A stretch of 64,000 nt of DNA from a virus: positions 1-64,000 of IMG/VR virus record IMGVR_UViG_3300027797_000001. One strand, 5' to 3'. Below the pieces are notes generated by a model. That model was not told the origin of the DNA. It did no database searches and saw only the letters and a list, made by a program, of their open reading frames with translations. The position numbers were made by a program, and so were the translations under genes. Numbering within the stretch: the first letter of the stretch is position 1; the number at the start of each line of letters is the position of its first letter. Of this stretch, positions 1 through 64,000 are shown piece by piece.

Positions 1-64
1 AATAAAAAGTTTATAGACTTAAAATTTGTAAAGTTTTTTAAGTTTATAAGCCTATAACCTGATA

Positions 65-295
65 TTATTCAGGTAATTCTTCTCCATCTTTACCAGTAAC
101 TATACCCATTAGCTGTTGCATAATGGCTTCAGCATTCTCTCCCCAGAACATATTACATTCAAATACCTTATCTGTAATAGTATATGGTGGATTTAGGAAG
201 TATGCTTGCCAATGTTCACTAGGCTTTGCAGTAAATCTTTTACACTTTTCTTTTACAGGACATTCAAATCCATGGCATAAAGTTATATCTGGCAT
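65..295 (-). CDS. small Cys-containing conserved phage protein
   Basis: The 76-residue product has an N-terminal cysteine cluster (CHGFECPVKEKCKRF, residues 7-21) and a later Cys in a segment rich in Pro and aromatic residues (NPPYTITDKVFECNMFWG). Four cysteines could hold a metal ion or disulfides. Similar small proteins occur in phages of Bacteroidota as far as I recall, but I know no function. It is the last gene before the left end of the window and lies 3 bases after the RlpA-like gene, so it is probably co-transcribed with it. A leftward gene beyond the window cannot be excluded. Confidence 0.7.
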   Translation of the reverse strand: MPDITLCHGFECPVKEKCKRFTAKPSEHWQAYFLNPPYTITDKVFECNMFWGENAEAIMQQLMGIVTGKDGEELPE

Positions 296-298
296 ATC

Positions 299-661
299 TT
301 ATTTATTTATTGCTACTGTATCAACAATCTCTAAAGTTACAGATATTACTCCAGACTTTACAAAATTTAATTTCTTGGCACATCCATAACTTAAATCTGC
401 AATAAAGTGTGATGACTTTGGAAGTCTATCATTAACCTTTACAAATATTATGGAATCATTCTTTAGATTTGTCACCTTTAATAAAGTTCCAAACTTATAG
501 GTCTTGTGTGCACATGTTAAACTATCTGCATAAAATGTTTCTCCTGATGCTGTTTTCCTACCTGTCCAATGCTGTCCATAATAGCTGACAGTACCTTTAA
601 CAATAATTGGAATTGGATCAGCAAAACTAAATAGCATTGCTAATAATAAAATTGTTTTCAT
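299..661 (-). CDS. exported RlpA-like double-psi beta-barrel protein
   Basis: The 120-residue protein starts with a hydrophobic signal-like segment (residues 3-16) and continues with a complete RlpA-like barrel. It shows GTVSYYG, then W-TGRKTASGE, then LTCAHKTYKFGTLLKVTNL, then VNDRLP with the conserved Asp, then IADLSYGCAKKL, and a final beta strand. RlpA family members bind or cleave glycan strands of peptidoglycan lacking stem peptides, and act in the periplasm. The start is chosen because it is the first Met and gives a full signal segment. It overlaps the next upstream gene (658-852) by 4 bases, so the two are probably translationally coupled. It is odd that this cell-wall protein sits in the early block and not in the lysis cassette. 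Enzymatic activity is not proven. Confidence 0.85.
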   Translation of the reverse strand: MKTILLLAMLFSFADPIPIIVKGTVSYYGQHWTGRKTASGETFYADSLTCAHKTYKFGTLLKVTNLKNDSIIFVKVNDRLPKSSHFIADLSYGCAKKLNFVKSGVISVTLEIVDTVAINK

Positions 662-852
662 TTCTGTTTTTTTTGTTCTAAGTAATCTATAGTAAATCCT
701 ATAGCTACTATGATGTTCATACCTAAAGACATTAATATCTCATGGATGTCTTTATATACATTCACGGATAAATGTATATGCCCTACCATCCAAAAAGGTA
801 TGGACAAGTTTTGGCTTATCCATACCATAAGATATTTAACAAAGTGCTTCAC
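658..852 (-). CDS. small membrane protein
   Basis: The 64-residue product has two hydrophobic stretches (about residues 4-27 and 37-55) and ends in a charged tail LEQKKQK, consistent with a small inner-membrane protein with its C terminus in the cytoplasm. It sits between two genes for exported proteins, overlapping one by 4 bases and separated from the other by 2 bases. Together they look like an envelope-directed group (299-1313). No family is recognised. Confidence 0.6.
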   Translation of the reverse strand: MKHFVKYLMVWISQNLSIPFWMVGHIHLSVNVYKDIHEILMSLGMNIIVAIGFTIDYLEQKKQK

Positions 853-854
853 AA

Positions 855-1313
855 TTACTTTTGATTAAACACTGTATTAAAGGCTGCTGTACTGCCTGTC
901 ATTTTAAATTCATAAATTTCTGTATCACATGTAGTATCATTAACTCTAATTCTTATAGAACTTGCAGCTTTAAAATCAGCAAGAAACTCTGAGTCTGAAT
1001 TAAGATCATCTACCATAAACAAAGTTTTCCGATTATCAGATACATTACCTTTTATATTATATTTTTGATACTCATTATTTACTAAGAATGAAATATCTAC
1101 ACTAACAGATTCATCGCAGATATATACTCCACCCATATAGAAAGCAATTCCTTTATAATTCTCTAATTTAAGATATTCATTTTGACCATCTTGTGTATAT
1201 GCTATATAATATGGAGTATCAAATCCATTCTCAATCTTTTTACTTATCCATTGAGAAAAAGATGTAGTTGTAAATAATGTAACTGTAGCTAAGGCTAATA
1301 ATAATTTTTTCAT
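855..1313 (-). CDS. secreted protein of unknown function
   Basis: The 152-residue product has a clear signal peptide (MKKLLLALATVTLFTTTSFSQ, cleavage probably just after the SFS). The mature part is beta-rich with alternating hydrophobic residues. It contains two Cys (CDES near residue 76 and DTTCDTEIYEF near 130) that might form a disulfide. No Cys follows the signal, so it is not a lipoprotein. The protein should reach the periplasm or surface. Its neighbours on the left are a membrane protein and an RlpA-like protein, which suggests a shared envelope role such as modification of the infected host. That role is inference. Confidence 0.7.
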   Translation of the reverse strand: MKKLLLALATVTLFTTTSFSQWISKKIENGFDTPYYIAYTQDGQNEYLKLENYKGIAFYMGGVYICDESVSVDISFLVNNEYQKYNIKGNVSDNRKTLFMVDDLNSDSEFLADFKAASSIRIRVNDTTCDTEIYEFKMTGSTAAFNTVFNQK

Positions 1314-1334
1314 TTTTTTGGTTTTTTAATTGTT

Positions 1335-1556
1335 TTACTTTCTTCTGACGGACTTTCCTTCAGAATCTTTTGCAGTCTCTCCCAGATCTGTTTGTTTATT
1401 AGATTGTAATCTGGTTCTTTCTTGCGCTCTTTCATACTCTTGCCAATTATAGATGTTTAACTCTCTCATTTTCAAGAAATCAGCCAAAGTCATATCCTCT
1501 GGTATACCATTGTTATTATTCATTATTTGAATGTATGCTTCTTTCATTCTTCCCAT
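1335..1556 (-). CDS. small hydrophilic protein, start uncertain
   Basis: The 73-residue product is hydrophilic, with an acidic front half (GIPEDMTLADFLKMREL) and a Lys/Arg-rich tail (SVRRK). The longest frame overlaps the DnaA-like gene by 41 bases. A start at the internal Met of MNNNNGIPEDM (base 1523) would reduce this to 8 bases and is the more likely one. No family recognised. Confidence 0.5.
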   Translation of the reverse strand: MGRMKEAYIQIMNNNNGIPEDMTLADFLKMRELNIYNWQEYERAQERTRLQSNKQTDLGETAKDSEGKSVRRK

Positions 1557-2004
1557 GTTCTTTAAACATTTTAGTTAACTCTTCTTTTGTCATTTTACTT
1601 GGAAGTTTTTCTAATATTCTCCAATCAAAGTTACCTGTTATGATAACCTTGGTTTCCTCTTCACCAAGATGTTTTATCTCAATATTATACTTACCATCAT
1701 CAATTTTTTCATTTTTTAATGCTTCATGTATTATATTTACTTGAGAAAGATATCCTTTATCCTTTATCTTCCACCAAAATTCATGTTGTTTAAGTCCATG
1801 AATAACAGATGAATGGTCTTTTCCAAAAAACTTACCAGTCATACTAGTTGTAAGATATCTCCTCCTTGTTAAAACATTATATAAATAGTATCTTTTATAT
1901 ACTGTTCCTCTTTCCCTTGTAGTAGATGTAAGATTAAACTCTTCAATGATATCTACAATATCTTTATTAGCAACTTTATAAAGTGCCAACACATCATCTC
2001 CCAT
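1516..2004 (-). CDS. stand-alone DnaA domain IV-like DNA-binding protein
   Basis: The 162-residue protein carries a helix-turn-helix that matches the C-terminal DNA-binding domain of the initiator DnaA. Residues 45-75 include LTTSMTGKFFGKDHSSVIHG, close to the family signature in which G-x-x-F-G-x-(R/K)-D-H-S-(T/S)-V-x-H recognises DnaA boxes. There is no AAA+ ATPase domain, so it can bind DNA but cannot form the ATP-driven initiator filament. It may bind phage origin sequences or compete with host DnaA for its boxes. The second half is Lys/Glu-rich with a predicted helix-strand mix. It lies in the early block with helicase and ParB-like genes, which fits a replication role. Confidence 0.75.
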   Translation of the reverse strand: MGDDVLALYKVANKDIVDIIEEFNLTSTTRERGTVYKRYYLYNVLTRRRYLTTSMTGKFFGKDHSSVIHGLKQHEFWWKIKDKGYLSQVNIIHEALKNEKIDDGKYNIEIKHLGEEETKVIITGNFDWRILEKLPSKMTKEELTKMFKEHGKNERSIHSNNE

Positions 2005-2009
2005 AAATT

Positions 2010-2285
2010 TTAAATTAGTTCTAAGTCAGCTTCTTTAACTGTTTCTTTTGTTTCTTCAAGTGCCTGTGATAGTAAGTCAATAGGTAAGAATCTTTCTGCA
2101 TCATATAGCTCATAAGGAAAAGATTCAGCTGATAGCTTAACTTCCTTTAATAATACTCCAAATTTATTGTCCTGTAATCCCATTCTAACAACTCTGGTAA
2201 TAGTATATACTTCACCTTCTATAACCCATTCACTCTCAGGCACTTTACTTGGTCTATTTGAAGCATCAATACATATTGCTCTCAT
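2010..2285 (-). CDS. conserved small protein common in Bacteroidota phages
   Basis: The 91-residue product begins RAICIDASNRPSKVPESEWV and continues with a beta-rich core (EGEVYTITRVVRM, KFGVLLKEVKL, FPYELYDAERFLP) and an acidic helical tail. The pattern I(D/N)-x-S-N-(R/K)-P ... W(V/I)-x-x-G-x-x-Y recurs in Bacteroidota genomes and their phages, where I know it only as uncharacterised. It overlaps the ClpS-like gene start region by 20 bases in another frame, implying tight coupling. Confidence 0.75.
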   Translation of the reverse strand: MRAICIDASNRPSKVPESEWVIEGEVYTITRVVRMGLQDNKFGVLLKEVKLSAESFPYELYDAERFLPIDLLSQALEETKETVKEADLELI

Positions 2286-2520
2286 ATTGTTCTACTGTTG
2301 TTTTGAGATCTAAGTTACGCAAACTCTCTGAAATTTCCAACATGGTAAGAAAATCTCCATGTTTTACTGTGCACTTTCCCATCTCATGTACAAGCAAAGC
2401 ACACTGCTCTGCCTGTGTTGGATGGTGTTCACAAAATCTTATAAGACAAGCCATTACATATCCAAATGTGTTCTGGTCATCATTATGTAGAATAATCTTA
2501 TGTGTTACATTTTCTTCCAT
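2266..2520 (-). CDS. clpS: ClpS-type ATP-dependent protease adaptor
   Basis: The 84-residue protein matches ClpS. It has HNDDQNTFGYVMACLIRF (residues 12-29), the Asn-Asp-Asp loop that binds N-terminal degron residues in cellular ClpS, then QAEQCALLVHEMGKCTVKHG, which corresponds to the conserved helix plus H-x-x-G-K turn, and a final helix with LKTTVEQ. Cellular ClpS delivers N-end-rule substrates to ClpAP and blocks other substrates. The phage copy is full length for the core but lacks a long N-terminal extension, the part that in E. coli enters ClpA. It could redirect or inhibit the host protease. It sits between an unknown gene and the helicase in the early block. Confidence 0.75.
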   Translation of the reverse strand: MEENVTHKIILHNDDQNTFGYVMACLIRFCEHHPTQAEQCALLVHEMGKCTVKHGDFLTMLEISESLRNLDLKTTVEQYESNMY

Positions 2521-2535
2521 ATAATAATATAGTAA

Positions 2536-3630
2536 TTATACTGGTTGTAAATTATAGTTCCGCCATGCTATCTTGCTCTGGTCAAAATCTTCTAGAGCAT
2601 CTTTAACCCATTTCTCATCTACAGTTCCTATATAGCATAGTATGTGAACAATAGCCTTATCATCTGGATTTAAGCGCAAAAGTCTTCCTATTCTTTGACT
2701 AGCCTTACGCTCATTCCCATATGCATGCATAATAATGCCTTGTTTTAAACCTGGTATGTTTACACCTTCATTTAATTGCAATACACATGAGAGCTTTGTA
2801 ATATTACCAGCCTTAAATTCTTGCAAATTTGTTTCAGAATCAGGATTATTACTATGATAACTATGTGTACACATTCTATCAGCTTGATCTTGAGTATTAG
2901 CAAATACAATACACTTGCTTGTTATACTGTTTAACAAGACTTTTGCATATTTCTCTTTGCTTGGATACTCCATCATTGCTTTCATTCTCATTACTCTAAG
3001 TATGTGAGGTTGCCCTGATGCTGTATCAATCCTTGTACCCCAATAACCATAGTTTTGCAACTCAGATGTAAGGAAACTTCCTTTCTGTGTTGAGACTTTA
3101 TAGTTTTTTGTAGTATCAAGATTAATCTCATGCACAATTACTTGATAATCATTAATAATACCCGATTCTATTGCATCATCTGCCTTAAATGTAAAAGCAA
3201 CTGGACAATATTCAGATACTATTCTACCTTTCTCAGAGTTTTTATGTTTAGGTGGAGTGCCGGTTAAACCCAGCACTCTTCCTGTAAAACTATTTAGAAA
3301 TGGTCTATGACTATCTAATAAACTATGTACTTCATCAAAATAAACTGCATCAAAGTCATTAGGATTATGTTTATTTAAGCTGAGATAAGTAGAGAAAGTA
3401 GCATTTTCTAATACTTTACTTAATCCAAATTTCTCAGCTTCATATCTCCATGAACTAATGATAGACAGTTTGGGAGCAACAATCAGAATACTTTGCAATG
3501 GAGAGTAATGTTTCTCCATATGCTTTAAGCCCACAAGAGTTTTACCTACACCTGTACCCAGTACAATAGTGCATTTCTGTTTACCCTCAGTAGCTTTTAA
3601 AGCTTCATCTTGTATTTCCTGTCTTTCCAT
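2536..3630 (-). CDS. superfamily 2 DEAD/DEAH-type helicase
   Basis: The 364-residue protein has a full set of SF2 motifs: Walker A GTGVGKT (25-31), motif Ia IVAPKLS, Walker B DEVH (99-102), motif III-like TGTPP (123-127), and motif VI QRIGRLLRL (312-320). The N terminus RQEIQDEALKAT resembles a Q-type start motif. At 364 residues it is compact, with only the two RecA-like domains and a short insert. Such phage enzymes unwind DNA in replication, recombination or repair. The gene starts one base inside the stop region of the ParB-like gene (3630), so the two are coupled. Confidence 0.9.
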   Translation of the reverse strand: MERQEIQDEALKATEGKQKCTIVLGTGVGKTLVGLKHMEKHYSPLQSILIVAPKLSIISSWRYEAEKFGLSKVLENATFSTYLSLNKHNPNDFDAVYFDEVHSLLDSHRPFLNSFTGRVLGLTGTPPKHKNSEKGRIVSEYCPVAFTFKADDAIESGIINDYQVIVHEINLDTTKNYKVSTQKGSFLTSELQNYGYWGTRIDTASGQPHILRVMRMKAMMEYPSKEKYAKVLLNSITSKCIVFANTQDQADRMCTHSYHSNNPDSETNLQEFKAGNITKLSCVLQLNEGVNIPGLKQGIIMHAYGNERKASQRIGRLLRLNPDDKAIVHILCYIGTVDEKWVKDALEDFDQSKIAWRNYNLQPV

Positions 3631-4373
3631 TATTTTGGTAAATTAAAGATTTTAGTTCTGATGTATGTACCAGTAGAATCTCCATCAGTTAGTAGTTTAA
3701 CTGTCTTCATATGTTTCTCAATATTAGACATAACTTTTGTGTGGTTATATGTTCCATATGCCTGCAAGAATGCTGCAAGAAACTGAAACTTAACACTTCT
3801 GTCTGACATACCAATCTTTAAGAAGATATCATTAAATGCTTTACACATTTCTTCTGCTTTTGGATTAGTAATTTGGAAATTACCAGTTTTAATAGTAGAA
3901 GTAGTATACTTAATTCCTGCATTGTTAACACCAATTGCAGCTAACATAGTTATTTCTATATCATACATGTTTTTCCATTTGAATAACTTCATATAATCTG
4001 GGCGGATCATTTTCCATGCATTGATGTAATTTATCATATCCCAAGACTTGCTTGAGTTATTTAAACAAGCCATTTTTGCAATTAAATCTTCTTCAGATTC
4101 AACAGCAATATCAATATGTGGTATTGGCAAACCTTCTCTTTCTAGTGCTGTAGCAAGATGCTGACCATCAATAATATAAGTTTTTACTTCTCCTTCAATA
4201 ACATTAGTAGTAGCTGTTACAACTGGTCTTACTACTCCCATTAATCTAATAGATGAAATCATCTTTTGTACATGTTTGCTATCAATTCCCCTATTCATAG
4301 GAAGTGTTGCAAACTTTGAATAATCATTAGTTAATTTTACTTTTAGTTCTTTTCCAATCAAATTCATAATCAT
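3630..4373 (-). CDS. ParB-like domain protein
   Basis: The 247-residue protein opens with a ParB N-terminal-like domain. It shows NRGIDSKHVQKMISSIRLMG near residues 28-47, VVRPVVTA, and IIDGQHLATALEREG (82-96), which corresponds to the DGxHR box that in ParB/Srx proteins binds CTP or ATP. The usual Arg after His is replaced by Leu. The remainder is helical, with Lys-rich segments and no clear HTH of known type. Phage proteins of this kind act as nucleases, methyltransferase partners or DNA-binding regulators. Which applies here cannot be told from sequence. It is coupled to the helicase gene downstream. Confidence 0.75.
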   Translation of the reverse strand: MIMNLIGKELKVKLTNDYSKFATLPMNRGIDSKHVQKMISSIRLMGVVRPVVTATTNVIEGEVKTYIIDGQHLATALEREGLPIPHIDIAVESEEDLIAKMACLNNSSKSWDMINYINAWKMIRPDYMKLFKWKNMYDIEITMLAAIGVNNAGIKYTTSTIKTGNFQITNPKAEEMCKAFNDIFLKIGMSDRSVKFQFLAAFLQAYGTYNHTKVMSNIEKHMKTVKLLTDGDSTGTYIRTKIFNLPK

Positions 4374-4383
4374 ATTTTTTAAA

Positions 4384-4794
4384 TTATTTTAAATAGCCAA
4401 GAGCCCTAGACTCTTTTGGATGTGCATGAACCCAGTCATGACAATTTCTACAAACGGCAAGCCATGTGGACTGTACCAAATAAAAAGCATCTCTATTAGC
4501 ACCAGCATATGTATGATGTACATCTGTGGCATTAATACTACAATCTTTCACTGCTATCTGACATAGACTGAAATCTGTAAGATATCTTTGTCTAAGTTTA
4601 AGATACTCTGCATCTTTCTTCTTTCGCTTAGAAGAAACCTGGGGAATTTTATAGTCAGTTGGTTTCTGTACACTGTCACTATCAATGGCTTTTTGGCAAC
4701 TCCAACAATATTTACAGTATTTAAATCCCCCATGGTTCTTCCATATAACGGTTTCTTTTCCACAACCGTCACATTCTTTAAGCTTTTGCTTCAT
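4384..4794 (-). CDS. HNH-like zinc-binding protein, recombination type
   Basis: The 136-residue protein has an N-terminal zinc ribbon (CDGCGKE...CKYCWSC, residues 8-33) and a C-terminal HNH-like fold: CQIAVKDC..., DVHHTYAGAN (His-His), then WLAVCRNCHDWVHAHPKES. The His pair and CRNCH are the expected catalytic and metal-binding elements of a small HNH nuclease related in layout to NinG/Rap-type phage recombination proteins. It overlaps the upstream gene by 17 bases. Its role is likely DNA branch cleavage in recombination or replication. That is inferred from family and position. Confidence 0.75.
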   Translation of the reverse strand: MKQKLKECDGCGKETVIWKNHGGFKYCKYCWSCQKAIDSDSVQKPTDYKIPQVSSKRKKKDAEYLKLRQRYLTDFSLCQIAVKDCSINATDVHHTYAGANRDAFYLVQSTWLAVCRNCHDWVHAHPKESRALGYLK

Positions 4795-5278
4795 TCTTTA
4801 GTCTTGGTAAAGTGACCGGTGCTTCCTGTAAACTTAAAAAGTTTTTAGGAAGTATACCTTCAGACATAAAGATACTGATAATATCACTCTTTCCAATGTT
4901 TAAATCTTTAAAAGTTAAAGTATTAGTATACTTCTCATCTACTTCAGAATAAGTTACCATAGCTTCTGTCCATGGACTTTTGGGAAATAAAGTTTGGAAT
5001 ATATAATTGCTGTATTGATTAGTAACTTGCTGTTTAAAAACATTAAGTACTTTCTGAGCACGCTTATATACATTTAGTATTCTTTGTTTCTTTTTGCTAC
5101 ACATTGTGTCTAGCTCTTCTTTTGTCAGCGCATTTAGGCCATACAATGCTCTTTTATACAGATAGTTTTGGTATTGAGAATACCCATCTGATTCATACTG
5201 CATATATGTTTTACCACTTTGCAACTGATAATTTCTAATTTCCTGCTTTAATTTTTCCATTTTATACATTTTTTTCAT
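4778..5278 (-). CDS. unknown protein, Tyr/Gln/Lys-rich helical N terminus
   Basis: The 166-residue product is unrecognised. The first 90 residues are strongly helical and rich in Lys, Gln and Tyr (QEIRNYQLQSGKTYMQYESD; KKKQRILNVYKRAQKVLNVF). The second half has a mixed segment (FPKSPWTEAMVTYSE) and an acidic-then-hydrophobic stretch. A Met-rich start (MKKMYKMEK) offers three possible initiation codons. It is upstream of and overlapping the HNH gene, so it probably belongs to the same DNA-processing operon. Confidence 0.65.
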   Translation of the reverse strand: MKKMYKMEKLKQEIRNYQLQSGKTYMQYESDGYSQYQNYLYKRALYGLNALTKEELDTMCSKKKQRILNVYKRAQKVLNVFKQQVTNQYSNYIFQTLFPKSPWTEAMVTYSEVDEKYTNTLTFKDLNIGKSDIISIFMSEGILPKNFLSLQEAPVTLPRLKNEAKA

Positions 5279-5293
5279 AAATTAATAATCATA

Positions 5294-5326
5294 CAAATAA
5301 AAGGGGGCAGTTGCCCGCCCCCATTT
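5294..5326 (-). terminator. intrinsic terminator, leftward
   Basis: A G+C stem (GGGGGC at 5303-5308 with GCCCCC at 5317-5322) is followed, on the minus strand, by a T-rich run (5295-5302). It lies 20 bases downstream of the stop of the 5346-5825 gene, so it should end that transcript and separate it from the 4778-5278 operon. Confidence 0.8.
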
Positions 5327-5345
5327 ACCTAATCAACTTTATATC

Positions 5346-5825
5346 TTATAGATTAAAGTCTTGTCCTGCTGCATTTTTCAATGCTTCAGTATTTGCTCTT
5401 TGAGAATTTGCATAAGCTGCACGTAATTCTTCAACATTATCATGTTTAATAAGCATATCTTGCATACTACCATCTAAAGAAAATTTAGTTCTTCTGTAGA
5501 TAGGTAATCCACCATATGTACACACAATACCAGTTTCACCTGCTACTTTCAAATCACGCTCTGGTGTTTTCTTGTTAAATGGCTCAAGTGATTCTTCAAC
5601 CACAATTTTACCATCTAATTGCTGGCCTGCAAAGAAACCTGAAGCTTGTAAATCTGATAATAATCCAGGTACAATAGCAGATACTGATTTTCTTTTCAAG
5701 AAACCATTATCATCAATCATTGTTCTAATTTGTTCTACACGTAGATATCCCCATTCTGGATTTTCAGATACATTTACTACAGAATTTGTTGTTGCATCAG
5801 CTGTTACGATTACTTTAGAGTTCAT
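5346..5825 (-). CDS. conserved phage protein of unknown function
   Basis: The 159-residue protein is single-gene in its transcript, with a leader containing TATTTATTAAC and its own strong terminator, which suggests high expression. The sequence is mixed alpha/beta: an N-terminal strand (SKVIVTADATTNSVVNV), a middle with FFAGQQLDGKIVVEES, then TYGGLPIYRRTKFSLDGS and an Ala/Asn-rich helical tail (RAAYANSQRANTEALKNA). It could be a DNA-binding or single-strand-binding protein, since these are often abundant and separately transcribed in phages. No diagnostic motif is visible and I do not assign it. Confidence 0.75.
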   Translation of the reverse strand: MNSKVIVTADATTNSVVNVSENPEWGYLRVEQIRTMIDDNGFLKRKSVSAIVPGLLSDLQASGFFAGQQLDGKIVVEESLEPFNKKTPERDLKVAGETGIVCTYGGLPIYRRTKFSLDGSMQDMLIKHDNVEELRAAYANSQRANTEALKNAAGQDFNL

Positions 5826-5842
5826 CTTTCTTAATTTTAAGA

Positions 5843-5853
5843 GTTAATAAATA
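5843..5853 (-). promoter_or_regulatory. leader motif TATTTATTAAC upstream of 5346-5825
   Basis: Read leftward this is TATTTATTAAC, ending 17 bases before the ATG. The same or nearly the same 11-mer precedes the genes starting at 6605, 8897, 10031 and 10402 at 13-21 bases. It is either a promoter core element or an A/T-rich translation enhancer as used by Bacteroidota. The constant distance to ATG favours a leader function. Confidence 0.5.
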
Positions 5854-5921
5854 AATAAATAGATTGTTTGAGTGTAAATTTTACTATACCATTAGTTACT
5901 CAAGCTAAGTGATAAGTGTTT

Positions 5922-5949
5922 AGTATTGCATATCGCGATTAGCAATACT
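5922..5949. repeat. 28-bp near-perfect palindrome
   Basis: The outer arms AGTATTGC (5922-5929) and GCAATACT (5942-5949) are perfect inverted repeats, and the inner 12 bases contain the palindrome ATCGCGAT. In total 12 of 14 positions pair. It overlaps the stop of the 5948-6220 gene and lies upstream of the 5346-5825 gene. No T-run follows on the minus strand, so it is more likely an operator or an RNA processing hairpin than a terminator. Confidence 0.6.
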
Positions 5950-6220
5950 AGTTATCCATTGGATCCTCTAAGTCAATGATATCATCAAATGGTAAATCAT
6001 CTGATGGTATATCATTAAGGTCATAATCTTCAAGTGGAAGAAAATCTGTATCAATATACTTTTCTCTGGTGTTTTTCTCAACAGCAGAACCGGTAAAAGG
6101 GTCTAAGATATGTTCACCATAATCTATAGACATTAAGAACTGTATATCAAGATCTGTAAGTTCTAGATATTCCTCTATGCTTAGATGCACAACCTTCCCG
6201 TTTGGTAACTGATATAACAT
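5948..6220 (-). CDS. small very acidic protein
   Basis: The 90-residue protein is strongly acidic at its C terminus (DFLPLEDYDLNDIPSDD followed by LPFDDIIDLEDPMDN). Its N-terminal half has a compact pattern (NGKVVHLSIEEYLELTDLDIQFL). Small acidic phage proteins often mimic DNA or bind host proteins, but nothing specific is recognised. Its stop codon overlaps the palindrome at 5922-5949. Confidence 0.65.
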   Translation of the reverse strand: MLYQLPNGKVVHLSIEEYLELTDLDIQFLMSIDYGEHILDPFTGSAVEKNTREKYIDTDFLPLEDYDLNDIPSDDLPFDDIIDLEDPMDN

Positions 6221-6299
6221 TATTTATTCTGTAGTAAAAATACGTGATAAAATCAAGTATAATTGCTTGTGCAAAATAAAATAATGTAGTATATAGCTA

Positions 6300-6328
6300 A
6301 CAATAAAAGGGGGCACTTCTACCCCCTA
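6300..6328 (-). terminator. intrinsic terminator, leftward
   Basis: AGGGGG (6308-6313) and CCCCCT (6322-6327) form a 6-bp stem with an 8-base loop, followed on the minus strand by TTTATTG. It lies about 50 bases downstream of the stop of the 6378-6605 gene. Confidence 0.75.
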
Positions 6329-6377
6329 TTATTTGGTCAGGAAAAGCATATTCGCAGGAATACACTGTCTTAAGTAT

Positions 6378-6605
6378 CTAGTCATTGTTTTTTCTATAGT
6401 CTAATATTTTGTTATATAGACCATCATTGAAATGTGTAAACCATTTTTTATTAGTAATTCTATTAATAGCTCTAGGTTTTTCATTTTTTGATATGTTAAT
6501 AGTATATTTTATACCCTGTTTAACCAATTGGTTATATTCATCTTTAACTGAAACAGCAAAGTTAAATCCCATAACAGATGTTATAAGTTTCTCATTGTAA
6601 TCCAT
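6378..6605 (-). CDS. small protein of unknown function
   Basis: The 75-residue product (starting DYNEKLITSVMGFNFAVSV) is Lys- and Asn-rich, with a likely beta hairpin followed by a basic segment (ISKNEKPRAINRITNKKWF). It is transcribed directly after the tRNA gene (tRNA 3' end at 6631, ATG at 6605), so tRNA and mRNA probably come from one precursor. No family recognised. Confidence 0.6.
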   Translation of the reverse strand: MDYNEKLITSVMGFNFAVSVKDEYNQLVKQGIKYTINISKNEKPRAINRITNKKWFTHFNDGLYNKILDYRKNND

Positions 6606-6630
6606 ATAAGTGATTTTAGTTAATAAATAG

Positions 6631-6704
<74 letters not shown>

Positions 6705-6711
6705 AAGAGTA

Positions 6712-6903
6712 TTACTTTTTGAGCTCTAATGTCTCATCATACTCAAAAGTTCCGGACTTAATATATTCCAGTATCTCAGCTTTATAGGCATAGTCTACAA
6801 CTTTGCCATCTTTAAAGAATAGAGCATACTGTTTATGTCCGTCCATTGTTTGTTGGTATTTGACAGTTCCTGTCATTAAGTACCATAAAAATACTATTTT
6901 CAT
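6712..6903 (-). CDS. small hypothetical protein
   Basis: The 63-residue product starts with a hydrophobic segment (KIVFLWYLMTGTVKY) that may be a short membrane anchor or signal. It continues with a charged segment containing KQYALFFKDGKVVDYAYKAE and an acidic-then-Lys end (DETLELKK). Its start overlaps the stop of the 6900-7151 gene by 4 bases, implying coupled translation. Its stop lies 8 bases before the tRNA. No family recognised. Confidence 0.55.
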   Translation of the reverse strand: MKIVFLWYLMTGTVKYQQTMDGHKQYALFFKDGKVVDYAYKAEILEYIKSGTFEYDETLELKK

Positions 6904-7151
6904 TTAGATAATATTAATCCGTAAATAACAAATGATACAGATGCAAATAAAAACAATGCAAGACCCCATTTGAAACCTAAGAAAATTTTCTCTTCTTCTA
7001 TTTCTCTGTCTAGTATGTCTATATCCCATATTAGATCACTTACTCTAATTATAACCACATCAGGATCTGCTCCGGACTGGTATGCAGCAATAATGAGGGA
7101 CTGTATGTCCCTCTTTTGCTCTTCTAGTTTTCTTAATTTTCTGTAAATCAT
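6900..7151 (-). CDS. coiled-coil protein with C-terminal membrane anchor
   Basis: The 83-residue product has an N-terminal helical, charged region (YRKLRKLEEQKRDIQSLI) and a second helix with acidic stretches (DIDILDREIEEEKIF). It ends in a single transmembrane segment (WGLALFLFASVSFVIYGLIL, residues 61-80). It is a tail-anchored small protein facing the cytoplasm. It overlaps the tiny lipoprotein gene upstream (ATGA overlap at 7148-7151) and the 6712-6903 gene downstream. Confidence 0.65.
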   Translation of the reverse strand: MIYRKLRKLEEQKRDIQSLIIAAYQSGADPDVVIIRVSDLIWDIDILDREIEEEKIFLGFKWGLALFLFASVSFVIYGLILSK

Positions 7152-7285
7152 TTGCTTACAGTTTTAGTTTCCACTTGCTTTGTCTGACCATAAGCGTCAC
7201 AGTGGTGACCGCTGGCACAACTAACAAAAGTTGCTAGTACACCAATAAATACAAACCATAATACTACAATTGCAATTGTTTTCAT
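7148..7285 (-). CDS. tiny lipoprotein with CDAYG motif
   Basis: This 45-residue reading frame begins MKTIAIVVLWFVFIGVLATF and continues VSCASGHHCDAYG. It has a signal peptide ending in a lipobox-like VSC, so the mature lipoprotein would be only about 25 residues. Its stop codon overlaps the next start (ATGA). A second tiny lipoprotein with the same CDAY signature is encoded at 11550-11666 on the other strand. Small proteins with C-x(n)-CDAYG are, as I recall, widespread in Bacteroidota and their phages without known function. Confidence 0.75.
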   Translation of the reverse strand: MKTIAIVVLWFVFIGVLATFVSCASGHHCDAYGQTKQVETKTVSK

Positions 7286-7296
7286 AATCATAAATT

Positions 7297-7641
7297 TTAA
7301 AAAGGTAAATCTAAATCAACAGGCTGGATATAATTTTCCATACCTAATACACTATCTAATAGTGCTTGTTTCTGACATGCAAGTTTATGCATCTTAGCAT
7401 TAACTTGATATATTTTGAGTTTTTCAAACCATATCATGTACTTTTCACTTCCTGTTTTATTCCAACCTACAACACCTTCTATTCTATAGAGGTATGGATT
7501 CTTTCTGCTATTGCAGTACATGACATTGAAATCATATTCTTTCCTGATTTCAGCAGCATCTTCAGGTGTAAGGTTCATGTTAAGTTTAATCAGAGTGTGA
7601 CTACCAAATGAATGGTAACCAAAAGGGACAGTTTTATTCAT
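7297..7641 (-). CDS. conserved hypothetical protein
   Basis: The 114-residue product is mixed alpha/beta. It has a His/Ser-rich start (NKTVPFGYHSFGSHTLIKL), a helix (TPEDAAEIRKEYDF) and a central strand pair with GVVGWNKTGSEKYMIWFEKL. A Lys/Leu-rich helix near the end is followed by PVDLDLPF. No catalytic pattern is evident. It is the first gene of the cluster 6378-7641 after a 344-base gene-poor stretch. Confidence 0.6.
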   Translation of the reverse strand: MNKTVPFGYHSFGSHTLIKLNMNLTPEDAAEIRKEYDFNVMYCNSRKNPYLYRIEGVVGWNKTGSEKYMIWFEKLKIYQVNAKMHKLACQKQALLDSVLGMENYIQPVDLDLPF

Positions 7642-7985
7642 AAGTTTATTTTTAAATTGTTAATCATAATATAAAATCATAGTCACCCAGTGACAAGAAT
7701 ATATAGCTAAAGTCAAATTCAAATACTAAGTCAAAGGCCTTCTCTTCTTCAAAGGCAAATACAAATACTAAGTCTCAATGTTAGCCAATTGCATATAATG
7801 CATAACCTGTCTAACGTGGGAGTTCTATCTCAGTTTTTATAGTTTGAAGAGAAGCGGTAATTATTAGTAATTTTAATTTTATAAGTGGTATCACCACAAA
7901 CTTTATTAAAAAAATTCTTGTCACTAGATATAAAGAGTAGAGGAATCAGCTTGTGCCTATCCCCTACTCACCTAGTATCAGTACA
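7642..7985. other. gene-poor leader/intergenic region with hairpins and a direct repeat
   Basis: No credible gene is seen. The stretch holds a direct repeat CAAATACTAAGTC (7720-7732 and 7762-7774, matching over about 19 bases with one change), a short hairpin GTGGT-ATC-ACCAC, and a longer hairpin with arms GAGTAG (7935-7940) and CTACTC (7964-7969). The last lies 17 bases after the stop of the 7986-8897 gene. This looks like the untranslated region between two transcripts. Confidence 0.5.
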
Positions 7986-8897
7986 CTATTTTTCAGGTGT
8001 CATGAACAAGTCAATAACTTTCTGAAATCTAGGATCAACATTGATTCTCAATGCTGCAGCAGCTTTAACATCCAACTCTCGTTGAGCATTAAATTCCATA
8101 GTAAGTCTAAGCAACTCACCCTTGTATGCATCCATAGCAAGTCTATATTCTCTGTTAAGAGTTTCTTCAAGACTTAAGAAAGCAGCAGCCATGTCTGCAT
8201 TCTCACGCTGGATCCGTGCATTCTCATCACTAACCAAGTTTTTAACCTTAGCTTTGAAATAGTTTACACGTTGTTCATACTGACGGTGTTGCTCAGCAAT
8301 ATCCTCATGGATTTCTAATAAATCCTGAGAATTATGATGCTTAGTAATCTTAACCGGAGTCTTCTTACCATCCTCTACATTGAACCATTCAATGCTAGGC
8401 ATGTTAGATAACTCTTTTCTAAGACTAGACAACTTACCATTCTTATGGATAAATTGACCCAAGTGAGCTGCCATAGCTTCTGCTTGCAAATATTCTGAGT
8501 ATTCTGCATCAGTAAGCTTAGACCATCCCCATGATTCATCCACAGTATGAATAACATCATAGTCAGGTGCATACTCTCTCTGTGGTTCCACAAGATGAGA
8601 GAAATCAGGACGTGTGTTCTGTATTCTCTCTATCTCAGCATCTTTACCCTTGATAGCTTCCATAAGGAATGCTTGGCAAGCATGGAGATCACCCTTGAAC
8701 TTTAATTTCTCAAGGATATTATCCGGAATCACAGATGGCTCTTGCATCACATAAGACTGCTTGTCTATAACAATAGATTTACTGCAGTTGTTGTAAGATT
8801 CCAACTCACGCTGAATCTCTAAAGCATTTTGATTGCACAAGTTACTAATTGATTGTGCTTGGGACATGCTTAAACCCTTGGTAGATAAATTTCTCAT
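7986..8897 (-). CDS. coiled-coil-rich phage protein of unknown function
   Basis: The 303-residue product is mostly helical. It has a Gln/Ser-rich N terminus (SMSQAQSISNLCNQNALEI), helical segments such as HACQAFLMEAIKGKDAEIERI, a central DVIHTVDESWGWSKLTDAEY, and a long C-terminal coiled coil (about residues 195-280). G+C is a little higher than in neighbouring genes. Its leader carries the TATTTATTAAC motif 17 bases before ATG, and it stands alone in its transcript. I know similar proteins only as uncharacterised in Bacteroidota phages. Confidence 0.75.
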   Translation of the reverse strand: MRNLSTKGLSMSQAQSISNLCNQNALEIQRELESYNNCSKSIVIDKQSYVMQEPSVIPDNILEKLKFKGDLHACQAFLMEAIKGKDAEIERIQNTRPDFSHLVEPQREYAPDYDVIHTVDESWGWSKLTDAEYSEYLQAEAMAAHLGQFIHKNGKLSSLRKELSNMPSIEWFNVEDGKKTPVKITKHHNSQDLLEIHEDIAEQHRQYEQRVNYFKAKVKNLVSDENARIQRENADMAAAFLSLEETLNREYRLAMDAYKGELLRLTMEFNAQRELDVKAAAALRINVDPRFQKVIDLFMTPEK

Positions 8898-8914
8898 TGT
8901 TTTTGTTTTTGAGA

Positions 8915-8925
8915 GTTAATAAATA
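8915..8925 (-). promoter_or_regulatory. leader motif TATTTATTAAC upstream of 7986-8897
   Basis: An exact copy of the 11-mer found upstream of the genes starting at 5825 and 6605, ending 17 bases before this ATG. The gene-proximal position is shared with the other copies. Confidence 0.5.
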
Positions 8926-8949
8926 AATTGATTTTTAAGTTGATAAAGT

Positions 8950-8976
8950 GAGTAGTTTAATATCATACTCAGGATA
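8950..8976 (-). repeat. 27-base structured repeat, copy 1
   Basis: It begins GAGTAGTTTAATATCA and ends TACTCAGGATA in plus orientation, identical to 10090-10116 and differing at 4 positions from 9862-9888. GAGTA and TACTC can pair. It begins 16 bases after the stop of the 8992-9411 gene in the direction of transcription. Confidence 0.7.
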
Positions 8977-8991
8977 AATTTACTTGGAATA

Positions 8992-9411
8992 TTATCTATC
9001 TTCTTCAGTAAATCCTGCTGAATCAGTTTCAGGTCCATTATCAATGATAGCTTCATTAATAATTTTACCATCAACTAATCTAGAGATAGAACAAAATTCT
9101 ACATCATCATTATTTGATAAATGTTGTAGTAATTCTGCATATTCAGATTCTGTTTCTAATGAACCACATTGAGTAACAGTAGTATGGTATAATTTTAATT
9201 TATAAGCACCATAAGGATTTTTGATTTCAGATATTTCCCAATCTTGTTGTGTTAACTCAGATAATTTCTTGTCTCTGTTAACAATAGTAGCTGAATAATG
9301 ATAACCACAATTACTGCAGTTAATATATTCTTCACCTGTCTTGTAATAGAAGTCACTATATGCTTCTTGTTTGCAGTTAGGACATTCAATGTAATCAATT
9401 ACGCTTGCCAT
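8992..9411 (-). CDS. zinc-ribbon protein of unknown function
   Basis: The 139-residue protein has an N-terminal zinc ribbon (IECPNCKQEAYSDFYYKTG, then YINCSNCGYHYSAT), two CxxC pairs that should bind one zinc ion. The rest is beta-rich with an acidic C terminus (NGPETDSAGFTEEDR). Such proteins bind nucleic acid or protein partners. The leader is AT-rich with repeated TTTTAGTTTAAG-type segments. Between its stop and the next gene sits copy 1 of the 27-base repeat. Confidence 0.7.
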   Translation of the reverse strand: MASVIDYIECPNCKQEAYSDFYYKTGEEYINCSNCGYHYSATIVNRDKKLSELTQQDWEISEIKNPYGAYKLKLYHTTVTQCGSLETESEYAELLQHLSNNDDVEFCSISRLVDGKIINEAIIDNGPETDSAGFTEEDR

Positions 9412-9861
9412 AATTTTAGTTTTAAGTTTAGTTTTAAGTTGATTAATAAAGTTTCTATAAGTTGTTTACCCCTCTGCACTCAGTTATAATATCCAATTAC
9501 ATCAATTAGTAATACTCAAAAGTATTATCTATATCAGATTTCTGGCTTATTACAACTGTCTAGCCTTGGGAAGTAGAAATGGTACATTACAAAGGCTTTA
9601 GACTAGTTAGGTCTCACTTACTTACCTTATTTCGAGGTAGCCTTATAAGCAAAGTTGTACTGTCCCCGTTACAGTTCTTTTGCAAGAGAACTGACAAGAT
9701 GACTATTCTTGTAGGAGCTTGGGCAACACGTATTTTAATTTGTACTCTCACAAGGTTGCAATCCTTGGTCATCGGTTTGTATTATCAGGAATCTAAACCC
9801 AATACCTAAGTATTATTAGTTTATCTATCTGTCTGTACCTGCTTGGATGAGAGTATATAAA
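9412..9861. other. gene-poor region with hairpins
   Basis: This holds a perfect hairpin TAATACT-CAAA-AGTATTA (9510-9527) and a second stem-loop with arms GTCTAGCCTT and AAGGCT..AGAC (9558-9603, two-base bulge). There is one weak leftward reading frame (listed separately, 9614-9772) and a rightward frame over the same bases that I reject. The hairpins on an otherwise empty stretch suggest a structured RNA or processing sites, but no known RNA family is recognised. Confidence 0.45.
9614..9772 (-). CDS. possible 52-residue protein (doubtful)
   Basis: A reading frame from ATG at 9772 to TGA at 9614 encodes a basic peptide starting MTKDCNLVRVQIKIRVAQAP. It is in the same direction as its neighbours, but it has mixed codon use (CGT, CTC, GGG) unlike the AT-rich phage genes, and lacks the TATTTATTAAC leader. 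It could equally be part of a structured RNA. Confidence 0.25.
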   Translation of the reverse strand: MTKDCNLVRVQIKIRVAQAPTRIVILSVLLQKNCNGDSTTLLIRLPRNKVSK

Positions 9862-9888
9862 GAGCAGTTTTATATCATGCTTAGGATA
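9862..9888 (-). repeat. 27-base structured repeat, copy 2
   Basis: This differs from copies 1 and 3 at four positions. Two of the changes fall in the proposed stem: GAGTA/TACTC becomes GAGCA/TGCTT, which keeps pairing (T-A to C-G, and G-C to G-T). It begins 6 bases after the stop of the 45-residue gene at 9894. Confidence 0.6.
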
Positions 9889-9893
9889 GTTGG

Positions 9894-10031
9894 TTATCCC
9901 AACTGCTCAACAGCAATCGGGATGCCTTGCTTGTCTAATACTCTTTTAACAGTTTTACCATTAGAGTATTTAACATACTGTACAAGGTGTAAGTTACCTT
10001 GAAACATCTGAATCATAGTTTTAAAAATCAT
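9894..10031 (-). CDS. small basic protein, 45 residues
   Basis: A reading frame from ATG at 10031 to TAA at 9894 encodes MIFKTMIQMFQGNLHLVQYV, then KYSNGKTVKRVLDKQGIPIAVEQLG. An in-frame ATG at 10016 is an alternative start. It is supported by the leader motif (ATTAATAAATA read on the plus strand at 10049-10059), by its direction, and by natural-looking amino-acid composition. The sequence resembles a short two-strand plus helix peptide. No family known. Confidence 0.5.
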   Translation of the reverse strand: MIFKTMIQMFQGNLHLVQYVKYSNGKTVKRVLDKQGIPIAVEQLG

Positions 10032-10089
10032 AGTAAATAGATTTAAGAATTAATAAATAAGTATATGATGAGTTGTTATTTTAAAACAA

Positions 10090-10116
10090 GAGTAGTTTAA
10101 TATCATACTCAGGATA
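10090..10116 (-). repeat. 27-base structured repeat, copy 3
   Basis: Identical over all 27 bases to 8950-8976. Here no recognised gene ends just upstream in the direction of transcription; the 10117-10231 stretch contains only hairpin-forming, non-coding sequence. The element therefore need not be tied to a stop codon. Confidence 0.65.
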
Positions 10117-10231
10117 TGTAGCCATGCCTACCTGTTATACATGGAAGCAGAAATCTTACTGCATATCTGATTCGGTTTCCGTATGTGGTCAATCAGCTAA
10201 CCATAGGACATTAGTCCCGTAAATAAATAGA

Positions 10232-10402
10232 CTACCCTGCAAGAGAGTAGTCTTGTTCCATAACTACCACTAATCCAACTGCCGGATGGTGGTATCTATA
10301 CACTTCCCGGAATCCCTCTTTAGTCTTTTCTTCTACAAGAGAACATAGAGGTTTATCTATAGAGAGACAATAGTCTTCTGTAAGGGTAATAGTATCTAAC
10401 AT
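10232..10402 (-). CDS. small acidic protein, 56 residues
   Basis: A reading frame from ATG at 10402 to TAG at 10232 encodes MLDTITLTEDYCLSIDKPLC, then SLVEEKTKEGFREVYRYHHP and AVGLVVVMEQDYSLAG. The composition is protein-like, the leader contains TATTTATTAAG at 10424-10434, and a hairpin (AGACTAC/GTAGTCT) overlaps the stop. It may be a real early gene. Nothing similar is recognised. Confidence 0.5.
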   Translation of the reverse strand: MLDTITLTEDYCLSIDKPLCSLVEEKTKEGFREVYRYHHPAVGLVVVMEQDYSLAG

Positions 10403-10560
10403 ATATATAGTTTTAGTTGGTTACTTAATAAATAGTTAGCTATATATATTTTTTATTTAATATAAATATTAAATCTAAATAATACATAGTAACTATAGTA
10501 GATAGATAGAAGAGGTGTTTAATTATCAGTTAGTTACATACACTTAATTAAACTAAAGTA

Positions 10561-10572
10561 TACGCGCGCGTA
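10561..10572. repeat. 12-bp perfect palindrome TACGCGCGCGTA
   Basis: Alternating C and G in an AT-rich surrounding, perfectly self-complementary. Possible operator or protein-binding site within the long leader of the 10232-10402 gene. Confidence 0.6.
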
Positions 10573-10679
10573 GATAGTTATCACAGGAAAAAATATAAAA
10601 ATATAGTCTTTCAAGTGTCAATAACTATTAACTATTAACTAATTCACATAATCCTATGACCCAACCGCACTCTTATCTT

Positions 10680-10697
10680 TTTTAAATTTAGGGTTAG
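10680..10697. repeat. 18-base direct repeat, left copy
   Basis: TTTTAAATTTAGGGTTAG is found here and at 11238-11255, with weaker similarity extending on both sides (TTATC before, ATGG about 7 bases after). The two copies flank the high-G+C gene at 10760-11203 at a distance of 558 bases. Confidence 0.75.
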
Positions 10698-10712
10698 AAA
10701 AAAATGGGAGAA

Positions 10713-10744
10713 AGAAAAAAAAGAGAGAGTCATAAACTCTCTCT
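10713..10744 (-). terminator. intrinsic terminator, leftward
   Basis: AGAGAGAGT (10722-10730) and ACTCTCTCT (10736-10744) form a perfect 9-bp stem with a 5-base loop, followed on the minus strand by eight or more T residues. It ends the transcript of the 10760-11203 gene. Confidence 0.85.
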
Positions 10745-10759
10745 TATTTTTTGCTATTC

Positions 10760-11203
10760 TTAAGAACCTACTGGATTCTTAAGATTAGCCTTTGCTTTTG
10801 GTGCAGACTCCTGTGGAGTCTCAGCATCAAATGCAGATGCCGCGGCAGAGGAAATGCCACTGCCCATTAGTTGACGAGCCTGTAGCTCCGCTACCTTGTC
10901 AGCTAATCTGGCAGAGCCTTTGCTCTCCGCAGTTTCAATAGATCCTGCAGCAGCAGTGATCTCATTGAAATCTACAAAATAACCAATACCATCGGTGAAG
11001 GTTATATTGTAGAGCCTTCCTTGGTCAAGCGGGCAAACCGCGAAGATTAAGGAAGTAGTGCCATCATCAGCAAAGCGGTGATTGGCACCTTGATAAGTTT
11101 TATACTTATCAAGTTCGGCAGGTGCACCGGTAACGGTAAACCTGGCACGGATCTTACCAGTAGCCTTGCTACGGTAAGAGTTAAGAAATTTTGCTTGTAG
11201 CAT
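10760..11203 (-). CDS. unknown protein with unusually high G+C, likely acquired
   Basis: The 147-residue product has a beta-rich N-terminal domain (AKFLNSYRSKATGKIRARFT; GTTSLIFAVCPLDQGRLYNI; TDGIGYFVDF) and a low-complexity Ala/Glu/Lys helical tail (residues 90-147, with SISSAAA-like and ESAPKAKANLKNP segments). The shape of a beta domain plus flexible tail recalls OB-fold or single-strand-binding proteins, but I see no family match. G+C reaches about half in places, against about a third in neighbours. It is flanked by an 18-base direct repeat and has its own terminator, which suggests a cassette or moron gene. It is the first leftward gene from the divergence region and so probably expressed very early. 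Confidence 0.75.
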   Translation of the reverse strand: MLQAKFLNSYRSKATGKIRARFTVTGAPAELDKYKTYQGANHRFADDGTTSLIFAVCPLDQGRLYNITFTDGIGYFVDFNEITAAAGSIETAESKGSARLADKVAELQARQLMGSGISSAAASAFDAETPQESAPKAKANLKNPVGS

Positions 11204-11237
11204 AATTTTTTAATTTAAAAGGTTAATATTATTATCC

Positions 11238-11255
11238 TTTTAAATTTAGGGTTAG
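11238..11255. repeat. 18-base direct repeat, right copy
   Basis: TTTTAAATTTAGGGTTAG, identical to 10680-10697. On the minus strand it lies 35-52 bases upstream of the ATG of the 10760-11203 gene, a position that would also fit a promoter element. Confidence 0.75.
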
Positions 11256-11349
11256 CAGAAGATGGAGAGTGCAGAGGCAATGACAAAGCTTTTTTCCCTA
11301 GAAAAAAATTTGTCTGAGCCTGTTAGAAGAAGGACACGTGCTGTGGAAA

Positions 11350-11398
11350 GACAAGGGGGGTCCCCCTCCTTGGCTTGGCCCGGGGGGTGTCTGCATAG
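11350..11398. other. G+C-rich segment with potential secondary structure
   Basis: The segment contains GACAAGGGGGGTCCCCC followed shortly by CCCGGGGGGTGTC. The outer GACA/TGTC and the C and G tracts can pair in several ways. It is a sharp G+C peak in an AT-rich, non-coding setting between the divergent blocks. It could be part of an origin, a transcription barrier or a packaging-related structure. Confidence 0.5.
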
Positions 11399-11440
11399 GG
11401 GATCCATCACATCCTCTAAAATAAAATAATTTTATCCCCG

Positions 11441-11471
11441 TTTGGAATTTAAAAATTTAATTTTATATTTG
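11441..11471 (+). promoter_or_regulatory. Bacteroidota-type promoter (TTTG-N19-TATATTTG)
   Basis: TTTG at 11441-11444 and TATATTTG at 11464-11471 with a 19-base spacer match the Bacteroidota housekeeping consensus TTTG-N19..21-TAnnTTTG. Transcription should begin about 11477-11479 and drive the rightward accessory operon from 11550. This implies use of the host RNA polymerase. Confidence 0.75.
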
Positions 11472-11549
11472 TCATGTTATTTTAAGGGTTAATAAATAGC
11501 ACAAAGGTCTGGAGTTGAAAGCCCAGGCCTTTGTTATTACATTTGTCTT

Positions 11550-11666
11550 ATGGAAAAATGGAAACTATTCTTCCTATATGTAATTAGTATATGTATAGGG
11601 TTTGCTATTGTGTCTGGGTGTAAGTCTTCCCAGAAATGTGATGCCTATAGTAAGTGTGCTAAATAA
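11550..11666 (+). CDS. tiny lipoprotein with CDAY motif
   Basis: The 38-residue reading frame starts MEKWKLFFLYVISICIGFAI and continues VSGCKSSQKCDAYSKCAK. A signal peptide ends in VSGC, a good lipobox, so the mature lipoprotein would have only about 15 residues. It shares the C-(x)5-CDAY arrangement with the leftward protein at 7148-7285, where the second Cys is also followed by DAY. It is the first gene after the rightward promoter at 11441. Confidence 0.7.
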   Translation: MEKWKLFFLYVISICIGFAIVSGCKSSQKCDAYSKCAK

Positions 11667-11681
11667 TTTGTATATTAGTAT

Positions 11682-12128
11682 ATGAAGAAGATAGACATGG
11701 GCAAGTATGTCCTGCTTATTGGTAATGATGCTACTGAGATATTTGACTATTACAGGGTCCCGGAAATGCATGGTCTAAATAGAGCGGATGCTCAAGCTGA
11801 AGAAGTAGACAAGACTAAGGGCAATGGAGTTTACATATATGGGCTTACTAACTATGATCCCGCTGATAAGAAGTTAACAGGTAAAGCTCCAAACAAACCA
11901 TTCTTGTTTTTGAACATGGGTACTTTCAAGAAGTATAATCCTACAGAGAAAGCAACAGCTGTTATGCATGAAACTATGCACATGAGTATTTTACTAAACA
12001 ACTGGAATATCAAAGACAAGGAAGAAGAGGCTATTCAGTTTGCCGAAGATGAAGCAAATAAAATTATAGAGAAACTAAAGACTACCAAGGTGGAAGCACC
12101 TAAGAAAAACTTCTTCTCAAGAAAATAA
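11682..12128 (+). CDS. HETMH metallopeptidase-like protein
   Basis: The 148-residue protein contains HETMHM (residues 98-103), the HExxH zinc motif, in a helix beginning EKATAVMHETMHMSIL. A downstream acidic helix (EEEAIQFAEDEANKII) could supply the third ligand. The front half carries hydrophobic strands (YVLLIGNDATEIF; KPFLFLNMGTF) and the end is Lys-rich. No signal peptide is seen, so it acts in the cytoplasm. It is a small zinc-protease-like protein. Its last base is shared with the next start, so translation is coupled. Activity is not proven. Confidence 0.7.
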   Translation: MKKIDMGKYVLLIGNDATEIFDYYRVPEMHGLNRADAQAEEVDKTKGNGVYIYGLTNYDPADKKLTGKAPNKPFLFLNMGTFKKYNPTEKATAVMHETMHMSILLNNWNIKDKEEEAIQFAEDEANKIIEKLKTTKVEAPKKNFFSRK

Positions 12129-12760
12129 TGGCATATATTGAACACAACTTTTTTCCTCTTAAGGTATTTGTTAGGAATGAGTACATGTACCAACATACTA
12201 AAGGTCATGGAGAATTTACCCCGGGGGTCATTATATCTGTAAGATGTCTACCGGGACAAGCTGCATTGTTCCAGGTATTGTTAGAGAATGGCGTGCTACG
12301 AGATAAGTTACCATCACATGCCCTACTGACAGAGCCAAAGCTACCAGAGATTGATTTGCCATTTCACTTCTTACAGATATGGAATTGTTTCTCATATAAT
12401 TTCACTTTGATACAACTGAACTATTTAAAAGATGCTCCAGTAGAAGTATACATGAAAGACCATGAGTTCTATCCAGGTAAATACTATGCCACAATAAACT
12501 GGGGATCTAATGATATAAATACAGATATCACACTTTCAGAAGATCCAATGGAACATAAGTCACATCATATTATTCTTCTTGATAATGGGCAGATAGCTTT
12601 ACAACCAAACAATAGAATCAAATGGTCAGAGCCTAGCTTTGTTACTAAGCCTTTTCCTGAGAGACCAGATTATTTGGTGAACAAAGATTATTATAATTGC
12701 GAGGGGTTTGATAAGTGGCATACAGAAGATTCAGAAAGAATGTTTTATGATAACGAATAA
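12128..12760 (+). CDS. conserved phage protein of unknown function
   Basis: The 210-residue protein is rich in aromatic residues and Pro. The N-terminal half (VFVRNEYMYQHTKGHGEFTP) resembles a small beta barrel, and the second half includes WNCFSYNFTLIQLNYL and a long polar C terminus. It is unusual for its regular W/F/Y spacing and many His. I remember similar proteins in Bacteroidota phages, all uncharacterised. It overlaps the peptidase-like gene by one base (TAATG), suggesting linked roles. Confidence 0.7.
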   Translation: MAYIEHNFFPLKVFVRNEYMYQHTKGHGEFTPGVIISVRCLPGQAALFQVLLENGVLRDKLPSHALLTEPKLPEIDLPFHFLQIWNCFSYNFTLIQLNYLKDAPVEVYMKDHEFYPGKYYATINWGSNDINTDITLSEDPMEHKSHHIILLDNGQIALQPNNRIKWSEPSFVTKPFPERPDYLVNKDYYNCEGFDKWHTEDSERMFYDNE

Positions 12761-12780
12761 TTGAGTATATTATATAGTAC
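12760..12780 (+). promoter_or_regulatory. promoter-like motif, weaker copy
   Basis: ATTGAGTATATTATATAGTAC resembles the ATTTTTANTATATTA motif found at 14111, 35730, 42814 and 59681, matching best over AGTATATTA. It starts 36 bases before the ATG of the 45-residue basic protein gene. Confidence 0.4.
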
Positions 12781-12795
12781 TTAATAATTTATATC

Positions 12796-12933
12796 ATGGC
12801 AAAAATAAAAGAAATATCAACTAAGATTGAAAGTCCAAAAGTATCCCGTCCAGGTGTACATGCTAAATCTAAAACTAGTAATCTAAAGTCTAGCAAAAAC
12901 TATAAAAAGTTATATAGAGGACAAGGTAAATAA
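12796..12933 (+). CDS. small basic phage protein, 45 residues
   Basis: The product begins MAKIKEISTKIESPKVSRPG and ends VHAKSKTSNLKSSKNYKKLY, then RGQGK. It is Lys/Ser/Asn-rich and strongly basic, without hydrophobic core, so probably disordered and nucleic-acid-binding. The pattern K-S-S-K-N-Y-K-K-x-x-R-G-Q-G is one I recall as common in crAss-like phages. It has its own promoter-like upstream sequence. Confidence 0.75.
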   Translation: MAKIKEISTKIESPKVSRPGVHAKSKTSNLKSSKNYKKLYRGQGK

Positions 12934-12971
12934 ATTTTGTTTATATTTGTCTATAATTAAAAATCAATACA

Positions 12972-13247
12972 ATGCAATTAAAAGGAAAAAGGATTTTGTT
13001 AAACAAACCAGAAGTAAAAGAATCTCCATTTGAATTAAGTGAATCTGACAAGATGGCTATTGAGATGGACATGAGAAAGACATGGACTAAGTTAGAAGTT
13101 TATGCTATAGGGGATGATGTAGAATCAGTAAAGGTGGGGGATAAAGTGTACATGGGAATCACTGGGCTACAAGCATCTGAAGCAGTAGAACTAGAAGATG
13201 GAGTTAAGTTAATGGTTGCTGAAAGAGACATTGCAATAATATGGTAA
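12972..13247 (+). CDS. GroES-like co-chaperonin (putative)
   Basis: The 91-residue protein has the size and order of a GroES barrel: an N-terminal strand with KGKRILLNKPEVKESPFELS, a mobile-loop-like acidic stretch, then LEVYAIGDDVESVKVGDKVYMG, matching the conserved V-x-A-x-G-(D/x)-x-x-x-V-K-V-G-D-x-V of Cpn10 proteins, and a final strand. Phage GroES analogues (such as gp31 of T4) adapt GroEL for capsid protein folding. A TATATTTG element lies at 12942-12949. No GroEL gene is nearby. Confidence 0.6.
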   Translation: MQLKGKRILLNKPEVKESPFELSESDKMAIEMDMRKTWTKLEVYAIGDDVESVKVGDKVYMGITGLQASEAVELEDGVKLMVAERDIAIIW

Positions 13248-13549
13248 ACTTTACAGAAGAATCAGAAGAACTGTATAGCAGTAGAATGTATACACCGTTT
13301 GATAAGATAGTATCTAAAGAGATACCATTAACAGATAGACTTGTAAATCTTGATAGGCCAGAGTATTATGGTGGAGCAGGAAATACTTATGAAGTATTTA
13401 ATGTACTAGAAGCTTGGGGATTAGATGAAGACTTTTATCTTGGTAATGTTATCAAGTATATTGTAAGAGCTGGTAAAAAAACTTCTACTAAAAAAGAAGA
13501 TTTACAAAAAGCTTTAGTATATTTACAACGAAGAATAGATAAACTATGA
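13241..13549 (+). CDS. DUF3310-family protein
   Basis: The 102-residue protein carries the DUF3310 pattern: YYGGAGNTYEVFNVLEAWGL, then LGNVIKYIVRAGKK and EDLQKALVYLQR. Members are common in phages and act in nucleotide metabolism or as kinase-fused modules, but their exact role is unknown. It overlaps the GroES-like gene by 7 bases and the next gene by 4. Confidence 0.8.
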   Translation: MVNFTEESEELYSSRMYTPFDKIVSKEIPLTDRLVNLDRPEYYGGAGNTYEVFNVLEAWGLDEDFYLGNVIKYIVRAGKKTSTKKEDLQKALVYLQRRIDKL

Positions 13550-13800
13550 GCGAAGAAGTAGCTTTTAAAGAAACTAAGATTTATTCTTTCGGGGATATCT
13601 TAGTTGGTTTAGACTCAGAAGAGATCACTGAGTCTGCAGAAATTATTGAACTTAAAGAAAAATTTTCTAAGATAGCTGAAGATCTTAAAGAGAATTATAA
13701 TCTTAACAGGTCTCCAGTAAAAAGTTTATTATTTGATCAGACTATAGGTGACTTGACAAGAGCTTTGCTTATGTCTGAGAAACTATTAAAAATGAAGTAA
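13546..13800 (+). CDS. small acidic helical protein
   Basis: The 84-residue protein has an N-terminal beta segment (TKIYSFGDILVGLDSEEI), a long acidic helix (ESAEIIELKEKFSKIAEDL) and a conserved-looking end, NLNRSPVKSLLFDQTIGDLT, followed by a hydrophobic helix. Segments like N-R-S-P-x-x-S in a short helical protein recall small phage anti-defence sponge proteins (Tad1/Acb2), but key residues cannot be verified. I leave it unassigned. It is coupled to the genes on both sides by ATGA-type overlaps. Confidence 0.6.
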   Translation: MSEEVAFKETKIYSFGDILVGLDSEEITESAEIIELKEKFSKIAEDLKENYNLNRSPVKSLLFDQTIGDLTRALLMSEKLLKMK

Positions 13801-13991
13801 TGAGACTAGTTGCAGTTATTATTTTATTTACTGTTATTGCTATGTTATGGGCAATAGCACATATATTATACAAACCTGTGTTTGATAGAATCTCACAGAA
13901 ATATGTAATTAATGAAGATGATTTTAAACTTGCAAATATTTGTATTGCAATTATGTTAGGTCTTGCACTAGCAATTGGCCTAATACTCTAG
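13800..13991 (+). CDS. small membrane protein with two transmembrane helices
   Basis: The 63-residue protein has transmembrane segments at about residues 4-24 (VAVIILFTVIAMLWAIAHIL) and 45-62, joined by a charged loop (DRISQKYVINEDDFK). This hairpin topology is common for small holin-like or host-membrane-modifying proteins, but a holin candidate already exists at 18086. It is the last gene of the accessory operon, followed by a terminator. Confidence 0.6.
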   Translation: MRLVAVIILFTVIAMLWAIAHILYKPVFDRISQKYVINEDDFKLANICIAIMLGLALAIGLIL

Positions 13992-14028
13992 CCTGTTTCC
14001 TTGTTTCTAGCGTACATATTACAGGTTG

Positions 14029-14058
14029 AATCCCCGGTTGCAAAGCTGGGGATTTTTT
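14029..14058 (+). terminator. intrinsic terminator, rightward
   Basis: AATCCCC (14029-14035) pairs with GGGGATT (14048-14054), followed by a run of six T residues. It ends the accessory operon after the 13800-13991 gene. Confidence 0.85.
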
Positions 14059-14110
14059 ATATATTGGGATAAAGTATAAATACTTTTCTTATAAGTTTGC
14101 TATCTGAATA

Positions 14111-14133
14111 ATTTTTATTATATTATAGATATA
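14111..14133 (+). promoter_or_regulatory. promoter-like motif ATTTTTATTATATTA
   Basis: This matches the other ATTTTTANTATATTA copies at 35730, 42814 and 59681, and follows directly on a terminator. It starts 56 bases upstream of the tail fibre ATG. It is a good candidate phage-specific (late) promoter. Confidence 0.6.
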
Positions 14134-14166
14134 GTGTATACAAATTATTTATAAAAACAAAACGTC

Positions 14167-16548
14167 ATGGATATTTTAAATTTTATTTCTTGGATTAGAG
14201 GGAGACGCATAGTTACTACAGTTGACCCTAATAAAACATTATTACCAGTAGCTCTTCAAGATGAAGGAAGAGACGATGGTTATTTAACAGGTGCAATTAC
14301 AGTACAAGATTTCGCTAACCAAATTGGACAAGGTGCCCAAGGGCCACAAGGACCGACAGGACCTCAAGGGCCACAAGGCGTACAGGGTGTTCAAGGTGTT
14401 ACTGGTGTACAAGGTGCAGCTGGATCTCAAGGTCCTTTTGGACCACAAGGTGTTCAAGGCGTTCAAGGAATTCAAGGTATTGTAGGACCACTTGGTTCTA
14501 CTGGAGCCACAGGTGCTACTGGTCCTCAAGGTGTAGCAGGACCTCAAGGAATTCAAGGAGTTGCAGGTGCAGTAGGACCTGCTGGACTTAATTGGCAAAG
14601 TACATGGTCTGCATTAGGAACATATGTTATTGATGATGCAGTAGCATACGGAGGAGCATCATATTTTTGTATTACTAATGTTGGTCCAAATCCAACAACA
14701 CCAGATCTAGATCCTACAAACTGGGCTTTATTAGCTTCTCAAGGAGCAATAGGTCCTCAAGGCCCTGCAGGTATTCAAGGTCCTATAGGATTAACTGGTG
14801 CAATTGGACCTATTGGTTTGACTGGCCCTCAAGGTATACAAGGTATTACAGGATTAACAGGACCTCAAGGAGTACCTGGAACTACAGGAGCAACTGGTCT
14901 ACAAGGACCAATTGGATTAACGGGCTCAACAGGAATACAAGGACCTATTGGACCATCAGGTCCAACGGGACCACTGGGACCACAAGGAATTCAAGGCCCA
15001 GTAGGACCAGCAGGTTTAAACTGGCAGGGTGTTTGGAGTTCAGCTACAGGATATGGATTAAATGATGCGGTATCATTTGGAGGTTCATCATATTTTTGTA
15101 CTAATCCATTAGGGGTAGGTCCTTCTATCTCAGATCCATCAGTAGATACAGCTAACTGGGCTTTATTAACATCAATAGGTGCTACTGGTCCAGCAGGACC
15201 TGCGGGAGCAACAGGCCCAACAGGTTTACAAGGAGTTCCAGGTCCAACTGGTCCTACAGGTCCACTAGGAGCTACTGGAACTGCGGGAGCTATTGGCGCA
15301 ACTGGACCACAAGGTCCAGCTGGAGTGGCTGGTCCTCAAGGTCCAATCGGTCCTGCAGGATTAACATGGCAAGGAATTTGGAGCTCAGGAACACAATATT
15401 TTTTAAATGATGCTGTTTCTTTTGGTGGAGCATCTTATTTCTGTTATGTGCCAACAGTAGGACCATCTCTAAGTGATCCAACTGTAGACACTCTATCTTG
15501 GGCATTACTTGCTGCAGTTGGAGCAACAGGTCCGGCAGGCCCAGCAGGTGCTACAGGTGCTACAGGGGCACCAGGTGCAGTGGGTCCACAAGGTCTAGTA
15601 GGCCCAGTAGGTCCTGCAGGAGTAGCTGGTTCAGTAGGTCCAGCGGGTCCAACAGGTCCAACAGGTCCATCAGGTATTTCAATTTTAACTACAACTGGAA
15701 CAACTGGAGCTGCAACTTTAGTTGGATCAACTTTAAATGTACCTAACTATAGTTTACCACCACAATTTGAGTATAATAATACTAATAAAACTGTATGGTG
15801 TAATGGGTCGGGTAATAATGCAACTAATACACAGTTTGGAGAGACTGCATTATCAGCTGTAACATCTGGAAGTAATAATTCAGCTTTTGGTGAAGGTGCG
15901 TTGTCAAGTACTACAAGTGGTGCAAATAATAGTGCTATGGGTAGATTTGCTTTAAAAAATAATAACACTGGAAGTCAAAATACTGCTGTAGGAACTTTTG
16001 CGTTGGGAAGTAATACTACTGGTTTGGGTAATACAGCATTTGGTTTTCAAACCATGTCTAATAGTACAACAGCTAGTAATAACCTAGCTATGGGTTCAGC
16101 TCAAGTATTAAATTCATCATCATTAAGTGGATCATATAATATTGCAATTGGTAATAGTACTTACCAGAATCTTACAACTGGAGGTAACAACACAAGCGTT
16201 GGACATTTATCAGGTCAAATTATGACAACTGCAACCAATAATACATCTTTAGGATATACTACATTAGCTAGTAATGTTACAGGTTTAAAGAATACTGCAA
16301 TTGGATCTAGAGCAATGGCTTTTGCAACAGGTTCTAATAACACAACAATTGGTGCTGATACTGAAACTACTGTATTTAATAACTGTATTGTAATTGGTCA
16401 AGGAGCTTCTGCTACTGCAAGTGGTCAACTTGTAATTGGTAGCTCATCAACTCCAGTTGGTCCTGTAACAAATGCACCAGCAGCTCAAACTCATTACTTA
16501 CCAGTAACTATAAACGGTGTAGTATATAAATTATTATTATCAGTTTAA
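14167..16548 (+). CDS. collagen-like tail fibre / receptor-binding protein
   Basis: The 793-residue protein is modular. Residues 1-50 form an attachment domain shared with the next gene ([10 protein letters not shown]). Residues about 55-140 and further stretches to 530 are collagen Gly-X-Y repeats. They are interrupted by three homologous globular modules (about 141-190, 284-338, 399-451) of the type W-x-Y-x(n)-DAV-x-GGASYFC...NW-LL, resembling small carbohydrate-binding domains of the CBM5/12 kind. Residues 540-770 carry repeated N-T-A-(V/I)-G units as in YadA-like trimeric adhesin heads, then a short C-terminal domain. This is a trimeric fibre that likely binds the host surface. The repeats make it prone to recombination. 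Confidence 0.9.
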
Positions 16549-16569
16549 TAACTAAATAAAACTATAATC

Positions 16570-17040
16570 ATGGATGTTTTAAATTTTATATCGTGGATTA
16601 AAGCTGGAAACTATAGAGCTCTTTTACCAATTGATGCAACTAATCTAATTGCTGTTGGATCTAAAGATCCTAATAGAGATGATAGTTACTTGCCAATGGC
16701 AATAAATGCTGCACCTTTGCAATCATTATATGATACGGATACTGTAACACAATTAACAAGTATTACAACACCAGTTACAGTAAATTCGCACAATGGAATA
16801 ATTACTACAGTATCTTCTACTCTTGCAGCAAATGCAAAAACAAGTTTCACTGTGTTTAATGATAAAGTTACTGCAACATCAAAAGTACTTCTTACAGTAC
16901 AATATGGAGGGGCAGCTGCTGGAATACCTTCTTTAATTTTAGGAGTTGTGCAAGCAGGATCTTTTGGTGTTACTATTGGAAATGGTGGAAATGCTGCATT
17001 AAACACAGCAGTAAGAATTCACTTTATGATCCTTAATTAA
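16570..17040 (+). CDS. tail fibre paralogue sharing the N-terminal attachment domain
   Basis: The 156-residue protein begins MDVLNFISWIKAGNYRALLP, paralogous to the start of the collagen-like fibre ([10 protein letters not shown]...), with the same following R-D-D-x-Y-L pattern (NRDDSYLPMAI). It lacks collagen repeats and instead ends in a beta-rich Thr/Val/Ser domain with TSFTVFNDKV and SFGVTIGNGGN segments. It probably docks on the same tail position and carries a different tip domain. It follows 21 bases after the fibre gene. Confidence 0.8.
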   Translation: MDVLNFISWIKAGNYRALLPIDATNLIAVGSKDPNRDDSYLPMAINAAPLQSLYDTDTVTQLTSITTPVTVNSHNGIITTVSSTLAANAKTSFTVFNDKVTATSKVLLTVQYGGAAAGIPSLILGVVQAGSFGVTIGNGGNAALNTAVRIHFMILN

Positions 17041-17050
17041 ATAAGAAACT

Positions 17051-17395
17051 ATGTCAATAGGAAATTTAAAAGACTACGGAAACAAGGGAAACAACTTTCC
17101 TTTTCAATTAAAAGTACTTGAGGGTATTCAAGCTGTTTTTAATGCATTAACTGGAACAACTAATGGTCAACAAAGAACACCTCAAATTTTATATTCTGTA
17201 GGAGTTGATAGTACACCCCTAGGAGTTTATAGCTTTTCTATTGCTAATGTAGGGGCTGCTGCCGGTTTTGTAGATGGCCAATTGTTACCAGCAGGAACAA
17301 CTATAAATTATGACGCTGGAGCTTTAAATAATACATTGGGCTCTATAGCATTTGATGCAACAGGTACAGCATTTTTAATTACTTGGATATCATAA
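17051..17395 (+). CDS. small tail/fibre structural protein
   Basis: The 114-residue protein starts MSIGNLKDYGNKGNNFPFQL, a block I recall at the start of tail proteins in Bacteroidota phages. It continues with a beta-rich domain with Gly-Ala and Thr-Asn segments (VDGQLLPAGTTINYDAGAL). It lies in the fibre cluster and probably contributes to the fibre or adsorption apparatus. Confidence 0.65.
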   Translation: MSIGNLKDYGNKGNNFPFQLKVLEGIQAVFNALTGTTNGQQRTPQILYSVGVDSTPLGVYSFSIANVGAAAGFVDGQLLPAGTTINYDAGALNNTLGSIAFDATGTAFLITWIS

Positions 17396-17398
17396 ATA

Positions 17399-17599
17399 AT
17401 GAGTACTGAAATTTATTTACGTGGATCTGCAGCAACCACTAATGGTGTATTTGCTCAAACAGCAAACAGCACTATAATTACTAACACTACTGTTGATACA
17501 ACCATTTCTAATACATTAGATGTAACAGCGCAATGGGGCGCTGCCTCTGCAGGAAACAACATCTACTCTGACATTTTTATCTTAAATAAGACATACTAA
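17399..17599 (+). CDS. fibre-tip-like small beta protein
   Basis: The 66-residue protein is Thr/Asn/Ala-rich with alternating hydrophobic residues (TTVDTTISNTLDVTAQWGAA). It ends in NIYSDIFILNKTY, a pattern like the C-terminal tip of many phage fibre proteins, in which a T-V-T-x-x-x-W-G-x-A segment closes a beta sandwich. It probably completes the fibre as a separate subunit. It starts 4 bases after the previous stop. Confidence 0.6.
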   Translation: MSTEIYLRGSAATTNGVFAQTANSTIITNTTVDTTISNTLDVTAQWGAASAGNNIYSDIFILNKTY

Positions 17600-17600
17600 A

Positions 17601-18089
17601 ATGAAAAGATTATTCTTATATTCTTTATTACTAGTATTTGTTACTTCTTGTTCATTAGAAAAAAGACTTGCTAAATACTGTCCATTGTGTACACAAAAAG
17701 ATAGTACAGTAATTATAACTCAAATTAGAGATACTACAATTAATATTCCGGGAGAAACTGTATATATAGAAGATACATTATTCTGTGATTCATTAGGTAA
17801 TGTATATGCTTCTAGACTTGCTGAAAAAGATGGAACTATTATTAAGTTACAATCAAGAGTAAGAGATAACAAATACAAAGTAATTGCTACTACAGATACT
17901 ATCTACAGAACTATAAAAGGTAACACTGTTTATAAAACTCAACTGATTACTAAAACTCAAAAGCCACAAAAAATAAAATACATCCCCGGTTGGGTCAATT
18001 TCCTAGCATGGTTGGGTGGTATATGGTTAATAATCATTATATTATATATTATATACCGTCTGATTAAAGCTCAAATACCTACAATATGA
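17601..18089 (+). CDS. unimolecular spanin (putative)
   Basis: The 162-residue protein has an N-terminal lipoprotein signal (LLVFVTSCS, Cys about residue 17), a periplasmic middle rich in beta strands and charged residues, and a C-terminal transmembrane helix (WLGGIWLIIIILYIIYRLI, about 138-156). An outer-membrane lipid anchor plus an inner-membrane helix is the topology of u-spanins, which fuse the two membranes at the end of lysis. It is directly followed by holin and amidase genes with 4-base overlap, which supports the lysis role. Confidence 0.75.
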   Translation: MKRLFLYSLLLVFVTSCSLEKRLAKYCPLCTQKDSTVIITQIRDTTINIPGETVYIEDTLFCDSLGNVYASRLAEKDGTIIKLQSRVRDNKYKVIATTDTIYRTIKGNTVYKTQLITKTQKPQKIKYIPGWVNFLAWLGGIWLIIIILYIIYRLIKAQIPTI

Positions 18090-18583
18090 AAACAAAAATA
18101 ACATTGGCAGTTTTGACAATATCATCTTTCTTTGCACCCATTGAAATTATGGCTATAGTTTTAATGTTTATAATTTTTGTAGACACTGTAGTTAAACTGA
18201 TAGCCCTTAGAAAAATTGCTAAAGAATCTAAGAGAAACTACAGAGACGTATTTAAATCTAGAATCCTTAGACAAGGCTATATATACAAATCTCTAGGATA
18301 CTATATTACAGCTGGTGTAGTATTTCCTTTAGACTATTATGCATTAACCCCATTTATCAATGGATTACTAAAGTTTTTAAACTTTGATTTTGTTATAGCA
18401 GTACCTGCAATACTTACAAACATTCTACTTGGTATATTCTCAATTATAGAACTAGCTTCAATTAATGAAAACTGGTTTGATATTACAGGAAACAATGTAC
18501 TTAGAAAAACTTGTAATACTGTAAAGAAACTAAGAAAAGGTTTAAAAGACGTATCTGACACTTATAAAGACATCAAGAACTAA
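18086..18583 (+). CDS. phage holin (family-4-like)
   Basis: The 165-residue protein has three or four transmembrane segments (residues about 5-38, 65-90, 98-130) with basic loops (ALRKIAKESKRNYRDVFKSR). It has the element SIIELASINENWFDITGNN, similar to the conserved S-I-x-E-N-x-x-x-I-T-G-x-N of the large phage holins of Bacteroidota and Firmicutes. It has a Lys/Asp-rich cytoplasmic tail. It sits between spanin and amidase genes. It would form the pore releasing the amidase. Confidence 0.8.
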   Translation: MKTKITLAVLTISSFFAPIEIMAIVLMFIIFVDTVVKLIALRKIAKESKRNYRDVFKSRILRQGYIYKSLGYYITAGVVFPLDYYALTPFINGLLKFLNFDFVIAVPAILTNILLGIFSIIELASINENWFDITGNNVLRKTCNTVKKLRKGLKDVSDTYKDIKN

Positions 18584-19230
18584 TGAAACTAGATATTAGT
18601 AAAATAGTACAAGCCAGATTAGATTCAGATCAGTTTTATGCTGAGGAGTCTAAGAAGACACAAATCTATCTGCATCATACAGCAGGTGGAGGCAATGCAG
18701 TAGCTGTATCAAGATACTGGAATAGTAATGATACAAGAATAGCAACTGCATTTGTTATTGGTGAGAATGGAGACATTGTACAATGTTTCTCATCTAAACA
18801 CTGGGCATGGCATTTAGGTGTTGATTCAGAAGACTTTACTAAGAATGGTGCAAAGTATCAGAACCTTAATAAACTTTCTGTAGGTATAGAAGTTTGCAAC
18901 TGGGGGCCATTAAAACTCCGCAATGGCAAATACTATAACTATGTAAATGGTGTAGTTAAACCTGAGAATGTAACAACTCTTGAGACACCATTTAAAGGTA
19001 CCAAATATTGGTACAAATATTCAGATGCACAGATAGAATCTTTAAGACAACTAGTAGAGTACTTATGTGATACATATGATATTCCTAAGACTTATAGATC
19101 AGAAATCTGGGCTATTGACAAAGAAGCATTTAAAGGAGTACCTGGAATCTACACTCACAACTCTGTAAGAAGAGACAAGAGTGATATGTATCCAGATCCT
19201 AAAGTAATAGAAATATTAAAAAACCTATAA
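18583..19230 (+). CDS. N-acetylmuramoyl-L-alanine amidase (endolysin)
   Basis: The 215-residue protein is an Amidase_2 domain. It has YLHHTAGGG (zinc His pair), then WNSNDTRIATAFVIGENGDIVQCF, HWAWHLGV, LNKLSVGIEVCNWGPL with the catalytic Glu, and THNSVRRDKSDMYPDP with the third zinc ligand His and an Asp in place of the usual Cys/Asp. It cuts peptide stems from murein. It lacks a cell-wall-binding tail and a signal peptide, so it relies on the holin to reach the periplasm. It overlaps the holin gene by one base. Confidence 0.92.
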   Translation: MKLDISKIVQARLDSDQFYAEESKKTQIYLHHTAGGGNAVAVSRYWNSNDTRIATAFVIGENGDIVQCFSSKHWAWHLGVDSEDFTKNGAKYQNLNKLSVGIEVCNWGPLKLRNGKYYNYVNGVVKPENVTTLETPFKGTKYWYKYSDAQIESLRQLVEYLCDTYDIPKTYRSEIWAIDKEAFKGVPGIYTHNSVRRDKSDMYPDPKVIEILKNL

Positions 19231-19231
19231 T

Positions 19232-19390
19232 ATGAAATTTAGAAACTCTTGGAAATCATCCACAAAACAATGGGATAAAATAATGATTAGAATTAGATTC
19301 TCATCATTAGACTTCTTCACATTTGAAATGGATATATCAAGAAACTTTTATCTACTAACTATATTTAATCTCACAATAAAAAATCGTTAA
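19232..19390 (+). CDS. small conserved protein, 52 residues
   Basis: A reading frame from ATG at 19232 to TAA at 19390 encodes MKFRNSWKSSTKQWDKIMIR, then IRFSSLDFFTFEMDISRNFY and LLTIFNLTIKNR. The F-E-x-D-x-S-R-x-F-Y-x-x-T-I-x-N-x-T-I part resembles short proteins I recall in Bacteroidota phages. It starts two bases after the amidase stop, so it is co-transcribed with the lysis genes. Confidence 0.6.
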   Translation: MKFRNSWKSSTKQWDKIMIRIRFSSLDFFTFEMDISRNFYLLTIFNLTIKNR

Positions 19391-19392
19391 TC

Positions 19393-19779
19393 ATGAAAAA
19401 GATAACTAAAAAAATGCCTAAAGCACAAGCAGGCAAAATTGTAAAAGCAGTTAAAGCTGTGAAACCTGCAACAACTATTGCAAAAGATCTTCCAATAGTT
19501 TTAAACAGAATGAATAGAGCTGAATTAAAAAATATTCTAAAAGGAATAGAAAAAGATCTTCCAAAACCTAAAGGTATGGCTAAAGGTGGACCAATTAAAA
19601 AACTTAAAAAAGCTGAATTGGGAATGGCAACAGATGACTCATGTTGGCCAGGAAAACCAGGATGTGGTAAAACTAAAACAATAAGAGGTGCTAGAACTAA
19701 AAGAGTTAAAACAGGACCCTCTCCTGGTAGAACTTGGATGTCAAGTATGGCAAAAGGTGGAATGACAAAGAAAAAATAA
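19393..19779 (+). CDS. basic virion-module protein with GG motifs
   Basis: The 128-residue protein is very rich in Lys, Ala and Gly. It begins MKKITKKMPKAQAGKIV, contains MAKGGP (near residue 66) and KMAKGGM (near the C terminus), plus a Cys pair (DSCWPGKPGCGK). The motifs PKAQ-x-G and MAKGG also occur in many later virion genes. It probably binds DNA or serves as a virion component. It is the first carrier of the motif and is followed by a terminator. Confidence 0.7.
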   Translation: MKKITKKMPKAQAGKIVKAVKAVKPATTIAKDLPIVLNRMNRAELKNILKGIEKDLPKPKGMAKGGPIKKLKKAELGMATDDSCWPGKPGCGKTKTIRGARTKRVKTGPSPGRTWMSSMAKGGMTKKK

Positions 19780-19802
19780 ATTGTCCTTCTCTAAGTAATG
19801 TA

Positions 19803-19833
19803 ATCCAGGTATATACTATGCCTGGATTTTTTA
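19803..19833 (+). terminator. intrinsic terminator, rightward
   Basis: ATCCAGG (19803-19809) and CCTGGAT (19821-19827) form a 7-bp stem, followed by a T-run. It lies 24 bases downstream of the stop at 19779. Confidence 0.85.
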
Positions 19834-19843
19834 TTTAAACTTG

Positions 19844-19873
19844 TTTGATTTAAACTTATTTTATATATATTTG
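19844..19873 (+). promoter_or_regulatory. Bacteroidota-type promoter (TTTG-N18-TATATTTG)
   Basis: TTTG (19844-19847) and TATATTTG (19866-19873) with an 18-base spacer are close to the host consensus. It lies directly after a terminator and 27 bases before the first ATG (19900) of the packaging operon. Confidence 0.7.
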
Positions 19874-19899
19874 TGTAAACTAATATAAATTAATATCTT

Positions 19900-20202
19900 A
19901 TGGAAACAAACCAACAACCAGAAATGGAGATGACCCCAGATCAGTTAGCTGAGCAAAAAGAAAAAATGCTAGAGTTCTATAGAGAATCAATGCCTTATTT
20001 AAAATCTCAATTGGATTATGAAAAATTGTTATTAGAAATTGATGAAACAAGATTTAAAAGATCAAATATTCAATATCAGTATGCAATGATGATGAACCCT
20101 GCACAAGAAGAGGATGATGATGAAGATATGGGTTCAGATCATGATATTGATAATAATCCTAATATATCAGAACAGGGTAAAAGAAAACTTAAAAGAGGTT
20201 AA
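19900..20202 (+). CDS. acidic helical protein of the packaging operon
   Basis: The 100-residue protein is acidic, with a Glu/Gln/Met-rich first half (MEMTPDQLAEQKEKMLEFYR), a helix with YEKLLLEIDETRFKRSNIQY, a run of acidic residues (EEDDDEDMGSDHDIDNNP) and a short basic end. It is probably helical and disordered at the end. It precedes packaging genes, so it could be a scaffold or small packaging factor, but nothing is recognised. Confidence 0.6.
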   Translation: METNQQPEMEMTPDQLAEQKEKMLEFYRESMPYLKSQLDYEKLLLEIDETRFKRSNIQYQYAMMMNPAQEEDDDEDMGSDHDIDNNPNISEQGKRKLKRG

Positions 20203-20204
20203 TC

Positions 20205-20573
20205 ATGGCATTAGTAAACCAAGTACAGAAGCGTGTAAAAATGCCTAAGTGGGAGGTTGTAAAATTTCAGATACTAGCTCATTGTTATATTAATCGGATA
20301 ACAATGAGTGAATCTGATCTTAATTGCTTGACTCTTTTAAGTTTTAATCAACCTATTGAACTTACTAATTTTTGCTATGATGCATCTTCAGAAGAAGATC
20401 CAATATTTAAATCAGCTCAAACTGTAAGGAACTGTATTAATAAAGCTGAAAAAATAGGTTTGGTAATAAAAGATGCTGATAATAAAAAGCAAATTTTAAT
20501 TAATCCAAATTTAAAAATACAAACAGAAGGTATGATACTTTTAGATTACAAGTTTTTAAGCAATGAATCCTAA
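20205..20573 (+). CDS. winged-helix-like DNA-binding protein (putative)
   Basis: The 122-residue protein has TVRNCINKAEKIGLVIKDADNKKQILINP (given in the region of residues 75-103), a helix followed by a strand-turn-strand wing. It resembles the Q-T-(V/A)-R-N-x-(L/I)-x-K-x-E-K-x-G-L-(V/I) pattern found near terminase genes in Bacteroidota phages. It may be a DNA-recognition component of packaging, such as a small terminase analogue, or a regulator. Stop and next start overlap by 11 bases. Confidence 0.6.
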   Translation: MALVNQVQKRVKMPKWEVVKFQILAHCYINRITMSESDLNCLTLLSFNQPIELTNFCYDASSEEDPIFKSAQTVRNCINKAEKIGLVIKDADNKKQILINPNLKIQTEGMILLDYKFLSNES

Positions 20574-20937
20574 AAAGGCTAATAAATTTTATAAACAATT
20601 TGCTGAAGAAAATTCACATGAAGAGAATTTAGTTGAGAGTATAATTGAATTTTATTATAAAAACGTAAGAAGTTTACTTACAGATTTATCTTATCCAAGA
20701 ATAAACATAGATGGTTTAGGTCATATAACTGCAAAACCAATGATTGTAAAAAAAGGAATAGATAAATTATGTAAAATTTTAGATGGTCATGATACTTCAA
20801 CATTTAAGGCTTACCATAATAAAAAAGCAATGGAAATTAAACTAGATAATTTAATAAAACTTCAAGAGAAAATTCTAAAGGAAAAAGATAAAAAAACTAA
20901 TTTTTTTAAAACCAAAAACAATGAAGAACGTACTTAA
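20563..20937 (+). CDS. conserved phage protein of unknown function
   Basis: The 124-residue protein contains IIEFYYKNVRSLLTDLSYPR followed by INIDGLGHITAKP, which recalls the beta turn G-x-G-x-F of HU/IHF-like proteins (here G-L-G-H-I). It then has a charged helical half ending in Lys/Asn-rich residues. An HU-like DNA-binding protein is possible but not established. It overlaps its neighbours, so it belongs to the packaging operon. Confidence 0.55.
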   Translation: MNPKKANKFYKQFAEENSHEENLVESIIEFYYKNVRSLLTDLSYPRINIDGLGHITAKPMIVKKGIDKLCKILDGHDTSTFKAYHNKKAMEIKLDNLIKLQEKILKEKDKKTNFFKTKNNEERT

Positions 20938-21214
20938 TCTTATTTGGCAAAACAGATCTCAAATTCTTGAGGGAATTAAGAACTCTGTAATTAGAGATGA
21001 AACTGTAGAAGAAATCTCTAGACTCAGATATGACATCTGTGATGAGTGTCCAGAAAAAGGTAAGAAGTGTGCAGTAAAAGGCACAGCTCCATGCTGTAAT
21101 GAATGTGGTTGCTCTCTTGCTTTTAAAACTAGATCTCTATCAGCATCATGCCCATTGGGTAAATGGGATGCTTTAATTACTGAAGAACAAGAAGAAGAAT
21201 TAGAAAAACTATGA
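20921..21214 (+). CDS. Cys-rich zinc-binding protein
   Basis: The 97-residue protein has CDECPEKGKKC, then APCCNECGCSLAFKTRSLSA and CPLGKW, with eight Cys, probably two zinc sites. The final helix is Glu-rich. The C-P-x-C...C-G-C-x-L-x-x-K-x-R...C-P-L-G-K-W pattern is one I recall in several Bacteroidota phages. It overlaps the nuclease gene start by 4 bases. Confidence 0.7.
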   Translation: MKNVLNLIWQNRSQILEGIKNSVIRDETVEEISRLRYDICDECPEKGKKCAVKGTAPCCNECGCSLAFKTRSLSASCPLGKWDALITEEQEEELEKL

Positions 21215-22044
21215 GTATAGTATTTAATGCCAAAGATCATAGCTATAAAAGCAATGATGGGTCAGAAATTAATTGGGTAAGTGTTACTACACTAGTATCT
21301 CATTTTAAAAAATCTTTTGATGCTGAGAAGATAGCAAAGAAGGTTTGTAAGAATAAGAGATCTAAGTGGTATGGATTTGAACCAAAAGATATTATATCTA
21401 TTTGGAATGCAGAATCTCAAAGAGCAATTACTCTTGGTACATATTATCATAATCAAAGAGAAGCTGACTTATGTTCTTTAGCTTCAATAGAAAGAGAAGG
21501 TGTTACAGTTCCAGTGTTTAAACCTAATGATTTAACAAATGGAATTAAGACAGCTCCTTTACAAAAATTAGAACCAGGCGTGTATCCAGAGCATATGGTT
21601 TATCTTAAATCAGTAGGCATCTGTGGTCAATCAGATCTCGTAGAAGTAGTTAATGGTAAAGTAAACATTATTGACTATAAAACTAATAAAGAGATTAAGA
21701 CTGAATCTTACAAAGATTGGGAGGGAGTTTCTGAAAAACTACTCTCTCCTGTATCTAGTTTAGATGATTGTAATTTTAATCACTATGCTTTACAGTTAAG
21801 CATTTACATGTATATGATATTAAAACACAATCCTAAATTACAACCTGGGAAAATGTTTATTCATCATATCATTTTTGAGACAGAAGGACAAGATAGATAT
21901 GGGTATCCTTTAACAAGTTATGATCACAATGAAGATCCTATTGTTAAAGATGTATCACAAATTGAGATACCCTATTTAAAAGATGAAGTAGCAGCTATTA
22001 TGCATTACTTGCATGATAATAGAAATAAAATTAAAAAGAAATGA
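21211..22044 (+). CDS. PD-(D/E)XK-family nuclease
   Basis: The 277-residue protein has the Cas4/RecB-like nuclease core: GICGQSDLVEVVNGKVNIID, then YKTNKEIK. The Asp in GQSD, the Asp in IIDYK and the Lys form the D...(D/E)xK site. It is followed by HYALQLSIYMYMIL, the conserved Q-L-x-x-Y helix. N-terminal LGTYYHNQREAD supplies a His and Glu often seen in this family. It may process DNA ends in packaging or recombination, as its place before the terminase suggests. crAss-like phages carry such a nuclease near the packaging genes. Confidence 0.85.
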   Translation: MSIVFNAKDHSYKSNDGSEINWVSVTTLVSHFKKSFDAEKIAKKVCKNKRSKWYGFEPKDIISIWNAESQRAITLGTYYHNQREADLCSLASIEREGVTVPVFKPNDLTNGIKTAPLQKLEPGVYPEHMVYLKSVGICGQSDLVEVVNGKVNIIDYKTNKEIKTESYKDWEGVSEKLLSPVSSLDDCNFNHYALQLSIYMYMILKHNPKLQPGKMFIHHIIFETEGQDRYGYPLTSYDHNEDPIVKDVSQIEIPYLKDEVAAIMHYLHDNRNKIKKK

Positions 22045-22556
22045 TTGTAAAACTATTTGACATACAGAATGGTAAAGTAATTCCCACAGAGCATTGCTAT
22101 ACTTTAAAAGCACTTAAGATAGTGATGGATAACTATCCTGATAATTACATTAAAATCTATCAGTACTTATTTTATATGACATGTCCTAACCCAGACTTAA
22201 ATCCATTCTTCTATACACCGGAAGTAGATAAAGAGTCTCTTATTCTTGAGCAGATAGAAGCAGACTTCTCTACTGAAAATGAAGATGTGTTTATAGCATT
22301 ACAATTTTGCCAGAGGATGTTTGAAACACCTACATATAGAGCTTATAAAGGTATGGCATCTATGTTAGATAGATTGGCTAGATATATGGAGACTACAACA
22401 ATAACTGCAGGAAGAGATGGTAATATAAACTCACTAGTAGCTGCAGCCAAAAACTTTGATCAGATTAGAGCTTCATTTAAAGGAGTATATAAAGATCTAC
22501 AAGAAGAACAATCTAGTAGAGTAAGAGGTGGTATTGGAATGGCATATGATCAATAA
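22041..22556 (+). CDS. conserved protein preceding terminase; candidate small subunit
   Basis: The 171-residue protein is mostly helical with a conserved-looking C terminus: YMETTTITAGRDGNINSLVA, then AAKNFDQIRASFKGVYKDL and a Gly-rich end (VRGGIGMAYDQ). Its place immediately before TerL with a one-base overlap suggests a small terminase subunit or a capsid-assembly factor. No HTH is obvious. This is inference. Confidence 0.55.
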   Translation: MIVKLFDIQNGKVIPTEHCYTLKALKIVMDNYPDNYIKIYQYLFYMTCPNPDLNPFFYTPEVDKESLILEQIEADFSTENEDVFIALQFCQRMFETPTYRAYKGMASMLDRLARYMETTTITAGRDGNINSLVAAAKNFDQIRASFKGVYKDLQEEQSSRVRGGIGMAYDQ

Positions 22557-24757
22557 TGGAGATATTTGAAAACATACCAACCTATGATAATGGAACTTGG
22601 ACTATTACAGATTTTTCCTCAAGAGAAGAGTTTACCAAGTTTGTAAGAAATATTTTTGATGAACCAGGTAAATATAAATTTGATGAAACTAGCTTATTAT
22701 TTAATTCTGAATCAAGAAAGTTCAGAAACAATGGATATTACTGCGACTCTCCATTTAAATCCAAAGATTTTGTCAATTACTGGGATGAACAAAAACTCAG
22801 ATGTAGGAGAGGAGTTATCTATAAATCAGGAGACAACATATGGTACCTTACTAGAGACTACTACATGTGGCTTAACTTCCTACCAATATTTGATAAAGAA
22901 CAGCAAATTTTTGACTTTGCCAAAATACGGGATGCACAGTATCACATGGCCCTCTATGAATTATTGGCAGAACTCAACTTTAAGCATGTAGCTATTCTTA
23001 AAAAACGTCAGATAGCTTCTTCTTATTTTCACATGGCCAAGCTATTAAATCAGATTTGGTTTGAATCTGGGGTTACACTAAAGATAGGAGCAAGTCTTAA
23101 AGACTATATAAATGAGAAAGGCTCATGGAAGTTCTTAGATGAATATGCTGCATTCTTAAATGAGCATACTGCATGGTATAGACCAATGACTCCTCATAAA
23201 GTAATGATGTGGCAGCAGAAGATAGAAGTTAGAAAAGGAGATAGAAAGAATGAGGTTGGTCTCAAAGGTACTATGCAAGGCATGTCATTTGAGAAAGATC
23301 CAACAAATGGTGTAGGGGGTCCGGTAAAGTTCTTCTTCCATGAGGAGGCAGGCATTGCTCCTAAGATGGATCAGACATATGAGTATATGAGACCAGCAAT
23401 GAGATCTGGTTTAATGACAACAGGTATGTTTATAGCTGCAGGATCTGTGGGGGATTTATCTCAGTGTAATCCACTTAAAGATATGATCCTAAATCCCACA
23501 TCTAAAGATATCTATGCAGTAGAAACAAATCTTCTTGATAAGAATGGTACAGAAGGTCTCTCAGGTTTGTTTATTCCTGAGCAATGGTCTATGCCACCAC
23601 ATATAGATCAATATGGTAATTCACTTGTAGAAGATGCATTAGAAGCTTTAGATAGACAATTTGAAGAATGGAAAAAAGATCTATCTCCAGAAGACTATCA
23701 GTTAAGAATATCTCAGCATCCTAGAAATATTGAAGAAGCATTTGCACATAGATCAGTATCTGTATTTCCACCACATCTTGTAACAGCACAACAGAGAAGA
23801 ATAAATGAAAAAGAATATGCATATGAATTCCTAGATATTTCCTATGATGAGAATGGAAAACCTGCAGTAAAGGAAACTAGTAAATTACCTATTATGCAGT
23901 TCCCTGTATCTAAGAAGTTAGAAGATAAAACAGGAACTCTTGTTGTATGGGAAAGACCAATTAAAGATCCTACATTTGGACAGTATTATGCATCTATTGA
24001 CCCGGTATCAGAGGGAAAGACGACTACCTCAGAATCACTGTGTTCTATATATGTAATGAAAGCTCCAATTCAAGTAACTAAACATTCAGGTACTGAATCA
24101 GAGACATATATAGAACAAGATAAGATAGTAGCTGCATGGTGTGGTAGATTTGATGATATTAATAAAACCCACCAAAGATTAGAACTAATAATAGAATGGT
24201 ATAACGCATGGGCACTTATAGAAAGTAACGTGTCTTTATTTATACAATATATGATATCTAGAAAGAAACAAAGATATCTTGTACCTAAAAGTCAAATCAT
24301 GTTTTTAAAAGATCTTGGTTCAAATACCAATGTTTATCAGGAATATGGATGGAGAAATACCGGTAGTTTATTTAAGGCTCACTTATTAAGTTATGTGATA
24401 GAGTATTGTAAAGAAGAACTAGATACAGAAACAAAACCTGATGGTACAATTGTAAGAACAAAATATGGAATAGAGAGAATTCCAGACCCCATGTTGATCA
24501 AAGAGATGCAAGAATATGCAGATGGAGTTAACGTAGATAGACTTGTAGCATTTACAGCATTAGTTGCATTCATGAGAGTTCAGCAATCAAATAGAGGATA
24601 TGCTAAAAGAGTGATAATGGATGATGCTGCTAAAAACTTGCAAAAGTCAGAAAATTTGTTTAAATTAAATAGTAGTCCATTTAGGCATATAGGTAACAAT
24701 GGTAGATTAACAAATGGTAATGTATTTAAAAAATCACCATTTAAAAATATAAAGTAA
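22556..24757 (+). CDS. terL: terminase large subunit
   Basis: The 733-residue protein has an ATPase domain with a modified Walker A (KKRQIASS, residues 149-156), Walker B plus catalytic Glu in VKFFFHEEAG (257-266), and a coupling motif AAGS (294-297). The nuclease domain is RNase-H-like, with YYASIDPVSEGKTT (Asp482), LIESN (Glu556) and NVDRLVAF (Asp661). It cuts and pumps DNA into the capsid. The C terminus is Asn/Lys-rich. The order nuclease - small protein - TerL - portal is as in crAss-like phages. Confidence 0.95.
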   Translation: MEIFENIPTYDNGTWTITDFSSREEFTKFVRNIFDEPGKYKFDETSLLFNSESRKFRNNGYYCDSPFKSKDFVNYWDEQKLRCRRGVIYKSGDNIWYLTRDYYMWLNFLPIFDKEQQIFDFAKIRDAQYHMALYELLAELNFKHVAILKKRQIASSYFHMAKLLNQIWFESGVTLKIGASLKDYINEKGSWKFLDEYAAFLNEHTAWYRPMTPHKVMMWQQKIEVRKGDRKNEVGLKGTMQGMSFEKDPTNGVGGPVKFFFHEEAGIAPKMDQTYEYMRPAMRSGLMTTGMFIAAGSVGDLSQCNPLKDMILNPTSKDIYAVETNLLDKNGTEGLSGLFIPEQWSMPPHIDQYGNSLVEDALEALDRQFEEWKKDLSPEDYQLRISQHPRNIEEAFAHRSVSVFPPHLVTAQQRRINEKEYAYEFLDISYDENGKPAVKETSKLPIMQFPVSKKLEDKTGTLVVWERPIKDPTFGQYYASIDPVSEGKTTTSESLCSIYVMKAPIQVTKHSGTESETYIEQDKIVAAWCGRFDDINKTHQRLELIIEWYNAWALIESNVSLFIQYMISRKKQRYLVPKSQIMFLKDLGSNTNVYQEYGWRNTGSLFKAHLLSYVIEYCKEELDTETKPDGTIVRTKYGIERIPDPMLIKEMQEYADGVNVDRLVAFTALVAFMRVQQSNRGYAKRVIMDDAAKNLQKSENLFKLNSSPFRHIGNNGRLTNGNVFKKSPFKNIK

Positions 24758-24759
24758 CT

Positions 24760-27504
24760 ATGCAAGTATATAACGCATTACAGTTAAAGAAAGGTGCTAA
24801 GGTTGAGCAAAATAGGATGGGTAGTATTACCCAGCCTTTACAGTTTTTATCTAAAGTTGATAAAGATGAGGAATGGGCTGCCTGGAATTTAGACTGGTTG
24901 GAATGGAATGGTCTTAAGCAAATCAGAAGAAATGCTAGAAGATTAATGAAAAACTATAAACTTGCAAAAGGTATTATTGATAGATCAGATTATATAATTG
25001 AAGAAAATAATGAATATAAAGACATTGTAGAATTACTTACAAGAGAAGAAGCAACAGCATTAGAATTAAAGTTCTATCCTATTATTCCAAATGTTATTAA
25101 TGTCTTAGTAGCTGAATTTGCTAAAAGATCTACCAAGCTTACATATAAAACTGTTGATGAGTATTCTTATAATGAGATGATGGAGCAAAAGAGAAAGATG
25201 TTGGAAGAAACTCTTCTTTCTCAAGCGCAAGTAAAAATTTCAGCAGCATTATTAGAGCAGGGATTAGATCCTCAATCAGAAGAAGCACAACAACAATTAA
25301 ATCCAGAACAATTAAAATCTCTTCCTGAAATTGAGAGCTTCTTTAAAAAAGATTATAGATCTCTTGTTGAACAATGGGCTTCTCATCAACATAAAGTAGA
25401 TGTAGAAAGATTTAGAATAGAAGAATTAGAAGAAAGAGCATTTAGAGATATGCTCATTACTGATAGAGAGTTCTGGCATTTTCATATGATGGAAGATGAT
25501 TATGAAGTAGAACTTTGGAATCCAGTAGTTACTTTCTATCATAAATCTCCAGATATAAGATATATTTCTCAAGGTAACTGGGTAGGTAAAATAGACATGT
25601 TAACGGTATCAGATGTAATAGACAAGTATGGTTACATTATGACTGAAGAACAGTTAAAAGCTTGTGAGGCTATTTATCCAATTAGATCTGGTGGTTATAT
25701 TGTTGGAGGATATCAAAATGATGGTACATATTATGATGGAACAAAATCTCATGAATGGAATACTAATATGCCTTCTCTTGCATATAGACAATATACTACA
25801 GCTAGAGCAAATTCAATTACTGACGGTGGTGATATTATAAACCAGATATTATCTCAGGGAGAAGATTATTTTGACCAAGGTACTGCATACTTACTTAGAG
25901 TAACTCAAGCATACTGGAAGTCTCAAAGAAAAGTTGGGCATTTGACTAAAATAACTGAGAATGGTGAAGTAACTAATGAAGTAGTTACTGAAGATTACAA
26001 AGTTATTGATAAACCAATGTATGATACTAGATTATTTAAAAATAAAACAAGAGATAATTTACTCTTTGGTGAACACATAGATTGGATCTGGATTAATGAA
26101 GTTTGGGGTGGTATAAAAATTGGACCAAATATTCCTTCATTCTGGGGTATGAATAATCCTGGAGGATTCTCACCTATTTATATTGGCATACAAAAAAATA
26201 AAATAGGTCCACTTAAGTTTCAATTTAAAGGGGATCAAAGTCTTTATGGTTGTAAACTTCCTGTAGAAGGATCTGTATTCTCTGATAGAAATACTAAGTC
26301 TACAGCACTTATTGATTTAATGAAGCCATATCAGATTGGATATAACATTGTAAACAATCAGATTGCAGACATCTTAGTAGATGAACTTGGTACAGTAATT
26401 CTTTTAGATCAAAATGCTTTACCTAAACATTCACTTGGTGAAGACTGGGGTAAAGGAAACTATGCTAAGGCATATGTAGCCATGAAGAATTTCCAGATGT
26501 TACCTTTAGATACATCTATTACAAATACTGAGAATGCATTAAACTTTAACCATTTCCAAAAACTAGATCTAGAACAAACAAATAGATTAATGTCTAGGAT
26601 ACAATTAGCCAATTACTTTAAACAACAGGCATATGAGGTTATAGGGGTAAATCCTCAAAGAATGGGGCAGCAATTATCTCAGACAACAGCTACTGGAGTG
26701 GAACAAGCAGTAAGTGCGTCATATGCTCAAACAGAAGTATTCTTTATTCAGCACTGTGACTATTTAATGCCAAGAGTACATCAAATGAGAACTGACTTAG
26801 CTCAGTATTATAATTCTACTAAACCATCTACAAGATTAACTTATATTACAGCGGCTGATGAGAAAGTTAATTTTGAAATTAATGGTACAGATCTTTTAAT
26901 GAGAGATCTAAATATATTCTGTTCTACTACTGCAAACCATAGAGCTATTCTTGAACAATTAAAACAAATGTCTATTCAAAATAATACTACTGGTGCTAGT
27001 ATTTATGATCTTGGTAAAATTGTTCAAGCAGATTCTATTGCTGAAGTAAATACAGTTCTAAAAGCTTCTGATCAAAAACAACAGCAGATGAAGCAACAAG
27101 AAATGCAGAATCAGCAGCAAATGCAAGAACAACAACTTCAAAAACAACAGGAGATTGAGCAAATGAAAATTGATTCTCAAGCTGCTGAGAAAGAGAAAGA
27201 TAGACAAAGAGATATCTTAGTTGCAGAAATCAGAGCTGCTGGTTATGGGTCTATGGCTGACGTAAATAAAAATGAGATGTCAGATTATGCAGATCAAATG
27301 AAAGAGATTAGATCTTCTGAACAATATCAGCAACAAACTGATTTACAGAGAGAAAAGGAAGTAAATAGAATGTCTATTGAATCTCAAAAGTCTCAGATTG
27401 AAAGAGAAAAGATTCAAGCTCAAAGAGATATAGCTGATAAACAACTTCAGATAGCTCAAGAAAATAAAAATAAATATGATAATAAAAACAACAAAAATAA
27501 ATAA
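24760..27504 (+). CDS. portal protein
   Basis: The 914-residue protein follows TerL by 2 bases. It has a large helical and mixed front part with GNWVGKIDMLTVSDVIDKYG, IDWIWINEVWGGIKIGPNIP and LEQTNRLMSRIQLANYFKQQ typical of crAss-like portals, and a very long Gln/Glu/Lys-rich helical C terminus (about 767-914). In P22-type portals a helical barrel runs into the capsid, and this tail may be its equivalent. Twelve copies form the DNA gate. It ends in an Asn/Lys-rich stretch. Confidence 0.85.
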   Translation: MQVYNALQLKKGAKVEQNRMGSITQPLQFLSKVDKDEEWAAWNLDWLEWNGLKQIRRNARRLMKNYKLAKGIIDRSDYIIEENNEYKDIVELLTREEATALELKFYPIIPNVINVLVAEFAKRSTKLTYKTVDEYSYNEMMEQKRKMLEETLLSQAQVKISAALLEQGLDPQSEEAQQQLNPEQLKSLPEIESFFKKDYRSLVEQWASHQHKVDVERFRIEELEERAFRDMLITDREFWHFHMMEDDYEVELWNPVVTFYHKSPDIRYISQGNWVGKIDMLTVSDVIDKYGYIMTEEQLKACEAIYPIRSGGYIVGGYQNDGTYYDGTKSHEWNTNMPSLAYRQYTTARANSITDGGDIINQILSQGEDYFDQGTAYLLRVTQAYWKSQRKVGHLTKITENGEVTNEVVTEDYKVIDKPMYDTRLFKNKTRDNLLFGEHIDWIWINEVWGGIKIGPNIPSFWGMNNPGGFSPIYIGIQKNKIGPLKFQFKGDQSLYGCKLPVEGSVFSDRNTKSTALIDLMKPYQIGYNIVNNQIADILVDELGTVILLDQNALPKHSLGEDWGKGNYAKAYVAMKNFQMLPLDTSITNTENALNFNHFQKLDLEQTNRLMSRIQLANYFKQQAYEVIGVNPQRMGQQLSQTTATGVEQAVSASYAQTEVFFIQHCDYLMPRVHQMRTDLAQYYNSTKPSTRLTYITAADEKVNFEINGTDLLMRDLNIFCSTTANHRAILEQLKQMSIQNNTTGASIYDLGKIVQADSIAEVNTVLKASDQKQQQMKQQEMQNQQQMQEQQLQKQQEIEQMKIDSQAAEKEKDRQRDILVAEIRAAGYGSMADVNKNEMSDYADQMKEIRSSEQYQQQTDLQREKEVNRMSIESQKSQIEREKIQAQRDIADKQLQIAQENKNKYDNKNNKNK

Positions 27505-27560
27505 GCTATTTAGCTATATAGTGAGAAAAAAGTTTTTTAGCATTATAAATTTTTGAAGTT

Positions 27561-27583
27561 TATTTCTTATATTAAATTATAAA
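27561..27583 (+). promoter_or_regulatory. promoter-like motif, divergent copy
   Basis: TATTTCTTATATTAAATTA follows the pattern ATTTTTANTATATTAAAT with two changes at its start. It begins 37 bases before the ATG of the scaffold-like gene and follows a long AT-rich gap after the portal gene. Confidence 0.4.
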
Positions 27584-27597
27584 CAAAACCAACACAT

Positions 27598-28842
27598 ATG
27601 GATGAATTAAATAAAGCACTAGGTGAAGACCAAGTGCAAGATTCTACAAAGGTAGAACAAGTAGATGTAAACATTGATGAGATGTTTGGAATGCCAGGAG
27701 CAGAAAATGTAATGCTTCCAGCAGATGAAGAAAAACCCAAGTCCATGTTCTCTAAAGAAAATGTAGACACAACGTTCCTTGACAAGCCTACTTCTAAAGA
27801 AGAAGTAGCAAAGAAAGAAGAAGTAGAAGAAACTATTGCTGAGTTAGACAATCTAATTACTCAGGAAGAGGATGCTGGTAATAAAGGCAGACCAAAGGTT
27901 GATAAATCAGGTCTTGCTGAACTAGCATCTAAAATGATTGAGGAAGGAGCTTTAGTACCTTTTGATGATGATAAGCCATTAGAAGAATATACTACAAAAG
28001 ATTTCCGTGAACTGTTTGAAGCTAACTTCCAAGAAAGAGAAAATGCAGTAAGAGAAAATACTCCAAAAGAGTTTTTCCAAGCATTGCCTGAAGAACTTCA
28101 AGTTGCAGCTAAATATGTAGCTGATGGTGGGCAAGATTTAAAAGGTTTATTTAGAACTCTTGCACAAGTAGAAGAGATGTATGATCTTGACACATCAAAT
28201 GAATATGATCAAGCAGAAATTGCAAGACAATATTTATATGCTACACAATTTGGAACACCAGAAGAAATTGAATCAGAGGTTCAAGAATGGCATGAAATGG
28301 GAAGACTTCAACAAAAGGCTGAACAATTTAAGCCAAAGTTGGATAGAATGCAAGAGGAGATTGTAGCAAGAAAGCTTGCAGAACAAGAATACAAAAAAGA
28401 ACAACAGGCTTCACAAGCTAAAGCTTATCAAGATAGTGTTTATAATACACTTTCTGTAGGTGAATTAGGAGGTTTGAAGTTAGATAGAAAAGTTCAAAGT
28501 CTTTTATTCTCAGGATTAGTTCAACCTAACTACCCTTCTATTTCTGGTAAACCTACAAACTTACTTGGACACTTATTAGAGAAGTATCAGTTTGTAGAAC
28601 CAAGACACGATCTTATTGCAGAAGCACTTTGGTTACTTGCAGATCCAGATGGATACAAAACCAAAATTAAAGATCAAGGTGGAAAACAAGCTGTAGAAAA
28701 AACAGTAAGGCAATTGAAAACAGAACAATCTAGAAAATTAACTTCTTCAGTTAATGATGATAGAGAGTATGATAATAAAACAAAAACTAGTAAACCACAA
28801 AAAACAATATCTAGACAAAATAATATGTTTAGACGATTTTAA
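27598..28842 (+). CDS. scaffold-like head assembly protein (putative)
   Basis: The 414-residue protein is acidic and helical, with the first 100 residues Glu/Asp/Lys-rich (KEEVEETIAELDNLITQEED), a middle with many Gln and Glu (MGRLQQKAEQFKPKLDRMQ), and a basic Asn/Ser/Lys C terminus. Its place between portal and major capsid protein, as well as its charge and coiled-coil character, suggests a scaffold or inner capsid protein. No sequence family is recognised. Confidence 0.6.
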   Translation: MDELNKALGEDQVQDSTKVEQVDVNIDEMFGMPGAENVMLPADEEKPKSMFSKENVDTTFLDKPTSKEEVAKKEEVEETIAELDNLITQEEDAGNKGRPKVDKSGLAELASKMIEEGALVPFDDDKPLEEYTTKDFRELFEANFQERENAVRENTPKEFFQALPEELQVAAKYVADGGQDLKGLFRTLAQVEEMYDLDTSNEYDQAEIARQYLYATQFGTPEEIESEVQEWHEMGRLQQKAEQFKPKLDRMQEEIVARKLAEQEYKKEQQASQAKAYQDSVYNTLSVGELGGLKLDRKVQSLLFSGLVQPNYPSISGKPTNLLGHLLEKYQFVEPRHDLIAEALWLLADPDGYKTKIKDQGGKQAVEKTVRQLKTEQSRKLTSSVNDDREYDNKTKTSKPQKTISRQNNMFRRF

Positions 28843-28870
28843 TTAAGTAACAAATAAAACAAATATAAAA

Positions 28871-30490
28871 ATGGCAACTCCAATTTTAAACAATGGGATA
28901 TTCCTAAGAGACACAGCCTACCAAGCGTCATCGCATGTAGACTCTTATCACTTAGTGAATATGCTAAAAGATGCTGAACCTATGGATTTAGGTCCAGTTG
29001 ACCTTTGGGCTATGGCTCAAAAAGTAGAAATGCCGCTTTACCAGCTTTCTAGCTTTGGTGGCAAAAATGTAATTATGGTTGATAATGCTCGTGGAGAGTA
29101 TAAGTGGCAGACTCCTGTCTCTACAGATCTTCCATATGTAATTGAAGACATTGAGCCAATGAATGACTTCAAAGGAGTAGATGGTTCTACTTTTAGAATT
29201 AAATTAAGCCGCAGAGAATTTGGACATGGTGATATCATCACTTATGACAAATACAATGGGGTTGAGATGTACATTACAGATGAGGATATCCTTACAATAG
29301 GTGATGGTTATATTTACACAGTTCAACTTGTAAACAATGACAACACAAGATTCTTGGATAACAGATTCTTAGCTAATGGAACAAGAATGTTCAGAAAAGG
29401 TTCTGCAAGAGGTGAGTATGGTGAAAGATTCTCTGACATCATTACACAAGCTGGTTTCCGTGAATACTATAACTTTGTTGGTGGTGCAGAAGCTCACGTA
29501 CATTATTCTATCTCTTCTAGAGCAGACTTAATGATCAAAGGTGGTATGAATGCAGATGGTACAGTTCCTGTAACTGAGATCTGGAGAACATTTGACAAAA
29601 ACACTTTAGACCCATCAATCACATCTTTAGAAGATATGGTTAAAGTTATGGGTAAAGATGCTGTTAAGAAAGCATTTGATAACGGAGATTTGTCTAGAAC
29701 TTTCTTGACAAACATGGAAGCAGCTCACCTTTCTAAAATTGCAACTGACATTGAGACTTACTTAATGTGGGGACAAGGAGGTAGAGTTAAGCAAGATGGT
29801 CCAGATGATATTAGATTATCTGTTGGACTTTGGCAACAGTTGAACAATGCGTTCAAAAGAGTATACAATAAGAATAACTTTACTCTTGACTTATTCCGTG
29901 GAGAAATCTATAACTTTTTCAATGGTAAAGTTGAGTTCCAAGGACCAGATCCAAAAAGAGCTCTTATTGTACAAACTGGTATGGGTGGTATGCGTATGGT
30001 TAATGAAGCCATTAGACAAGAAGCTATTGCATCAGGTTTGTTAATTCAGGCTGCTGATATTGGTGCTATCACTGGTAAAGGTATGGACTTGAACTTTGGA
30101 TTTGCTTATACTTCATATGTAATTCCATTCTTGGCAAATGTTAAGTTTGTTCTTAACCCAGCATTTGACAATGTTCATACAAATGATATTGAGAACCCAA
30201 TCATTGATGGTTTCCCATTATCTTCTTATAGCTATATCATCTTTGATATCACTGATAACACTAATGATAACATCTTTATGTTGAAACTTTCTTGGGATAA
30301 CCAATTGAAGTGGTGGTATCAAAATGGTACTATGGACTACATGGGTAGAACTCAAGGGTTCCAGTCTTCTGGACAATTCAACGGGTACCGTGTGATGATG
30401 TCTCAAACAATGCCAGCTATTTGGGTAAAAGACCCAACTAAAGTCTTGAAAATTGTTATGAGAAACCCAATCACCGGAGGCTCTCTATAA
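28871..30490 (+). CDS. mcp: major capsid protein
   Basis: The 539-residue protein has features of crAss-like HK97-fold capsid proteins. It has a long N-terminal region, a central RFLANGTRMFRKGSARGEYG followed by FSDIITQAGFREYYNFVGG, and a C-terminal beta-rich domain. Codons are richer in C-ending triplets (TTC, AAC, ATC) than its neighbours, which is usual for the most expressed gene. It is followed by a strong terminator. Its place after the scaffold-like gene supports the call. Confidence 0.85.
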   Translation: MATPILNNGIFLRDTAYQASSHVDSYHLVNMLKDAEPMDLGPVDLWAMAQKVEMPLYQLSSFGGKNVIMVDNARGEYKWQTPVSTDLPYVIEDIEPMNDFKGVDGSTFRIKLSRREFGHGDIITYDKYNGVEMYITDEDILTIGDGYIYTVQLVNNDNTRFLDNRFLANGTRMFRKGSARGEYGERFSDIITQAGFREYYNFVGGAEAHVHYSISSRADLMIKGGMNADGTVPVTEIWRTFDKNTLDPSITSLEDMVKVMGKDAVKKAFDNGDLSRTFLTNMEAAHLSKIATDIETYLMWGQGGRVKQDGPDDIRLSVGLWQQLNNAFKRVYNKNNFTLDLFRGEIYNFFNGKVEFQGPDPKRALIVQTGMGGMRMVNEAIRQEAIASGLLIQAADIGAITGKGMDLNFGFAYTSYVIPFLANVKFVLNPAFDNVHTNDIENPIIDGFPLSSYSYIIFDITDNTNDNIFMLKLSWDNQLKWWYQNGTMDYMGRTQGFQSSGQFNGYRVMMSQTMPAIWVKDPTKVLKIVMRNPITGGSL

Positions 30491-30504
30491 TAGATCAGAG
30501 TATG

Positions 30505-30533
30505 AGAGGGAGTGTAAAAGCTCCCTCTTTTTA
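30505..30533 (+). terminator. intrinsic terminator, rightward
   Basis: GAGGGAG (30506-30512) pairs with CTCCCTC (30521-30527), followed by TTTTTA. It ends the capsid transcript 15 bases downstream of the stop. Confidence 0.9.
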
Positions 30534-30565
30534 CTTATTTTTTAAAATTTAAAACCAACAAAAAA

Positions 30566-31591
30566 ATGGAAAGTACAGGATTTACAATGGTGGAAATTAA
30601 TAAAGCTGCCACCGCAAGAAAAACAGCTATTGCTATTAGACCGTTCTTTGATAAAAATGCTTCTAACATGGGGCTAGAAATTTATGATCAAGTATTGTTT
30701 GATGGTGTAAAACATCAAGAACAATTATGTTGCTTAGAGGTTAATGGAGTAATTAGATATGTAACAGGTTTAAATGAATTTGCACCTGAGATTAAACTAC
30801 TACCAGCTGATCAAAGAGAAGCTAAGATTAGAGAAATCAGAACTGCTATTGCTGAACTAGAAAGAGAATTAGCAGCAAATGTTATTGATGTTGAAGATAA
30901 AGATTTTTGGAATAAAGTAAAGTTACTTACTCCAAATAATAAAGATTTCTGGAATAAGATAGAATTAAAATGTGGTAATGAGCCAGTTTATCTTGATCCA
31001 AAAGATCCTTTTGATAGAATTAAACTTTATGCTATTGAGGCTGGAGGATTTTCAATTGTTGCAAAAAGTTTTGAAGATGCACGATCAAAATCTAAACCAC
31101 CAAAGTTTTATTTAGATAAAGAAGAAGAAACTGTAATGGTCAGAACTGAGTATAAGAAAATGCGTAATAAAGCACTTTCTGAATTACAGAAGTTATTTGA
31201 CAAGAACAGTACAAAACTATTCTATGTTGCTAAAGTAGTAGATATTAATAGCACACAGTATAGAAAATCCACTCCAAATGATGTCATTTATGAAAATATG
31301 GACATGTACATAAATGGTGAAGGAGGAGAAAGCAACAAGGAAAGAGCAGCTAAATCTTTCATGGATGCAGTAAATATGGATATGGAAACACTAAAAATTA
31401 AATCAGTTGTTCGTGATTCCGTATTTTTTAAGTATATTATTAGTAAGGCAGATGGATACATTTACCATGCTAAGTCTAATAGTTTACTTGGTAGAAATGT
31501 ATCAGATGTTGTAGAGTATTTTAAGAACCCTTTAAATGAGGATATTCTTAAAGATGTTACAGCTTCTGTTGAAAAACTATGGAACTCGTAA
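30566..31591 (+). CDS. virion-module protein, possibly capsid-associated
   Basis: The 341-residue protein is mixed alpha/beta, with an acidic-hydrophobic N terminus and a short internal duplication KDFWNKVKLL / KDFWNKIELK (near residues 112-134). It is Lys-rich throughout. It directly follows the capsid gene's terminator, where crAss-like phages encode a head-associated structural protein. No fold is recognised. Confidence 0.6.
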   Translation: MESTGFTMVEINKAATARKTAIAIRPFFDKNASNMGLEIYDQVLFDGVKHQEQLCCLEVNGVIRYVTGLNEFAPEIKLLPADQREAKIREIRTAIAELERELAANVIDVEDKDFWNKVKLLTPNNKDFWNKIELKCGNEPVYLDPKDPFDRIKLYAIEAGGFSIVAKSFEDARSKSKPPKFYLDKEEETVMVRTEYKKMRNKALSELQKLFDKNSTKLFYVAKVVDINSTQYRKSTPNDVIYENMDMYINGEGGESNKERAAKSFMDAVNMDMETLKIKSVVRDSVFFKYIISKADGYIYHAKSNSLLGRNVSDVVEYFKNPLNEDILKDVTASVEKLWNS

Positions 31592-31604
31592 ATATTAAAA
31601 TAAA

Positions 31605-32105
31605 ATGAAAACAAAAAAAATGCAAGATGGTGGACCTATTGATGCAATGCGTAAACAGATGGGACAAAAAAAACCATCTTTAAAGAAAACACTTAAATAT
31701 GTGAAAAAACATGGTTCAGGTTATAATCCACCAAGTGAAGCACCTAAAATGCAAGATGGTGGACGCACAATTAGTGAAAAAGCTGCTGCAAGAAAAGTTG
31801 CAAAAGGTAAAGGAACAATTAGTAAATCATACCCATCTGGACCAGAAGAAAAAGGATCATATATTGGATATAGCAAAGAAGCTAAAAAATCTGATAGTCC
31901 TTTTAAATCTATGAAAGATTCTAAACCTGCAAGACCAATTATGAAGACAGGTGGTATGGTTAATTCTAATGCAAAAGTTTCTGCATTAAAAGTTGCTGGT
32001 ACTAAAGGTACAAAGTCTGGAGTTAACTCTAAAGTCTCTGCATCTAAAGTAGCTAAAGGGCGTTCAGGTGGTGTATCTAAAGCTCCTAAAAAAGCAAACC
32101 CATAA
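31605..32105 (+). CDS. basic Lys/Gly-rich protein with KMQDGG motifs
   Basis: The 166-residue protein is dominated by Lys, Ser, Gly and Ala, with no hydrophobic core. It begins MKTKKMQDGGPIDAM, repeats KMQDGGR (near residue 48) and has IMKTGGM (near residue 113). Two segments, SKVSALKVA and SKVSASKVA, are tandem copies. It is probably an intrinsically disordered DNA-condensing or virion protein. It overlaps the next gene by one base. Confidence 0.7.
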   Translation: MKTKKMQDGGPIDAMRKQMGQKKPSLKKTLKYVKKHGSGYNPPSEAPKMQDGGRTISEKAAARKVAKGKGTISKSYPSGPEEKGSYIGYSKEAKKSDSPFKSMKDSKPARPIMKTGGMVNSNAKVSALKVAGTKGTKSGVNSKVSASKVAKGRSGGVSKAPKKANP

Positions 32106-32443
32106 TGCCAAAGGATTCTTGCTATCATAGTGTAAAAGCACGGTATGCTGTGTTCCCTTCTGCAAGAGCTTCACAAGCTATTGCTAAATGTAGGAAAGGT
32201 TCTGGTACTGTTAGAAAAACTAAAGCTGGAACAGACTTAAAAAGATGGCAAGCAGAAAAATGGCAAGATACTAAATCAGGAAAAGCTTGTGGTGCCGGTG
32301 GTAAGAATGAATACTGCCGGCCTACAAAAAGAGTATCTAAGGATACACCAAAAACGAAGTATGAACTAACTCCTTCTAAACTAGCTGCTAAGAAAGCTGA
32401 GAAGTCAAGAGTAGGTATGGGAAGTAGAGTTAAAAAAGCATAG
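32105..32443 (+). CDS. DUF5872-like small basic protein
   Basis: The 112-residue protein contains CYHSVKARYAVFPSARASQA, IAKCRKGSG, KRWQAEKWQDTKSGKACGAG and KNEYCRPTKRVSKDTPKTKY, which matches the pattern of the small viral DUF5872 family (Y-x-x-V-K-x-(R/K)-Y-x-(V/A)-(F/W)-P-S-A...C-R ... L-x-R-W-x-x-E-K-W...C-G...Y-C-R-P). The family is found in phages and large viruses, function unknown. The several Cys may bind metal. Confidence 0.75.
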   Translation: MPKDSCYHSVKARYAVFPSARASQAIAKCRKGSGTVRKTKAGTDLKRWQAEKWQDTKSGKACGAGGKNEYCRPTKRVSKDTPKTKYELTPSKLAAKKAEKSRVGMGSRVKKA

Positions 32444-32445
32444 TT

Positions 32446-32688
32446 ATGGCAATTAGAAAAACAACTACAAAAAAAGCACCAGCTAAGAAGTCAACTTCTT
32501 CAGTTGGTATTTCTATTTTAGGTGGTAATAAAGCAGACATGAGAAAATGGGAAATTGAATCTGCTATGTCTACATTACAAAGAGCTTCTGAGATTCAGAA
32601 GAATGCTAAGCTCATGAATGATGTTAAGAAGATGGCTGCTGAAAAAGCAAAAGAATTCAATAGCATTGCCGCTGGTAAAAAGTTTTAA
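32446..32688 (+). CDS. small basic protein
   Basis: The 80-residue protein is Lys/Ala-rich, with a basic N terminus (IRKTTTKKAPAKKSTSSVGI) and a long amphipathic helix (KWEIESAMSTLQRASEIQKN). It belongs to the set of small basic genes after the capsid gene (31605-34488). A DNA-binding or head-filling role is possible. Confidence 0.6.
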   Translation: MAIRKTTTKKAPAKKSTSSVGISILGGNKADMRKWEIESAMSTLQRASEIQKNAKLMNDVKKMAAEKAKEFNSIAAGKKF

Positions 32689-32690
32689 TC

Positions 32691-32951
32691 ATGGCACAGG
32701 CAAAAGCAAAGAAAGTAAAAGTTACTGCCGGTGGAGAAAAACATGTAGTCTATAAAAAGACTACAAAAAAAGGTGAAGGAAAGGTTGGCAATATAATGGT
32801 TAACCATCCCACAAAAGATAAAGGTCAGTGGGATACAATAGATCTTACTGCAAAAGGTAGAGCTAAGACAATTAAACAAGGAGTGGCAGCTACAAAGAAA
32901 TGGCATAAGGACAACCCTTATCCTAAAAATAAAAAGAATGGCAAAAAGTAA
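32691..32951 (+). CDS. small basic protein with AGGEK motif
   Basis: The 86-residue protein is basic (KAKKVKVTAGGEKHVVYKKT), with a central beta segment (GNIMVNHPTKDKGQWDTIDL) and an end rich in Lys and Asn. The TAGGE element is a partial form of the GG motif seen in neighbouring genes. It overlaps the next gene by 14 bases. Confidence 0.6.
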   Translation: MAQAKAKKVKVTAGGEKHVVYKKTTKKGEGKVGNIMVNHPTKDKGQWDTIDLTAKGRAKTIKQGVAATKKWHKDNPYPKNKKNGKK

Positions 32952-33288
32952 AGCACAACAAGCAGCAATTGCTATCTCTATGAAGAAAGCTGGTAAAACT
33001 CCTAAGATGAAATCTGGTGGTTCTACTCCTGCTTGGACACGTAAAGAAGGTAAGAATCCAGAAGGAGGTCTTAATGCTAAAGGAGTAGCTTCTTATAGAG
33101 CAGCTAATCCTGGAAGTAAACTTCAGACAGCTGTAACTACTAAGCCGTCAAAGCTTAAGCCTGGTAGCAAAGATGCAAAGAGACGTAAAAGTTTCTGTGC
33201 TAGAATGTCTGGAATGCCTGGACCAATGAAAGATGAAAAAGGAAGACCAACTAGAAAAGCTCTTTCTTTAAGAAAATGGAATTGTTAA
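32938..33288 (+). CDS. DUF6321-like basic protein with KMKSGG motif
   Basis: The 116-residue protein has KTPKMKSGGSTPAWTRKEGK, then NPEGGLNAKGVASYRAANPG, SKLQTAVT, and SFCARMSGMPGPM. Its central and C-terminal parts match what I remember of the DUF6321 pattern (A-W-x-R-K-E-G-K-N-P-x-G-G-L-N-x-K-G-x-x-S-Y-R-x-x-N-P-G-S-K-L) seen in cyanophages and other marine phages. It is very basic. It probably binds DNA, and the N-terminal GG motif links it to the neighbouring set. Confidence 0.75.
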   Translation: MAKSKAQQAAIAISMKKAGKTPKMKSGGSTPAWTRKEGKNPEGGLNAKGVASYRAANPGSKLQTAVTTKPSKLKPGSKDAKRRKSFCARMSGMPGPMKDEKGRPTRKALSLRKWNC

Positions 33289-33304
33289 CTTATTATATAT
33301 AATT

Positions 33305-34159
33305 ATGAAAACTTGTAAAGTAGGTTGTGGTAAGATGAAATCTGGGGGCACAATCAAGAAAGTAAAAAAGATGGCTAAAGGTGGTGCCGCAGACTATAAT
33401 TATGGTATTCCATTAAATGGTTTACCAATGCGCCCTACTAATGGTAACACAGATATTTCTAAAAATCAAATGGGAACTAACCCTACCATGAAAAAAGGTG
33501 GCACCATGAAAAAAATGCAAAATGGTGGTCCTAATAACCTAAAAAAAAAAATAGGAAGATTAGAAAATAAAAAAGAAAGACTTGCAAATAAACGTTCAAG
33601 AGCCAGCTCTATAAGTAGGAACTTTCAAGGGGATCCTGATACTTTAAGTAAAGTTGTTGATAATGCTCTTCAGAAAAGAGCTATTAATGTAATGGAAAAA
33701 GTTTCAAATAAACGAGAAATGATTAATAAAAAAATTAAAGAACTAAAATCTTCAAATGCTTCATCAAGTATGAAAAAAATGGCAAAAGGTGGTGCTAAGA
33801 AAACTTTAATTAAAGCTCAAGCTGGACGTTCAATAGTCAATCCTAAAGAAATGTCTGATAAAATCAGAAGAGGACCAGGAATGCCACCTCCGACACCATT
33901 TGGTAAAGTTGATTCAGGTCCAATGGTAAATACAAGAGTTGATTCAGGTCCAACGATGAACCCATATTCTTCTACAAAAGAAGCTAAACTTCCTATTTCT
34001 GGACCTTCTTTTAAGAAGGGTGGTTCTACTTCCTTTGGTATGTTATCAGTTAAAGCTGGTGTAGATAAAAATCCTAAAGCAACTGCAGCAGATAGAATTG
34101 CTGGTGCAAAGATGAGTAAGAAACAAATGGGTGGTATGACAAAATCTAAAAAGAAGTAA
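33305..34159 (+). CDS. basic protein with multiple GG motifs
   Basis: The 284-residue protein has at least six copies of the motif: KMKSGGT, KMAKGGA, MKKGGT, KMQNGGP, KMAKGGA (again) and FKKGGS, with KAQAGR in between. It also has a helical Lys/Arg/Asn-rich segment (residues about 80-150) and a Pro-rich stretch with a repeated VDSGP-type unit (GKVDSGPMVN/TRVDSGPTMN). It is strongly basic and disordered. The multiplicity of motif copies makes it the best object for testing whether the motif is a cleavage or binding site. Confidence 0.75.
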   Translation: MKTCKVGCGKMKSGGTIKKVKKMAKGGAADYNYGIPLNGLPMRPTNGNTDISKNQMGTNPTMKKGGTMKKMQNGGPNNLKKKIGRLENKKERLANKRSRASSISRNFQGDPDTLSKVVDNALQKRAINVMEKVSNKREMINKKIKELKSSNASSSMKKMAKGGAKKTLIKAQAGRSIVNPKEMSDKIRRGPGMPPPTPFGKVDSGPMVNTRVDSGPTMNPYSSTKEAKLPISGPSFKKGGSTSFGMLSVKAGVDKNPKATAADRIAGAKMSKKQMGGMTKSKKK

Positions 34160-34161
34160 TC

Positions 34162-34200
34162 ATGTGTAGCTGCAGAAATAAAGGTAAAGTTAAAAAGTAA
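34162..34200 (+). CDS. possible 12-residue peptide
   Basis: ATG at 34162 to TAA at 34200 encodes MCSCRNKGKVKK. It is basic with two Cys, lies 3 bases after one gene and 4 bases before the next, and has normal spacing. It may be a real micropeptide or just the linker between genes. Confidence 0.3.
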   Translation: MCSCRNKGKVKK

Positions 34201-34203
34201 GTC

Positions 34204-34488
34204 ATGGCAACTAAGAAGGCTACTGCAAAATTTGGTGCATCTGTAAAAGTGCAAAGAGGATATCCTGGAAAAATTAGATCTGCTAAAGATCAGGGATATA
34301 CTCCTGTGGGAGAAAGAGAACCTGACAGAACTAAGTTTAAAAAAGGTGGATCAACTGATAAAAAGTGGATTCAAAAAGCAATTAATCCTGCACATAAAGG
34401 ATATTGTACTCCTATGACTAAAGCTACTTGCACTCCTAAAAGAAAAGCTCTTGCTAAGACCTTAAAGAAAATTGCTAAAAATAAATAG
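34204..34488 (+). CDS. basic protein with FKKGG motif
   Basis: The 94-residue protein is Lys-rich, with KFKKGGSTDKKWIQKAINPA, GYCTPMTKATCTPKRKALAK and a final Lys-rich helix. The W-I-Q-K-A-I-x-P-x-x-x-G-x-C-x-P-(M/x)-T-K-x-x-C pattern also occurs, as I recall, in other phages, so it is a family of its own. It is the last of the small basic series. Confidence 0.65.
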   Translation: MATKKATAKFGASVKVQRGYPGKIRSAKDQGYTPVGEREPDRTKFKKGGSTDKKWIQKAINPAHKGYCTPMTKATCTPKRKALAKTLKKIAKNK

Positions 34489-34490
34489 TA

Positions 34491-35192
34491 ATGTTAAATA
34501 GTACTATAACTGTAAAGATTAAACAAAGGCTAAATAAATTAGATAGTCAAGACTATGACAACTTAGAATGTTGGCAGATAGTTGAGGCATTTAATAAAGC
34601 CCAAGTAGAGTGGTCTAGAAGACAGTTGCATGGTATTAATATAACTAAAGAAGGTGATGAGCAATCAACCCGGAGAAAAGATGACCTACAAGTTCTTCTT
34701 AATAAAACTGCCATAACTAATTTAACGGATAAAGGAGACTATTCTTTCTTAGCTATTCCTAATAACTATTTACAATGGAAAAGAGTAGATGTATTTGCAC
34801 AAAGAGACTGTTGCGATAAAAGAAGAATGGTAATCTATCTTGCAGAAGAAGGTAATGTATCCATACTGCTGAGAGATAAATTAAAACAACCCAGTTTTGA
34901 ATGGGCAGAAACATTTGCAACATTAATTGATGATGGTATAAATATTTATACAAATAATCAATTTAATATTCCTGAAGTTGAATTAACCTATTACAGACAA
35001 CCTATTAAGATTCAAATCCAGGGTTGTGTAGATCCCTATACAAATTTACAATCTCAAGTAAATGTGGAATGTGAATTTAAAGATGATATAATTGAAGTAA
35101 TAATTGATGAAGCAGTTAGTATTATAGCTGGGGATATTGAGTCTGGAAACCAATTCTCTAGAGGTACAGAAACTGCAGAACGTAACAACTAA
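34491..35192 (+). CDS. structural-module protein, possible connector
   Basis: The 233-residue protein has an N-terminal helical part (VKIKQRLNKLDSQDYDNLEC followed by WQIVEAFNKAQVEWSRRQL) and a beta-rich rest, ending in a helix. Its start, with W-x-I-x-E-A-x-N-x-A-x-x-E-W, is the kind of helix pair found in head-completion/connector proteins. It sits after the basic cluster and before the next structural gene. The identity remains open. Confidence 0.6.
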   Translation: MLNSTITVKIKQRLNKLDSQDYDNLECWQIVEAFNKAQVEWSRRQLHGINITKEGDEQSTRRKDDLQVLLNKTAITNLTDKGDYSFLAIPNNYLQWKRVDVFAQRDCCDKRRMVIYLAEEGNVSILLRDKLKQPSFEWAETFATLIDDGINIYTNNQFNIPEVELTYYRQPIKIQIQGCVDPYTNLQSQVNVECEFKDDIIEVIIDEAVSIIAGDIESGNQFSRGTETAERNN

Positions 35193-35194
35193 TA

Positions 35195-35713
35195 ATGGAA
35201 ACAAAATCTAGACTTTTAAAAAGAAATCCTGAGCCTACTAGAACATTGAGTAGACCACAGGTAACAGTAACTCAACCTAAATCAGAACCTTCAAAACCAC
35301 AACCAACTCCTGACACTGGGGTGGGTGGTAGCTCATTAGATAACATGGTATCTTCTTGTGCTAGTGAATTAATGAATGCAAGAACAAGTTTTCATAAACT
35401 TCATTTAAAAGTAACAGGAGAAGGATCTTATGCGGCACATAAAGCATTAAATGAATTATATGATGCATTACCTGATCATGCAGACACTCTTGTAGAAGGA
35501 TATCAAGGAGCGGCAGAGAAAATTCTTTCATACAAAGAAGTGTCACCAAGAACTCTTGATACTGTAGCAGATGGTGTAAATTATCTTAGAGATATTTATG
35601 CAATGATAAATAAACTACAAGGTATGCTACCTTATTCTGAAATTGTAAACAACTTAGATTTAGTAAAAGATTCAATTAATTCTACTAAGTATAAATTACT
35701 TTTCCTAAAATAA
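35195..35713 (+). CDS. helical virion-module protein
   Basis: The 172-residue protein starts with a basic-Pro segment (VTQPKSEPSKPQPTPD) and continues as helices with many Leu and Asp/Lys (DNMVSSCASELMNARTSFHK; HADTLVEGYQGAAEKILSYK). This suggests a helical bundle protein. It lies 2 bases after the previous gene and before the promoter-like site at 35730. Confidence 0.55.
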   Translation: METKSRLLKRNPEPTRTLSRPQVTVTQPKSEPSKPQPTPDTGVGGSSLDNMVSSCASELMNARTSFHKLHLKVTGEGSYAAHKALNELYDALPDHADTLVEGYQGAAEKILSYKEVSPRTLDTVADGVNYLRDIYAMINKLQGMLPYSEIVNNLDLVKDSINSTKYKLLFLK

Positions 35714-35729
35714 TTTTGATATTGTAAAT

Positions 35730-35750
35730 ATTTTTACTATATTATACTAT
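35730..35750 (+). promoter_or_regulatory. promoter-like motif ATTTTTACTATATTA
   Basis: Exact to the consensus ATTTTTANTATATTA, starting 48 bases before the ATG at 35778 and after a short intergenic gap. Confidence 0.65.
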
Positions 35751-35777
35751 ATATATGTTTAACTAAAATTTAAAAAA

Positions 35778-37445
35778 ATGGCTTATTTTAATCACGCGTT
35801 TAAGAAAACGTTTCTTGCTACAGGAGCTACAATTGCTTCTGTTCCAATCACAAATCCTGCAGGTGGGTCTTTAGGTAATGCTGCTGCAACTGGTGGTTAC
35901 ATGACTACTGCTAGTTTACCTACTTATGCATTAAATCAAATTGCTGCAGCATCTACTCTAGTTAATGGTAGTTACGAAAACAACTATGTTGCTTTTTTTG
36001 ATCCTAGAACTAGTTTATCTGTTAATCCTTCTACATTAACTGACTGTTGTCCTCTTTATCTTGCAGGTTCTGCTATCTATTGTAAAGATAAAATTAGTCC
36101 TTTCTTAGGTGGGTACCAAGAGACAAACAAGTCTAAAGTTATCAATCCTAAATATGTTTCTAGATATTATAGTGTAGGTTCTTGCCCTCCATCTAATAAC
36201 GTAGTACACGTTGGTTCAACTTACTGGACTGCAGGTACTGCTGTTGCTACATTGGATGCTACAACTTTAGTTGGTGGTACTACTTATACTAATGGTACTA
36301 TTTGTTCTGTAACAGGTGGTACAGGTGAAGGTCTTGTAGTTCAAGTAACTACAGCTGGTGTACCTGGTCCTGTAGTTGCTGTAACAATTGTTTCTCCAGG
36401 GAAAGGATATTCTATTGGTGATACAGTAACTATTGCATGTGGAACTGGTGATGCTACTATTGATGTAGATACATTAATTCCTGCTGGAGTTGATCCATTA
36501 ACAGGAGCTGGTGGTGCATCTTGTTGCAAAGAGTTCTTATGTGGTGAGACTTACAGTCTACGTTTAGATGTTAAAGGTTCTCCTGCTTTAAGATTCTTAG
36601 ATCACAATGCTTACTATATTGCTACAGCTTATACTGGATGTTGTCCTGCAGGAGCTATTGCTCCAGTTGCAGTTGATTCAACTGAAGTTATGATCCTTTG
36701 GGCTAATGATTTATTAAATTCTCCAATTGTATCTCCATTTATTCAGATTGCAGTACAAGATGAGATGGGTGTTATCTGGTATGCTCCAGGAACAAATGCT
36801 ACTTTCTTAGCTTCAGTAGGTGCTGATACTTGGAATAACTATGTATCTCCGGGACATACAGCTAATGCTTGTGCTGGTTTAATCATCAATGGTGCTTATG
36901 TAGATACTAGATTTGGAGATTGTACTTTCCAAATTTCTGACTTCTATGAAAAACAACCAGTTAATTTATATCCAAGTGAAGTAGATTTAAATGGTGATCC
37001 ATGTGAGTTTACAGGAGTTTGTATTGTTAATGAGTGTTTAGGATCTCAAGCAATGGGTCTTGGAGAAACTGTTCTTAGAGATATCATTCTTTCTGAGTCT
37101 TACAGACAAAACTTCTTCTCTTCTGACTTCAGAATCCGGGAGATTACTCAAGGTAACCAAATTGTAAATGCTGTTAACAGACAAGCACTTTACTATAGAA
37201 ACTATATTCAACACAGCGTACCTAGATTTAACAATCCATCTGGAACATTTGATAATGATCAATACTTGTTAGAAGTTATCTTTACTAATGCTGGTACTGC
37301 AGCTGCATTTGAATTTAATACTACAACGTGGTTAAATAACTGTGGAGTATGTGAAATTGAAGTTGGTGCTATTGACGGATTTAACTGCTTGTCTACTTGT
37401 ACAGCAATTGAATTCCCTGTTCTTCCAGCTCAGTGTGGATTCTAA
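35778..37445 (+). CDS. large structural protein (tail or head decoration)
   Basis: The 555-residue protein begins MAYFNHAFKKTFLATGATIA, a start I recall from structural proteins of Bacteroidota and marine phages. It continues with a beta-rich, Cys-containing sequence including GGTYTNGTICSVTGGTGEG and CCPAGAIAPVAVDSTEVMIL. The C terminus has paired Cys. It has its own promoter-like element upstream and a terminator downstream, so it is probably abundant in the virion. Function not known. Confidence 0.65.
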   Translation: MAYFNHAFKKTFLATGATIASVPITNPAGGSLGNAAATGGYMTTASLPTYALNQIAAASTLVNGSYENNYVAFFDPRTSLSVNPSTLTDCCPLYLAGSAIYCKDKISPFLGGYQETNKSKVINPKYVSRYYSVGSCPPSNNVVHVGSTYWTAGTAVATLDATTLVGGTTYTNGTICSVTGGTGEGLVVQVTTAGVPGPVVAVTIVSPGKGYSIGDTVTIACGTGDATIDVDTLIPAGVDPLTGAGGASCCKEFLCGETYSLRLDVKGSPALRFLDHNAYYIATAYTGCCPAGAIAPVAVDSTEVMILWANDLLNSPIVSPFIQIAVQDEMGVIWYAPGTNATFLASVGADTWNNYVSPGHTANACAGLIINGAYVDTRFGDCTFQISDFYEKQPVNLYPSEVDLNGDPCEFTGVCIVNECLGSQAMGLGETVLRDIILSESYRQNFFSSDFRIREITQGNQIVNAVNRQALYYRNYIQHSVPRFNNPSGTFDNDQYLLEVIFTNAGTAAAFEFNTTTWLNNCGVCEIEVGAIDGFNCLSTCTAIEFPVLPAQCGF

Positions 37446-37469
37446 GGATTAAACGTTAATAAATAAATA

Positions 37470-37505
37470 AAGGGGAGAGAGAGTTTATACTCCTCTCCTT
37501 TTTTA
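37470..37505 (+). terminator. intrinsic terminator, rightward
   Basis: GGAGAG (37474-37479) pairs with CTCTCC (37493-37498), extended by G-T and A-T pairs and followed by a T-run. It lies about 30 bases after the stop at 37445. Confidence 0.75.
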
Positions 37506-37520
37506 TTAAAATAAAGCTAT

Positions 37521-38090
37521 ATGGCAAATCATGTATTAAGTTTAGAGGTGCCTCAAGTAATGAATGAATGCATTCTTAAGATACTTGACACAAGTGTATA
37601 TCAAACGGCAAATCCTGCTATTCCAATAGTATGCCCTACACTAAATGTTACAGTACCTGGATTTGGTTATTCTAACCAGATAGAAGGAACTGCTATGACT
37701 AATTTTGTTAATACAGGTCACATAACTTTAACTGCTTGTGATTTACAATTACAGACTGTAAATTGCGGAACTAAGTATTTTAATTTACCTGATGGCATAT
37801 ATATTATAAAATACAGTGTATCTCCAAATGATACTGTATATGTAGAGTATAATCATTTAAGATTTACAGCAGCATTAAATAAATATTACAAGATTCTTTG
37901 TGATGTAGATGTAGCTGCATGTGAGCCTCCATTTAAAATACAACAAAGATTAGAAGAACTTAGATTAATTTTTATGTATCTTCAAGCAGCAAAGTCTAAA
38001 GTAGAGTTTTGTCATGAGCCACAGAAAGGTATGAGCTTATACAACTATGCTGTTAAACTTTTGAATAAAATGGAATGTAGAAATTGTTAA
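37521..38090 (+). CDS. structural-module protein
   Basis: The 189-residue protein is beta-rich with a mid-part (FNLPDGIYIIKYSVSPNDTV) that resembles a fibronectin-like or jelly-roll strand pattern. It then has a helical end (IQQRLEELRLIFMYLQAAKS). It is in the Cys-rich structural group. No family recognised. Confidence 0.6.
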   Translation: MANHVLSLEVPQVMNECILKILDTSVYQTANPAIPIVCPTLNVTVPGFGYSNQIEGTAMTNFVNTGHITLTACDLQLQTVNCGTKYFNLPDGIYIIKYSVSPNDTVYVEYNHLRFTAALNKYYKILCDVDVAACEPPFKIQQRLEELRLIFMYLQAAKSKVEFCHEPQKGMSLYNYAVKLLNKMECRNC

Positions 38091-38111
38091 ACCAAATAAA
38101 AACCAATAATT

Positions 38112-38255
38112 ATGTCAACATGTTCTAATTGCAAAGCAAAATTATCTTGTGGATGTCAGAAAAGAAAAGCATCTGATGGACAACAAGTATGTTCTAATTG
38201 TATAACAAAATATGAAGCAGGGTTAAAAGCTAATTTACAAAAGAAGAAAATTTAA
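38112..38255 (+). CDS. small zinc-finger-like protein, 47 residues
   Basis: A reading frame from ATG at 38112 to TAA at 38255 encodes MSTCSNCKAKLSCGCQKRKA, then SDGQQVCSNCITKYEAGLKA. It has two C-x2-C pairs and a C-G-C, so six Cys in a compact zinc-ribbon arrangement, followed by a Lys-rich helix. It is placed between two structural genes. Confidence 0.65.
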   Translation: MSTCSNCKAKLSCGCQKRKASDGQQVCSNCITKYEAGLKANLQKKKI

Positions 38256-38277
38256 AGAAATTTATAAAATAAATAAA

Positions 38278-40728
38278 ATGTCAGTACCTGTTCCTTATTA
38301 TTTAATAACTAGTTGTTGTTCTCAAGAAACAATGTCTGGTTTATATAGAATACCAGGTTTAGGAACAGTTCCAGATGGAGTATATGAATATACCGGACCT
38401 ACTTTTATAGAATCTGTAACAGGTATGGTATTTAATTCTAATTTTTGTTATACAGTAGTATTTCAAGGAACAGTTAATACAGCATATCCGTCAGCTTTTA
38501 ATTCATCTACTATAATATTAACTGCAAGCAATGACTGTGATGATCCAGTATGTGCACCATGTGGTTCTAAATTTCCAGCATATTCTATTTTTAATTGTTG
38601 TGATACTGCCAATGTTATTAGTTTAAATATTGATACAGATACCTGTTTACCAATAGATGGTGTCTGGGTATATAATGGTCCTGGTTATATAGTACCTATT
38701 AGTGGATTTATTTTTACTCCAGGAGAGTGTTATAATTTTACTGAGTTACCTGATGGAATATTTGAACAAGGTCCAGATTGTACAGATTTTGATATAACAA
38801 TTTATGACACATGTCAAGAAGCACAAGCTGATGCTGAATGTCCTGCTTGCGCATTAGCTTTAGAATTTTTAATATTCACAAGCTGTTGTGATGATACTCA
38901 AATTTTATTTAAAGGTCCTTTTCCTACATCAACTTATTATGGTGTAAAAGAATATTTAGGACTTCCAATAAATGGATTAGAAAATGTATGTTATTCAATT
39001 GAAACTGGTGTTGTAGGAGATCCATTAGTTCCAGATATTACAGCATATAATCTTTTACCAGATCCTCCAGTATATGTTGAAGGTCTTACTTTTAGTAGCT
39101 TATCGTCAATAAATACTGATTGTGCAATTTATGTTGATGAATGTCCAAGCTGCATTAAACAATGTTATACACTATATGATTGTGATGGTAACTCCTTTAA
39201 TACTGAGATAGATTTATCAGCATATTTAAATACTTTTATAACAATAATTCAATTAGGAGTTCCTTCAGGACCCTGGTATGTTATAGAAAATAATACTGGA
39301 TCTTGTAACAATGCTGTAACTGGATTTACAGTAAGTCCTACAGTTCCAGAGCCATGTGATTGTAATTGTTATATAGTTATTGCATCAGCTCAAAATTGTA
39401 TTTACCTAGATTGTGATGGAAATTTACAAAGCACAGGTTTTTTAAGTAATAATACTGCTGTACAATTTTGCTCATTAATATATCCTTCTATAATAGGTAA
39501 TGCTCAACTTCCTACTGGTGGACCTAGTCCCATATACATACAGAATGAAGGTCTTTGTATTGATGGGGAATGTCCACTTATATGTTACGTATTAGAAGAT
39601 TGTGCAGGTATTCAAGATCCTATTTATGCCACTAAACCTTCATTAAGTCCATATGCAATTTTAGGTCAAGTTGTAGTATTAGATAATTATCCAGGTACTT
39701 GTTGGGAGGTAATAGATACTGCAGAATGTGATTGTGCAATAGATGTTGTTGTAATACAATCATATGAAGATTGCCCTACATGTCAAAATGCACCAAAATA
39801 TAAACTAACTAATTGTGATGATAAAACATTAATAGTTTATACTAGTACAGATTTAAGTGCATATGTTGGACAAGTAATTATTAGATTAGACTGTCCAGGT
39901 TGTTGGTATGTAGAAGAAATAGAAGACATACCATCTGATGTACCTATCACTGTAGATGTAGCATATATAGATTGTATAGAGTGTGCTAGAGATTATTATT
40001 TACTTACAGATTGTACAGGATATAAAGATCCAATTATTACATATACTGATCTTAGTCAATATGTAGGTTCTGTAATTAAAATCAAATATTGTCCAGAAAC
40101 TTGTTGGACCGTAACTACTACACTATTAGCTACAAATGCTGGTATAGTAATTCCAGAAGTAGAATATGAAGATTGTCCAGAGTGTTTACTAACATTCCCA
40201 TGTATTTGTACTACAGTAAGAAATGACAGTGCTACATCAAAAGAATATAGATACTATGACTGCAATCTAGATATTCAGTTATTTACACTTGCACCGGGAG
40301 AAAAATCAGAAAGATTCTGTATCCGTGTATGGGCAATATATTTTCCAGAAACTGATTACATAGAAACATATGGTAATTGCTCAGAAACTACACCTGATAT
40401 TTGGGAATGCCCAGATATTATTTATCCAAGAAGAAGTGTGCAACCTGGATATAATACACCAGCATGTACTATAGTAAAGTATGAAAAAATTTCATGTAAA
40501 TCTGCAGAGGTATATTATAAGCAAGTACTTTATTTAAGATATGGTATATCAGATTGCTGTCCAGATGAAAATGATAAGTGGTTAATCAAAAAGGAATTAA
40601 TAGACTTAGATGCACTAAGAGATCCAGACTACGAATGTTCAGTAGTAAATTCATGTTGTCCAAGCACACCATCATGTGGACAATCTTCTTGTGGATGTAC
40701 TTCATCTATTCCTTGTAATTCTCATTAA
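38278..40728 (+). CDS. Cys-rich modular tail/fibre protein
   Basis: The 816-residue protein consists of at least seven related Cys-rich modules of about 70 residues, each beginning with a pattern like C-Y-x-L-x-(D/N)-C-x-G and containing L-x-x-Y-(V/L)-G-x-(V/I)-I and C-W-x-(V/E). Examples begin near residues 292 (CYTLYDCDGN), 435 (CYVLEDCAGI), 510 (KYKLTNCDD) and 575 (YYLLTDCTGY). The Cys pairs probably form disulfides or bind metal. The C terminus is a dense Cys cluster (CCPSTPSCGQSSCGCTSS). Likely a fibre or baseplate component. Confidence 0.75.
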   Translation: MSVPVPYYLITSCCSQETMSGLYRIPGLGTVPDGVYEYTGPTFIESVTGMVFNSNFCYTVVFQGTVNTAYPSAFNSSTIILTASNDCDDPVCAPCGSKFPAYSIFNCCDTANVISLNIDTDTCLPIDGVWVYNGPGYIVPISGFIFTPGECYNFTELPDGIFEQGPDCTDFDITIYDTCQEAQADAECPACALALEFLIFTSCCDDTQILFKGPFPTSTYYGVKEYLGLPINGLENVCYSIETGVVGDPLVPDITAYNLLPDPPVYVEGLTFSSLSSINTDCAIYVDECPSCIKQCYTLYDCDGNSFNTEIDLSAYLNTFITIIQLGVPSGPWYVIENNTGSCNNAVTGFTVSPTVPEPCDCNCYIVIASAQNCIYLDCDGNLQSTGFLSNNTAVQFCSLIYPSIIGNAQLPTGGPSPIYIQNEGLCIDGECPLICYVLEDCAGIQDPIYATKPSLSPYAILGQVVVLDNYPGTCWEVIDTAECDCAIDVVVIQSYEDCPTCQNAPKYKLTNCDDKTLIVYTSTDLSAYVGQVIIRLDCPGCWYVEEIEDIPSDVPITVDVAYIDCIECARDYYLLTDCTGYKDPIITYTDLSQYVGSVIKIKYCPETCWTVTTTLLATNAGIVIPEVEYEDCPECLLTFPCICTTVRNDSATSKEYRYYDCNLDIQLFTLAPGEKSERFCIRVWAIYFPETDYIETYGNCSETTPDIWECPDIIYPRRSVQPGYNTPACTIVKYEKISCKSAEVYYKQVLYLRYGISDCCPDENDKWLIKKELIDLDALRDPDYECSVVNSCCPSTPSCGQSSCGCTSSIPCNSH

Positions 40729-40729
40729 T

Positions 40730-40747
40730 AATTAGTATATTATAGAT
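40730..40747 (+). promoter_or_regulatory. promoter-like motif AATTAGTATATTATAGAT
   Basis: This resembles the ATTTTTANTATATTA consensus over the AGTATATTA core and ends directly before the ATG of the 40748 gene. It is too close to the ATG for a promoter of that gene unless translation uses a leaderless transcript, so it may instead be a leader element. Confidence 0.35.
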
Positions 40748-42457
40748 ATGAAACCTATAAATTTAGATAACAGTCCATGTAGTCCAATATCAAGTAATTG
40801 TGTGATTTGGCAAGGTCCAGATATTCCATGCATTAAACTTTGTAATGGTGACACAGTATCTGATGTAGTTTACAAGCTAGGAATGGAGCTTTGTAATATT
40901 ATGGATCTTTTGGATGTTAATGGTTATGACTTATCTTGTTTTGATTTAGCAAGTTGTAAGCCTCAAAATATTCAAGAGTTAATTCAATTTTTAATTGGAA
41001 GAATCTGTGATCTTGAAGCAGTGAATGCAGCAGAAGCTGCAATACCAACTACAACAGGAAGTGCAGCAAGATCTTCAGGTGCAGATACATTAGTTACTGT
41101 AGCATCTTGTTTTGTTGTAGGAACAACTACAGTAATGACTATTGCTGAGTATGCTCAAGCAATGGGAACTAGAATCTGTGGAATTATAGACCAGATTGCT
41201 ATCATAAATAATCAGATTAGTAATTTAAATACTAGAGTTACAGTTTTAGAAGGAGCCACTACTCCAGTATTTACAATGCCTTCAATTTCTGTTGACTGTA
41301 CTTTAAGTACCATTATTGTTTCTCCAGGAACATATACTATTACCGAAGTATTAGATGCATTAGTTAATGACAATACTTATGGTTATTGTGCTCTTACGTC
41401 AACTACAGGATTACCATCTGCTATTTTAGCAGCAGTGCAGTCACAATGTATAGTTGATACAGATACATCATTGGTATATGGAACTCCTTTCTCAATTGCT
41501 TATTTGGGACAGTGGGTGCCAATTGCATCTACAGATACTGTAGCAGATGCAATAAATAATATTTGGATAGCATTGTGTGATGTATATCAGTATGTAAGTT
41601 CACTTACATTTACTGGAAGCACAACATCTACAATTGCACTTTCTGTATCAACTGGTCCAGCTTATTCATTCTCTGCAAAAATTCTTGACACAGGTTGGGT
41701 AGATCTTAATGGATTTGGATATTATTCAGGAACTACAGGATCAACATTAGTACCACAAGCAAGAAGAATTGGTAATGTTGTATATTTTAGAGGACTATTA
41801 GTTGTTCCAATTGATGATGGAACAGGTTCTGTTTTAGGATGGAATTATAGCTTTGGACCTGCTGTAGATACGTATTATCTTTCTACTACTGTTACTCCAG
41901 CTTCTGTTGGAGCAGGATCAGTAGTTACATCAGCTGCTGGTTCAATTACATTTAACCAAGGTGTTTCAGTTATACCAACATCAATTATGGCTACTGGTGA
42001 ATTATTTGATAATGGATATTCAACTAATTTTTTAATTGGCGCAAGACCTGTAGAAATTGATGCTGCTCCAGTTACTAGTACAATTTTATCTGGATTATTT
42101 AATATTTCAATTTCTGAAAATAAACTATTAACAATTTCTCTTCCAAAAAATGCAGAACAAAATGCATTTTCAGGAACTGGAGCATTTGATACATCTCATT
42201 TAAATTACATTGTTTCTCATGTAATTGCAGGAGACAATGTACCTAAATTTGATAATGCTAATACTAATGTAAATAGTAATACTGGAGCTGGTACAATTGC
42301 ACTTGATTTAGAATATGATGCAACATTAGTATATCCTTTTACATGTAATGCAAATAATGAACAACAAGTAGCTGGATTTAGAATGCAACTTGACGGATTA
42401 GTTGCTTATATAGATCCTTGTACTACTGATATACCAACACCAATTGTTTGTCCTTAA
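40748..42457 (+). CDS. structural protein of the Cys-rich tail cluster
   Basis: The 569-residue protein begins with SNCVIWQGPDIPCIKLCNGD, then DVVYKLGMELCNIMDLLD, which resembles the N-terminal domain of tail proteins common in marine and Bacteroidota phages (C-V-x-W-x-G-P-D-I-P-C-I-x-L-C-x-G-D). The central part has helices and a Thr/Ser-rich beta domain. It is probably a tail fibre or attachment protein associated with the neighbouring Cys-rich proteins. Confidence 0.7.
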   Translation: MKPINLDNSPCSPISSNCVIWQGPDIPCIKLCNGDTVSDVVYKLGMELCNIMDLLDVNGYDLSCFDLASCKPQNIQELIQFLIGRICDLEAVNAAEAAIPTTTGSAARSSGADTLVTVASCFVVGTTTVMTIAEYAQAMGTRICGIIDQIAIINNQISNLNTRVTVLEGATTPVFTMPSISVDCTLSTIIVSPGTYTITEVLDALVNDNTYGYCALTSTTGLPSAILAAVQSQCIVDTDTSLVYGTPFSIAYLGQWVPIASTDTVADAINNIWIALCDVYQYVSSLTFTGSTTSTIALSVSTGPAYSFSAKILDTGWVDLNGFGYYSGTTGSTLVPQARRIGNVVYFRGLLVVPIDDGTGSVLGWNYSFGPAVDTYYLSTTVTPASVGAGSVVTSAAGSITFNQGVSVIPTSIMATGELFDNGYSTNFLIGARPVEIDAAPVTSTILSGLFNISISENKLLTISLPKNAEQNAFSGTGAFDTSHLNYIVSHVIAGDNVPKFDNANTNVNSNTGAGTIALDLEYDATLVYPFTCNANNEQQVAGFRMQLDGLVAYIDPCTTDIPTPIVCP

Positions 42458-42468
42458 TAAATTAAACT

Positions 42469-42723
42469 ATGCCTACTAATACTTGTACAACTTGCGGATG
42501 TAGAAAATGTGGATGTTCAGATAATGCTCTGATATCTCCTGCACCATGTCCAACTCCAGAAGGTTGCCCAGACCCAATACTTTGTTCAGAAGTTTTTAAT
42601 GCAGAATGCGTGGTATATACTGGAGAACCAATTCTTTGTAATAATGATATTGTCGTTCCCACAGATACAAATATGGCAGAAGCTTTGCAATTAATTGTTG
42701 CATATTTCTGCCCAAACCTATGA
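42469..42723 (+). CDS. small Cys-rich structural protein
   Basis: The 84-residue protein has thirteen or so Cys, with the N-terminal CTTCGCRKCGC cluster followed by a Pro-rich segment and a shared element CVVYTGEPILCNNDIVVPTD, which is like the start of the 40748 protein (C-V-I-W-x-G-P-D-I-P-C). It may be a short partner of that protein. The gene is followed by a terminator. Confidence 0.65.
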   Translation: MPTNTCTTCGCRKCGCSDNALISPAPCPTPEGCPDPILCSEVFNAECVVYTGEPILCNNDIVVPTDTNMAEALQLIVAYFCPNL

Positions 42724-42758
42724 AGTTGCAGTTTGTTGGTTTCTGTAACAACTGGTAG

Positions 42759-42786
42759 AACCCCTGCACTTGCGGGGGTTTTGCTT
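42759..42786 (+). terminator. intrinsic terminator, rightward
   Basis: AACCCC (42759-42764) pairs with GGGGTT (42775-42780), and the stem can extend inward by TGC/GCG pairing. It is followed by TTGCTTTT. It closes the Cys-rich structural operon. Confidence 0.8.
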
Positions 42787-42813
42787 TTATTCCTATATTT
42801 GTTAAAGTCATTT

Positions 42814-42837
42814 ATTTTTAGTATATTAAATAGTATA
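42814..42837 (+). promoter_or_regulatory. promoter-like motif ATTTTTAGTATATTA
   Basis: Exact to the ATTTTTANTATATTA consensus, directly following a terminator and starting 26 bases before the ATG of the next gene (42840). The arrangement terminator then motif then ATG argues strongly for a promoter. Confidence 0.7.
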
Positions 42838-42839
42838 GC

Positions 42840-43421
42840 ATGAGGGATTTTAAAAAACCAAACTTAAATGCTTCAAGGTATAGACCTGAAGTTTATAGCG
42901 TAATGAACAAAGAGTTCTTTGACAGTTTTAAAAAAAAGTATCCAAAGTATAAAAATTTGGATAATAAAGACATAAGAAAGATAGTTAAATCCTTTAATGA
43001 ATTTTTATGTGAAAAAATAATTGACACTAGAGATGGTATACAATTACCAGAAGCAGTGGGTTGGTTATTTATTGGTACATGTCAAAGTCCTATTAAGGAA
43101 AATATTGACTATGCAAAATCAAATAAATATGGTGTTGCTGTATCAAATAAAAATTGGGAGACAGACGGCAAACTTGCTAAAATATTTTTTACAAATTATG
43201 CGTTAAAACACAAAATGAAGAATAGAGAATTTTGGAGTTTTACAGCTTGTAGAGAATTTAAAAGAAATGTTTCAAAAGCATATTCTGAAAATTGGAATAT
43301 GTATGTTGTAGTAAACCCAAATAAAAAATTAAAATTAGAGCATAAAAGAATATCTTTAAAAGAAAGTCTTATAAATAAAACTGCACAAGAACTAAAACAA
43401 TATAATGAATTTGAACTATGA
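42840..43421 (+). CDS. IHF/HU-like domain protein (putative)
   Basis: The 193-residue protein contains KDIRKIVKSFNEFLCEKIID followed by TRDGIQLPEAVGWLFIGTCQ, which follows the helix-turn then beta pattern of IHF/HU subunits (I-V-x-x-(F/L)-x-E-x-(L/I)...V-x-L-x-G-x-(G/x)-x-F). crAss-like phages carry IHF-like subunits near tail genes. The C terminus is Lys-rich (KKLKLEHKRISLKESLIN), suited for DNA binding. It overlaps the next gene by 4 bases. Confidence 0.45.
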   Translation: MRDFKKPNLNASRYRPEVYSVMNKEFFDSFKKKYPKYKNLDNKDIRKIVKSFNEFLCEKIIDTRDGIQLPEAVGWLFIGTCQSPIKENIDYAKSNKYGVAVSNKNWETDGKLAKIFFTNYALKHKMKNREFWSFTACREFKRNVSKAYSENWNMYVVVNPNKKLKLEHKRISLKESLINKTAQELKQYNEFEL

Positions 43422-44083
43422 CAAGCATTGGTGAAGCTATATCAAGAGTTAGAAATACTTTAAAAGCAGTTAAGGAAGATCCATTCTTAACTGATAGAGT
43501 AATCTATAGTTCATTAATTAAATATGGCCAGACTCTTTTAAAGAGAGAGGATAACCAGTTTAGATTAATGAAGATAAGCTCTATCTTTCAGGTATTGCCT
43601 TACATTGAACTTATAGATGTAGATAAAGTAGAAGCTGGTTGTGTAGGCGTTTATTCTGGATGTTACTTTAAAAGATCTAAAGACAAACTTCCAACAATCC
43701 TTGAAGGAGCAATGGGTCCTATTATACGTACTACATCTTCAATAGATGGTACAATAGAAATGTTTAGAACAGATCCTGGTACTTGGGTATCCATGGTTAG
43801 AACAACAACTTTTAAATATAATACAAGAAAATATTTCTGGTACCTTAATGGATACTTATATGCACCAAACATTGATTGGGAAGCTGTAAGAATGGAAGCT
43901 ATATTTCAAGGAGTTACAGATCCATGTGATCCAAAACAAGAATGTGAAATAGCCCAAGATAAACCATTAACTATTCCAGAATATTTATTTTCTGAAGTAG
44001 AGCAATTTGTAATCAAAGAACTATCTATGTCTATGCAAATTCCAACGGATGGACAAGATGATGGTCAAAACTCACTTAGATAA
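43418..44083 (+). CDS. neck/ring structural protein (putative)
   Basis: The 221-residue protein has helical ends and a beta-rich middle (VDKVEAGCVGVYSGCYFKRS). The end includes IPEYLFSEVEQFVIKELSMS, which resembles the C-terminal helix of small ring proteins beneath the portal in crAss-like phages. It overlaps the next gene by one base and is followed by two tail proteins, so a role in the connector is likely. Confidence 0.6.
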   Translation: MTSIGEAISRVRNTLKAVKEDPFLTDRVIYSSLIKYGQTLLKREDNQFRLMKISSIFQVLPYIELIDVDKVEAGCVGVYSGCYFKRSKDKLPTILEGAMGPIIRTTSSIDGTIEMFRTDPGTWVSMVRTTTFKYNTRKYFWYLNGYLYAPNIDWEAVRMEAIFQGVTDPCDPKQECEIAQDKPLTIPEYLFSEVEQFVIKELSMSMQIPTDGQDDGQNSLR

Positions 44084-45141
44084 TGGATTTTAATTATACT
44101 CTTAAATACAGAACATTTGATCAATTGTTAGAAGATGTAACAGTTGACTTAAGTACTTTTGCTCTAGAAAACATGATAGAGCCTCAACAACTTATTAAAG
44201 TTGCTAAAAGAGTTAATTATGATTTGGGCTTAAGATTGAATCAGCAAAAAGAAATTATATTAGAAGTATGTCATGGAAGAGTAAAGCTTCCTGATGATTT
44301 TTATACATTTAATTTTGCATTCATCTGTGGAAACTTTGTACAGCAACTTGGTTATGGAGCACACGCTTCAGGAACTCATATTGTAGAAGTACCTTATCAA
44401 GAAGTACCAGCTAATGTAGATATATGCGCTCCGCCAACTGTAAACTGTAGAACATGTAATTCTAATCCATGTAATCAAACTGCAGGGTGTGATCTTAATT
44501 TCCCCATAGTAGATCCAATACCTACAGAGTATGATCCATTAAATCCTTATGGTAATACATGTATTGCTCCAAGAGTATTTATGAACTGTAAAGGTGAGAA
44601 GTGGGAACTTGTTCAAGTTTTAAATAACTCAGGTGCAACAAGAGTTTATACTGAACTTATTCCATTAAGAATGAAAGCCAGTCAAGAAATAGAATGTGAC
44701 TGTCCAAATCTTTATTGGAATACTGCAAACCAAGGATGGATTAAAGGAGGATTTTTATTTACAACATTTGAAACTGGAAAAGTATATTTAAACTATCAGG
44801 GACAATTGGAAGATGATAATGGAAACCTATTAGTTCCAGATCATGATCTTTTAAATGACTATTATGAATATGCATTTAAATCAAGAATTTTTGAAAACCT
44901 ATATCTTAATGGAGAGGATGTAGCACAAAGAATGCAGCTTATAGAACAAAGACTTAAGACAGCAAGAAATAATGCATTGAGCCTTGTAAACACTCCAAAC
45001 TTTAGAGAGCTTGAAGATATGTGGTGGACAAATAGAAAAGCCATGTATGGTAAATACTATTCTATGTTCCAAAGTCATTCACCTAATCAAGCATATCTTA
45101 GAAATAGAAATTATACTGGAAGCGCAAATAGAATAGTATAA
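44083..45141 (+). CDS. P22 gp4-like tail-accessory / ring protein (putative)
   Basis: The 352-residue protein has the N-terminal pattern FDQLLEDVTVDLSTFALENM followed by IEPQQLIKVAKRVNYDLGLR, as seen in head-to-tail ring proteins. A Cys-rich middle (CAPPTVNCRTCNSNPCNQTA) is an insertion. The C terminus contains a helix with Gln/Arg (MQLIEQRLKTARNNALSLVN). It is expected to form a ring between portal and tail tube. Confidence 0.6.
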   Translation: MDFNYTLKYRTFDQLLEDVTVDLSTFALENMIEPQQLIKVAKRVNYDLGLRLNQQKEIILEVCHGRVKLPDDFYTFNFAFICGNFVQQLGYGAHASGTHIVEVPYQEVPANVDICAPPTVNCRTCNSNPCNQTAGCDLNFPIVDPIPTEYDPLNPYGNTCIAPRVFMNCKGEKWELVQVLNNSGATRVYTELIPLRMKASQEIECDCPNLYWNTANQGWIKGGFLFTTFETGKVYLNYQGQLEDDNGNLLVPDHDLLNDYYEYAFKSRIFENLYLNGEDVAQRMQLIEQRLKTARNNALSLVNTPNFRELEDMWWTNRKAMYGKYYSMFQSHSPNQAYLRNRNYTGSANRIV

Positions 45142-45142
45142 C

Positions 45143-48100
45143 ATGGCAAAGCAAAGTGGTGAAAATAGTGCACAGTTAATTAGTAATAGTTTTACTAAAG
45201 GTCTCAACAAAGATTCAGATCCAACATATATCTCAGAAGGTATGTGGACGCATGCAAGAAATGCGTCTAATAATACTTGGGAGGGAGATGTTGGTACAAT
45301 ATCAAATGAGTCCTCAAATTATTTATGTGCTACAGCAGGTGCAACTATGCCATCTTCTGGACAATATCTTGCACCAAATAAATATATAATAGGTGCTATT
45401 CAATTATATAGTGATAGATGGATAATCTATACCGCAGCACATAATCAAATTGGTGTTCCTATTTTATCTGAGATAGGTTTATTAATTGAAGATAGATGTA
45501 TCTATATGCCTATTGTTCAAGATACATGTTTAGGTTTTGATAAAAGATATTTGATTACAGGATCTGCTAGAGAAAAAGAAGATTGTACATGGCAAGTATA
45601 TTGGGCAGATGGTTTAAATCCAGATAGATTTTTAAATATTGGAGATCCACAGACTTGGCCAGATCCATCTGTTTATACAACCTTTGGACAATATGGTACA
45701 GTTAATCAAAATACTTATTTGTCTGCAACCGGAAATACTTTACAATGGCCTGGTGTAACTTGGACTCAAATATGTTGTGCAAGTACAACCTGTTGTCAAA
45801 CTGCACCTGGAGTTTGGCCTACTAATATTCCAAACTGTCCACCAGATAATGCATGTATTACTTGTACAGATACTAAAGATCTTGACTGTAATGCATTAAG
45901 ACTTGCAAGATTAATGGAGACACCATGTCTTAATTTAGAACTTGGTGTATCAGGTGGAACATTATTAAATGGAACTTATTTTGCAGTTATAGCCTATAGC
46001 ATTAAAGGACAAAGAGTAACTGATTATTTTTCACCAAGTAATACTCAACCTATTTGGTATCCATCAGATAGTCAAGGATCTCTTACACTTAATCTAGAAG
46101 TTGATAGTGATAATTTTGATGAGTTTATTTTAGTAATGGTTCAAAATGTAAATCAAGGAACTGTTGCTAAACAAATTGGAATTTACTCTACTAGAACTAC
46201 TAGAATTGAATTAGATAGAATTAAGGAAGATTTAATAACTGTTCCTATTGAACAATTACCAATTCTTAATCCGGTATATGAAACATCTGATCAAATAACA
46301 GAAGCAAATAATTATCTATTAAGAATAGGACCAAGATCTAAATTTGATTTTAACTATCAACCACTAGCTAATTTAATTAGAGCTAAATGGGTTTCAGTAG
46401 AATATCCTGCAGACTATTATATAAAGGGAGGAAATAAAGGAAGTTATTATAGAGATGAAGTTTATGCTTTCTTTATCAGATGGGTATACGATACAGGAGA
46501 CAAATCTTCTTCTTATCACATACCAGGAAGACCTCCTGGAAATTATATTTATCAACCACCAAATGGTGGACCTTTACAGATTATTCCTGAAACTACAGAT
46601 GGTATAAATGATATAAATACACTTGATGATTCAGATAGAATTTTTGAGATGTATAATACAGCAACAGTACAACCTATTCCTGCAACATTAAATACTACTA
46701 TTAATGATGGTGGAGTTGTAATAGGTTATGGTGATATGGGATATTGGGAATCAACAGAAAGATATCCAGATGATAAACCTGAGATATGGAATTCAAGTTC
46801 ACATTGTTGGACGGGTCCATTAGGTAATTCACCTATTATTGTTAATGGATCTCAATGGTATCCAAATGACTTATGTGCTCAACAAATTAGACATCATAAA
46901 TTTCCAGACAATAGTTTAGTTGATAGTAATGGTAACCCAGTTGGTTTACATTATAGGCCAAATCCTGGTATTAATACTCAAGAACTTAAGATAAGAATAA
47001 TGGGGGTAACCTTTGAAGACATTATTCTTCCTGTAGATAATGATGGTAATTTAATTCCAAATATTGTAGGGTTTGAAATATTAAGGGGGTCAAGAGAAGG
47101 TAGTAGAACAATACTTGCAAAAGGTATGATTAATAACTTTAGAAGTTATGCATTACCTGAATATCCTCTTGGTCTTTCTGGAACATCAATACAACAAGGT
47201 CTTTATGCGAATTACCCTTTTAATACAATAACACCAGTACAAGCAGTTAATATTCCTGGAGGACCATATTCAGATCCATACGTTAAATCTAATTTGTTTC
47301 AACAAGTTCCACAGGATATAGTAAGTATACATTCACCTGACTTAATGTTTTCAACCCCATATCTTTCAGCAACAGAATTAAAGATATATGGTGAGTTAAG
47401 AGGAAATTCACAGCAGTTTTTTAAGTATCCTGATAATCATCCTAGGCACAAGTTGCTTAGTGATGTTGTTCCTATTACGGCATTTGTTGCTGGAGTAGCA
47501 GAAGCTATAATTGCAATGATTGGTAAGAGAACAACTAATCAACCAGAAATATCTTCATATGCTACAAACTACAGTGGTTCTGTTTTTACTGTACCAGGTG
47601 CTTCAACTCTTGTAACAGCTCCTCTTCAAACAACAGCTTTAACAGCAATAGGTACAGCAGTAACAGGTTGGAATGGTTTTATAAGTAGTTATTATACTGG
47701 TACCGCAATACTAGATGCACTAGCACCATTACTAAGTTTACCAACAACATATGAAACAACATTAAATGCATTTCTTACAACTGTAAATACTGCAGCAAAT
47801 AGTGCTAGAATTCCAAAATTAACAATAGCAGGAAGTATTGAATTACCTCCACATGCGTACTTACCAGTTGGTTTAAGATCTCTTGGTGCATTAAATGTTT
47901 TTTCTTACTATTGGTCAGAAGGTGCAAATGTTGCAATTGATGCTGTATACACATTTGTTAAATATGAACAATATGCATTACAATCAATTGCACATGGGTT
48001 TTATCCTAAGTGGGGACAAGCAAGAATTAATGAAGCAAAAAGATTTAAAATAGATGACTCATTTTATATTAGAGATAATATACAACAAATGAGTGCTTAT

Positions 48101-50653
48101 CAAAATAATACTACAGGTATTTACAAAAGATACACAATTAATAATTTACAAAGAGGAGATACTGCAGTCATAAGAACTTTATCTGGTCCATATTTTAATC
48201 CGGCAAATCCAAATGGTACAAGTACAGGACCATATTTTATTACGGGTGCTAATAGAGATGTTTCACTAGTAACAATGTCTGGTTTAAATGGAAACACAAG
48301 TATTAATAATAACGTTACAATTAACACTTTAAATAATCAAACTCCAAATTGGACAGATGTTGACCAACCATTTAGTTTACCAATTGCCAGTCATTATGCA
48401 GCATTAAAGTATAGAATAAGAAATCAATATGGACAATTAGAAAGTATTAAACAAATTCAAATTACTCCATGTGAGCAAAAACTTTCAGATTATTCTATTG
48501 TGACAGCAGGTAATGTTTTTTGTCCAGGTAATCAAAGTGTTCTTACTGGAATTGCAAGAACTAATATTTTCTTTGGCGGGGATGTATTTATAAATAGATA
48601 CACAGAAAAGAATACTATGTTATTCTTTTATAATTGGTTATATGGTCAACCAGATGGTTTTGAGTTTAATTATTATTTATACTCAATGATTCCAAAATCT
48701 AGATTCTGGGCTAATACTCTCGAGTATGAAGCTCAAAATATGGCAATCTCAAACTGGAATGCATCAATCACTAGTGTTACAGGGGTATTCCCTACTGCAT
48801 TTTATAAATTAGATAATACTAATTATAATTTTAATAATGATTCAGTATCTAATTATCCAGGTTTTTGGAGAGCAAAAGAATCTTATTTTTATTTAGCTAA
48901 TTCTGGAGTAAGAGATTTCTTTGTAGAAAGTGAAGTACTTGTAGATTTTAGAATTTCTGGAGACCTTGAATTTGAAAAACATTATGACCCATACAGATAT
49001 ACAGATTTATACTCTATGTTTAATATGGACCCTCAAGTTATTACAAGAGGTAACATATGGAGATATGATTATTCTTTTAGCATAACTAAATTATACAATC
49101 AATATTTTTCATCAGGTAATTTACAAAGTAGATACTATGATCCATTTGTTGCTCAGTTATGTTATACATATCTTCCAGATAGAATTATATATTCATTACC
49201 GCAGCAAGAAGCAGCATTTAAAGATAGTTGGTTTATATACTTAGTGAATAACTATAAGGATTTTATATCTCAAGTTTCTGGAGTTAAGTCAATTAATAAG
49301 AGTGGTATATTCATTACATTTAAAAATGATAGTCCAACAATGTACCAGGGTGTTGATACATTACAAACAGATTTAGGTACTAAGATTACTATAGGTGACG
49401 GAGGTTTGTTTAGTCAACCTGGACAGTTTGCATCTAATGCAGATAAGCCATATGAGTATGGATCTTCACAAGATAAGTTTTCAATTATAGGTACACCTGC
49501 AGGTATTTATTATATCTCACAAAATCAAGGTAAGATATTTTTATATTCTGGAAATTTAAAAGAGATTTCTCAAGCAGGTATGAAGTGGTGGTTTAATTAC
49601 TTTTTACCTTATAAACTTACAGAAGATTTTCCTGACTATCCTTGGCAAGATAATCCTGTAGCAGGTATCGGGTGCCAATCTACATATGATAACCAAAACT
49701 CTATAGTATATTTTTCTAAAAAAGATTATCAATTAAAACCTGAGTTTAAAGATAAAGTAAACTATATTCCTTTGATAACTTATGGTAAACGAAAAGGACA
49801 AGGTGACTACTTTACTCATGTTGATTATCCAGGATCTCATTTTTTATTGGGTGATGAAACTTTATTTTTACCAGCATCTTGGACTATTAGTTTTGACCCT
49901 AAGAATCAGTTCTTTATTTCATTCCATGATTGGCATCCTGATTTAGCAATACCTACTAAGAAAACATTCTTAACAACTAAGTTTGCTGGAATGTGGAAGC
50001 ATAATGATTTATGTGATAACTTCTGTAATTACTATGGATCTAATTACCCATTTGAAATTGAGTTGCCTGTAAATACTGGTCAAACAGTAACAACTTTAAA
50101 ATCAATTGAGTATATGCTTGAATCATATAGAAGAAAGAATAATTGTTATGATCAATTCCATGTATTAGACTTTAACTTTGATAGAGCTATTATATTTAAT
50201 TCAGAACAAGTTTCCGGATATTTAAATTTAAACTTATTTCCTAAAAACAATATTACATTAAGTTTGGACTACCCAAACCTAAATGCAAACAATAATTCAT
50301 TTGATGTATTATTTTCAAAAGAAGAAAATAAATATAGAATAAATCAATTCTGGGATATTACAAAAGATAGAGGTGAATTCCCTATAGGATCAAATTATCC
50401 TCCTACTGGACCAGTAATTCCAGGAAGTACAATTTTATTAGGTAACTATGATCAAGAAGCTATTTGGAGTACTGAGCCAAACGGATATATTAAAACACTA
50501 AATCCTATTAATCTTAATTACGCTAAACCTGAAATGCAAAGAAAAAAGTTTAGACATTACTTAAACTTTATTACATTTATTAAAGATATCTCAGGTGACA
50601 CAAATATGTTATTGAAAATAACTAATACTAAAAATCAAATTTCTCCAAGATAA
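45143..50653 (+). CDS. very large tail protein, P22 gp10-like stabilisation protein
   Basis: The 1836-residue protein begins GENSAQLISNSFTKGLNKDS followed by DPTYISEGMWTHARNASNNT, the N-terminal pattern of the crAss-like stabilisation protein related to P22 gp10, which has the same E-G-M-(W/x)-T-H-A-R-N-A element. The rest is beta-rich, with many Tyr, Asn and Pro, and with propeller-like repeats. It likely forms the tail hub. Its length greatly exceeds P22 gp10, which suggests inserted domains. Confidence 0.8.
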   Translation: MAKQSGENSAQLISNSFTKGLNKDSDPTYISEGMWTHARNASNNTWEGDVGTISNESSNYLCATAGATMPSSGQYLAPNKYIIGAIQLYSDRWIIYTAAHNQIGVPILSEIGLLIEDRCIYMPIVQDTCLGFDKRYLITGSAREKEDCTWQVYWADGLNPDRFLNIGDPQTWPDPSVYTTFGQYGTVNQNTYLSATGNTLQWPGVTWTQICCASTTCCQTAPGVWPTNIPNCPPDNACITCTDTKDLDCNALRLARLMETPCLNLELGVSGGTLLNGTYFAVIAYSIKGQRVTDYFSPSNTQPIWYPSDSQGSLTLNLEVDSDNFDEFILVMVQNVNQGTVAKQIGIYSTRTTRIELDRIKEDLITVPIEQLPILNPVYETSDQITEANNYLLRIGPRSKFDFNYQPLANLIRAKWVSVEYPADYYIKGGNKGSYYRDEVYAFFIRWVYDTGDKSSSYHIPGRPPGNYIYQPPNGGPLQIIPETTDGINDINTLDDSDRIFEMYNTATVQPIPATLNTTINDGGVVIGYGDMGYWESTERYPDDKPEIWNSSSHCWTGPLGNSPIIVNGSQWYPNDLCAQQIRHHKFPDNSLVDSNGNPVGLHYRPNPGINTQELKIRIMGVTFEDIILPVDNDGNLIPNIVGFEILRGSREGSRTILAKGMINNFRSYALPEYPLGLSGTSIQQGLYANYPFNTITPVQAVNIPGGPYSDPYVKSNLFQQVPQDIVSIHSPDLMFSTPYLSATELKIYGELRGNSQQFFKYPDNHPRHKLLSDVVPITAFVAGVAEAIIAMIGKRTTNQPEISSYATNYSGSVFTVPGASTLVTAPLQTTALTAIGTAVTGWNGFISSYYTGTAILDALAPLLSLPTTYETTLNAFLTTVNTAANSARIPKLTIAGSIELPPHAYLPVGLRSLGALNVFSYYWSEGANVAIDAVYTFVKYEQYALQSIAHGFYPKWGQARINEAKRFKIDDSFYIRDNIQQMSAYQNNTTGIYKRYTINNLQRGDTAVIRTLSGPYFNPANPNGTSTGPYFITGANRDVSLVTMSGLNGNTSINNNVTINTLNNQTPNWTDVDQPFSLPIASHYAALKYRIRNQYGQLESIKQIQITPCEQKLSDYSIVTAGNVFCPGNQSVLTGIARTNIFFGGDVFINRYTEKNTMLFFYNWLYGQPDGFEFNYYLYSMIPKSRFWANTLEYEAQNMAISNWNASITSVTGVFPTAFYKLDNTNYNFNNDSVSNYPGFWRAKESYFYLANSGVRDFFVESEVLVDFRISGDLEFEKHYDPYRYTDLYSMFNMDPQVITRGNIWRYDYSFSITKLYNQYFSSGNLQSRYYDPFVAQLCYTYLPDRIIYSLPQQEAAFKDSWFIYLVNNYKDFISQVSGVKSINKSGIFITFKNDSPTMYQGVDTLQTDLGTKITIGDGGLFSQPGQFASNADKPYEYGSSQDKFSIIGTPAGIYYISQNQGKIFLYSGNLKEISQAGMKWWFNYFLPYKLTEDFPDYPWQDNPVAGIGCQSTYDNQNSIVYFSKKDYQLKPEFKDKVNYIPLITYGKRKGQGDYFTHVDYPGSHFLLGDETLFLPASWTISFDPKNQFFISFHDWHPDLAIPTKKTFLTTKFAGMWKHNDLCDNFCNYYGSNYPFEIELPVNTGQTVTTLKSIEYMLESYRRKNNCYDQFHVLDFNFDRAIIFNSEQVSGYLNLNLFPKNNITLSLDYPNLNANNNSFDVLFSKEENKYRINQFWDITKDRGEFPIGSNYPPTGPVIPGSTILLGNYDQEAIWSTEPNGYIKTLNPINLNYAKPEMQRKKFRHYLNFITFIKDISGDTNMLLKITNTKNQISPR

Positions 50654-53600
50654 TGTTTAATAAGAAGCTCCTTTCAAGTATAGATTTAGGGAAGTATAAA
50701 AAAAAGAATCCCTATAAGAAAGATATGATTTTAGATCCTATGGGTCAATGGAAACATCCTGGGAAAAATACTAGAATACCCTCTGACCGGATTACAATGA
50801 AAGGAGTTAATTATCCTGTCTTGGGTGTATCAAATACTGGACAAAAACAAATGATGCAACCCGGAAGAGAATATAATTTTCCTGGAGCAGATTATGTTGA
50901 TGAATATCCACAGATGAAAAACGGTGGTTTACCTAAAGCTCAAAAAGGTGCAGCTACATACCAAGATAGTTTAGATGTATATAATAATGCTTTAAAACTA
51001 AAAGCTTTTTATGATTCAAAAAAACAATTATATAATATATCTACTAGACCATGGTATGGTACAAGCAATTTAAAAAAGGAAGAAAAAGAAACATATGATT
51101 ATGATAAAAATCCGGCTAACAATCCGGATGTAAAAACTTGGACACCTCAACAAAAAAGAAATTTTCAAAAAACAAAAGATTTAATTAAAGCAAATAAAGA
51201 TCCAAACATTGCTTATATTACAGATCTAATAACAGGTGCTTTAGATCCAGATGCTCCTGCTTCAAGATATGATAATAGAATTAAACCTCAATCAGAAATA
51301 GCATATTCGCCTTATAAAGCTCAATATTCAAAAACAGAAGACTCACTTTATGACAAACTTCAGAAAAACTATGATGGTATGAGTAGTTATGGTGATCCAA
51401 GATTTCCTACCTTAACTCCAAGTAAAAAAGATCTTTTAGATTATGCTAAAAAACTTGGTTATAGTCAAAAAGATGCTATAAGTCTTTTATATAAACTTAA
51501 AAGAGAAAATCTTGCTATGGCAAACACACCTGGAGTTAATACTATCTTACCATATTATGATCCTCTTGCAGTAAAACCTGGGAAACTCCTTACAGATGAT
51601 GAAATAAGAATTAGAGTTAAGAAATATGGTACAACTGGTATTCCTCAAAATAGATTAGACAAACTTGGTTTAAATAGTTCAAACCCACCAAAAAGTTCAA
51701 ACCCACCGAAAAAAAGTACATCTTCTACAGTTACTAAATCACCATGTTCAAATCCAACAACTACTGTTATAAATAATGTACCAGATAAAATTCCTTTTGG
51801 AAAAAAGTTAGTTGGTACAGATGAAGAAACATTACCAGTAACTGGGAAAAAATGTGAGTATGTTAAAACTATAAATCCAATTTATGAGGATGTTACAATA
51901 GATCCTATTAAACCCCCAGCAATTGCATTAAGAGTAGACAATGGTATTTTACCACCATTGCAACAATCAACTTATGTTCCACAAGAACCTATTGAAGCTC
52001 CACAATATGCATTAGGCCCTTATACTGCTGATAGATTACGTTTATCAGTAACACCTGGAAAAACAAAAAAAGTAACAAAACGTGGAAGATTGTTTGATGG
52101 TAAAGGTCAAGGATATAAACATACAGAATATAAATCAACTAAAGATTTGGAGTTTGGAAAAAAAGAAGTTACTAGATTAATACCAAGAATTGTTCAGAAG
52201 ATTACTGGTTATGATCCAGAATACTTTGAAGGTTCTTATGATGAAGAAGGTAACTATATTCCTGGAGAATTAGACTTTGGTAATGAGGTTGGTGGTAGAA
52301 TGGAATTTAGAGGAGCTGCATCTTTACAAGATTTAATAAATCAACAGAAGTATGCAAAAGACTGGGAAGAGTATGAAAGAAAGATTGATGAGAGAGAAGA
52401 ACAATCAAAGAAAAAACAAGAAGAGGGTAGAGCATTTAAAAAAGGTGGAACAAAGAAAAGAATATATAACCCTAATGCAAAGTATTATGCGGATGGTGGA
52501 GAAAATTTACAAGAAGAATGTCCACCATATCACTATTGGAATGGAGAAACTTGTGTTCCAGTTAGTAGAGAGCTTGCTCCTCTTGATCCACAATACTTAT
52601 CAGAAAATCCAGATGTTGCAACAAACATGCAAATTGAACCAGAAGTAAGTGTTAGTCCATTAGGTTCGGATTTTTCCAAGGCAAAGTCATGGATTGATAA
52701 ATGGCATGATTCTCCAATGCATGATAAAATGCTTATGAAATCATTACAGGGTAATAAAAAACTTTTTAAAGAATATAAGGATAAAAGAAAAAAAAATATA
52801 CAAACTATTCCAGCACTAAATATTAGTTTAGATAAAAGTGATCCTTTATATAAAGAAATAAAAGATTATTATGGGTTTGCTCCATGGGGAGCATCGGATA
52901 GTAATACAGGTGCTGTTTCAATATATAATTCTCATCCTGGAAATAAACAAATGTTAATTCATGAGGTTACTCATTCTTCTGATAGACCAGATGATAAATT
53001 AGGTAGACTTATTCCACCTAATGACCAATTAACAATACAATATAGAATCCCATTAAATTGGAAATATAGTCAATATGGTAAAGATATGATGAAAGAATAT
53101 AAAGAAAAAGGGTGGCGGTTAGATGATGAATATATGGGTGAAGAAGAAATACCAAGAGATATATATGAACAACAACAATTTAATGATTGGAATAAATATT
53201 TATTAAGTGACCAAGGAACTGAGGTTAGAGCAAGATTAAGTGAGATAAGACAGGATGCACAAGAACAAAATATTTATGACCCTTTTAATAAAAAAATAAC
53301 AAGAAGGCAATTTAAAAATTTAAAAAATATAAAATATCCTGATTCATTAGATGACCTTAAAAAAACTTTTTCTGATAAAGATATAAAGTGGATGTTAAAT
53401 AACATTTCTAAAAACAATAATGAAACTGAAGATGCTATTCAATATGGTAAAAAAGGTGGGGCAAAGAAAAAATACACAAGTGATATAATTAATAGTACTA
53501 ATTATCTTTTTGCGGAACATCCTTTATTTAAAAAGAAGAAACAATCTAAGAAAAGAATATATAACCCTAATGCAAAGTATTATCAATTAGGTGGATTAAC

Positions 53601-56463
53601 ACGATTTGTACCACAAGCTGGTAGAATGTTTGCTTTACCACCTATTACTAATACAATTGCAAATACTGCACCAGGTATTTTAAATTCTATAAAGACTATA
53701 TCGCAAAAACTTCCTACTAATTTATTAGATGAAGGTGCAAGAGATTTATTACATTATCCTAGTTTTGATGTTACACTTGGAGAATCAAATTTAACAGGAG
53801 TTGATGCTGCAAAGTATTTGGGAGACTTTGGCTTTAAACCATATTCAGAAGGTTGGACAGCTCTAAGTGACATGAAAAATGCATTTGAAGGAAAACAATG
53901 GAATCCTAGTAAAGAAGATTATTATACTCTTGATGAAATTTATAATTTAATAAATAAGCAAACAAATTATTTAAATGATCTTGCTAAGTTTAATGAAACA
54001 AATCCTGATGAATTAGGTGAGTATGGAAATTTATTAAGATGGATGCAAAATGATTTTAGTAGAGATGAATTATTTTCATTGTTATTTCCAAATTCTAGTA
54101 GACCAAATTTTAAAGAAAAATTTTATCGCCCAGAACATATAAATTTATTAAAACAAACTACACCCAATCCTGAAACTGGTATAAATTTATATGATAATTT
54201 AATTAAAAATACCAATTTTGGAGATAAAGGTTTAGTAGATAAGTATACATTAAGAAGATCAATAACAGAACCTAATACTGAAATATTACCGGGATCTGAA
54301 GATCTAATGTTATATAGACAAAGATATGAACCCTACAGAGGTTTAGATGCTGGTAATTTAAGTGAACGTAAAGATGTAATAGAGTTTCTTAAAGATCATG
54401 ATGGCATTTTAGGTTTTGAATTTAAAGATCTTAATAATGAATATTCCAATAATTTAAATTATTGGAAAGAACAAATATTTGAAAAGTTTGATAATCGACA
54501 ATATAAAAAATTTCAAAAGAAGTTTAAAGAACAATCTAAACCTGGAACTAGCTCTAAACTTAAAGGATTAGATGCTTATAATCAAATAATTAATAGAACT
54601 GGTTCTAGAAATAAATACGGAGGAGAACTACCTAAAGGTAAATACGGATACTCTGTTGGTAATCTTATAAGAAAACAATTTGGTGGTTTAGGTAGAGATC
54701 AAAGTTTATCAGTTTCACCATATGATCTTGATACTTACATTGGAGCTTCTGGAAATCAAATATATAATCCAGGATATAGTCTTACATATAATAAGCCAAA
54801 CCTTTTTAAAAAATTAGATGTAGTTGGAACTCCTTTTCAAGTATCAATAGGAAGACCTTATAATACTGATCCAAATAGTTTAACTAATCAATCTTTAAAT
54901 TTTGGAACATCATATGACTATGAATATATGGATCCAGGAGTACAACAAGGTCCACAACAAGAAGCTATAAATAATGCAGCTGCACAATATTTAGGAAAGG
55001 ATGTTCAAGATTTAAACCAATCTGATTTAAATAAATTTTCAGCATTTAAATCATTAGGGGAAATTAAAAATGCTTATGCTCCAGGAAAACCAATTAATTT
55101 ATCTACAAAACTTTCATTTTTAGGTAAAGCATTTAGTGACCAACCTGTTAGAGGTTTTGGATCAATATCTGGTGGTTATAATCCTGAAGCAGGTTTTTGG
55201 GCAGGAGCTGATCTTGGAGGTTTTGGAGTAATCTCAAATAAAAAACCAAAAACATATTTTGATAGAGGTTTATCTAGAAAAGGAGATTGGGCGGTTATTC
55301 CTAGTCTTTCTTTATTCTCTCCAGCAATTAGACAAAAAGGAATTGCAAATCTAGAACAATCTGCAGAGTATAAACGCTTATTAGAAAAAGATATACAAGA
55401 GGGTACTGATTCAGCACAAAATTATTATGATAATCAATTAGATGATCAGGGTAAGTCAACAATGACATTTAATGCAAGACCGGAAATTAAAGCGCAACTT
55501 AAACCATTTAAAAAGTTTCCCGGAATCTTAGAAGGGGTAGTTGGAGCTAATATAGATTTTATAAGTGGTGGTAAGGATTCTATGGATAAAATTACAACTA
55601 ATATAAACCCATACGGCAAAATATCATATGCTGTTTCTATTCAAGATGAGTTAGATAGAATGAAACGTAAGATGAAAAATGTAGAATTTCCTGATAAAAA
55701 ACACTATGAAGATTACGTAGAAGAATATGAAAATCAAACTACAGAAGAAACTCCTACAGAAACTGATAATCAAATTAATCCACCGGAGGTTGAATTAAAT
55801 TTTGATGGTCAAGGAGTAGGAAAAGCAGACTGCCCTAAAGGCTATGAAAGACCATGTGAAAAATGCAGATGTCAAAAAATAAAAATGCCTCAAATGTATA
55901 CAGACAAAAGAGGTAAACAGTTATTTGGCAATGAGCCTATTAGATTTCAAGATGGTGGAGAACAGGATGCAATGAATGCTATGATGAAAGCAAGACTTGC
56001 TTATGCTAATATGTTTGGTAATCCCTCAGCACAAAGAATGATTAATCTTCCAGATCAACCTTATGAATTTGATAATGGGAATACAGGCACACACTACATG
56101 GCAAGTATGGATAACTATGCTGTACCTCAAATTCAAGATGAGAATGGAGTATTACAGATTGGAAACTATGGTCCAGAATCTACTGAGGCAATGAGATTTG
56201 ACTCAGATGAAGATGCTAATTATTTTGCAGAAAACTATAAAGATGTTTCACCAGGATTTATGGATCTAGAACTTGATGATAATGAGATAGAAGAATACAG
56301 AAAAGGTGGTTATATAATAGAAGATATTTCTGTGCCTTCACTAACTAGAATGCAGCCTGTTGGTAAATATCAAGATGGTGGAGAATATCAATTGGGTGAT
56401 GAAGTAGATGAAGCTACTATGAAACAATTAAAAAAATTAGGTTTTACATTTGAACAAATTTAG
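50653..56463 (+). CDS. 1936-residue modular virion protein with metalloprotease-like insert
   Basis: The protein is a mosaic. Residues about 25-95 carry DPMGQWKHPGKNTRIPSDRI and VNYPVLGVSN, a domain also seen at the start of proteins in related phages, and end in MKNGGLPKAQKG. Further GG motifs follow at about 598 (FKKGG), 613, 979 and near the end (FQDGGE, KYQDGGE). Between two identical 36-base repeats (residues 601-612 and 966-977) lies a metalloprotease-like module with MLIHEVTHSSD (HEVTH at 770-774) and TEVRARLSEIR (Glu857). A later module spans about 980-1320. It is probably a virion or ejected cargo protein. Its end shares the GYIIEDI tail with the next gene. Confidence 0.75.
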   Translation: MFNKKLLSSIDLGKYKKKNPYKKDMILDPMGQWKHPGKNTRIPSDRITMKGVNYPVLGVSNTGQKQMMQPGREYNFPGADYVDEYPQMKNGGLPKAQKGAATYQDSLDVYNNALKLKAFYDSKKQLYNISTRPWYGTSNLKKEEKETYDYDKNPANNPDVKTWTPQQKRNFQKTKDLIKANKDPNIAYITDLITGALDPDAPASRYDNRIKPQSEIAYSPYKAQYSKTEDSLYDKLQKNYDGMSSYGDPRFPTLTPSKKDLLDYAKKLGYSQKDAISLLYKLKRENLAMANTPGVNTILPYYDPLAVKPGKLLTDDEIRIRVKKYGTTGIPQNRLDKLGLNSSNPPKSSNPPKKSTSSTVTKSPCSNPTTTVINNVPDKIPFGKKLVGTDEETLPVTGKKCEYVKTINPIYEDVTIDPIKPPAIALRVDNGILPPLQQSTYVPQEPIEAPQYALGPYTADRLRLSVTPGKTKKVTKRGRLFDGKGQGYKHTEYKSTKDLEFGKKEVTRLIPRIVQKITGYDPEYFEGSYDEEGNYIPGELDFGNEVGGRMEFRGAASLQDLINQQKYAKDWEEYERKIDEREEQSKKKQEEGRAFKKGGTKKRIYNPNAKYYADGGENLQEECPPYHYWNGETCVPVSRELAPLDPQYLSENPDVATNMQIEPEVSVSPLGSDFSKAKSWIDKWHDSPMHDKMLMKSLQGNKKLFKEYKDKRKKNIQTIPALNISLDKSDPLYKEIKDYYGFAPWGASDSNTGAVSIYNSHPGNKQMLIHEVTHSSDRPDDKLGRLIPPNDQLTIQYRIPLNWKYSQYGKDMMKEYKEKGWRLDDEYMGEEEIPRDIYEQQQFNDWNKYLLSDQGTEVRARLSEIRQDAQEQNIYDPFNKKITRRQFKNLKNIKYPDSLDDLKKTFSDKDIKWMLNNISKNNNETEDAIQYGKKGGAKKKYTSDIINSTNYLFAEHPLFKKKKQSKKRIYNPNAKYYQLGGLTRFVPQAGRMFALPPITNTIANTAPGILNSIKTISQKLPTNLLDEGARDLLHYPSFDVTLGESNLTGVDAAKYLGDFGFKPYSEGWTALSDMKNAFEGKQWNPSKEDYYTLDEIYNLINKQTNYLNDLAKFNETNPDELGEYGNLLRWMQNDFSRDELFSLLFPNSSRPNFKEKFYRPEHINLLKQTTPNPETGINLYDNLIKNTNFGDKGLVDKYTLRRSITEPNTEILPGSEDLMLYRQRYEPYRGLDAGNLSERKDVIEFLKDHDGILGFEFKDLNNEYSNNLNYWKEQIFEKFDNRQYKKFQKKFKEQSKPGTSSKLKGLDAYNQIINRTGSRNKYGGELPKGKYGYSVGNLIRKQFGGLGRDQSLSVSPYDLDTYIGASGNQIYNPGYSLTYNKPNLFKKLDVVGTPFQVSIGRPYNTDPNSLTNQSLNFGTSYDYEYMDPGVQQGPQQEAINNAAAQYLGKDVQDLNQSDLNKFSAFKSLGEIKNAYAPGKPINLSTKLSFLGKAFSDQPVRGFGSISGGYNPEAGFWAGADLGGFGVISNKKPKTYFDRGLSRKGDWAVIPSLSLFSPAIRQKGIANLEQSAEYKRLLEKDIQEGTDSAQNYYDNQLDDQGKSTMTFNARPEIKAQLKPFKKFPGILEGVVGANIDFISGGKDSMDKITTNINPYGKISYAVSIQDELDRMKRKMKNVEFPDKKHYEDYVEEYENQTTEETPTETDNQINPPEVELNFDGQGVGKADCPKGYERPCEKCRCQKIKMPQMYTDKRGKQLFGNEPIRFQDGGEQDAMNAMMKARLAYANMFGNPSAQRMINLPDQPYEFDNGNTGTHYMASMDNYAVPQIQDENGVLQIGNYGPESTEAMRFDSDEDANYFAENYKDVSPGFMDLELDDNEIEEYRKGGYIIEDISVPSLTRMQPVGKYQDGGEYQLGDEVDEATMKQLKKLGFTFEQI
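52453..52488 (+). repeat. 36-base exact direct repeat, copy 1
   Basis: This encodes KKRIYNPNAKYY in frame, followed by ADGGE. The DNA is identical to 53548-53583, including third codon positions. Confidence 0.85.
53548..53583 (+). repeat. 36-base exact direct repeat, copy 2
   Basis: This encodes the same KKRIYNPNAKYY, followed by QLGGL. Being identical at the DNA level within an otherwise diverged gene, it indicates recent recombination or copying. Confidence 0.85.
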
Positions 56464-56465
56464 TG

Positions 56466-59400
56466 ATGGCAAAGTATAGAATTACAAGTTTACCGCAGTC
56501 TTTACCTAAAGCACAAAAAGGATTATTTAATAAAAGAAATAAAATATCTGTTAGAAACGGTGAAGTTAAATTGTTTCCAAATTTATTTGGTGATAAAAAA
56601 AGAAACAATATAGATACTCAAGATCAATCAGATGATACACAATATAACTGGTCTGGCACAACTCCAGAATTAATGCAACCTGATCAAGAGTCTTTTGAAT
56701 TAAAACCTACATATGCACCAACACCAGAGTTTACTCAAGCAGATGTTAATTTAAGTTCTACTCTTAGTAAAATACAAGAGGAGAGAGACAGATTAGCTCA
56801 AGAAAAAGAAAACAAGGATTGGGAAGAGATGATGAAAAAAAGAGATGAGAAATTTAAAACTTCTAAAAAATATGATAAAATAGAACCTTTGCTTACAATT
56901 GATTCTGAAGGATATGCAGATGAGGATCTTGCTTATTTTCAAGAGGCTGGATATTTTCCAGTAAAAGATTCAAAAACAAATAAAATAAATTTATATCCAT
57001 CAAATGAAATAAATTCAAAAATTATTAATAATGGTTTAAGAACAGATGAGATTGTTAAAAAACTTGGAATAGGTGATGCTGAATCTGTGAAGTCTGCTTT
57101 TGGAGATTTAATGACTGCTGCAGATCAACAGTATTCGGCTACTGTTCAAAACAAATTATTACAAAAATCACTAGATGAAGGTATTAGTTTAGAAGACGCA
57201 GTTAAAAAATTATCTGGTAAACTTGGAACTGAAAAAGGTCTTCAAAAATATGTTGCGCCTACTACTGATTTAATAAATAATTATATTGATGAAATTAAAA
57301 AAAATGTAAACCAACCTGCGGAGAAAGAACTTCAGTCAATGTACTATGATAATAGAAATCCTAATCAAGGTTATTCTCCAAAGATTGATTATAATTCATA
57401 TGATCCAGGGTTAAAATATAACACGGATTATTATAATACTACAAATAATTGGGGACAATTTCTTAAAGACTATTCTGATTATAATAAAGAGTATGATAAA
57501 GAATATGCAGATTCATTTTATAATAAACAAAATCAAACTGCTGATAAATTAAATTTACCTGTGTCAGATAGAACAGGAAATTTAAAAAATCAACAAGATG
57601 TGATTAATCAAAATATATCATTAACTAAACAAGTTGGAGATGTTTCTACAGAAGCAGGAAATAAAACAATAAATAAGAAGTATATAGAACAACTACAGGC
57701 AGACATGGCAAGAGTTTCTGATCCTTTAGTTAAATATGAACTAAGTAAAAAACTTGATGCAGTAAAAAATAATCCAGAAGCTTTTTCTAAACTCTTAAAA
57801 GGTTTTGAATCTGGAGAAGTCTTTACAAAAGAAGATGAAGATAATATCAATGCTTTAACTTTTAGTATCCTTCAAAAAGAATCAAATCCAGATACTATAA
57901 AAGCTGGTGTAGATAGACCTAAACTTACAACATCAGATAAAGTATTTGATGTATTAACTAATCCATTTGACGCATTTAAATATTCAAACCAAGGAGGTTT
58001 AGATAATATGTGGACTAGCGGTATGGGTTATAATGAAAGAAAACTTTTAGAAAGAGCTAATCCAGAATTAAATCTTGGAACACAAGATAATCTAGTTGGT
58101 AATGCTTTGAATACATGGAATCCAATGAGATTTGCAAGAGATGTAGATTCTGATCTAGATAGAGAAGACTATGCTTCTGCTGGTTTAGAGGCACTTGAGT
58201 TTGCTACTCCTGCAATGTTTTCAAAAGCTGCAAGAGCTGGTAGATTAGCTAGAGACGCAAGTAAGTTTTTTCCAACTGGTTCAATCACACCAGGATTAAA
58301 AGGATTTACCGGATCTGCTTTTGAATCATTAAATCCCTATTTTGCATATGAGGCAATAAGACCAGGGGGAGAATTAAATAGATCATACGATTTACTTAAA
58401 GAAGGAAATATTAAAGAAGGACTTCAAGAAGGTGCTTTTGGTCTATTAAATCTTTTACCTGCAGCTGGTACTTTTAAAAGTTTAAAAAGTGCTGAAAACA
58501 TAGGTGGTGCTAAACCATTTGTATCACAACAATTAAGTTTTAAGAAAGGAGGAGAGTTACCTACTTATCAAGGGCCAATAAGATCAATTGTAAAAAGTAT
58601 TCCTTCTAAACTTGGTAATTTAGCAATGAAGACTGGAATAAAAACATTGCAACTTCCCGGAGTTAAACCTTTTTTTAGAAGTAACTATAATCCAATTAGT
58701 TATCCAATTAGTTATCCAATAAAACTTTTAGGTGAAAAAATAGCTAGACAATCTCTTAGTCCAAGTAGAAATAAAGAACAAGTTATTGCTGCACTTACTA
58801 AAAAAGCAGCCCCAGAAGAAAACCTTTATTTTGGTAATGTAACTGCTGTGGATCCAGAATATGGTTATGGTAAAAGAGATTTAATTGCTAATTATTTTAG
58901 AGGTATAGATACTGGTTTTAAACCAATTGACTATGATATTTATTCAGATCCTGGTTTAAAAAAATATATAGATAGATATGGACCTTTAAAAACATATGAA
59001 CTTAATTCATCTGTTAAACATGGTCAACCTTTAGACATTGCTGATTTTACTAGGCTGCTAAATATAGATGATACTAAATTAAGTAATTTTGATCAAGATC
59101 TTTATGAAGATGAAGTTTTTCAAAATATGCCTGGTTTAGAAGATTATTACTATAATGAGTATATGAATAATCTTCCTGGAACTAGTACTCCTAGTCCATA
59201 TAAAGCACAAAGACAATACTATAAAAAAATGTTACATCAATATTTTGATAAACGCGGTATAGAAGTTCTCCCTCTAGTTGTTGATCCAGATTTGAATACA
59301 TTAGGTAATGTTAAAAATTATTTAAGCCGTAATCCCGCTATATCATATGATGATCTTGCTGGTCATATGGGTTATTTAAAAAGATTGCCAAACAAAGAAG

Positions 59401-59654
59401 ATTTTGAATTTACTACAAGAGATATATGGAAATTTACACCTGATGACTATCATTCTAAATGGGCAGGATCTTCAAATAAAGATGAACTGTTTAAACAATT
59501 ACAAGTTGAGGCTATGGATGCATTTGGAAAACCATTTGTTTTAACCCAAACAAATCCAATGAAATTTAAAAACGGTGGTTCAATGGAATTAGAATTAACA
59601 CCAAAACAAATTAAAGAGTATATAAAAGCTGGATATATCATTGAAGATATCTAA
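56466..59654 (+). CDS. large virion/cargo protein with PKAQKG motif
   Basis: The protein of 1062 residues starts at the ATG at 56466; an in-frame GTG at 56463 would overlap the previous stop. It begins MAKYRITSLPQSLPKAQKGL, with the PKAQ-x-G motif. It is then helical and Asn/Lys-rich up to about residue 690, with KKGGELPTYQGP near 695. The C-terminal 350 residues include GHMGYLKRLPNKEDFEFTTR followed by DIWKFTPDDYHSKW, and the end is FKNGGSMELELTPKQIKEYI followed by KAGYIIEDI. No enzyme motif is recognised. It is probably an internal virion protein delivered into the host. Confidence 0.7.
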   Translation: MAKYRITSLPQSLPKAQKGLFNKRNKISVRNGEVKLFPNLFGDKKRNNIDTQDQSDDTQYNWSGTTPELMQPDQESFELKPTYAPTPEFTQADVNLSSTLSKIQEERDRLAQEKENKDWEEMMKKRDEKFKTSKKYDKIEPLLTIDSEGYADEDLAYFQEAGYFPVKDSKTNKINLYPSNEINSKIINNGLRTDEIVKKLGIGDAESVKSAFGDLMTAADQQYSATVQNKLLQKSLDEGISLEDAVKKLSGKLGTEKGLQKYVAPTTDLINNYIDEIKKNVNQPAEKELQSMYYDNRNPNQGYSPKIDYNSYDPGLKYNTDYYNTTNNWGQFLKDYSDYNKEYDKEYADSFYNKQNQTADKLNLPVSDRTGNLKNQQDVINQNISLTKQVGDVSTEAGNKTINKKYIEQLQADMARVSDPLVKYELSKKLDAVKNNPEAFSKLLKGFESGEVFTKEDEDNINALTFSILQKESNPDTIKAGVDRPKLTTSDKVFDVLTNPFDAFKYSNQGGLDNMWTSGMGYNERKLLERANPELNLGTQDNLVGNALNTWNPMRFARDVDSDLDREDYASAGLEALEFATPAMFSKAARAGRLARDASKFFPTGSITPGLKGFTGSAFESLNPYFAYEAIRPGGELNRSYDLLKEGNIKEGLQEGAFGLLNLLPAAGTFKSLKSAENIGGAKPFVSQQLSFKKGGELPTYQGPIRSIVKSIPSKLGNLAMKTGIKTLQLPGVKPFFRSNYNPISYPISYPIKLLGEKIARQSLSPSRNKEQVIAALTKKAAPEENLYFGNVTAVDPEYGYGKRDLIANYFRGIDTGFKPIDYDIYSDPGLKKYIDRYGPLKTYELNSSVKHGQPLDIADFTRLLNIDDTKLSNFDQDLYEDEVFQNMPGLEDYYYNEYMNNLPGTSTPSPYKAQRQYYKKMLHQYFDKRGIEVLPLVVDPDLNTLGNVKNYLSRNPAISYDDLAGHMGYLKRLPNKEDFEFTTRDIWKFTPDDYHSKWAGSSNKDELFKQLQVEAMDAFGKPFVLTQTNPMKFKNGGSMELELTPKQIKEYIKAGYIIEDI

Positions 59655-59680
59655 ACCTTTGAAGTTTACTCATTAAATTT

Positions 59681-59704
59681 ATTTTTAGTATATTTAATAT
59701 ATAA
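59681..59704 (+). promoter_or_regulatory. promoter-like motif ATTTTTAGTATATTT
   Basis: One change from the consensus (final A is T). It lies 27 bases after the previous stop and starts 32 bases before the ATG at 59713. Confidence 0.6.
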
Positions 59705-59712
59705 CGTGCACA

Positions 59713-62700
59713 ATGACAAAAAAGAAAGTAAGAATATACAAGGCTCCAGATGGTAAAGGTCAGTATATAAATAAAACTGCAAAGTTCTTAAAGAAAGCTG
59801 CATTTGGTGGTCAATCAGATACTCCGCAAGAGGATATGTATTCTCAATTGGCACAAGCTTCATATATGTCTATTAAAAAGGGACAAAGTCCAAAGGCAGT
59901 ATATGACTTTTTAATTAATAATAAAATTAGTAAAGATGTTGCTGAGAAAATTGTGACAAGTGTTATACAGTTCATGATGTCAAAAGGTGAATTAGAACAA
60001 GAAGACCTTGACGAAGATCAGCAAAAAGAGCAACAGATGCAAGCTCAAATGCAACAACAGCAACAAGAAAAAGAACAAATGGCTTCTGAACAAGATGCTG
60101 CTAATGAAGCACAGATGGACATGTACAACAAACAAAGTATGGATGTTGCTAATGACATGTCTCAGTATGATCAAGAAGCAGAAGCTAACTTAGATACAGA
60201 AGATATATTAGGTTTTCAGGCTGGTGGTCAAATGACTACAGATGATTTATTGTCAGAACTTAATAAGCATGATAATGATATTAATTTCCAAGATTTAGAA
60301 TCATTAATTCAGTCTACTCCTGGAACACAAAGTGCATCATTCCCAGGGATTGAAGAATACTACTTACCTTATATTCCACTTTATAGTGAAAGCAATGAGA
60401 TTCCAATTTATAATCCAATACAAAGTGATAATCAATATAAGTTTGGGGGAAAAACAAAAAAGAAATTTATAGGATCAGTACTAGAACTTTTAAAGAAAGA
60501 AGAGGGTGGCGAGGATGAAGTAATTAATAATACTACAGCTACTCCTAAAGATGATCTTACAAATACTGTTAAGAGAAAACAAGATTCATTTGTATCAGCA
60601 TTAAGTGACGAAGCTAAAAAAATAAAAATAGAAGAGTATTATAATCAAATTAAAAATACAAATGATCCAGATACTCAAGAAATTTTAGGTGGAGGCCCTG
60701 ATCAAATGAAAAGGGGTGGCAGAACTAAAAGAAAAGATAATAGACTGCTTAGAAAATTAAATAGAATACTAGGACAAAATGATATGTATGGTATGCAAGG
60801 GTATATGCCATATAATTATTTTAATAAGCGTAGTGGAGATTTTGCAAATCAAAGATTTGATACTTTAGACTATCCATCAATTGCAGAATACTATAAAGCA
60901 TTGTTAGAGAAAATGCCAGTGTTAAATCAAATGTCAAGAGTATTGCCTCAAGTAGATGTTTATGACACAGGTTTATTTGGTAGACCAAAGAAGTATAAGA
61001 TTTCATATAACATTCAACCAGTAGATAAATCTGCAGAAAGACAAGCTATGGAAGCTGTTATTAAGAACAATACTGGATCATCTTTCCCAATGTTATATCC
61101 AAATCCTGGTTATGATGGTTCTCCTGCTCCAGCTGGTACAATGTTAGATGTAGTTAATGACCGCTCTATAGCTCCTATACAATATGATGCATCTGTAAAA
61201 CCTATGGTTCCTACAGGTCCAATGGCTTTTCAGTTTGGAGGTTCAGCTATTTTTGATCCTTCTGCAAGTACATTAGCAAAATATATCTATGGTGGCAATG
61301 ATTTTCCAGAAGATTCTAAGAATGTAAATGATCCATACTTTTCAGATACTACACCATATCCACAAATGCAAAATGGCGGAGATCCCACTGAATATACACA
61401 TTATACTCATGGAGCTAATGATGTATTTCATGATAACATGAATATGATAAATCAAGCTAAGGATGGTTTAGAAACTGGTGGTGATGAATATGCTCTTGAT
61501 TATATAAGACAACTTGCTGGTCAAATGAAGCAGTATAATAAAGCTTCTAGAAAATTAGGAAGGCAGGCAAGAAGAATGACTGGAAATACCATGTTAGATT
61601 ATTTAATTCCTATCAATAGACCTTTTGAGTATGCAGGAAGTTATGGTCAACAAAGGGGAATGCCATTTGATTATGAGACCGGTGAAGAATACACCGGTGA
61701 AATAGACCCATCTAATTTTGTAGCAAGGGATAATTATAAAATAGGAATGTTTGGTAAACCTAAAAAATTTATAGATTATTATTCAGTAGGTAATGAAGGA
61801 CTTAATGTTCCAGATGATTTTTCAGAAATTGAACCATATACAAAGTCAAAACAAAAAGCTCCTGCTCAACAAGATGTTTATAATGAACAAGAAGAGGAAG
61901 ACATTTCTTTTCGTCAAGCAAGAAGGAATGATGGCGTAAGTAATATTAGAGGTGCTTTTGCAAGAATGTTTCCTGAAAGTTCAGGTAGAGAAGATAGAGA
62001 AAGAATGTTTCCTATGCTCAGAGCTCAAGACTCAGATAGAAGTGAAGACAGAAGATTGTTTCCAATGATGAGGGCGGATAAAAAACAAGAAGGTGGAGAA
62101 CCAAACCAGGATGATTATTATAATGATTTATTTTCTAAATTAAACTATAGTAATACCTATAGCAATTATTACAATGAATTAGAATTTAGAAAAGGTGGAA
62201 GAGTATTAAGAAAAGCATTTGCGGGTTTAGAAAATACACCTGTTTCATATAATGACAATCCAGTTACTTCACAAAATATTATTAGTCAAAATACTCCAGA
62301 TCCTATGGAGCAAATGACAGCATTTCAAGGACCTATTATAGAAGATAGTGACTTTAATTTTCCAACTGATCTTCCTGGACCAGTTTCTACAACTAAACCT
62401 TATGTTGAACCTGCAGAAGATGATTGGTCAGGTCCTCAAATGAGTAATCCAGACATAGATTATCCTGCTGGTCCTGAGAAACTTAAAAATAAATTAGTAG
62501 GTGTTAAGAGAAAAAGAAAAGATATGTTTAATATAGATCCAGAAGCAGGTGTTAATGCATTTAATGCTGGAGCTAGAGGAGTTCTTGGTGGTATTGATAG
62601 AATGAGGAATAAGAAACAAGAAGCAAACATGTATGCTAAAAACTTTGACCCTACTAAAATTTATGGACAAAAATCAAGAATAGATAAAGGTGACTATGAT

Positions 62701-63069
62701 GTAAATAAAGGATTGTATAGAGTAAATCAAATGGGTGCTGATAGATTAGGCCGCTCTAAAAAGTATGGAGGTTATATGCAACCAGGAGGATCAGTAGATC
62801 AACAAATGTATTACCCTGAAGACAATATGGTTTATCCTCCAGGAGATAGTCAGTATCCAATGATTCCTTTGAATCAAGATATTATGGATATGATGTATAA
62901 CCAATACTATTCTGATCCTAACTTTGCACCTTATATGGAAGACCCATATATGGAAGAAACTCCAGAGCAAATGGACTACAGAATGGTAAAAGAAGGTGGA
63001 GAAACCTATATGTCAGATGAACAAATAAATGCCTTCTTAGCTGAAGGAGGAGAAATTGAATATTTATAA
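59713..63069 (+). CDS. 1118-residue Gln/Asp-rich virion/cargo protein with many GG motifs
   Basis: The protein starts MTKKKVRIYKAPDGKGQYIN, then KAAFGGQSD. It has a Gln/Glu-rich coiled coil (about residues 95-150, many QQ runs), and repeated motif copies FQAGGQ, KFGGKT, MKRGGR, FQFGGS, MQNGGD, RKGGRV, MQPGGS, VKEGGE and LAEGGE, about ten in all. Spacing is 60-150 residues, as if marking module borders. Two tandem segments RMFPMLRAQDS / LFPMMRADKK are similar. It ends FLAEGGEIEYL. No catalytic motif is seen. Likely a virion protein. Confidence 0.75.
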   Translation: MTKKKVRIYKAPDGKGQYINKTAKFLKKAAFGGQSDTPQEDMYSQLAQASYMSIKKGQSPKAVYDFLINNKISKDVAEKIVTSVIQFMMSKGELEQEDLDEDQQKEQQMQAQMQQQQQEKEQMASEQDAANEAQMDMYNKQSMDVANDMSQYDQEAEANLDTEDILGFQAGGQMTTDDLLSELNKHDNDINFQDLESLIQSTPGTQSASFPGIEEYYLPYIPLYSESNEIPIYNPIQSDNQYKFGGKTKKKFIGSVLELLKKEEGGEDEVINNTTATPKDDLTNTVKRKQDSFVSALSDEAKKIKIEEYYNQIKNTNDPDTQEILGGGPDQMKRGGRTKRKDNRLLRKLNRILGQNDMYGMQGYMPYNYFNKRSGDFANQRFDTLDYPSIAEYYKALLEKMPVLNQMSRVLPQVDVYDTGLFGRPKKYKISYNIQPVDKSAERQAMEAVIKNNTGSSFPMLYPNPGYDGSPAPAGTMLDVVNDRSIAPIQYDASVKPMVPTGPMAFQFGGSAIFDPSASTLAKYIYGGNDFPEDSKNVNDPYFSDTTPYPQMQNGGDPTEYTHYTHGANDVFHDNMNMINQAKDGLETGGDEYALDYIRQLAGQMKQYNKASRKLGRQARRMTGNTMLDYLIPINRPFEYAGSYGQQRGMPFDYETGEEYTGEIDPSNFVARDNYKIGMFGKPKKFIDYYSVGNEGLNVPDDFSEIEPYTKSKQKAPAQQDVYNEQEEEDISFRQARRNDGVSNIRGAFARMFPESSGREDRERMFPMLRAQDSDRSEDRRLFPMMRADKKQEGGEPNQDDYYNDLFSKLNYSNTYSNYYNELEFRKGGRVLRKAFAGLENTPVSYNDNPVTSQNIISQNTPDPMEQMTAFQGPIIEDSDFNFPTDLPGPVSTTKPYVEPAEDDWSGPQMSNPDIDYPAGPEKLKNKLVGVKRKRKDMFNIDPEAGVNAFNAGARGVLGGIDRMRNKKQEANMYAKNFDPTKIYGQKSRIDKGDYDVNKGLYRVNQMGADRLGRSKKYGGYMQPGGSVDQQMYYPEDNMVYPPGDSQYPMIPLNQDIMDMMYNQYYSDPNFAPYMEDPYMEETPEQMDYRMVKEGGETYMSDEQINAFLAEGGEIEYL

Positions 63070-63078
63070 TTTTGTATT

Positions 63079-64000
63079 ATGTATCATAGAGTAAGAATTA
63101 AAAAATTGCCACAGGCAAGAACAGGTTACCAAGTACAAGGTTCACTAGCTAATGATGTACCAGCTTTTGGTGGAGCAGATTATAATGCATATATAGGAAA
63201 ACCAAATCTTAGACAAAGTAAATATATTACAGCTGTACCAAGAGATGAAGCTAACTTAGAAGCAGAAGGTGGAGAAACTGTATATGGTGACATCAATGGA
63301 GATGGTTTTCCAGAACACAAAGTTATAAAAGGACCAAGACACTCAGCAGGTGGTGTACCATTATCATTACCAGATGATACATTTATTTTTAGTGATACTA
63401 AATCAATGAAGATAAATGATCCTAATGTTTTACAAATGTTTGGTAAAGCACCTAAGAAAGGAAAAGGTCAACATGGCTTTACTCCAGCAGATCTTGCTAA
63501 GCAATATGATATAGATAAGTATAGAAAAATATTACAAGATCCTGACTCAGATCATATTGCTAGAAAAACTGCTGAACTAATGATCCGTAACTATAATATG
63601 AAGTTAGGAGCTTTAGCATTAGCACAAGAAGCTAAAAAAGGATTTCCTCAAGGTATACCAGTAGTAGCTAAACCTTACATGGAAGCTATGGGTCTTACAG
63701 AAGATAAACTTCTACCAGCTGAATATAGAACATTGTCAGCTCCACAAGAAGAAGAAGAAATGCCAGAAGATCAAATGCAAGATCCTTCACAACAATATGC
63801 TTCTGATGATTATGATGTAGAGAATACACCATATGATACAGAAGAAGAAATGGGAATGCAACCTGGTATGGGATTAGATCAAGCAGCCATGGAAGGGCAA
63901 ATGCAAATGCCACCTATGGCTATGTATGGTATGGAGATGGGAGGTTATGATATGCCTTTTGCTGCATATGGTATGCCTATGGGAGCTAATTCTAGTAACT
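63079..64000 (+). CDS. large virion protein, truncated by window end
   Basis: A reading frame from ATG at 63079 stays open to the window end (307 residues visible). It begins MYHRVRIKKLPQARTGYQVQ, with a PQA-x-x-G form of the motif, then LEAEGGETVYGDINGDGFPE followed by HKVIKGPRHSAGGVPLSLPD and DTFIFSDTKSMKI. The latter part resembles a block I recall in large virion proteins of crAss-like phages. DINGDG looks like an EF-hand-type calcium loop, not the DxDGD of RNA polymerase. The visible end is Met/Gly/Pro-rich and acidic. Confidence 0.75.
   Translation, partial: MYHRVRIKKLPQARTGYQVQGSLANDVPAFGGADYNAYIGKPNLRQSKYITAVPRDEANLEAEGGETVYGDINGDGFPEHKVIKGPRHSAGGVPLSLPDDTFIFSDTKSMKINDPNVLQMFGKAPKKGKGQHGFTPADLAKQYDIDKYRKILQDPDSDHIARKTAELMIRNYNMKLGALALAQEAKKGFPQGIPVVAKPYMEAMGLTEDKLLPAEYRTLSAPQEEEEMPEDQMQDPSQQYASDDYDVENTPYDTEEEMGMQPGMGLDQAAMEGQMQMPPMAMYGMEMGGYDMPFAAYGMPMGANSSN

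Follow-up and report, generated by a model that had tools for sequence, protein, structure and literature searches.

Organisation of the locus

The window, i.e. the whole stretch of DNA analysed here, comprises 64,000 nt (positions 1 to 64,000 of IMG/VR virus record IMGVR_UViG_3300027797_000001) and is part of a 115-kb virus record. A DNA similarity search gave no match to annotated phages. By sequence, the source phage is Crassvirales-like, and homologues of the crassvirus capsid, muzzle and ring proteins were all found (Pfam: PF23898, PF25731, PF25702, PF24228). These are the major capsid protein at 28871–30490 (PF23898, E 2.6e-29), the muzzle protein at 45143–50653 (PF25731, E 4.5e-18) and ring proteins 2 and 1. 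The capsid and muzzle genes and the ORFs and elements described below at 31605–34488 and 50653–63069 are on the plus strand.

Directly 3' of the muzzle gene lies an ORF (50653–56463) whose reading frame is open through 1936 codons; the giant protein of the initial annotation is therefore real. We refer to it as the slot protein. It is followed in the same gene block by a second protein with GG linkers (56463–59654; ORF list and motif scan) and by a third (59713–63069) with seven strict motifs and the tail GGETYMSDEQINAFLAEGGEIEYL, recognised by motif scan and tail pattern. Four ORFs at 31605–34488 encode small Lys-rich proteins with a total of 11 strict GG motifs (KMQDGG, KMAKGG, KFKKGG). These proteins and another at 19393–19779 carry up to six KMxxGG-type motifs each, as in the giant proteins, and one of the small motif-bearing proteins matches DUF6321. 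Elsewhere in the window, 14167–16548 encodes a protein of 793 aa that combines collagen-like repeats with a CBM_5_12 carbohydrate-binding module and is probably a fibre.

The slot protein begins with a conserved N-terminal element, DPMGQW...ITMKGVxYPV...FPGADYVDEYPQMKNGG (residues 29–92; 50737–50928), which occurs in 44 loci (cluster 0) and also in Leptolyngbya phage Lbo-JY46. The GG linker AFKKGG (52444–52449) forms an upstream boundary at which homology to locus L072 ends. Next comes the first copy of a 36-nt repeat (KKRIYNPNAKYY; 52453–52488), which, from the exact repeat and the comparison with L072, appears to be the remnant of a truncated linker. The linker YYADGG (52495–52500) opens the peptidase module (residues 665–936; 52645–53460), which is delimited by the AlphaFold model, an alignment of its family and tandem homologues in gp081 of phage phi14:2, and the linker GKKGG (53455–53460) closes it. 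A full copy of the conserved linker follows (KKYTSDIINSTNYLFAEHPLFKKKKQSKKRIYNPNAKYYQLGG; 53461–53595; cluster 3, 25 loci), containing the second 36-nt repeat (53548–53583) and 91% identical in DNA to the single copy of L072. According to the locus comparison, the module at residues 982–1324 (53596–54624) is not found at the same place in L072 or L064 and has a relative in L024. The one at residues 1346–1640 (54688–55572; cluster 12) is also present in L072 and L064 and looks beta-barrel-like by eye. The protein ends in two successive C-terminal tail elements after GG (EYRKGGYIIEDIS..; KYQDGGEYQLGDEVDEATMKQLKKLGFTFEQI; 56302–56460), of the kind common to most downstream ORFs. A two-cysteine motif resembling CPxGYxxxxxGxCVP occurs soon after GG linkers at many module starts, e.g. 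at residues 621–640 of the window protein.

A zincin-like module

The HEVTH motif (residues 770–774; 52960–52974) and the downstream TEVRARLSEIR, starting at residue 856 (53218), are both present as first reported, and so are GG doublets at both module ends (residues 598–599, 615–616, 935–936 and 980–981). We aligned 39 modules of the family (alignment A5, in which L111 is a fragment spanning the catalytic part alone). At a mean column identity of about 21%, H770, E771, H774, D777, E857 and R859 are invariant. Since both His, both Glu, the Asp and the Arg are retained in all 39 members, the combination of HExxH and Glu is not a chance match. HEVTHSSD (52960–52983) is predicted to form the zinc-ligand helix with H770, E771 and H774 and contains the invariant D777, while TEVRARLSEIR (residues 856–866; 53218–53250) holds the presumed third zinc ligand E857 and the invariant R859.

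An AlphaFold model computed with the 39 sequences reached a pLDDT of 88.5 and a pTM of 0.87; with 11 sequences it was poorer (pLDDT 63.8). HExxH lies on helix 100–112 of the model and E857 on helix 192–207, a zincin-type placement, and the last 17 residues, including the closing GG, are disordered. The zinc-peptidase-like character that the initial annotation had read from the motifs was thus borne out by a confident model with the catalytic residues on two helices, while comparison with solved structures did not add to it: a Foldseek search of the PDB gave no hit at E < 0.001, the weak matches including neprilysin and MMP12, and a sequence search of solved structures gave nothing relevant. 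The assignment is accordingly based on the catalytic residues and on where they lie in the model, which make the segment very probably a zinc peptidase module.

Pfam, PHROGs and NCBIfam contain no family for the window module itself. Nor did the A5 alignment match Pfam at a meaningful score, so that no known polyvalent MPTase model in Pfam was matched. Of the 39 family members, 22 match PHROG 24249, which bears the name ‘tail protein’. Among predicted viral structures, the best matches were structural proteins of the Cellulophaga phages phi14:2 (E 2.3e-5) and phi4:1 (E 1.7e-4). A single pattern scan across bacterial genomes turned up no confirmed relative, which is weak evidence against a bacterial origin of the module. 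In the window protein, the zincin is the sole enzymatic module recognised, by way of the A5 alignment.

The GG linker and the common C-terminal tail

In a dereplicated set, the sequence information around GG is limited to the three preceding positions, with F, Y or M at -3, K, Q or A at -2 and position -1 as the third, apart from a trace at the residue following GG; there is little around GG in control ORFs upstream. We define the motif [Y/F/M]-[K/Q/A]-x-G-G as a new linker which, on the evidence of the sequences compared, separates modules. Its strict form occurs 33 times in the window genome, always in nine late proteins (5880 aa), where shuffling predicts 1.5. With this recurrence, the GG doublets flanking the HEVTH module belong to a longer motif.

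Most ORFs of the gene block terminate in GG followed by a common tail of about 25 aa, for example ELTxxEIxxYxKxGYIVEDI or DEVDEATMxxLKKLGYTFEKI. A conservative tail pattern was found in 30/40 slot ORFs, in 34/57 other ORFs and in no true control ORF; the 10 nominal ‘control’ hits are downstream ORFs, nine from duplicate loci and one a small ORF of L028. A second short element, [LM]PKAQxG, often stands right after GG and is present at 0.59 per 1000 aa in downstream ORFs vs 0.07 upstream.

The slot is a hypervariable mosaic

Scanning with the muzzle protein yielded 76 loci, and slot proteins of 57 muzzle-bearing loci were compared. In these, the first ORF after the muzzle gene ranges from 307 to 2789 aa, and cutting the 57 proteins at GG gives 309 segments of many families. 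Pfam domains in 29 slot proteins include SET, Phage_lysozyme, Amidase_2, ART-PolyVal and the DUF6782 metallopeptidase, and slot proteins as a group hence combine several unrelated enzymatic domains per phage polypeptide. SET domains, unusual in phages, stand near the N terminus in 8/29 of these proteins (L028, L030, L064, L067, L076 and others).

Of the ends of homology blocks (n=230), 70% are no more than 10 aa away from a GG, as against 17% for random positions. In the clearest case, L023 and L066, DNA identity is 95% over the first 153 aa and 98.5% from about residue 350 onward, with one unrelated module in between that is bounded by YQEGG and YQ(E/I)GG. L023 and L019 have in common only the first 153 aa, to YQ(E/D)GG, and a short element beginning at GG. 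Homology-block ends and locus comparisons alike bear out the mosaic nature originally proposed for the giant protein, with modules swapped between phages at GG linkers.

The peptidase takes part in this exchange. On the muzzle tree it was gained or lost at least four times when slot proteins carrying other HExxH modules serve as the reference for the count, and L023/L066 differ from L019/L020 in its presence at near-identical muzzles; it is gained or lost between relatives rather than constant. Between the window and L064 the peptidase is 75% identical at muzzles only about 58% identical, which points to transfer of the module between phage lineages.

Relatives in cultured phages

Gp081 of Cellulophaga phage phi14:2 (KC821624) is a 593-aa protein annotated from MS/MS virion proteomics. 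It contains two HExxH domains separated by GG, which match the A5 profile (E 1.9e-17), and its gene adjoins gp082, the gene in muzzle position. From position and size gp082 is the presumed muzzle; phmmer gave no hit between it and the window muzzle. Gp081 thus shares with the window protein the same zincin family, here in tandem with GG between and before the domains, and the place beside the muzzle-position gene. It differs in its length of 593 aa, in having no further recognised modules and in its remote sequence similarity.

In Leptolyngbya phage Lbo-JY46 (PP438436), the gene following a muzzle homologue (E 4e-71) encodes the slot N-terminal element, and the next gene encodes the C-terminal tail. 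This phage was isolated on the cyanobacterium Leptolyngbya boryana and is annotated only as Caudoviricetes; the region 79333–87808 of PP438436 (L138) shows a crAss-like virion plan.

Origin of the repeat, probable catalysis and possible processing at GG

The two copies of the 36-nt direct repeat (52453–52488 and 53548–53583) are indeed 100% identical and encode residues 601–612 and 966–977. They form the longest exact repeat of the ORF, compared with 14 nt on average and 20 nt at most in 200 codon-shuffled versions, and KKRIYNPNAKYY makes up the final part of a conserved linker of about 56 aa that is present in 25 loci. The copies had been taken as footprints of a peptidase cassette inserted by homologous recombination. 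A module bracketed by exact repeats fits such an event, and deletion of the stretch from KKGG to KKGG would, as we infer, still leave a complete linker architecture. L072 and L064, however, carry the peptidase at the same place, behind the same upstream segment, without a flanking repeat pair. L072 is the closest relative (muzzle 87% identical), and its single linker, a full one, precedes the peptidase, whereas the window has a truncated linker upstream and a full one downstream, followed by module 982–1324. What the window has in addition to L072 and L064 is the second linker copy and a different downstream module, and not the peptidase. The two window copies are identical to each other, and the L072 copy differs at two positions within the 36 nt. 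As the nearest relative has the peptidase in place without two repeats, insertion between repeats is not the best reading, and we regard it as unlikely. On the simplest reading of the sequences, the repeat would be a duplicated linker end, duplicated along with the gain of module 982–1324. The catalytic role of the module itself might also be doubted, as the name ‘tail protein’ of PHROG 24249 and the annotation of phi14:2 gp081 as ‘structural protein’ could mean that it is a structural domain of the particle devoid of catalysis, and the remoter domains of gp081 are different around the Glu motif, a caveat to the invariance. ‘Structural’, however, signifies for gp081 just detection by MS/MS, and invariance of HExxH, Asp, Glu and Arg at about 21% mean column identity is as expected for an active site, so that a dead domain is very unlikely.

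It had further been suggested that the zincin cleaves its own polypeptide and frees the neighbouring modules at GG. Self-cleavage by the MPTases of polyvalent proteins has been proposed in general, with the processing of phage P1 DdrB as cited precedent (Iyer et al., 2017, PMC5512222); in the present family the peptidase residues are conserved and most modules are GG-bounded. Against this, the same work names MPTase proteins that stay uncut when they are packaged or transferred, some family modules lie at the very C terminus of a protein or alone in a small ORF (L112, L109), and the other GG-motif proteins among the late proteins of the window genome carry no HExxH. The density of GG linkers is also alike in slot proteins that lack HExxH (9.3 per 1000 aa, n=26) and in those that have it (7.9, n=27). 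Because GG density is independent of HExxH, self-processing at GG is highly improbable. In adenovirus and African swine fever virus, precursor proteins are cut at GG-X. Similarly, a maturation protease of the phage, which need not be the zincin, could cut at the GG linkers; the GG-motif proteins would then be polyproteins that are cleaved behind GG while the head is assembled or once they have been injected. Such a reading, which we hold to be rather doubtful, would agree with a consensus that is one-sided, before GG, as for non-prime-side recognition; with the confinement of the motif to nine late proteins, small Lys-rich ones among them; with the conserved tail after GG in most ORFs; and with the disordered linker behind the peptidase in the AlphaFold model. 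On the other side, no candidate protease was recognised among the scanned late genes, and a flexible or docking linker accounts for the same facts. In crAss001, the FGG site of gp45 (427–428) is inside the resolved segment 425–552 and is therefore uncut, although homology of gp45 to the window proteins is unproven. A search of papers accessible without subscription found nothing on GG processing in crAss-like phages. Tentatively, and with the same reservation, [YFM][KQA]xGG might be the recognition site of an undescribed crAss-like maturation protease that cuts both the small Lys-rich proteins and the giant cargo polyproteins, the tail then being a packaging tag removed on maturation. If true, one chain would deliver many separate, exchangeable effectors, in convergence with the precursor processing of adenovirus and African swine fever virus.

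Proposed role as virion cargo

We propose that the ORF encodes a virion cargo protein of the polyvalent type, composed of exchangeable modules joined by GG, of which the zincin is one, and probably injected; we put the probability of this reading at roughly 0.7. The cargo proteins that crAss001 stores in its capsid and tail are products of the genes following the muzzle gene (PMC10172136), and with a crassvirus muzzle gene directly upstream, the slot gene sits where cargo genes are expected. A related module is part of a protein detected in particles of the cultured phage phi14:2, for which reason the slot protein is probably cargo. Its presence in the virion and its injection are thus probable on the grounds of phi14:2 and gene order.

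According to this model, the slot protein would travel in the particle and enter the infected bacterium together with the DNA, as a string of independently folded modules on short flexible [YFM]-[KQA]-x-G-G linkers, which also form the joints for module exchange between phages. The C-terminal tail and the conserved N-terminal element may direct loading into the virion. The zincin would most likely be an injected effector or an enzyme for cell entry, alongside the peptidoglycan hydrolases and modifying enzymes in the slots of relatives. The 36-nt repeat would have arisen by linker duplication as the phage gained the different downstream module.

Crassvirales are abundant, most of them have not been cultured, and the role of their cargo proteins in the host is little understood. 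The GG linker, the shared tail and the variable slot beside the muzzle gene allow giant proteins to be read module by module and candidate injected effectors to be found automatically. As phi14:2 is cultured and its virions contain a related module, peptidase activity, cleavage at GG and delivery are directly testable.

Comparison with known systems

The cargo proteins gp45, gp46, gp47, gp49 and gp50 of phiCrAss001 are, like the window protein, encoded after the muzzle gene; they were detected in virions, and gp45 was resolved in capsid and tail (PMC10172136). Gp45 also has many GG doublets, e.g. FAYGG and AFGG. Unlike the window, phiCrAss001 has no zincin slot protein, and its muzzle gene, gp44, is followed by gp45 with nothing of the kind in between. 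Neither BLAST nor profile comparison found homology between the window ORF at 63079 and gp45, for which reason the gp45 data do not count as support here.

Phages and conjugative elements encode polyvalent proteins, in which zincin-like MPTase domains are frequent (Iyer et al., 2017, PMC5512222); the text of that paper leaves crAss-like phages unmentioned. The window protein resembles these proteins in its size, in its zincin and in the setting of its gene among virion genes, here directly after the muzzle and ring genes; many unrelated enzymatic modules per chain, a trait of the slot proteins as a group, are a further likeness. The repertoires overlap, as ART-PolyVal and lysozyme modules are found in the slot of relatives, and the Asp three residues after HExxH in the window zincin matches a variant described in PMC5512222. 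Differences are that the window zincin matches no Pfam family, and that the modules of slot proteins are joined by a specific GG linker and followed by a common C-terminal tail.

In polymorphic toxins, effector domains are exchanged as modules behind a conserved N-terminal region. The slot proteins likewise exchange effector domains behind a conserved N-terminal part, but they do so at many internal joints and not at the C terminus alone, and their genes lie among phage virion genes.
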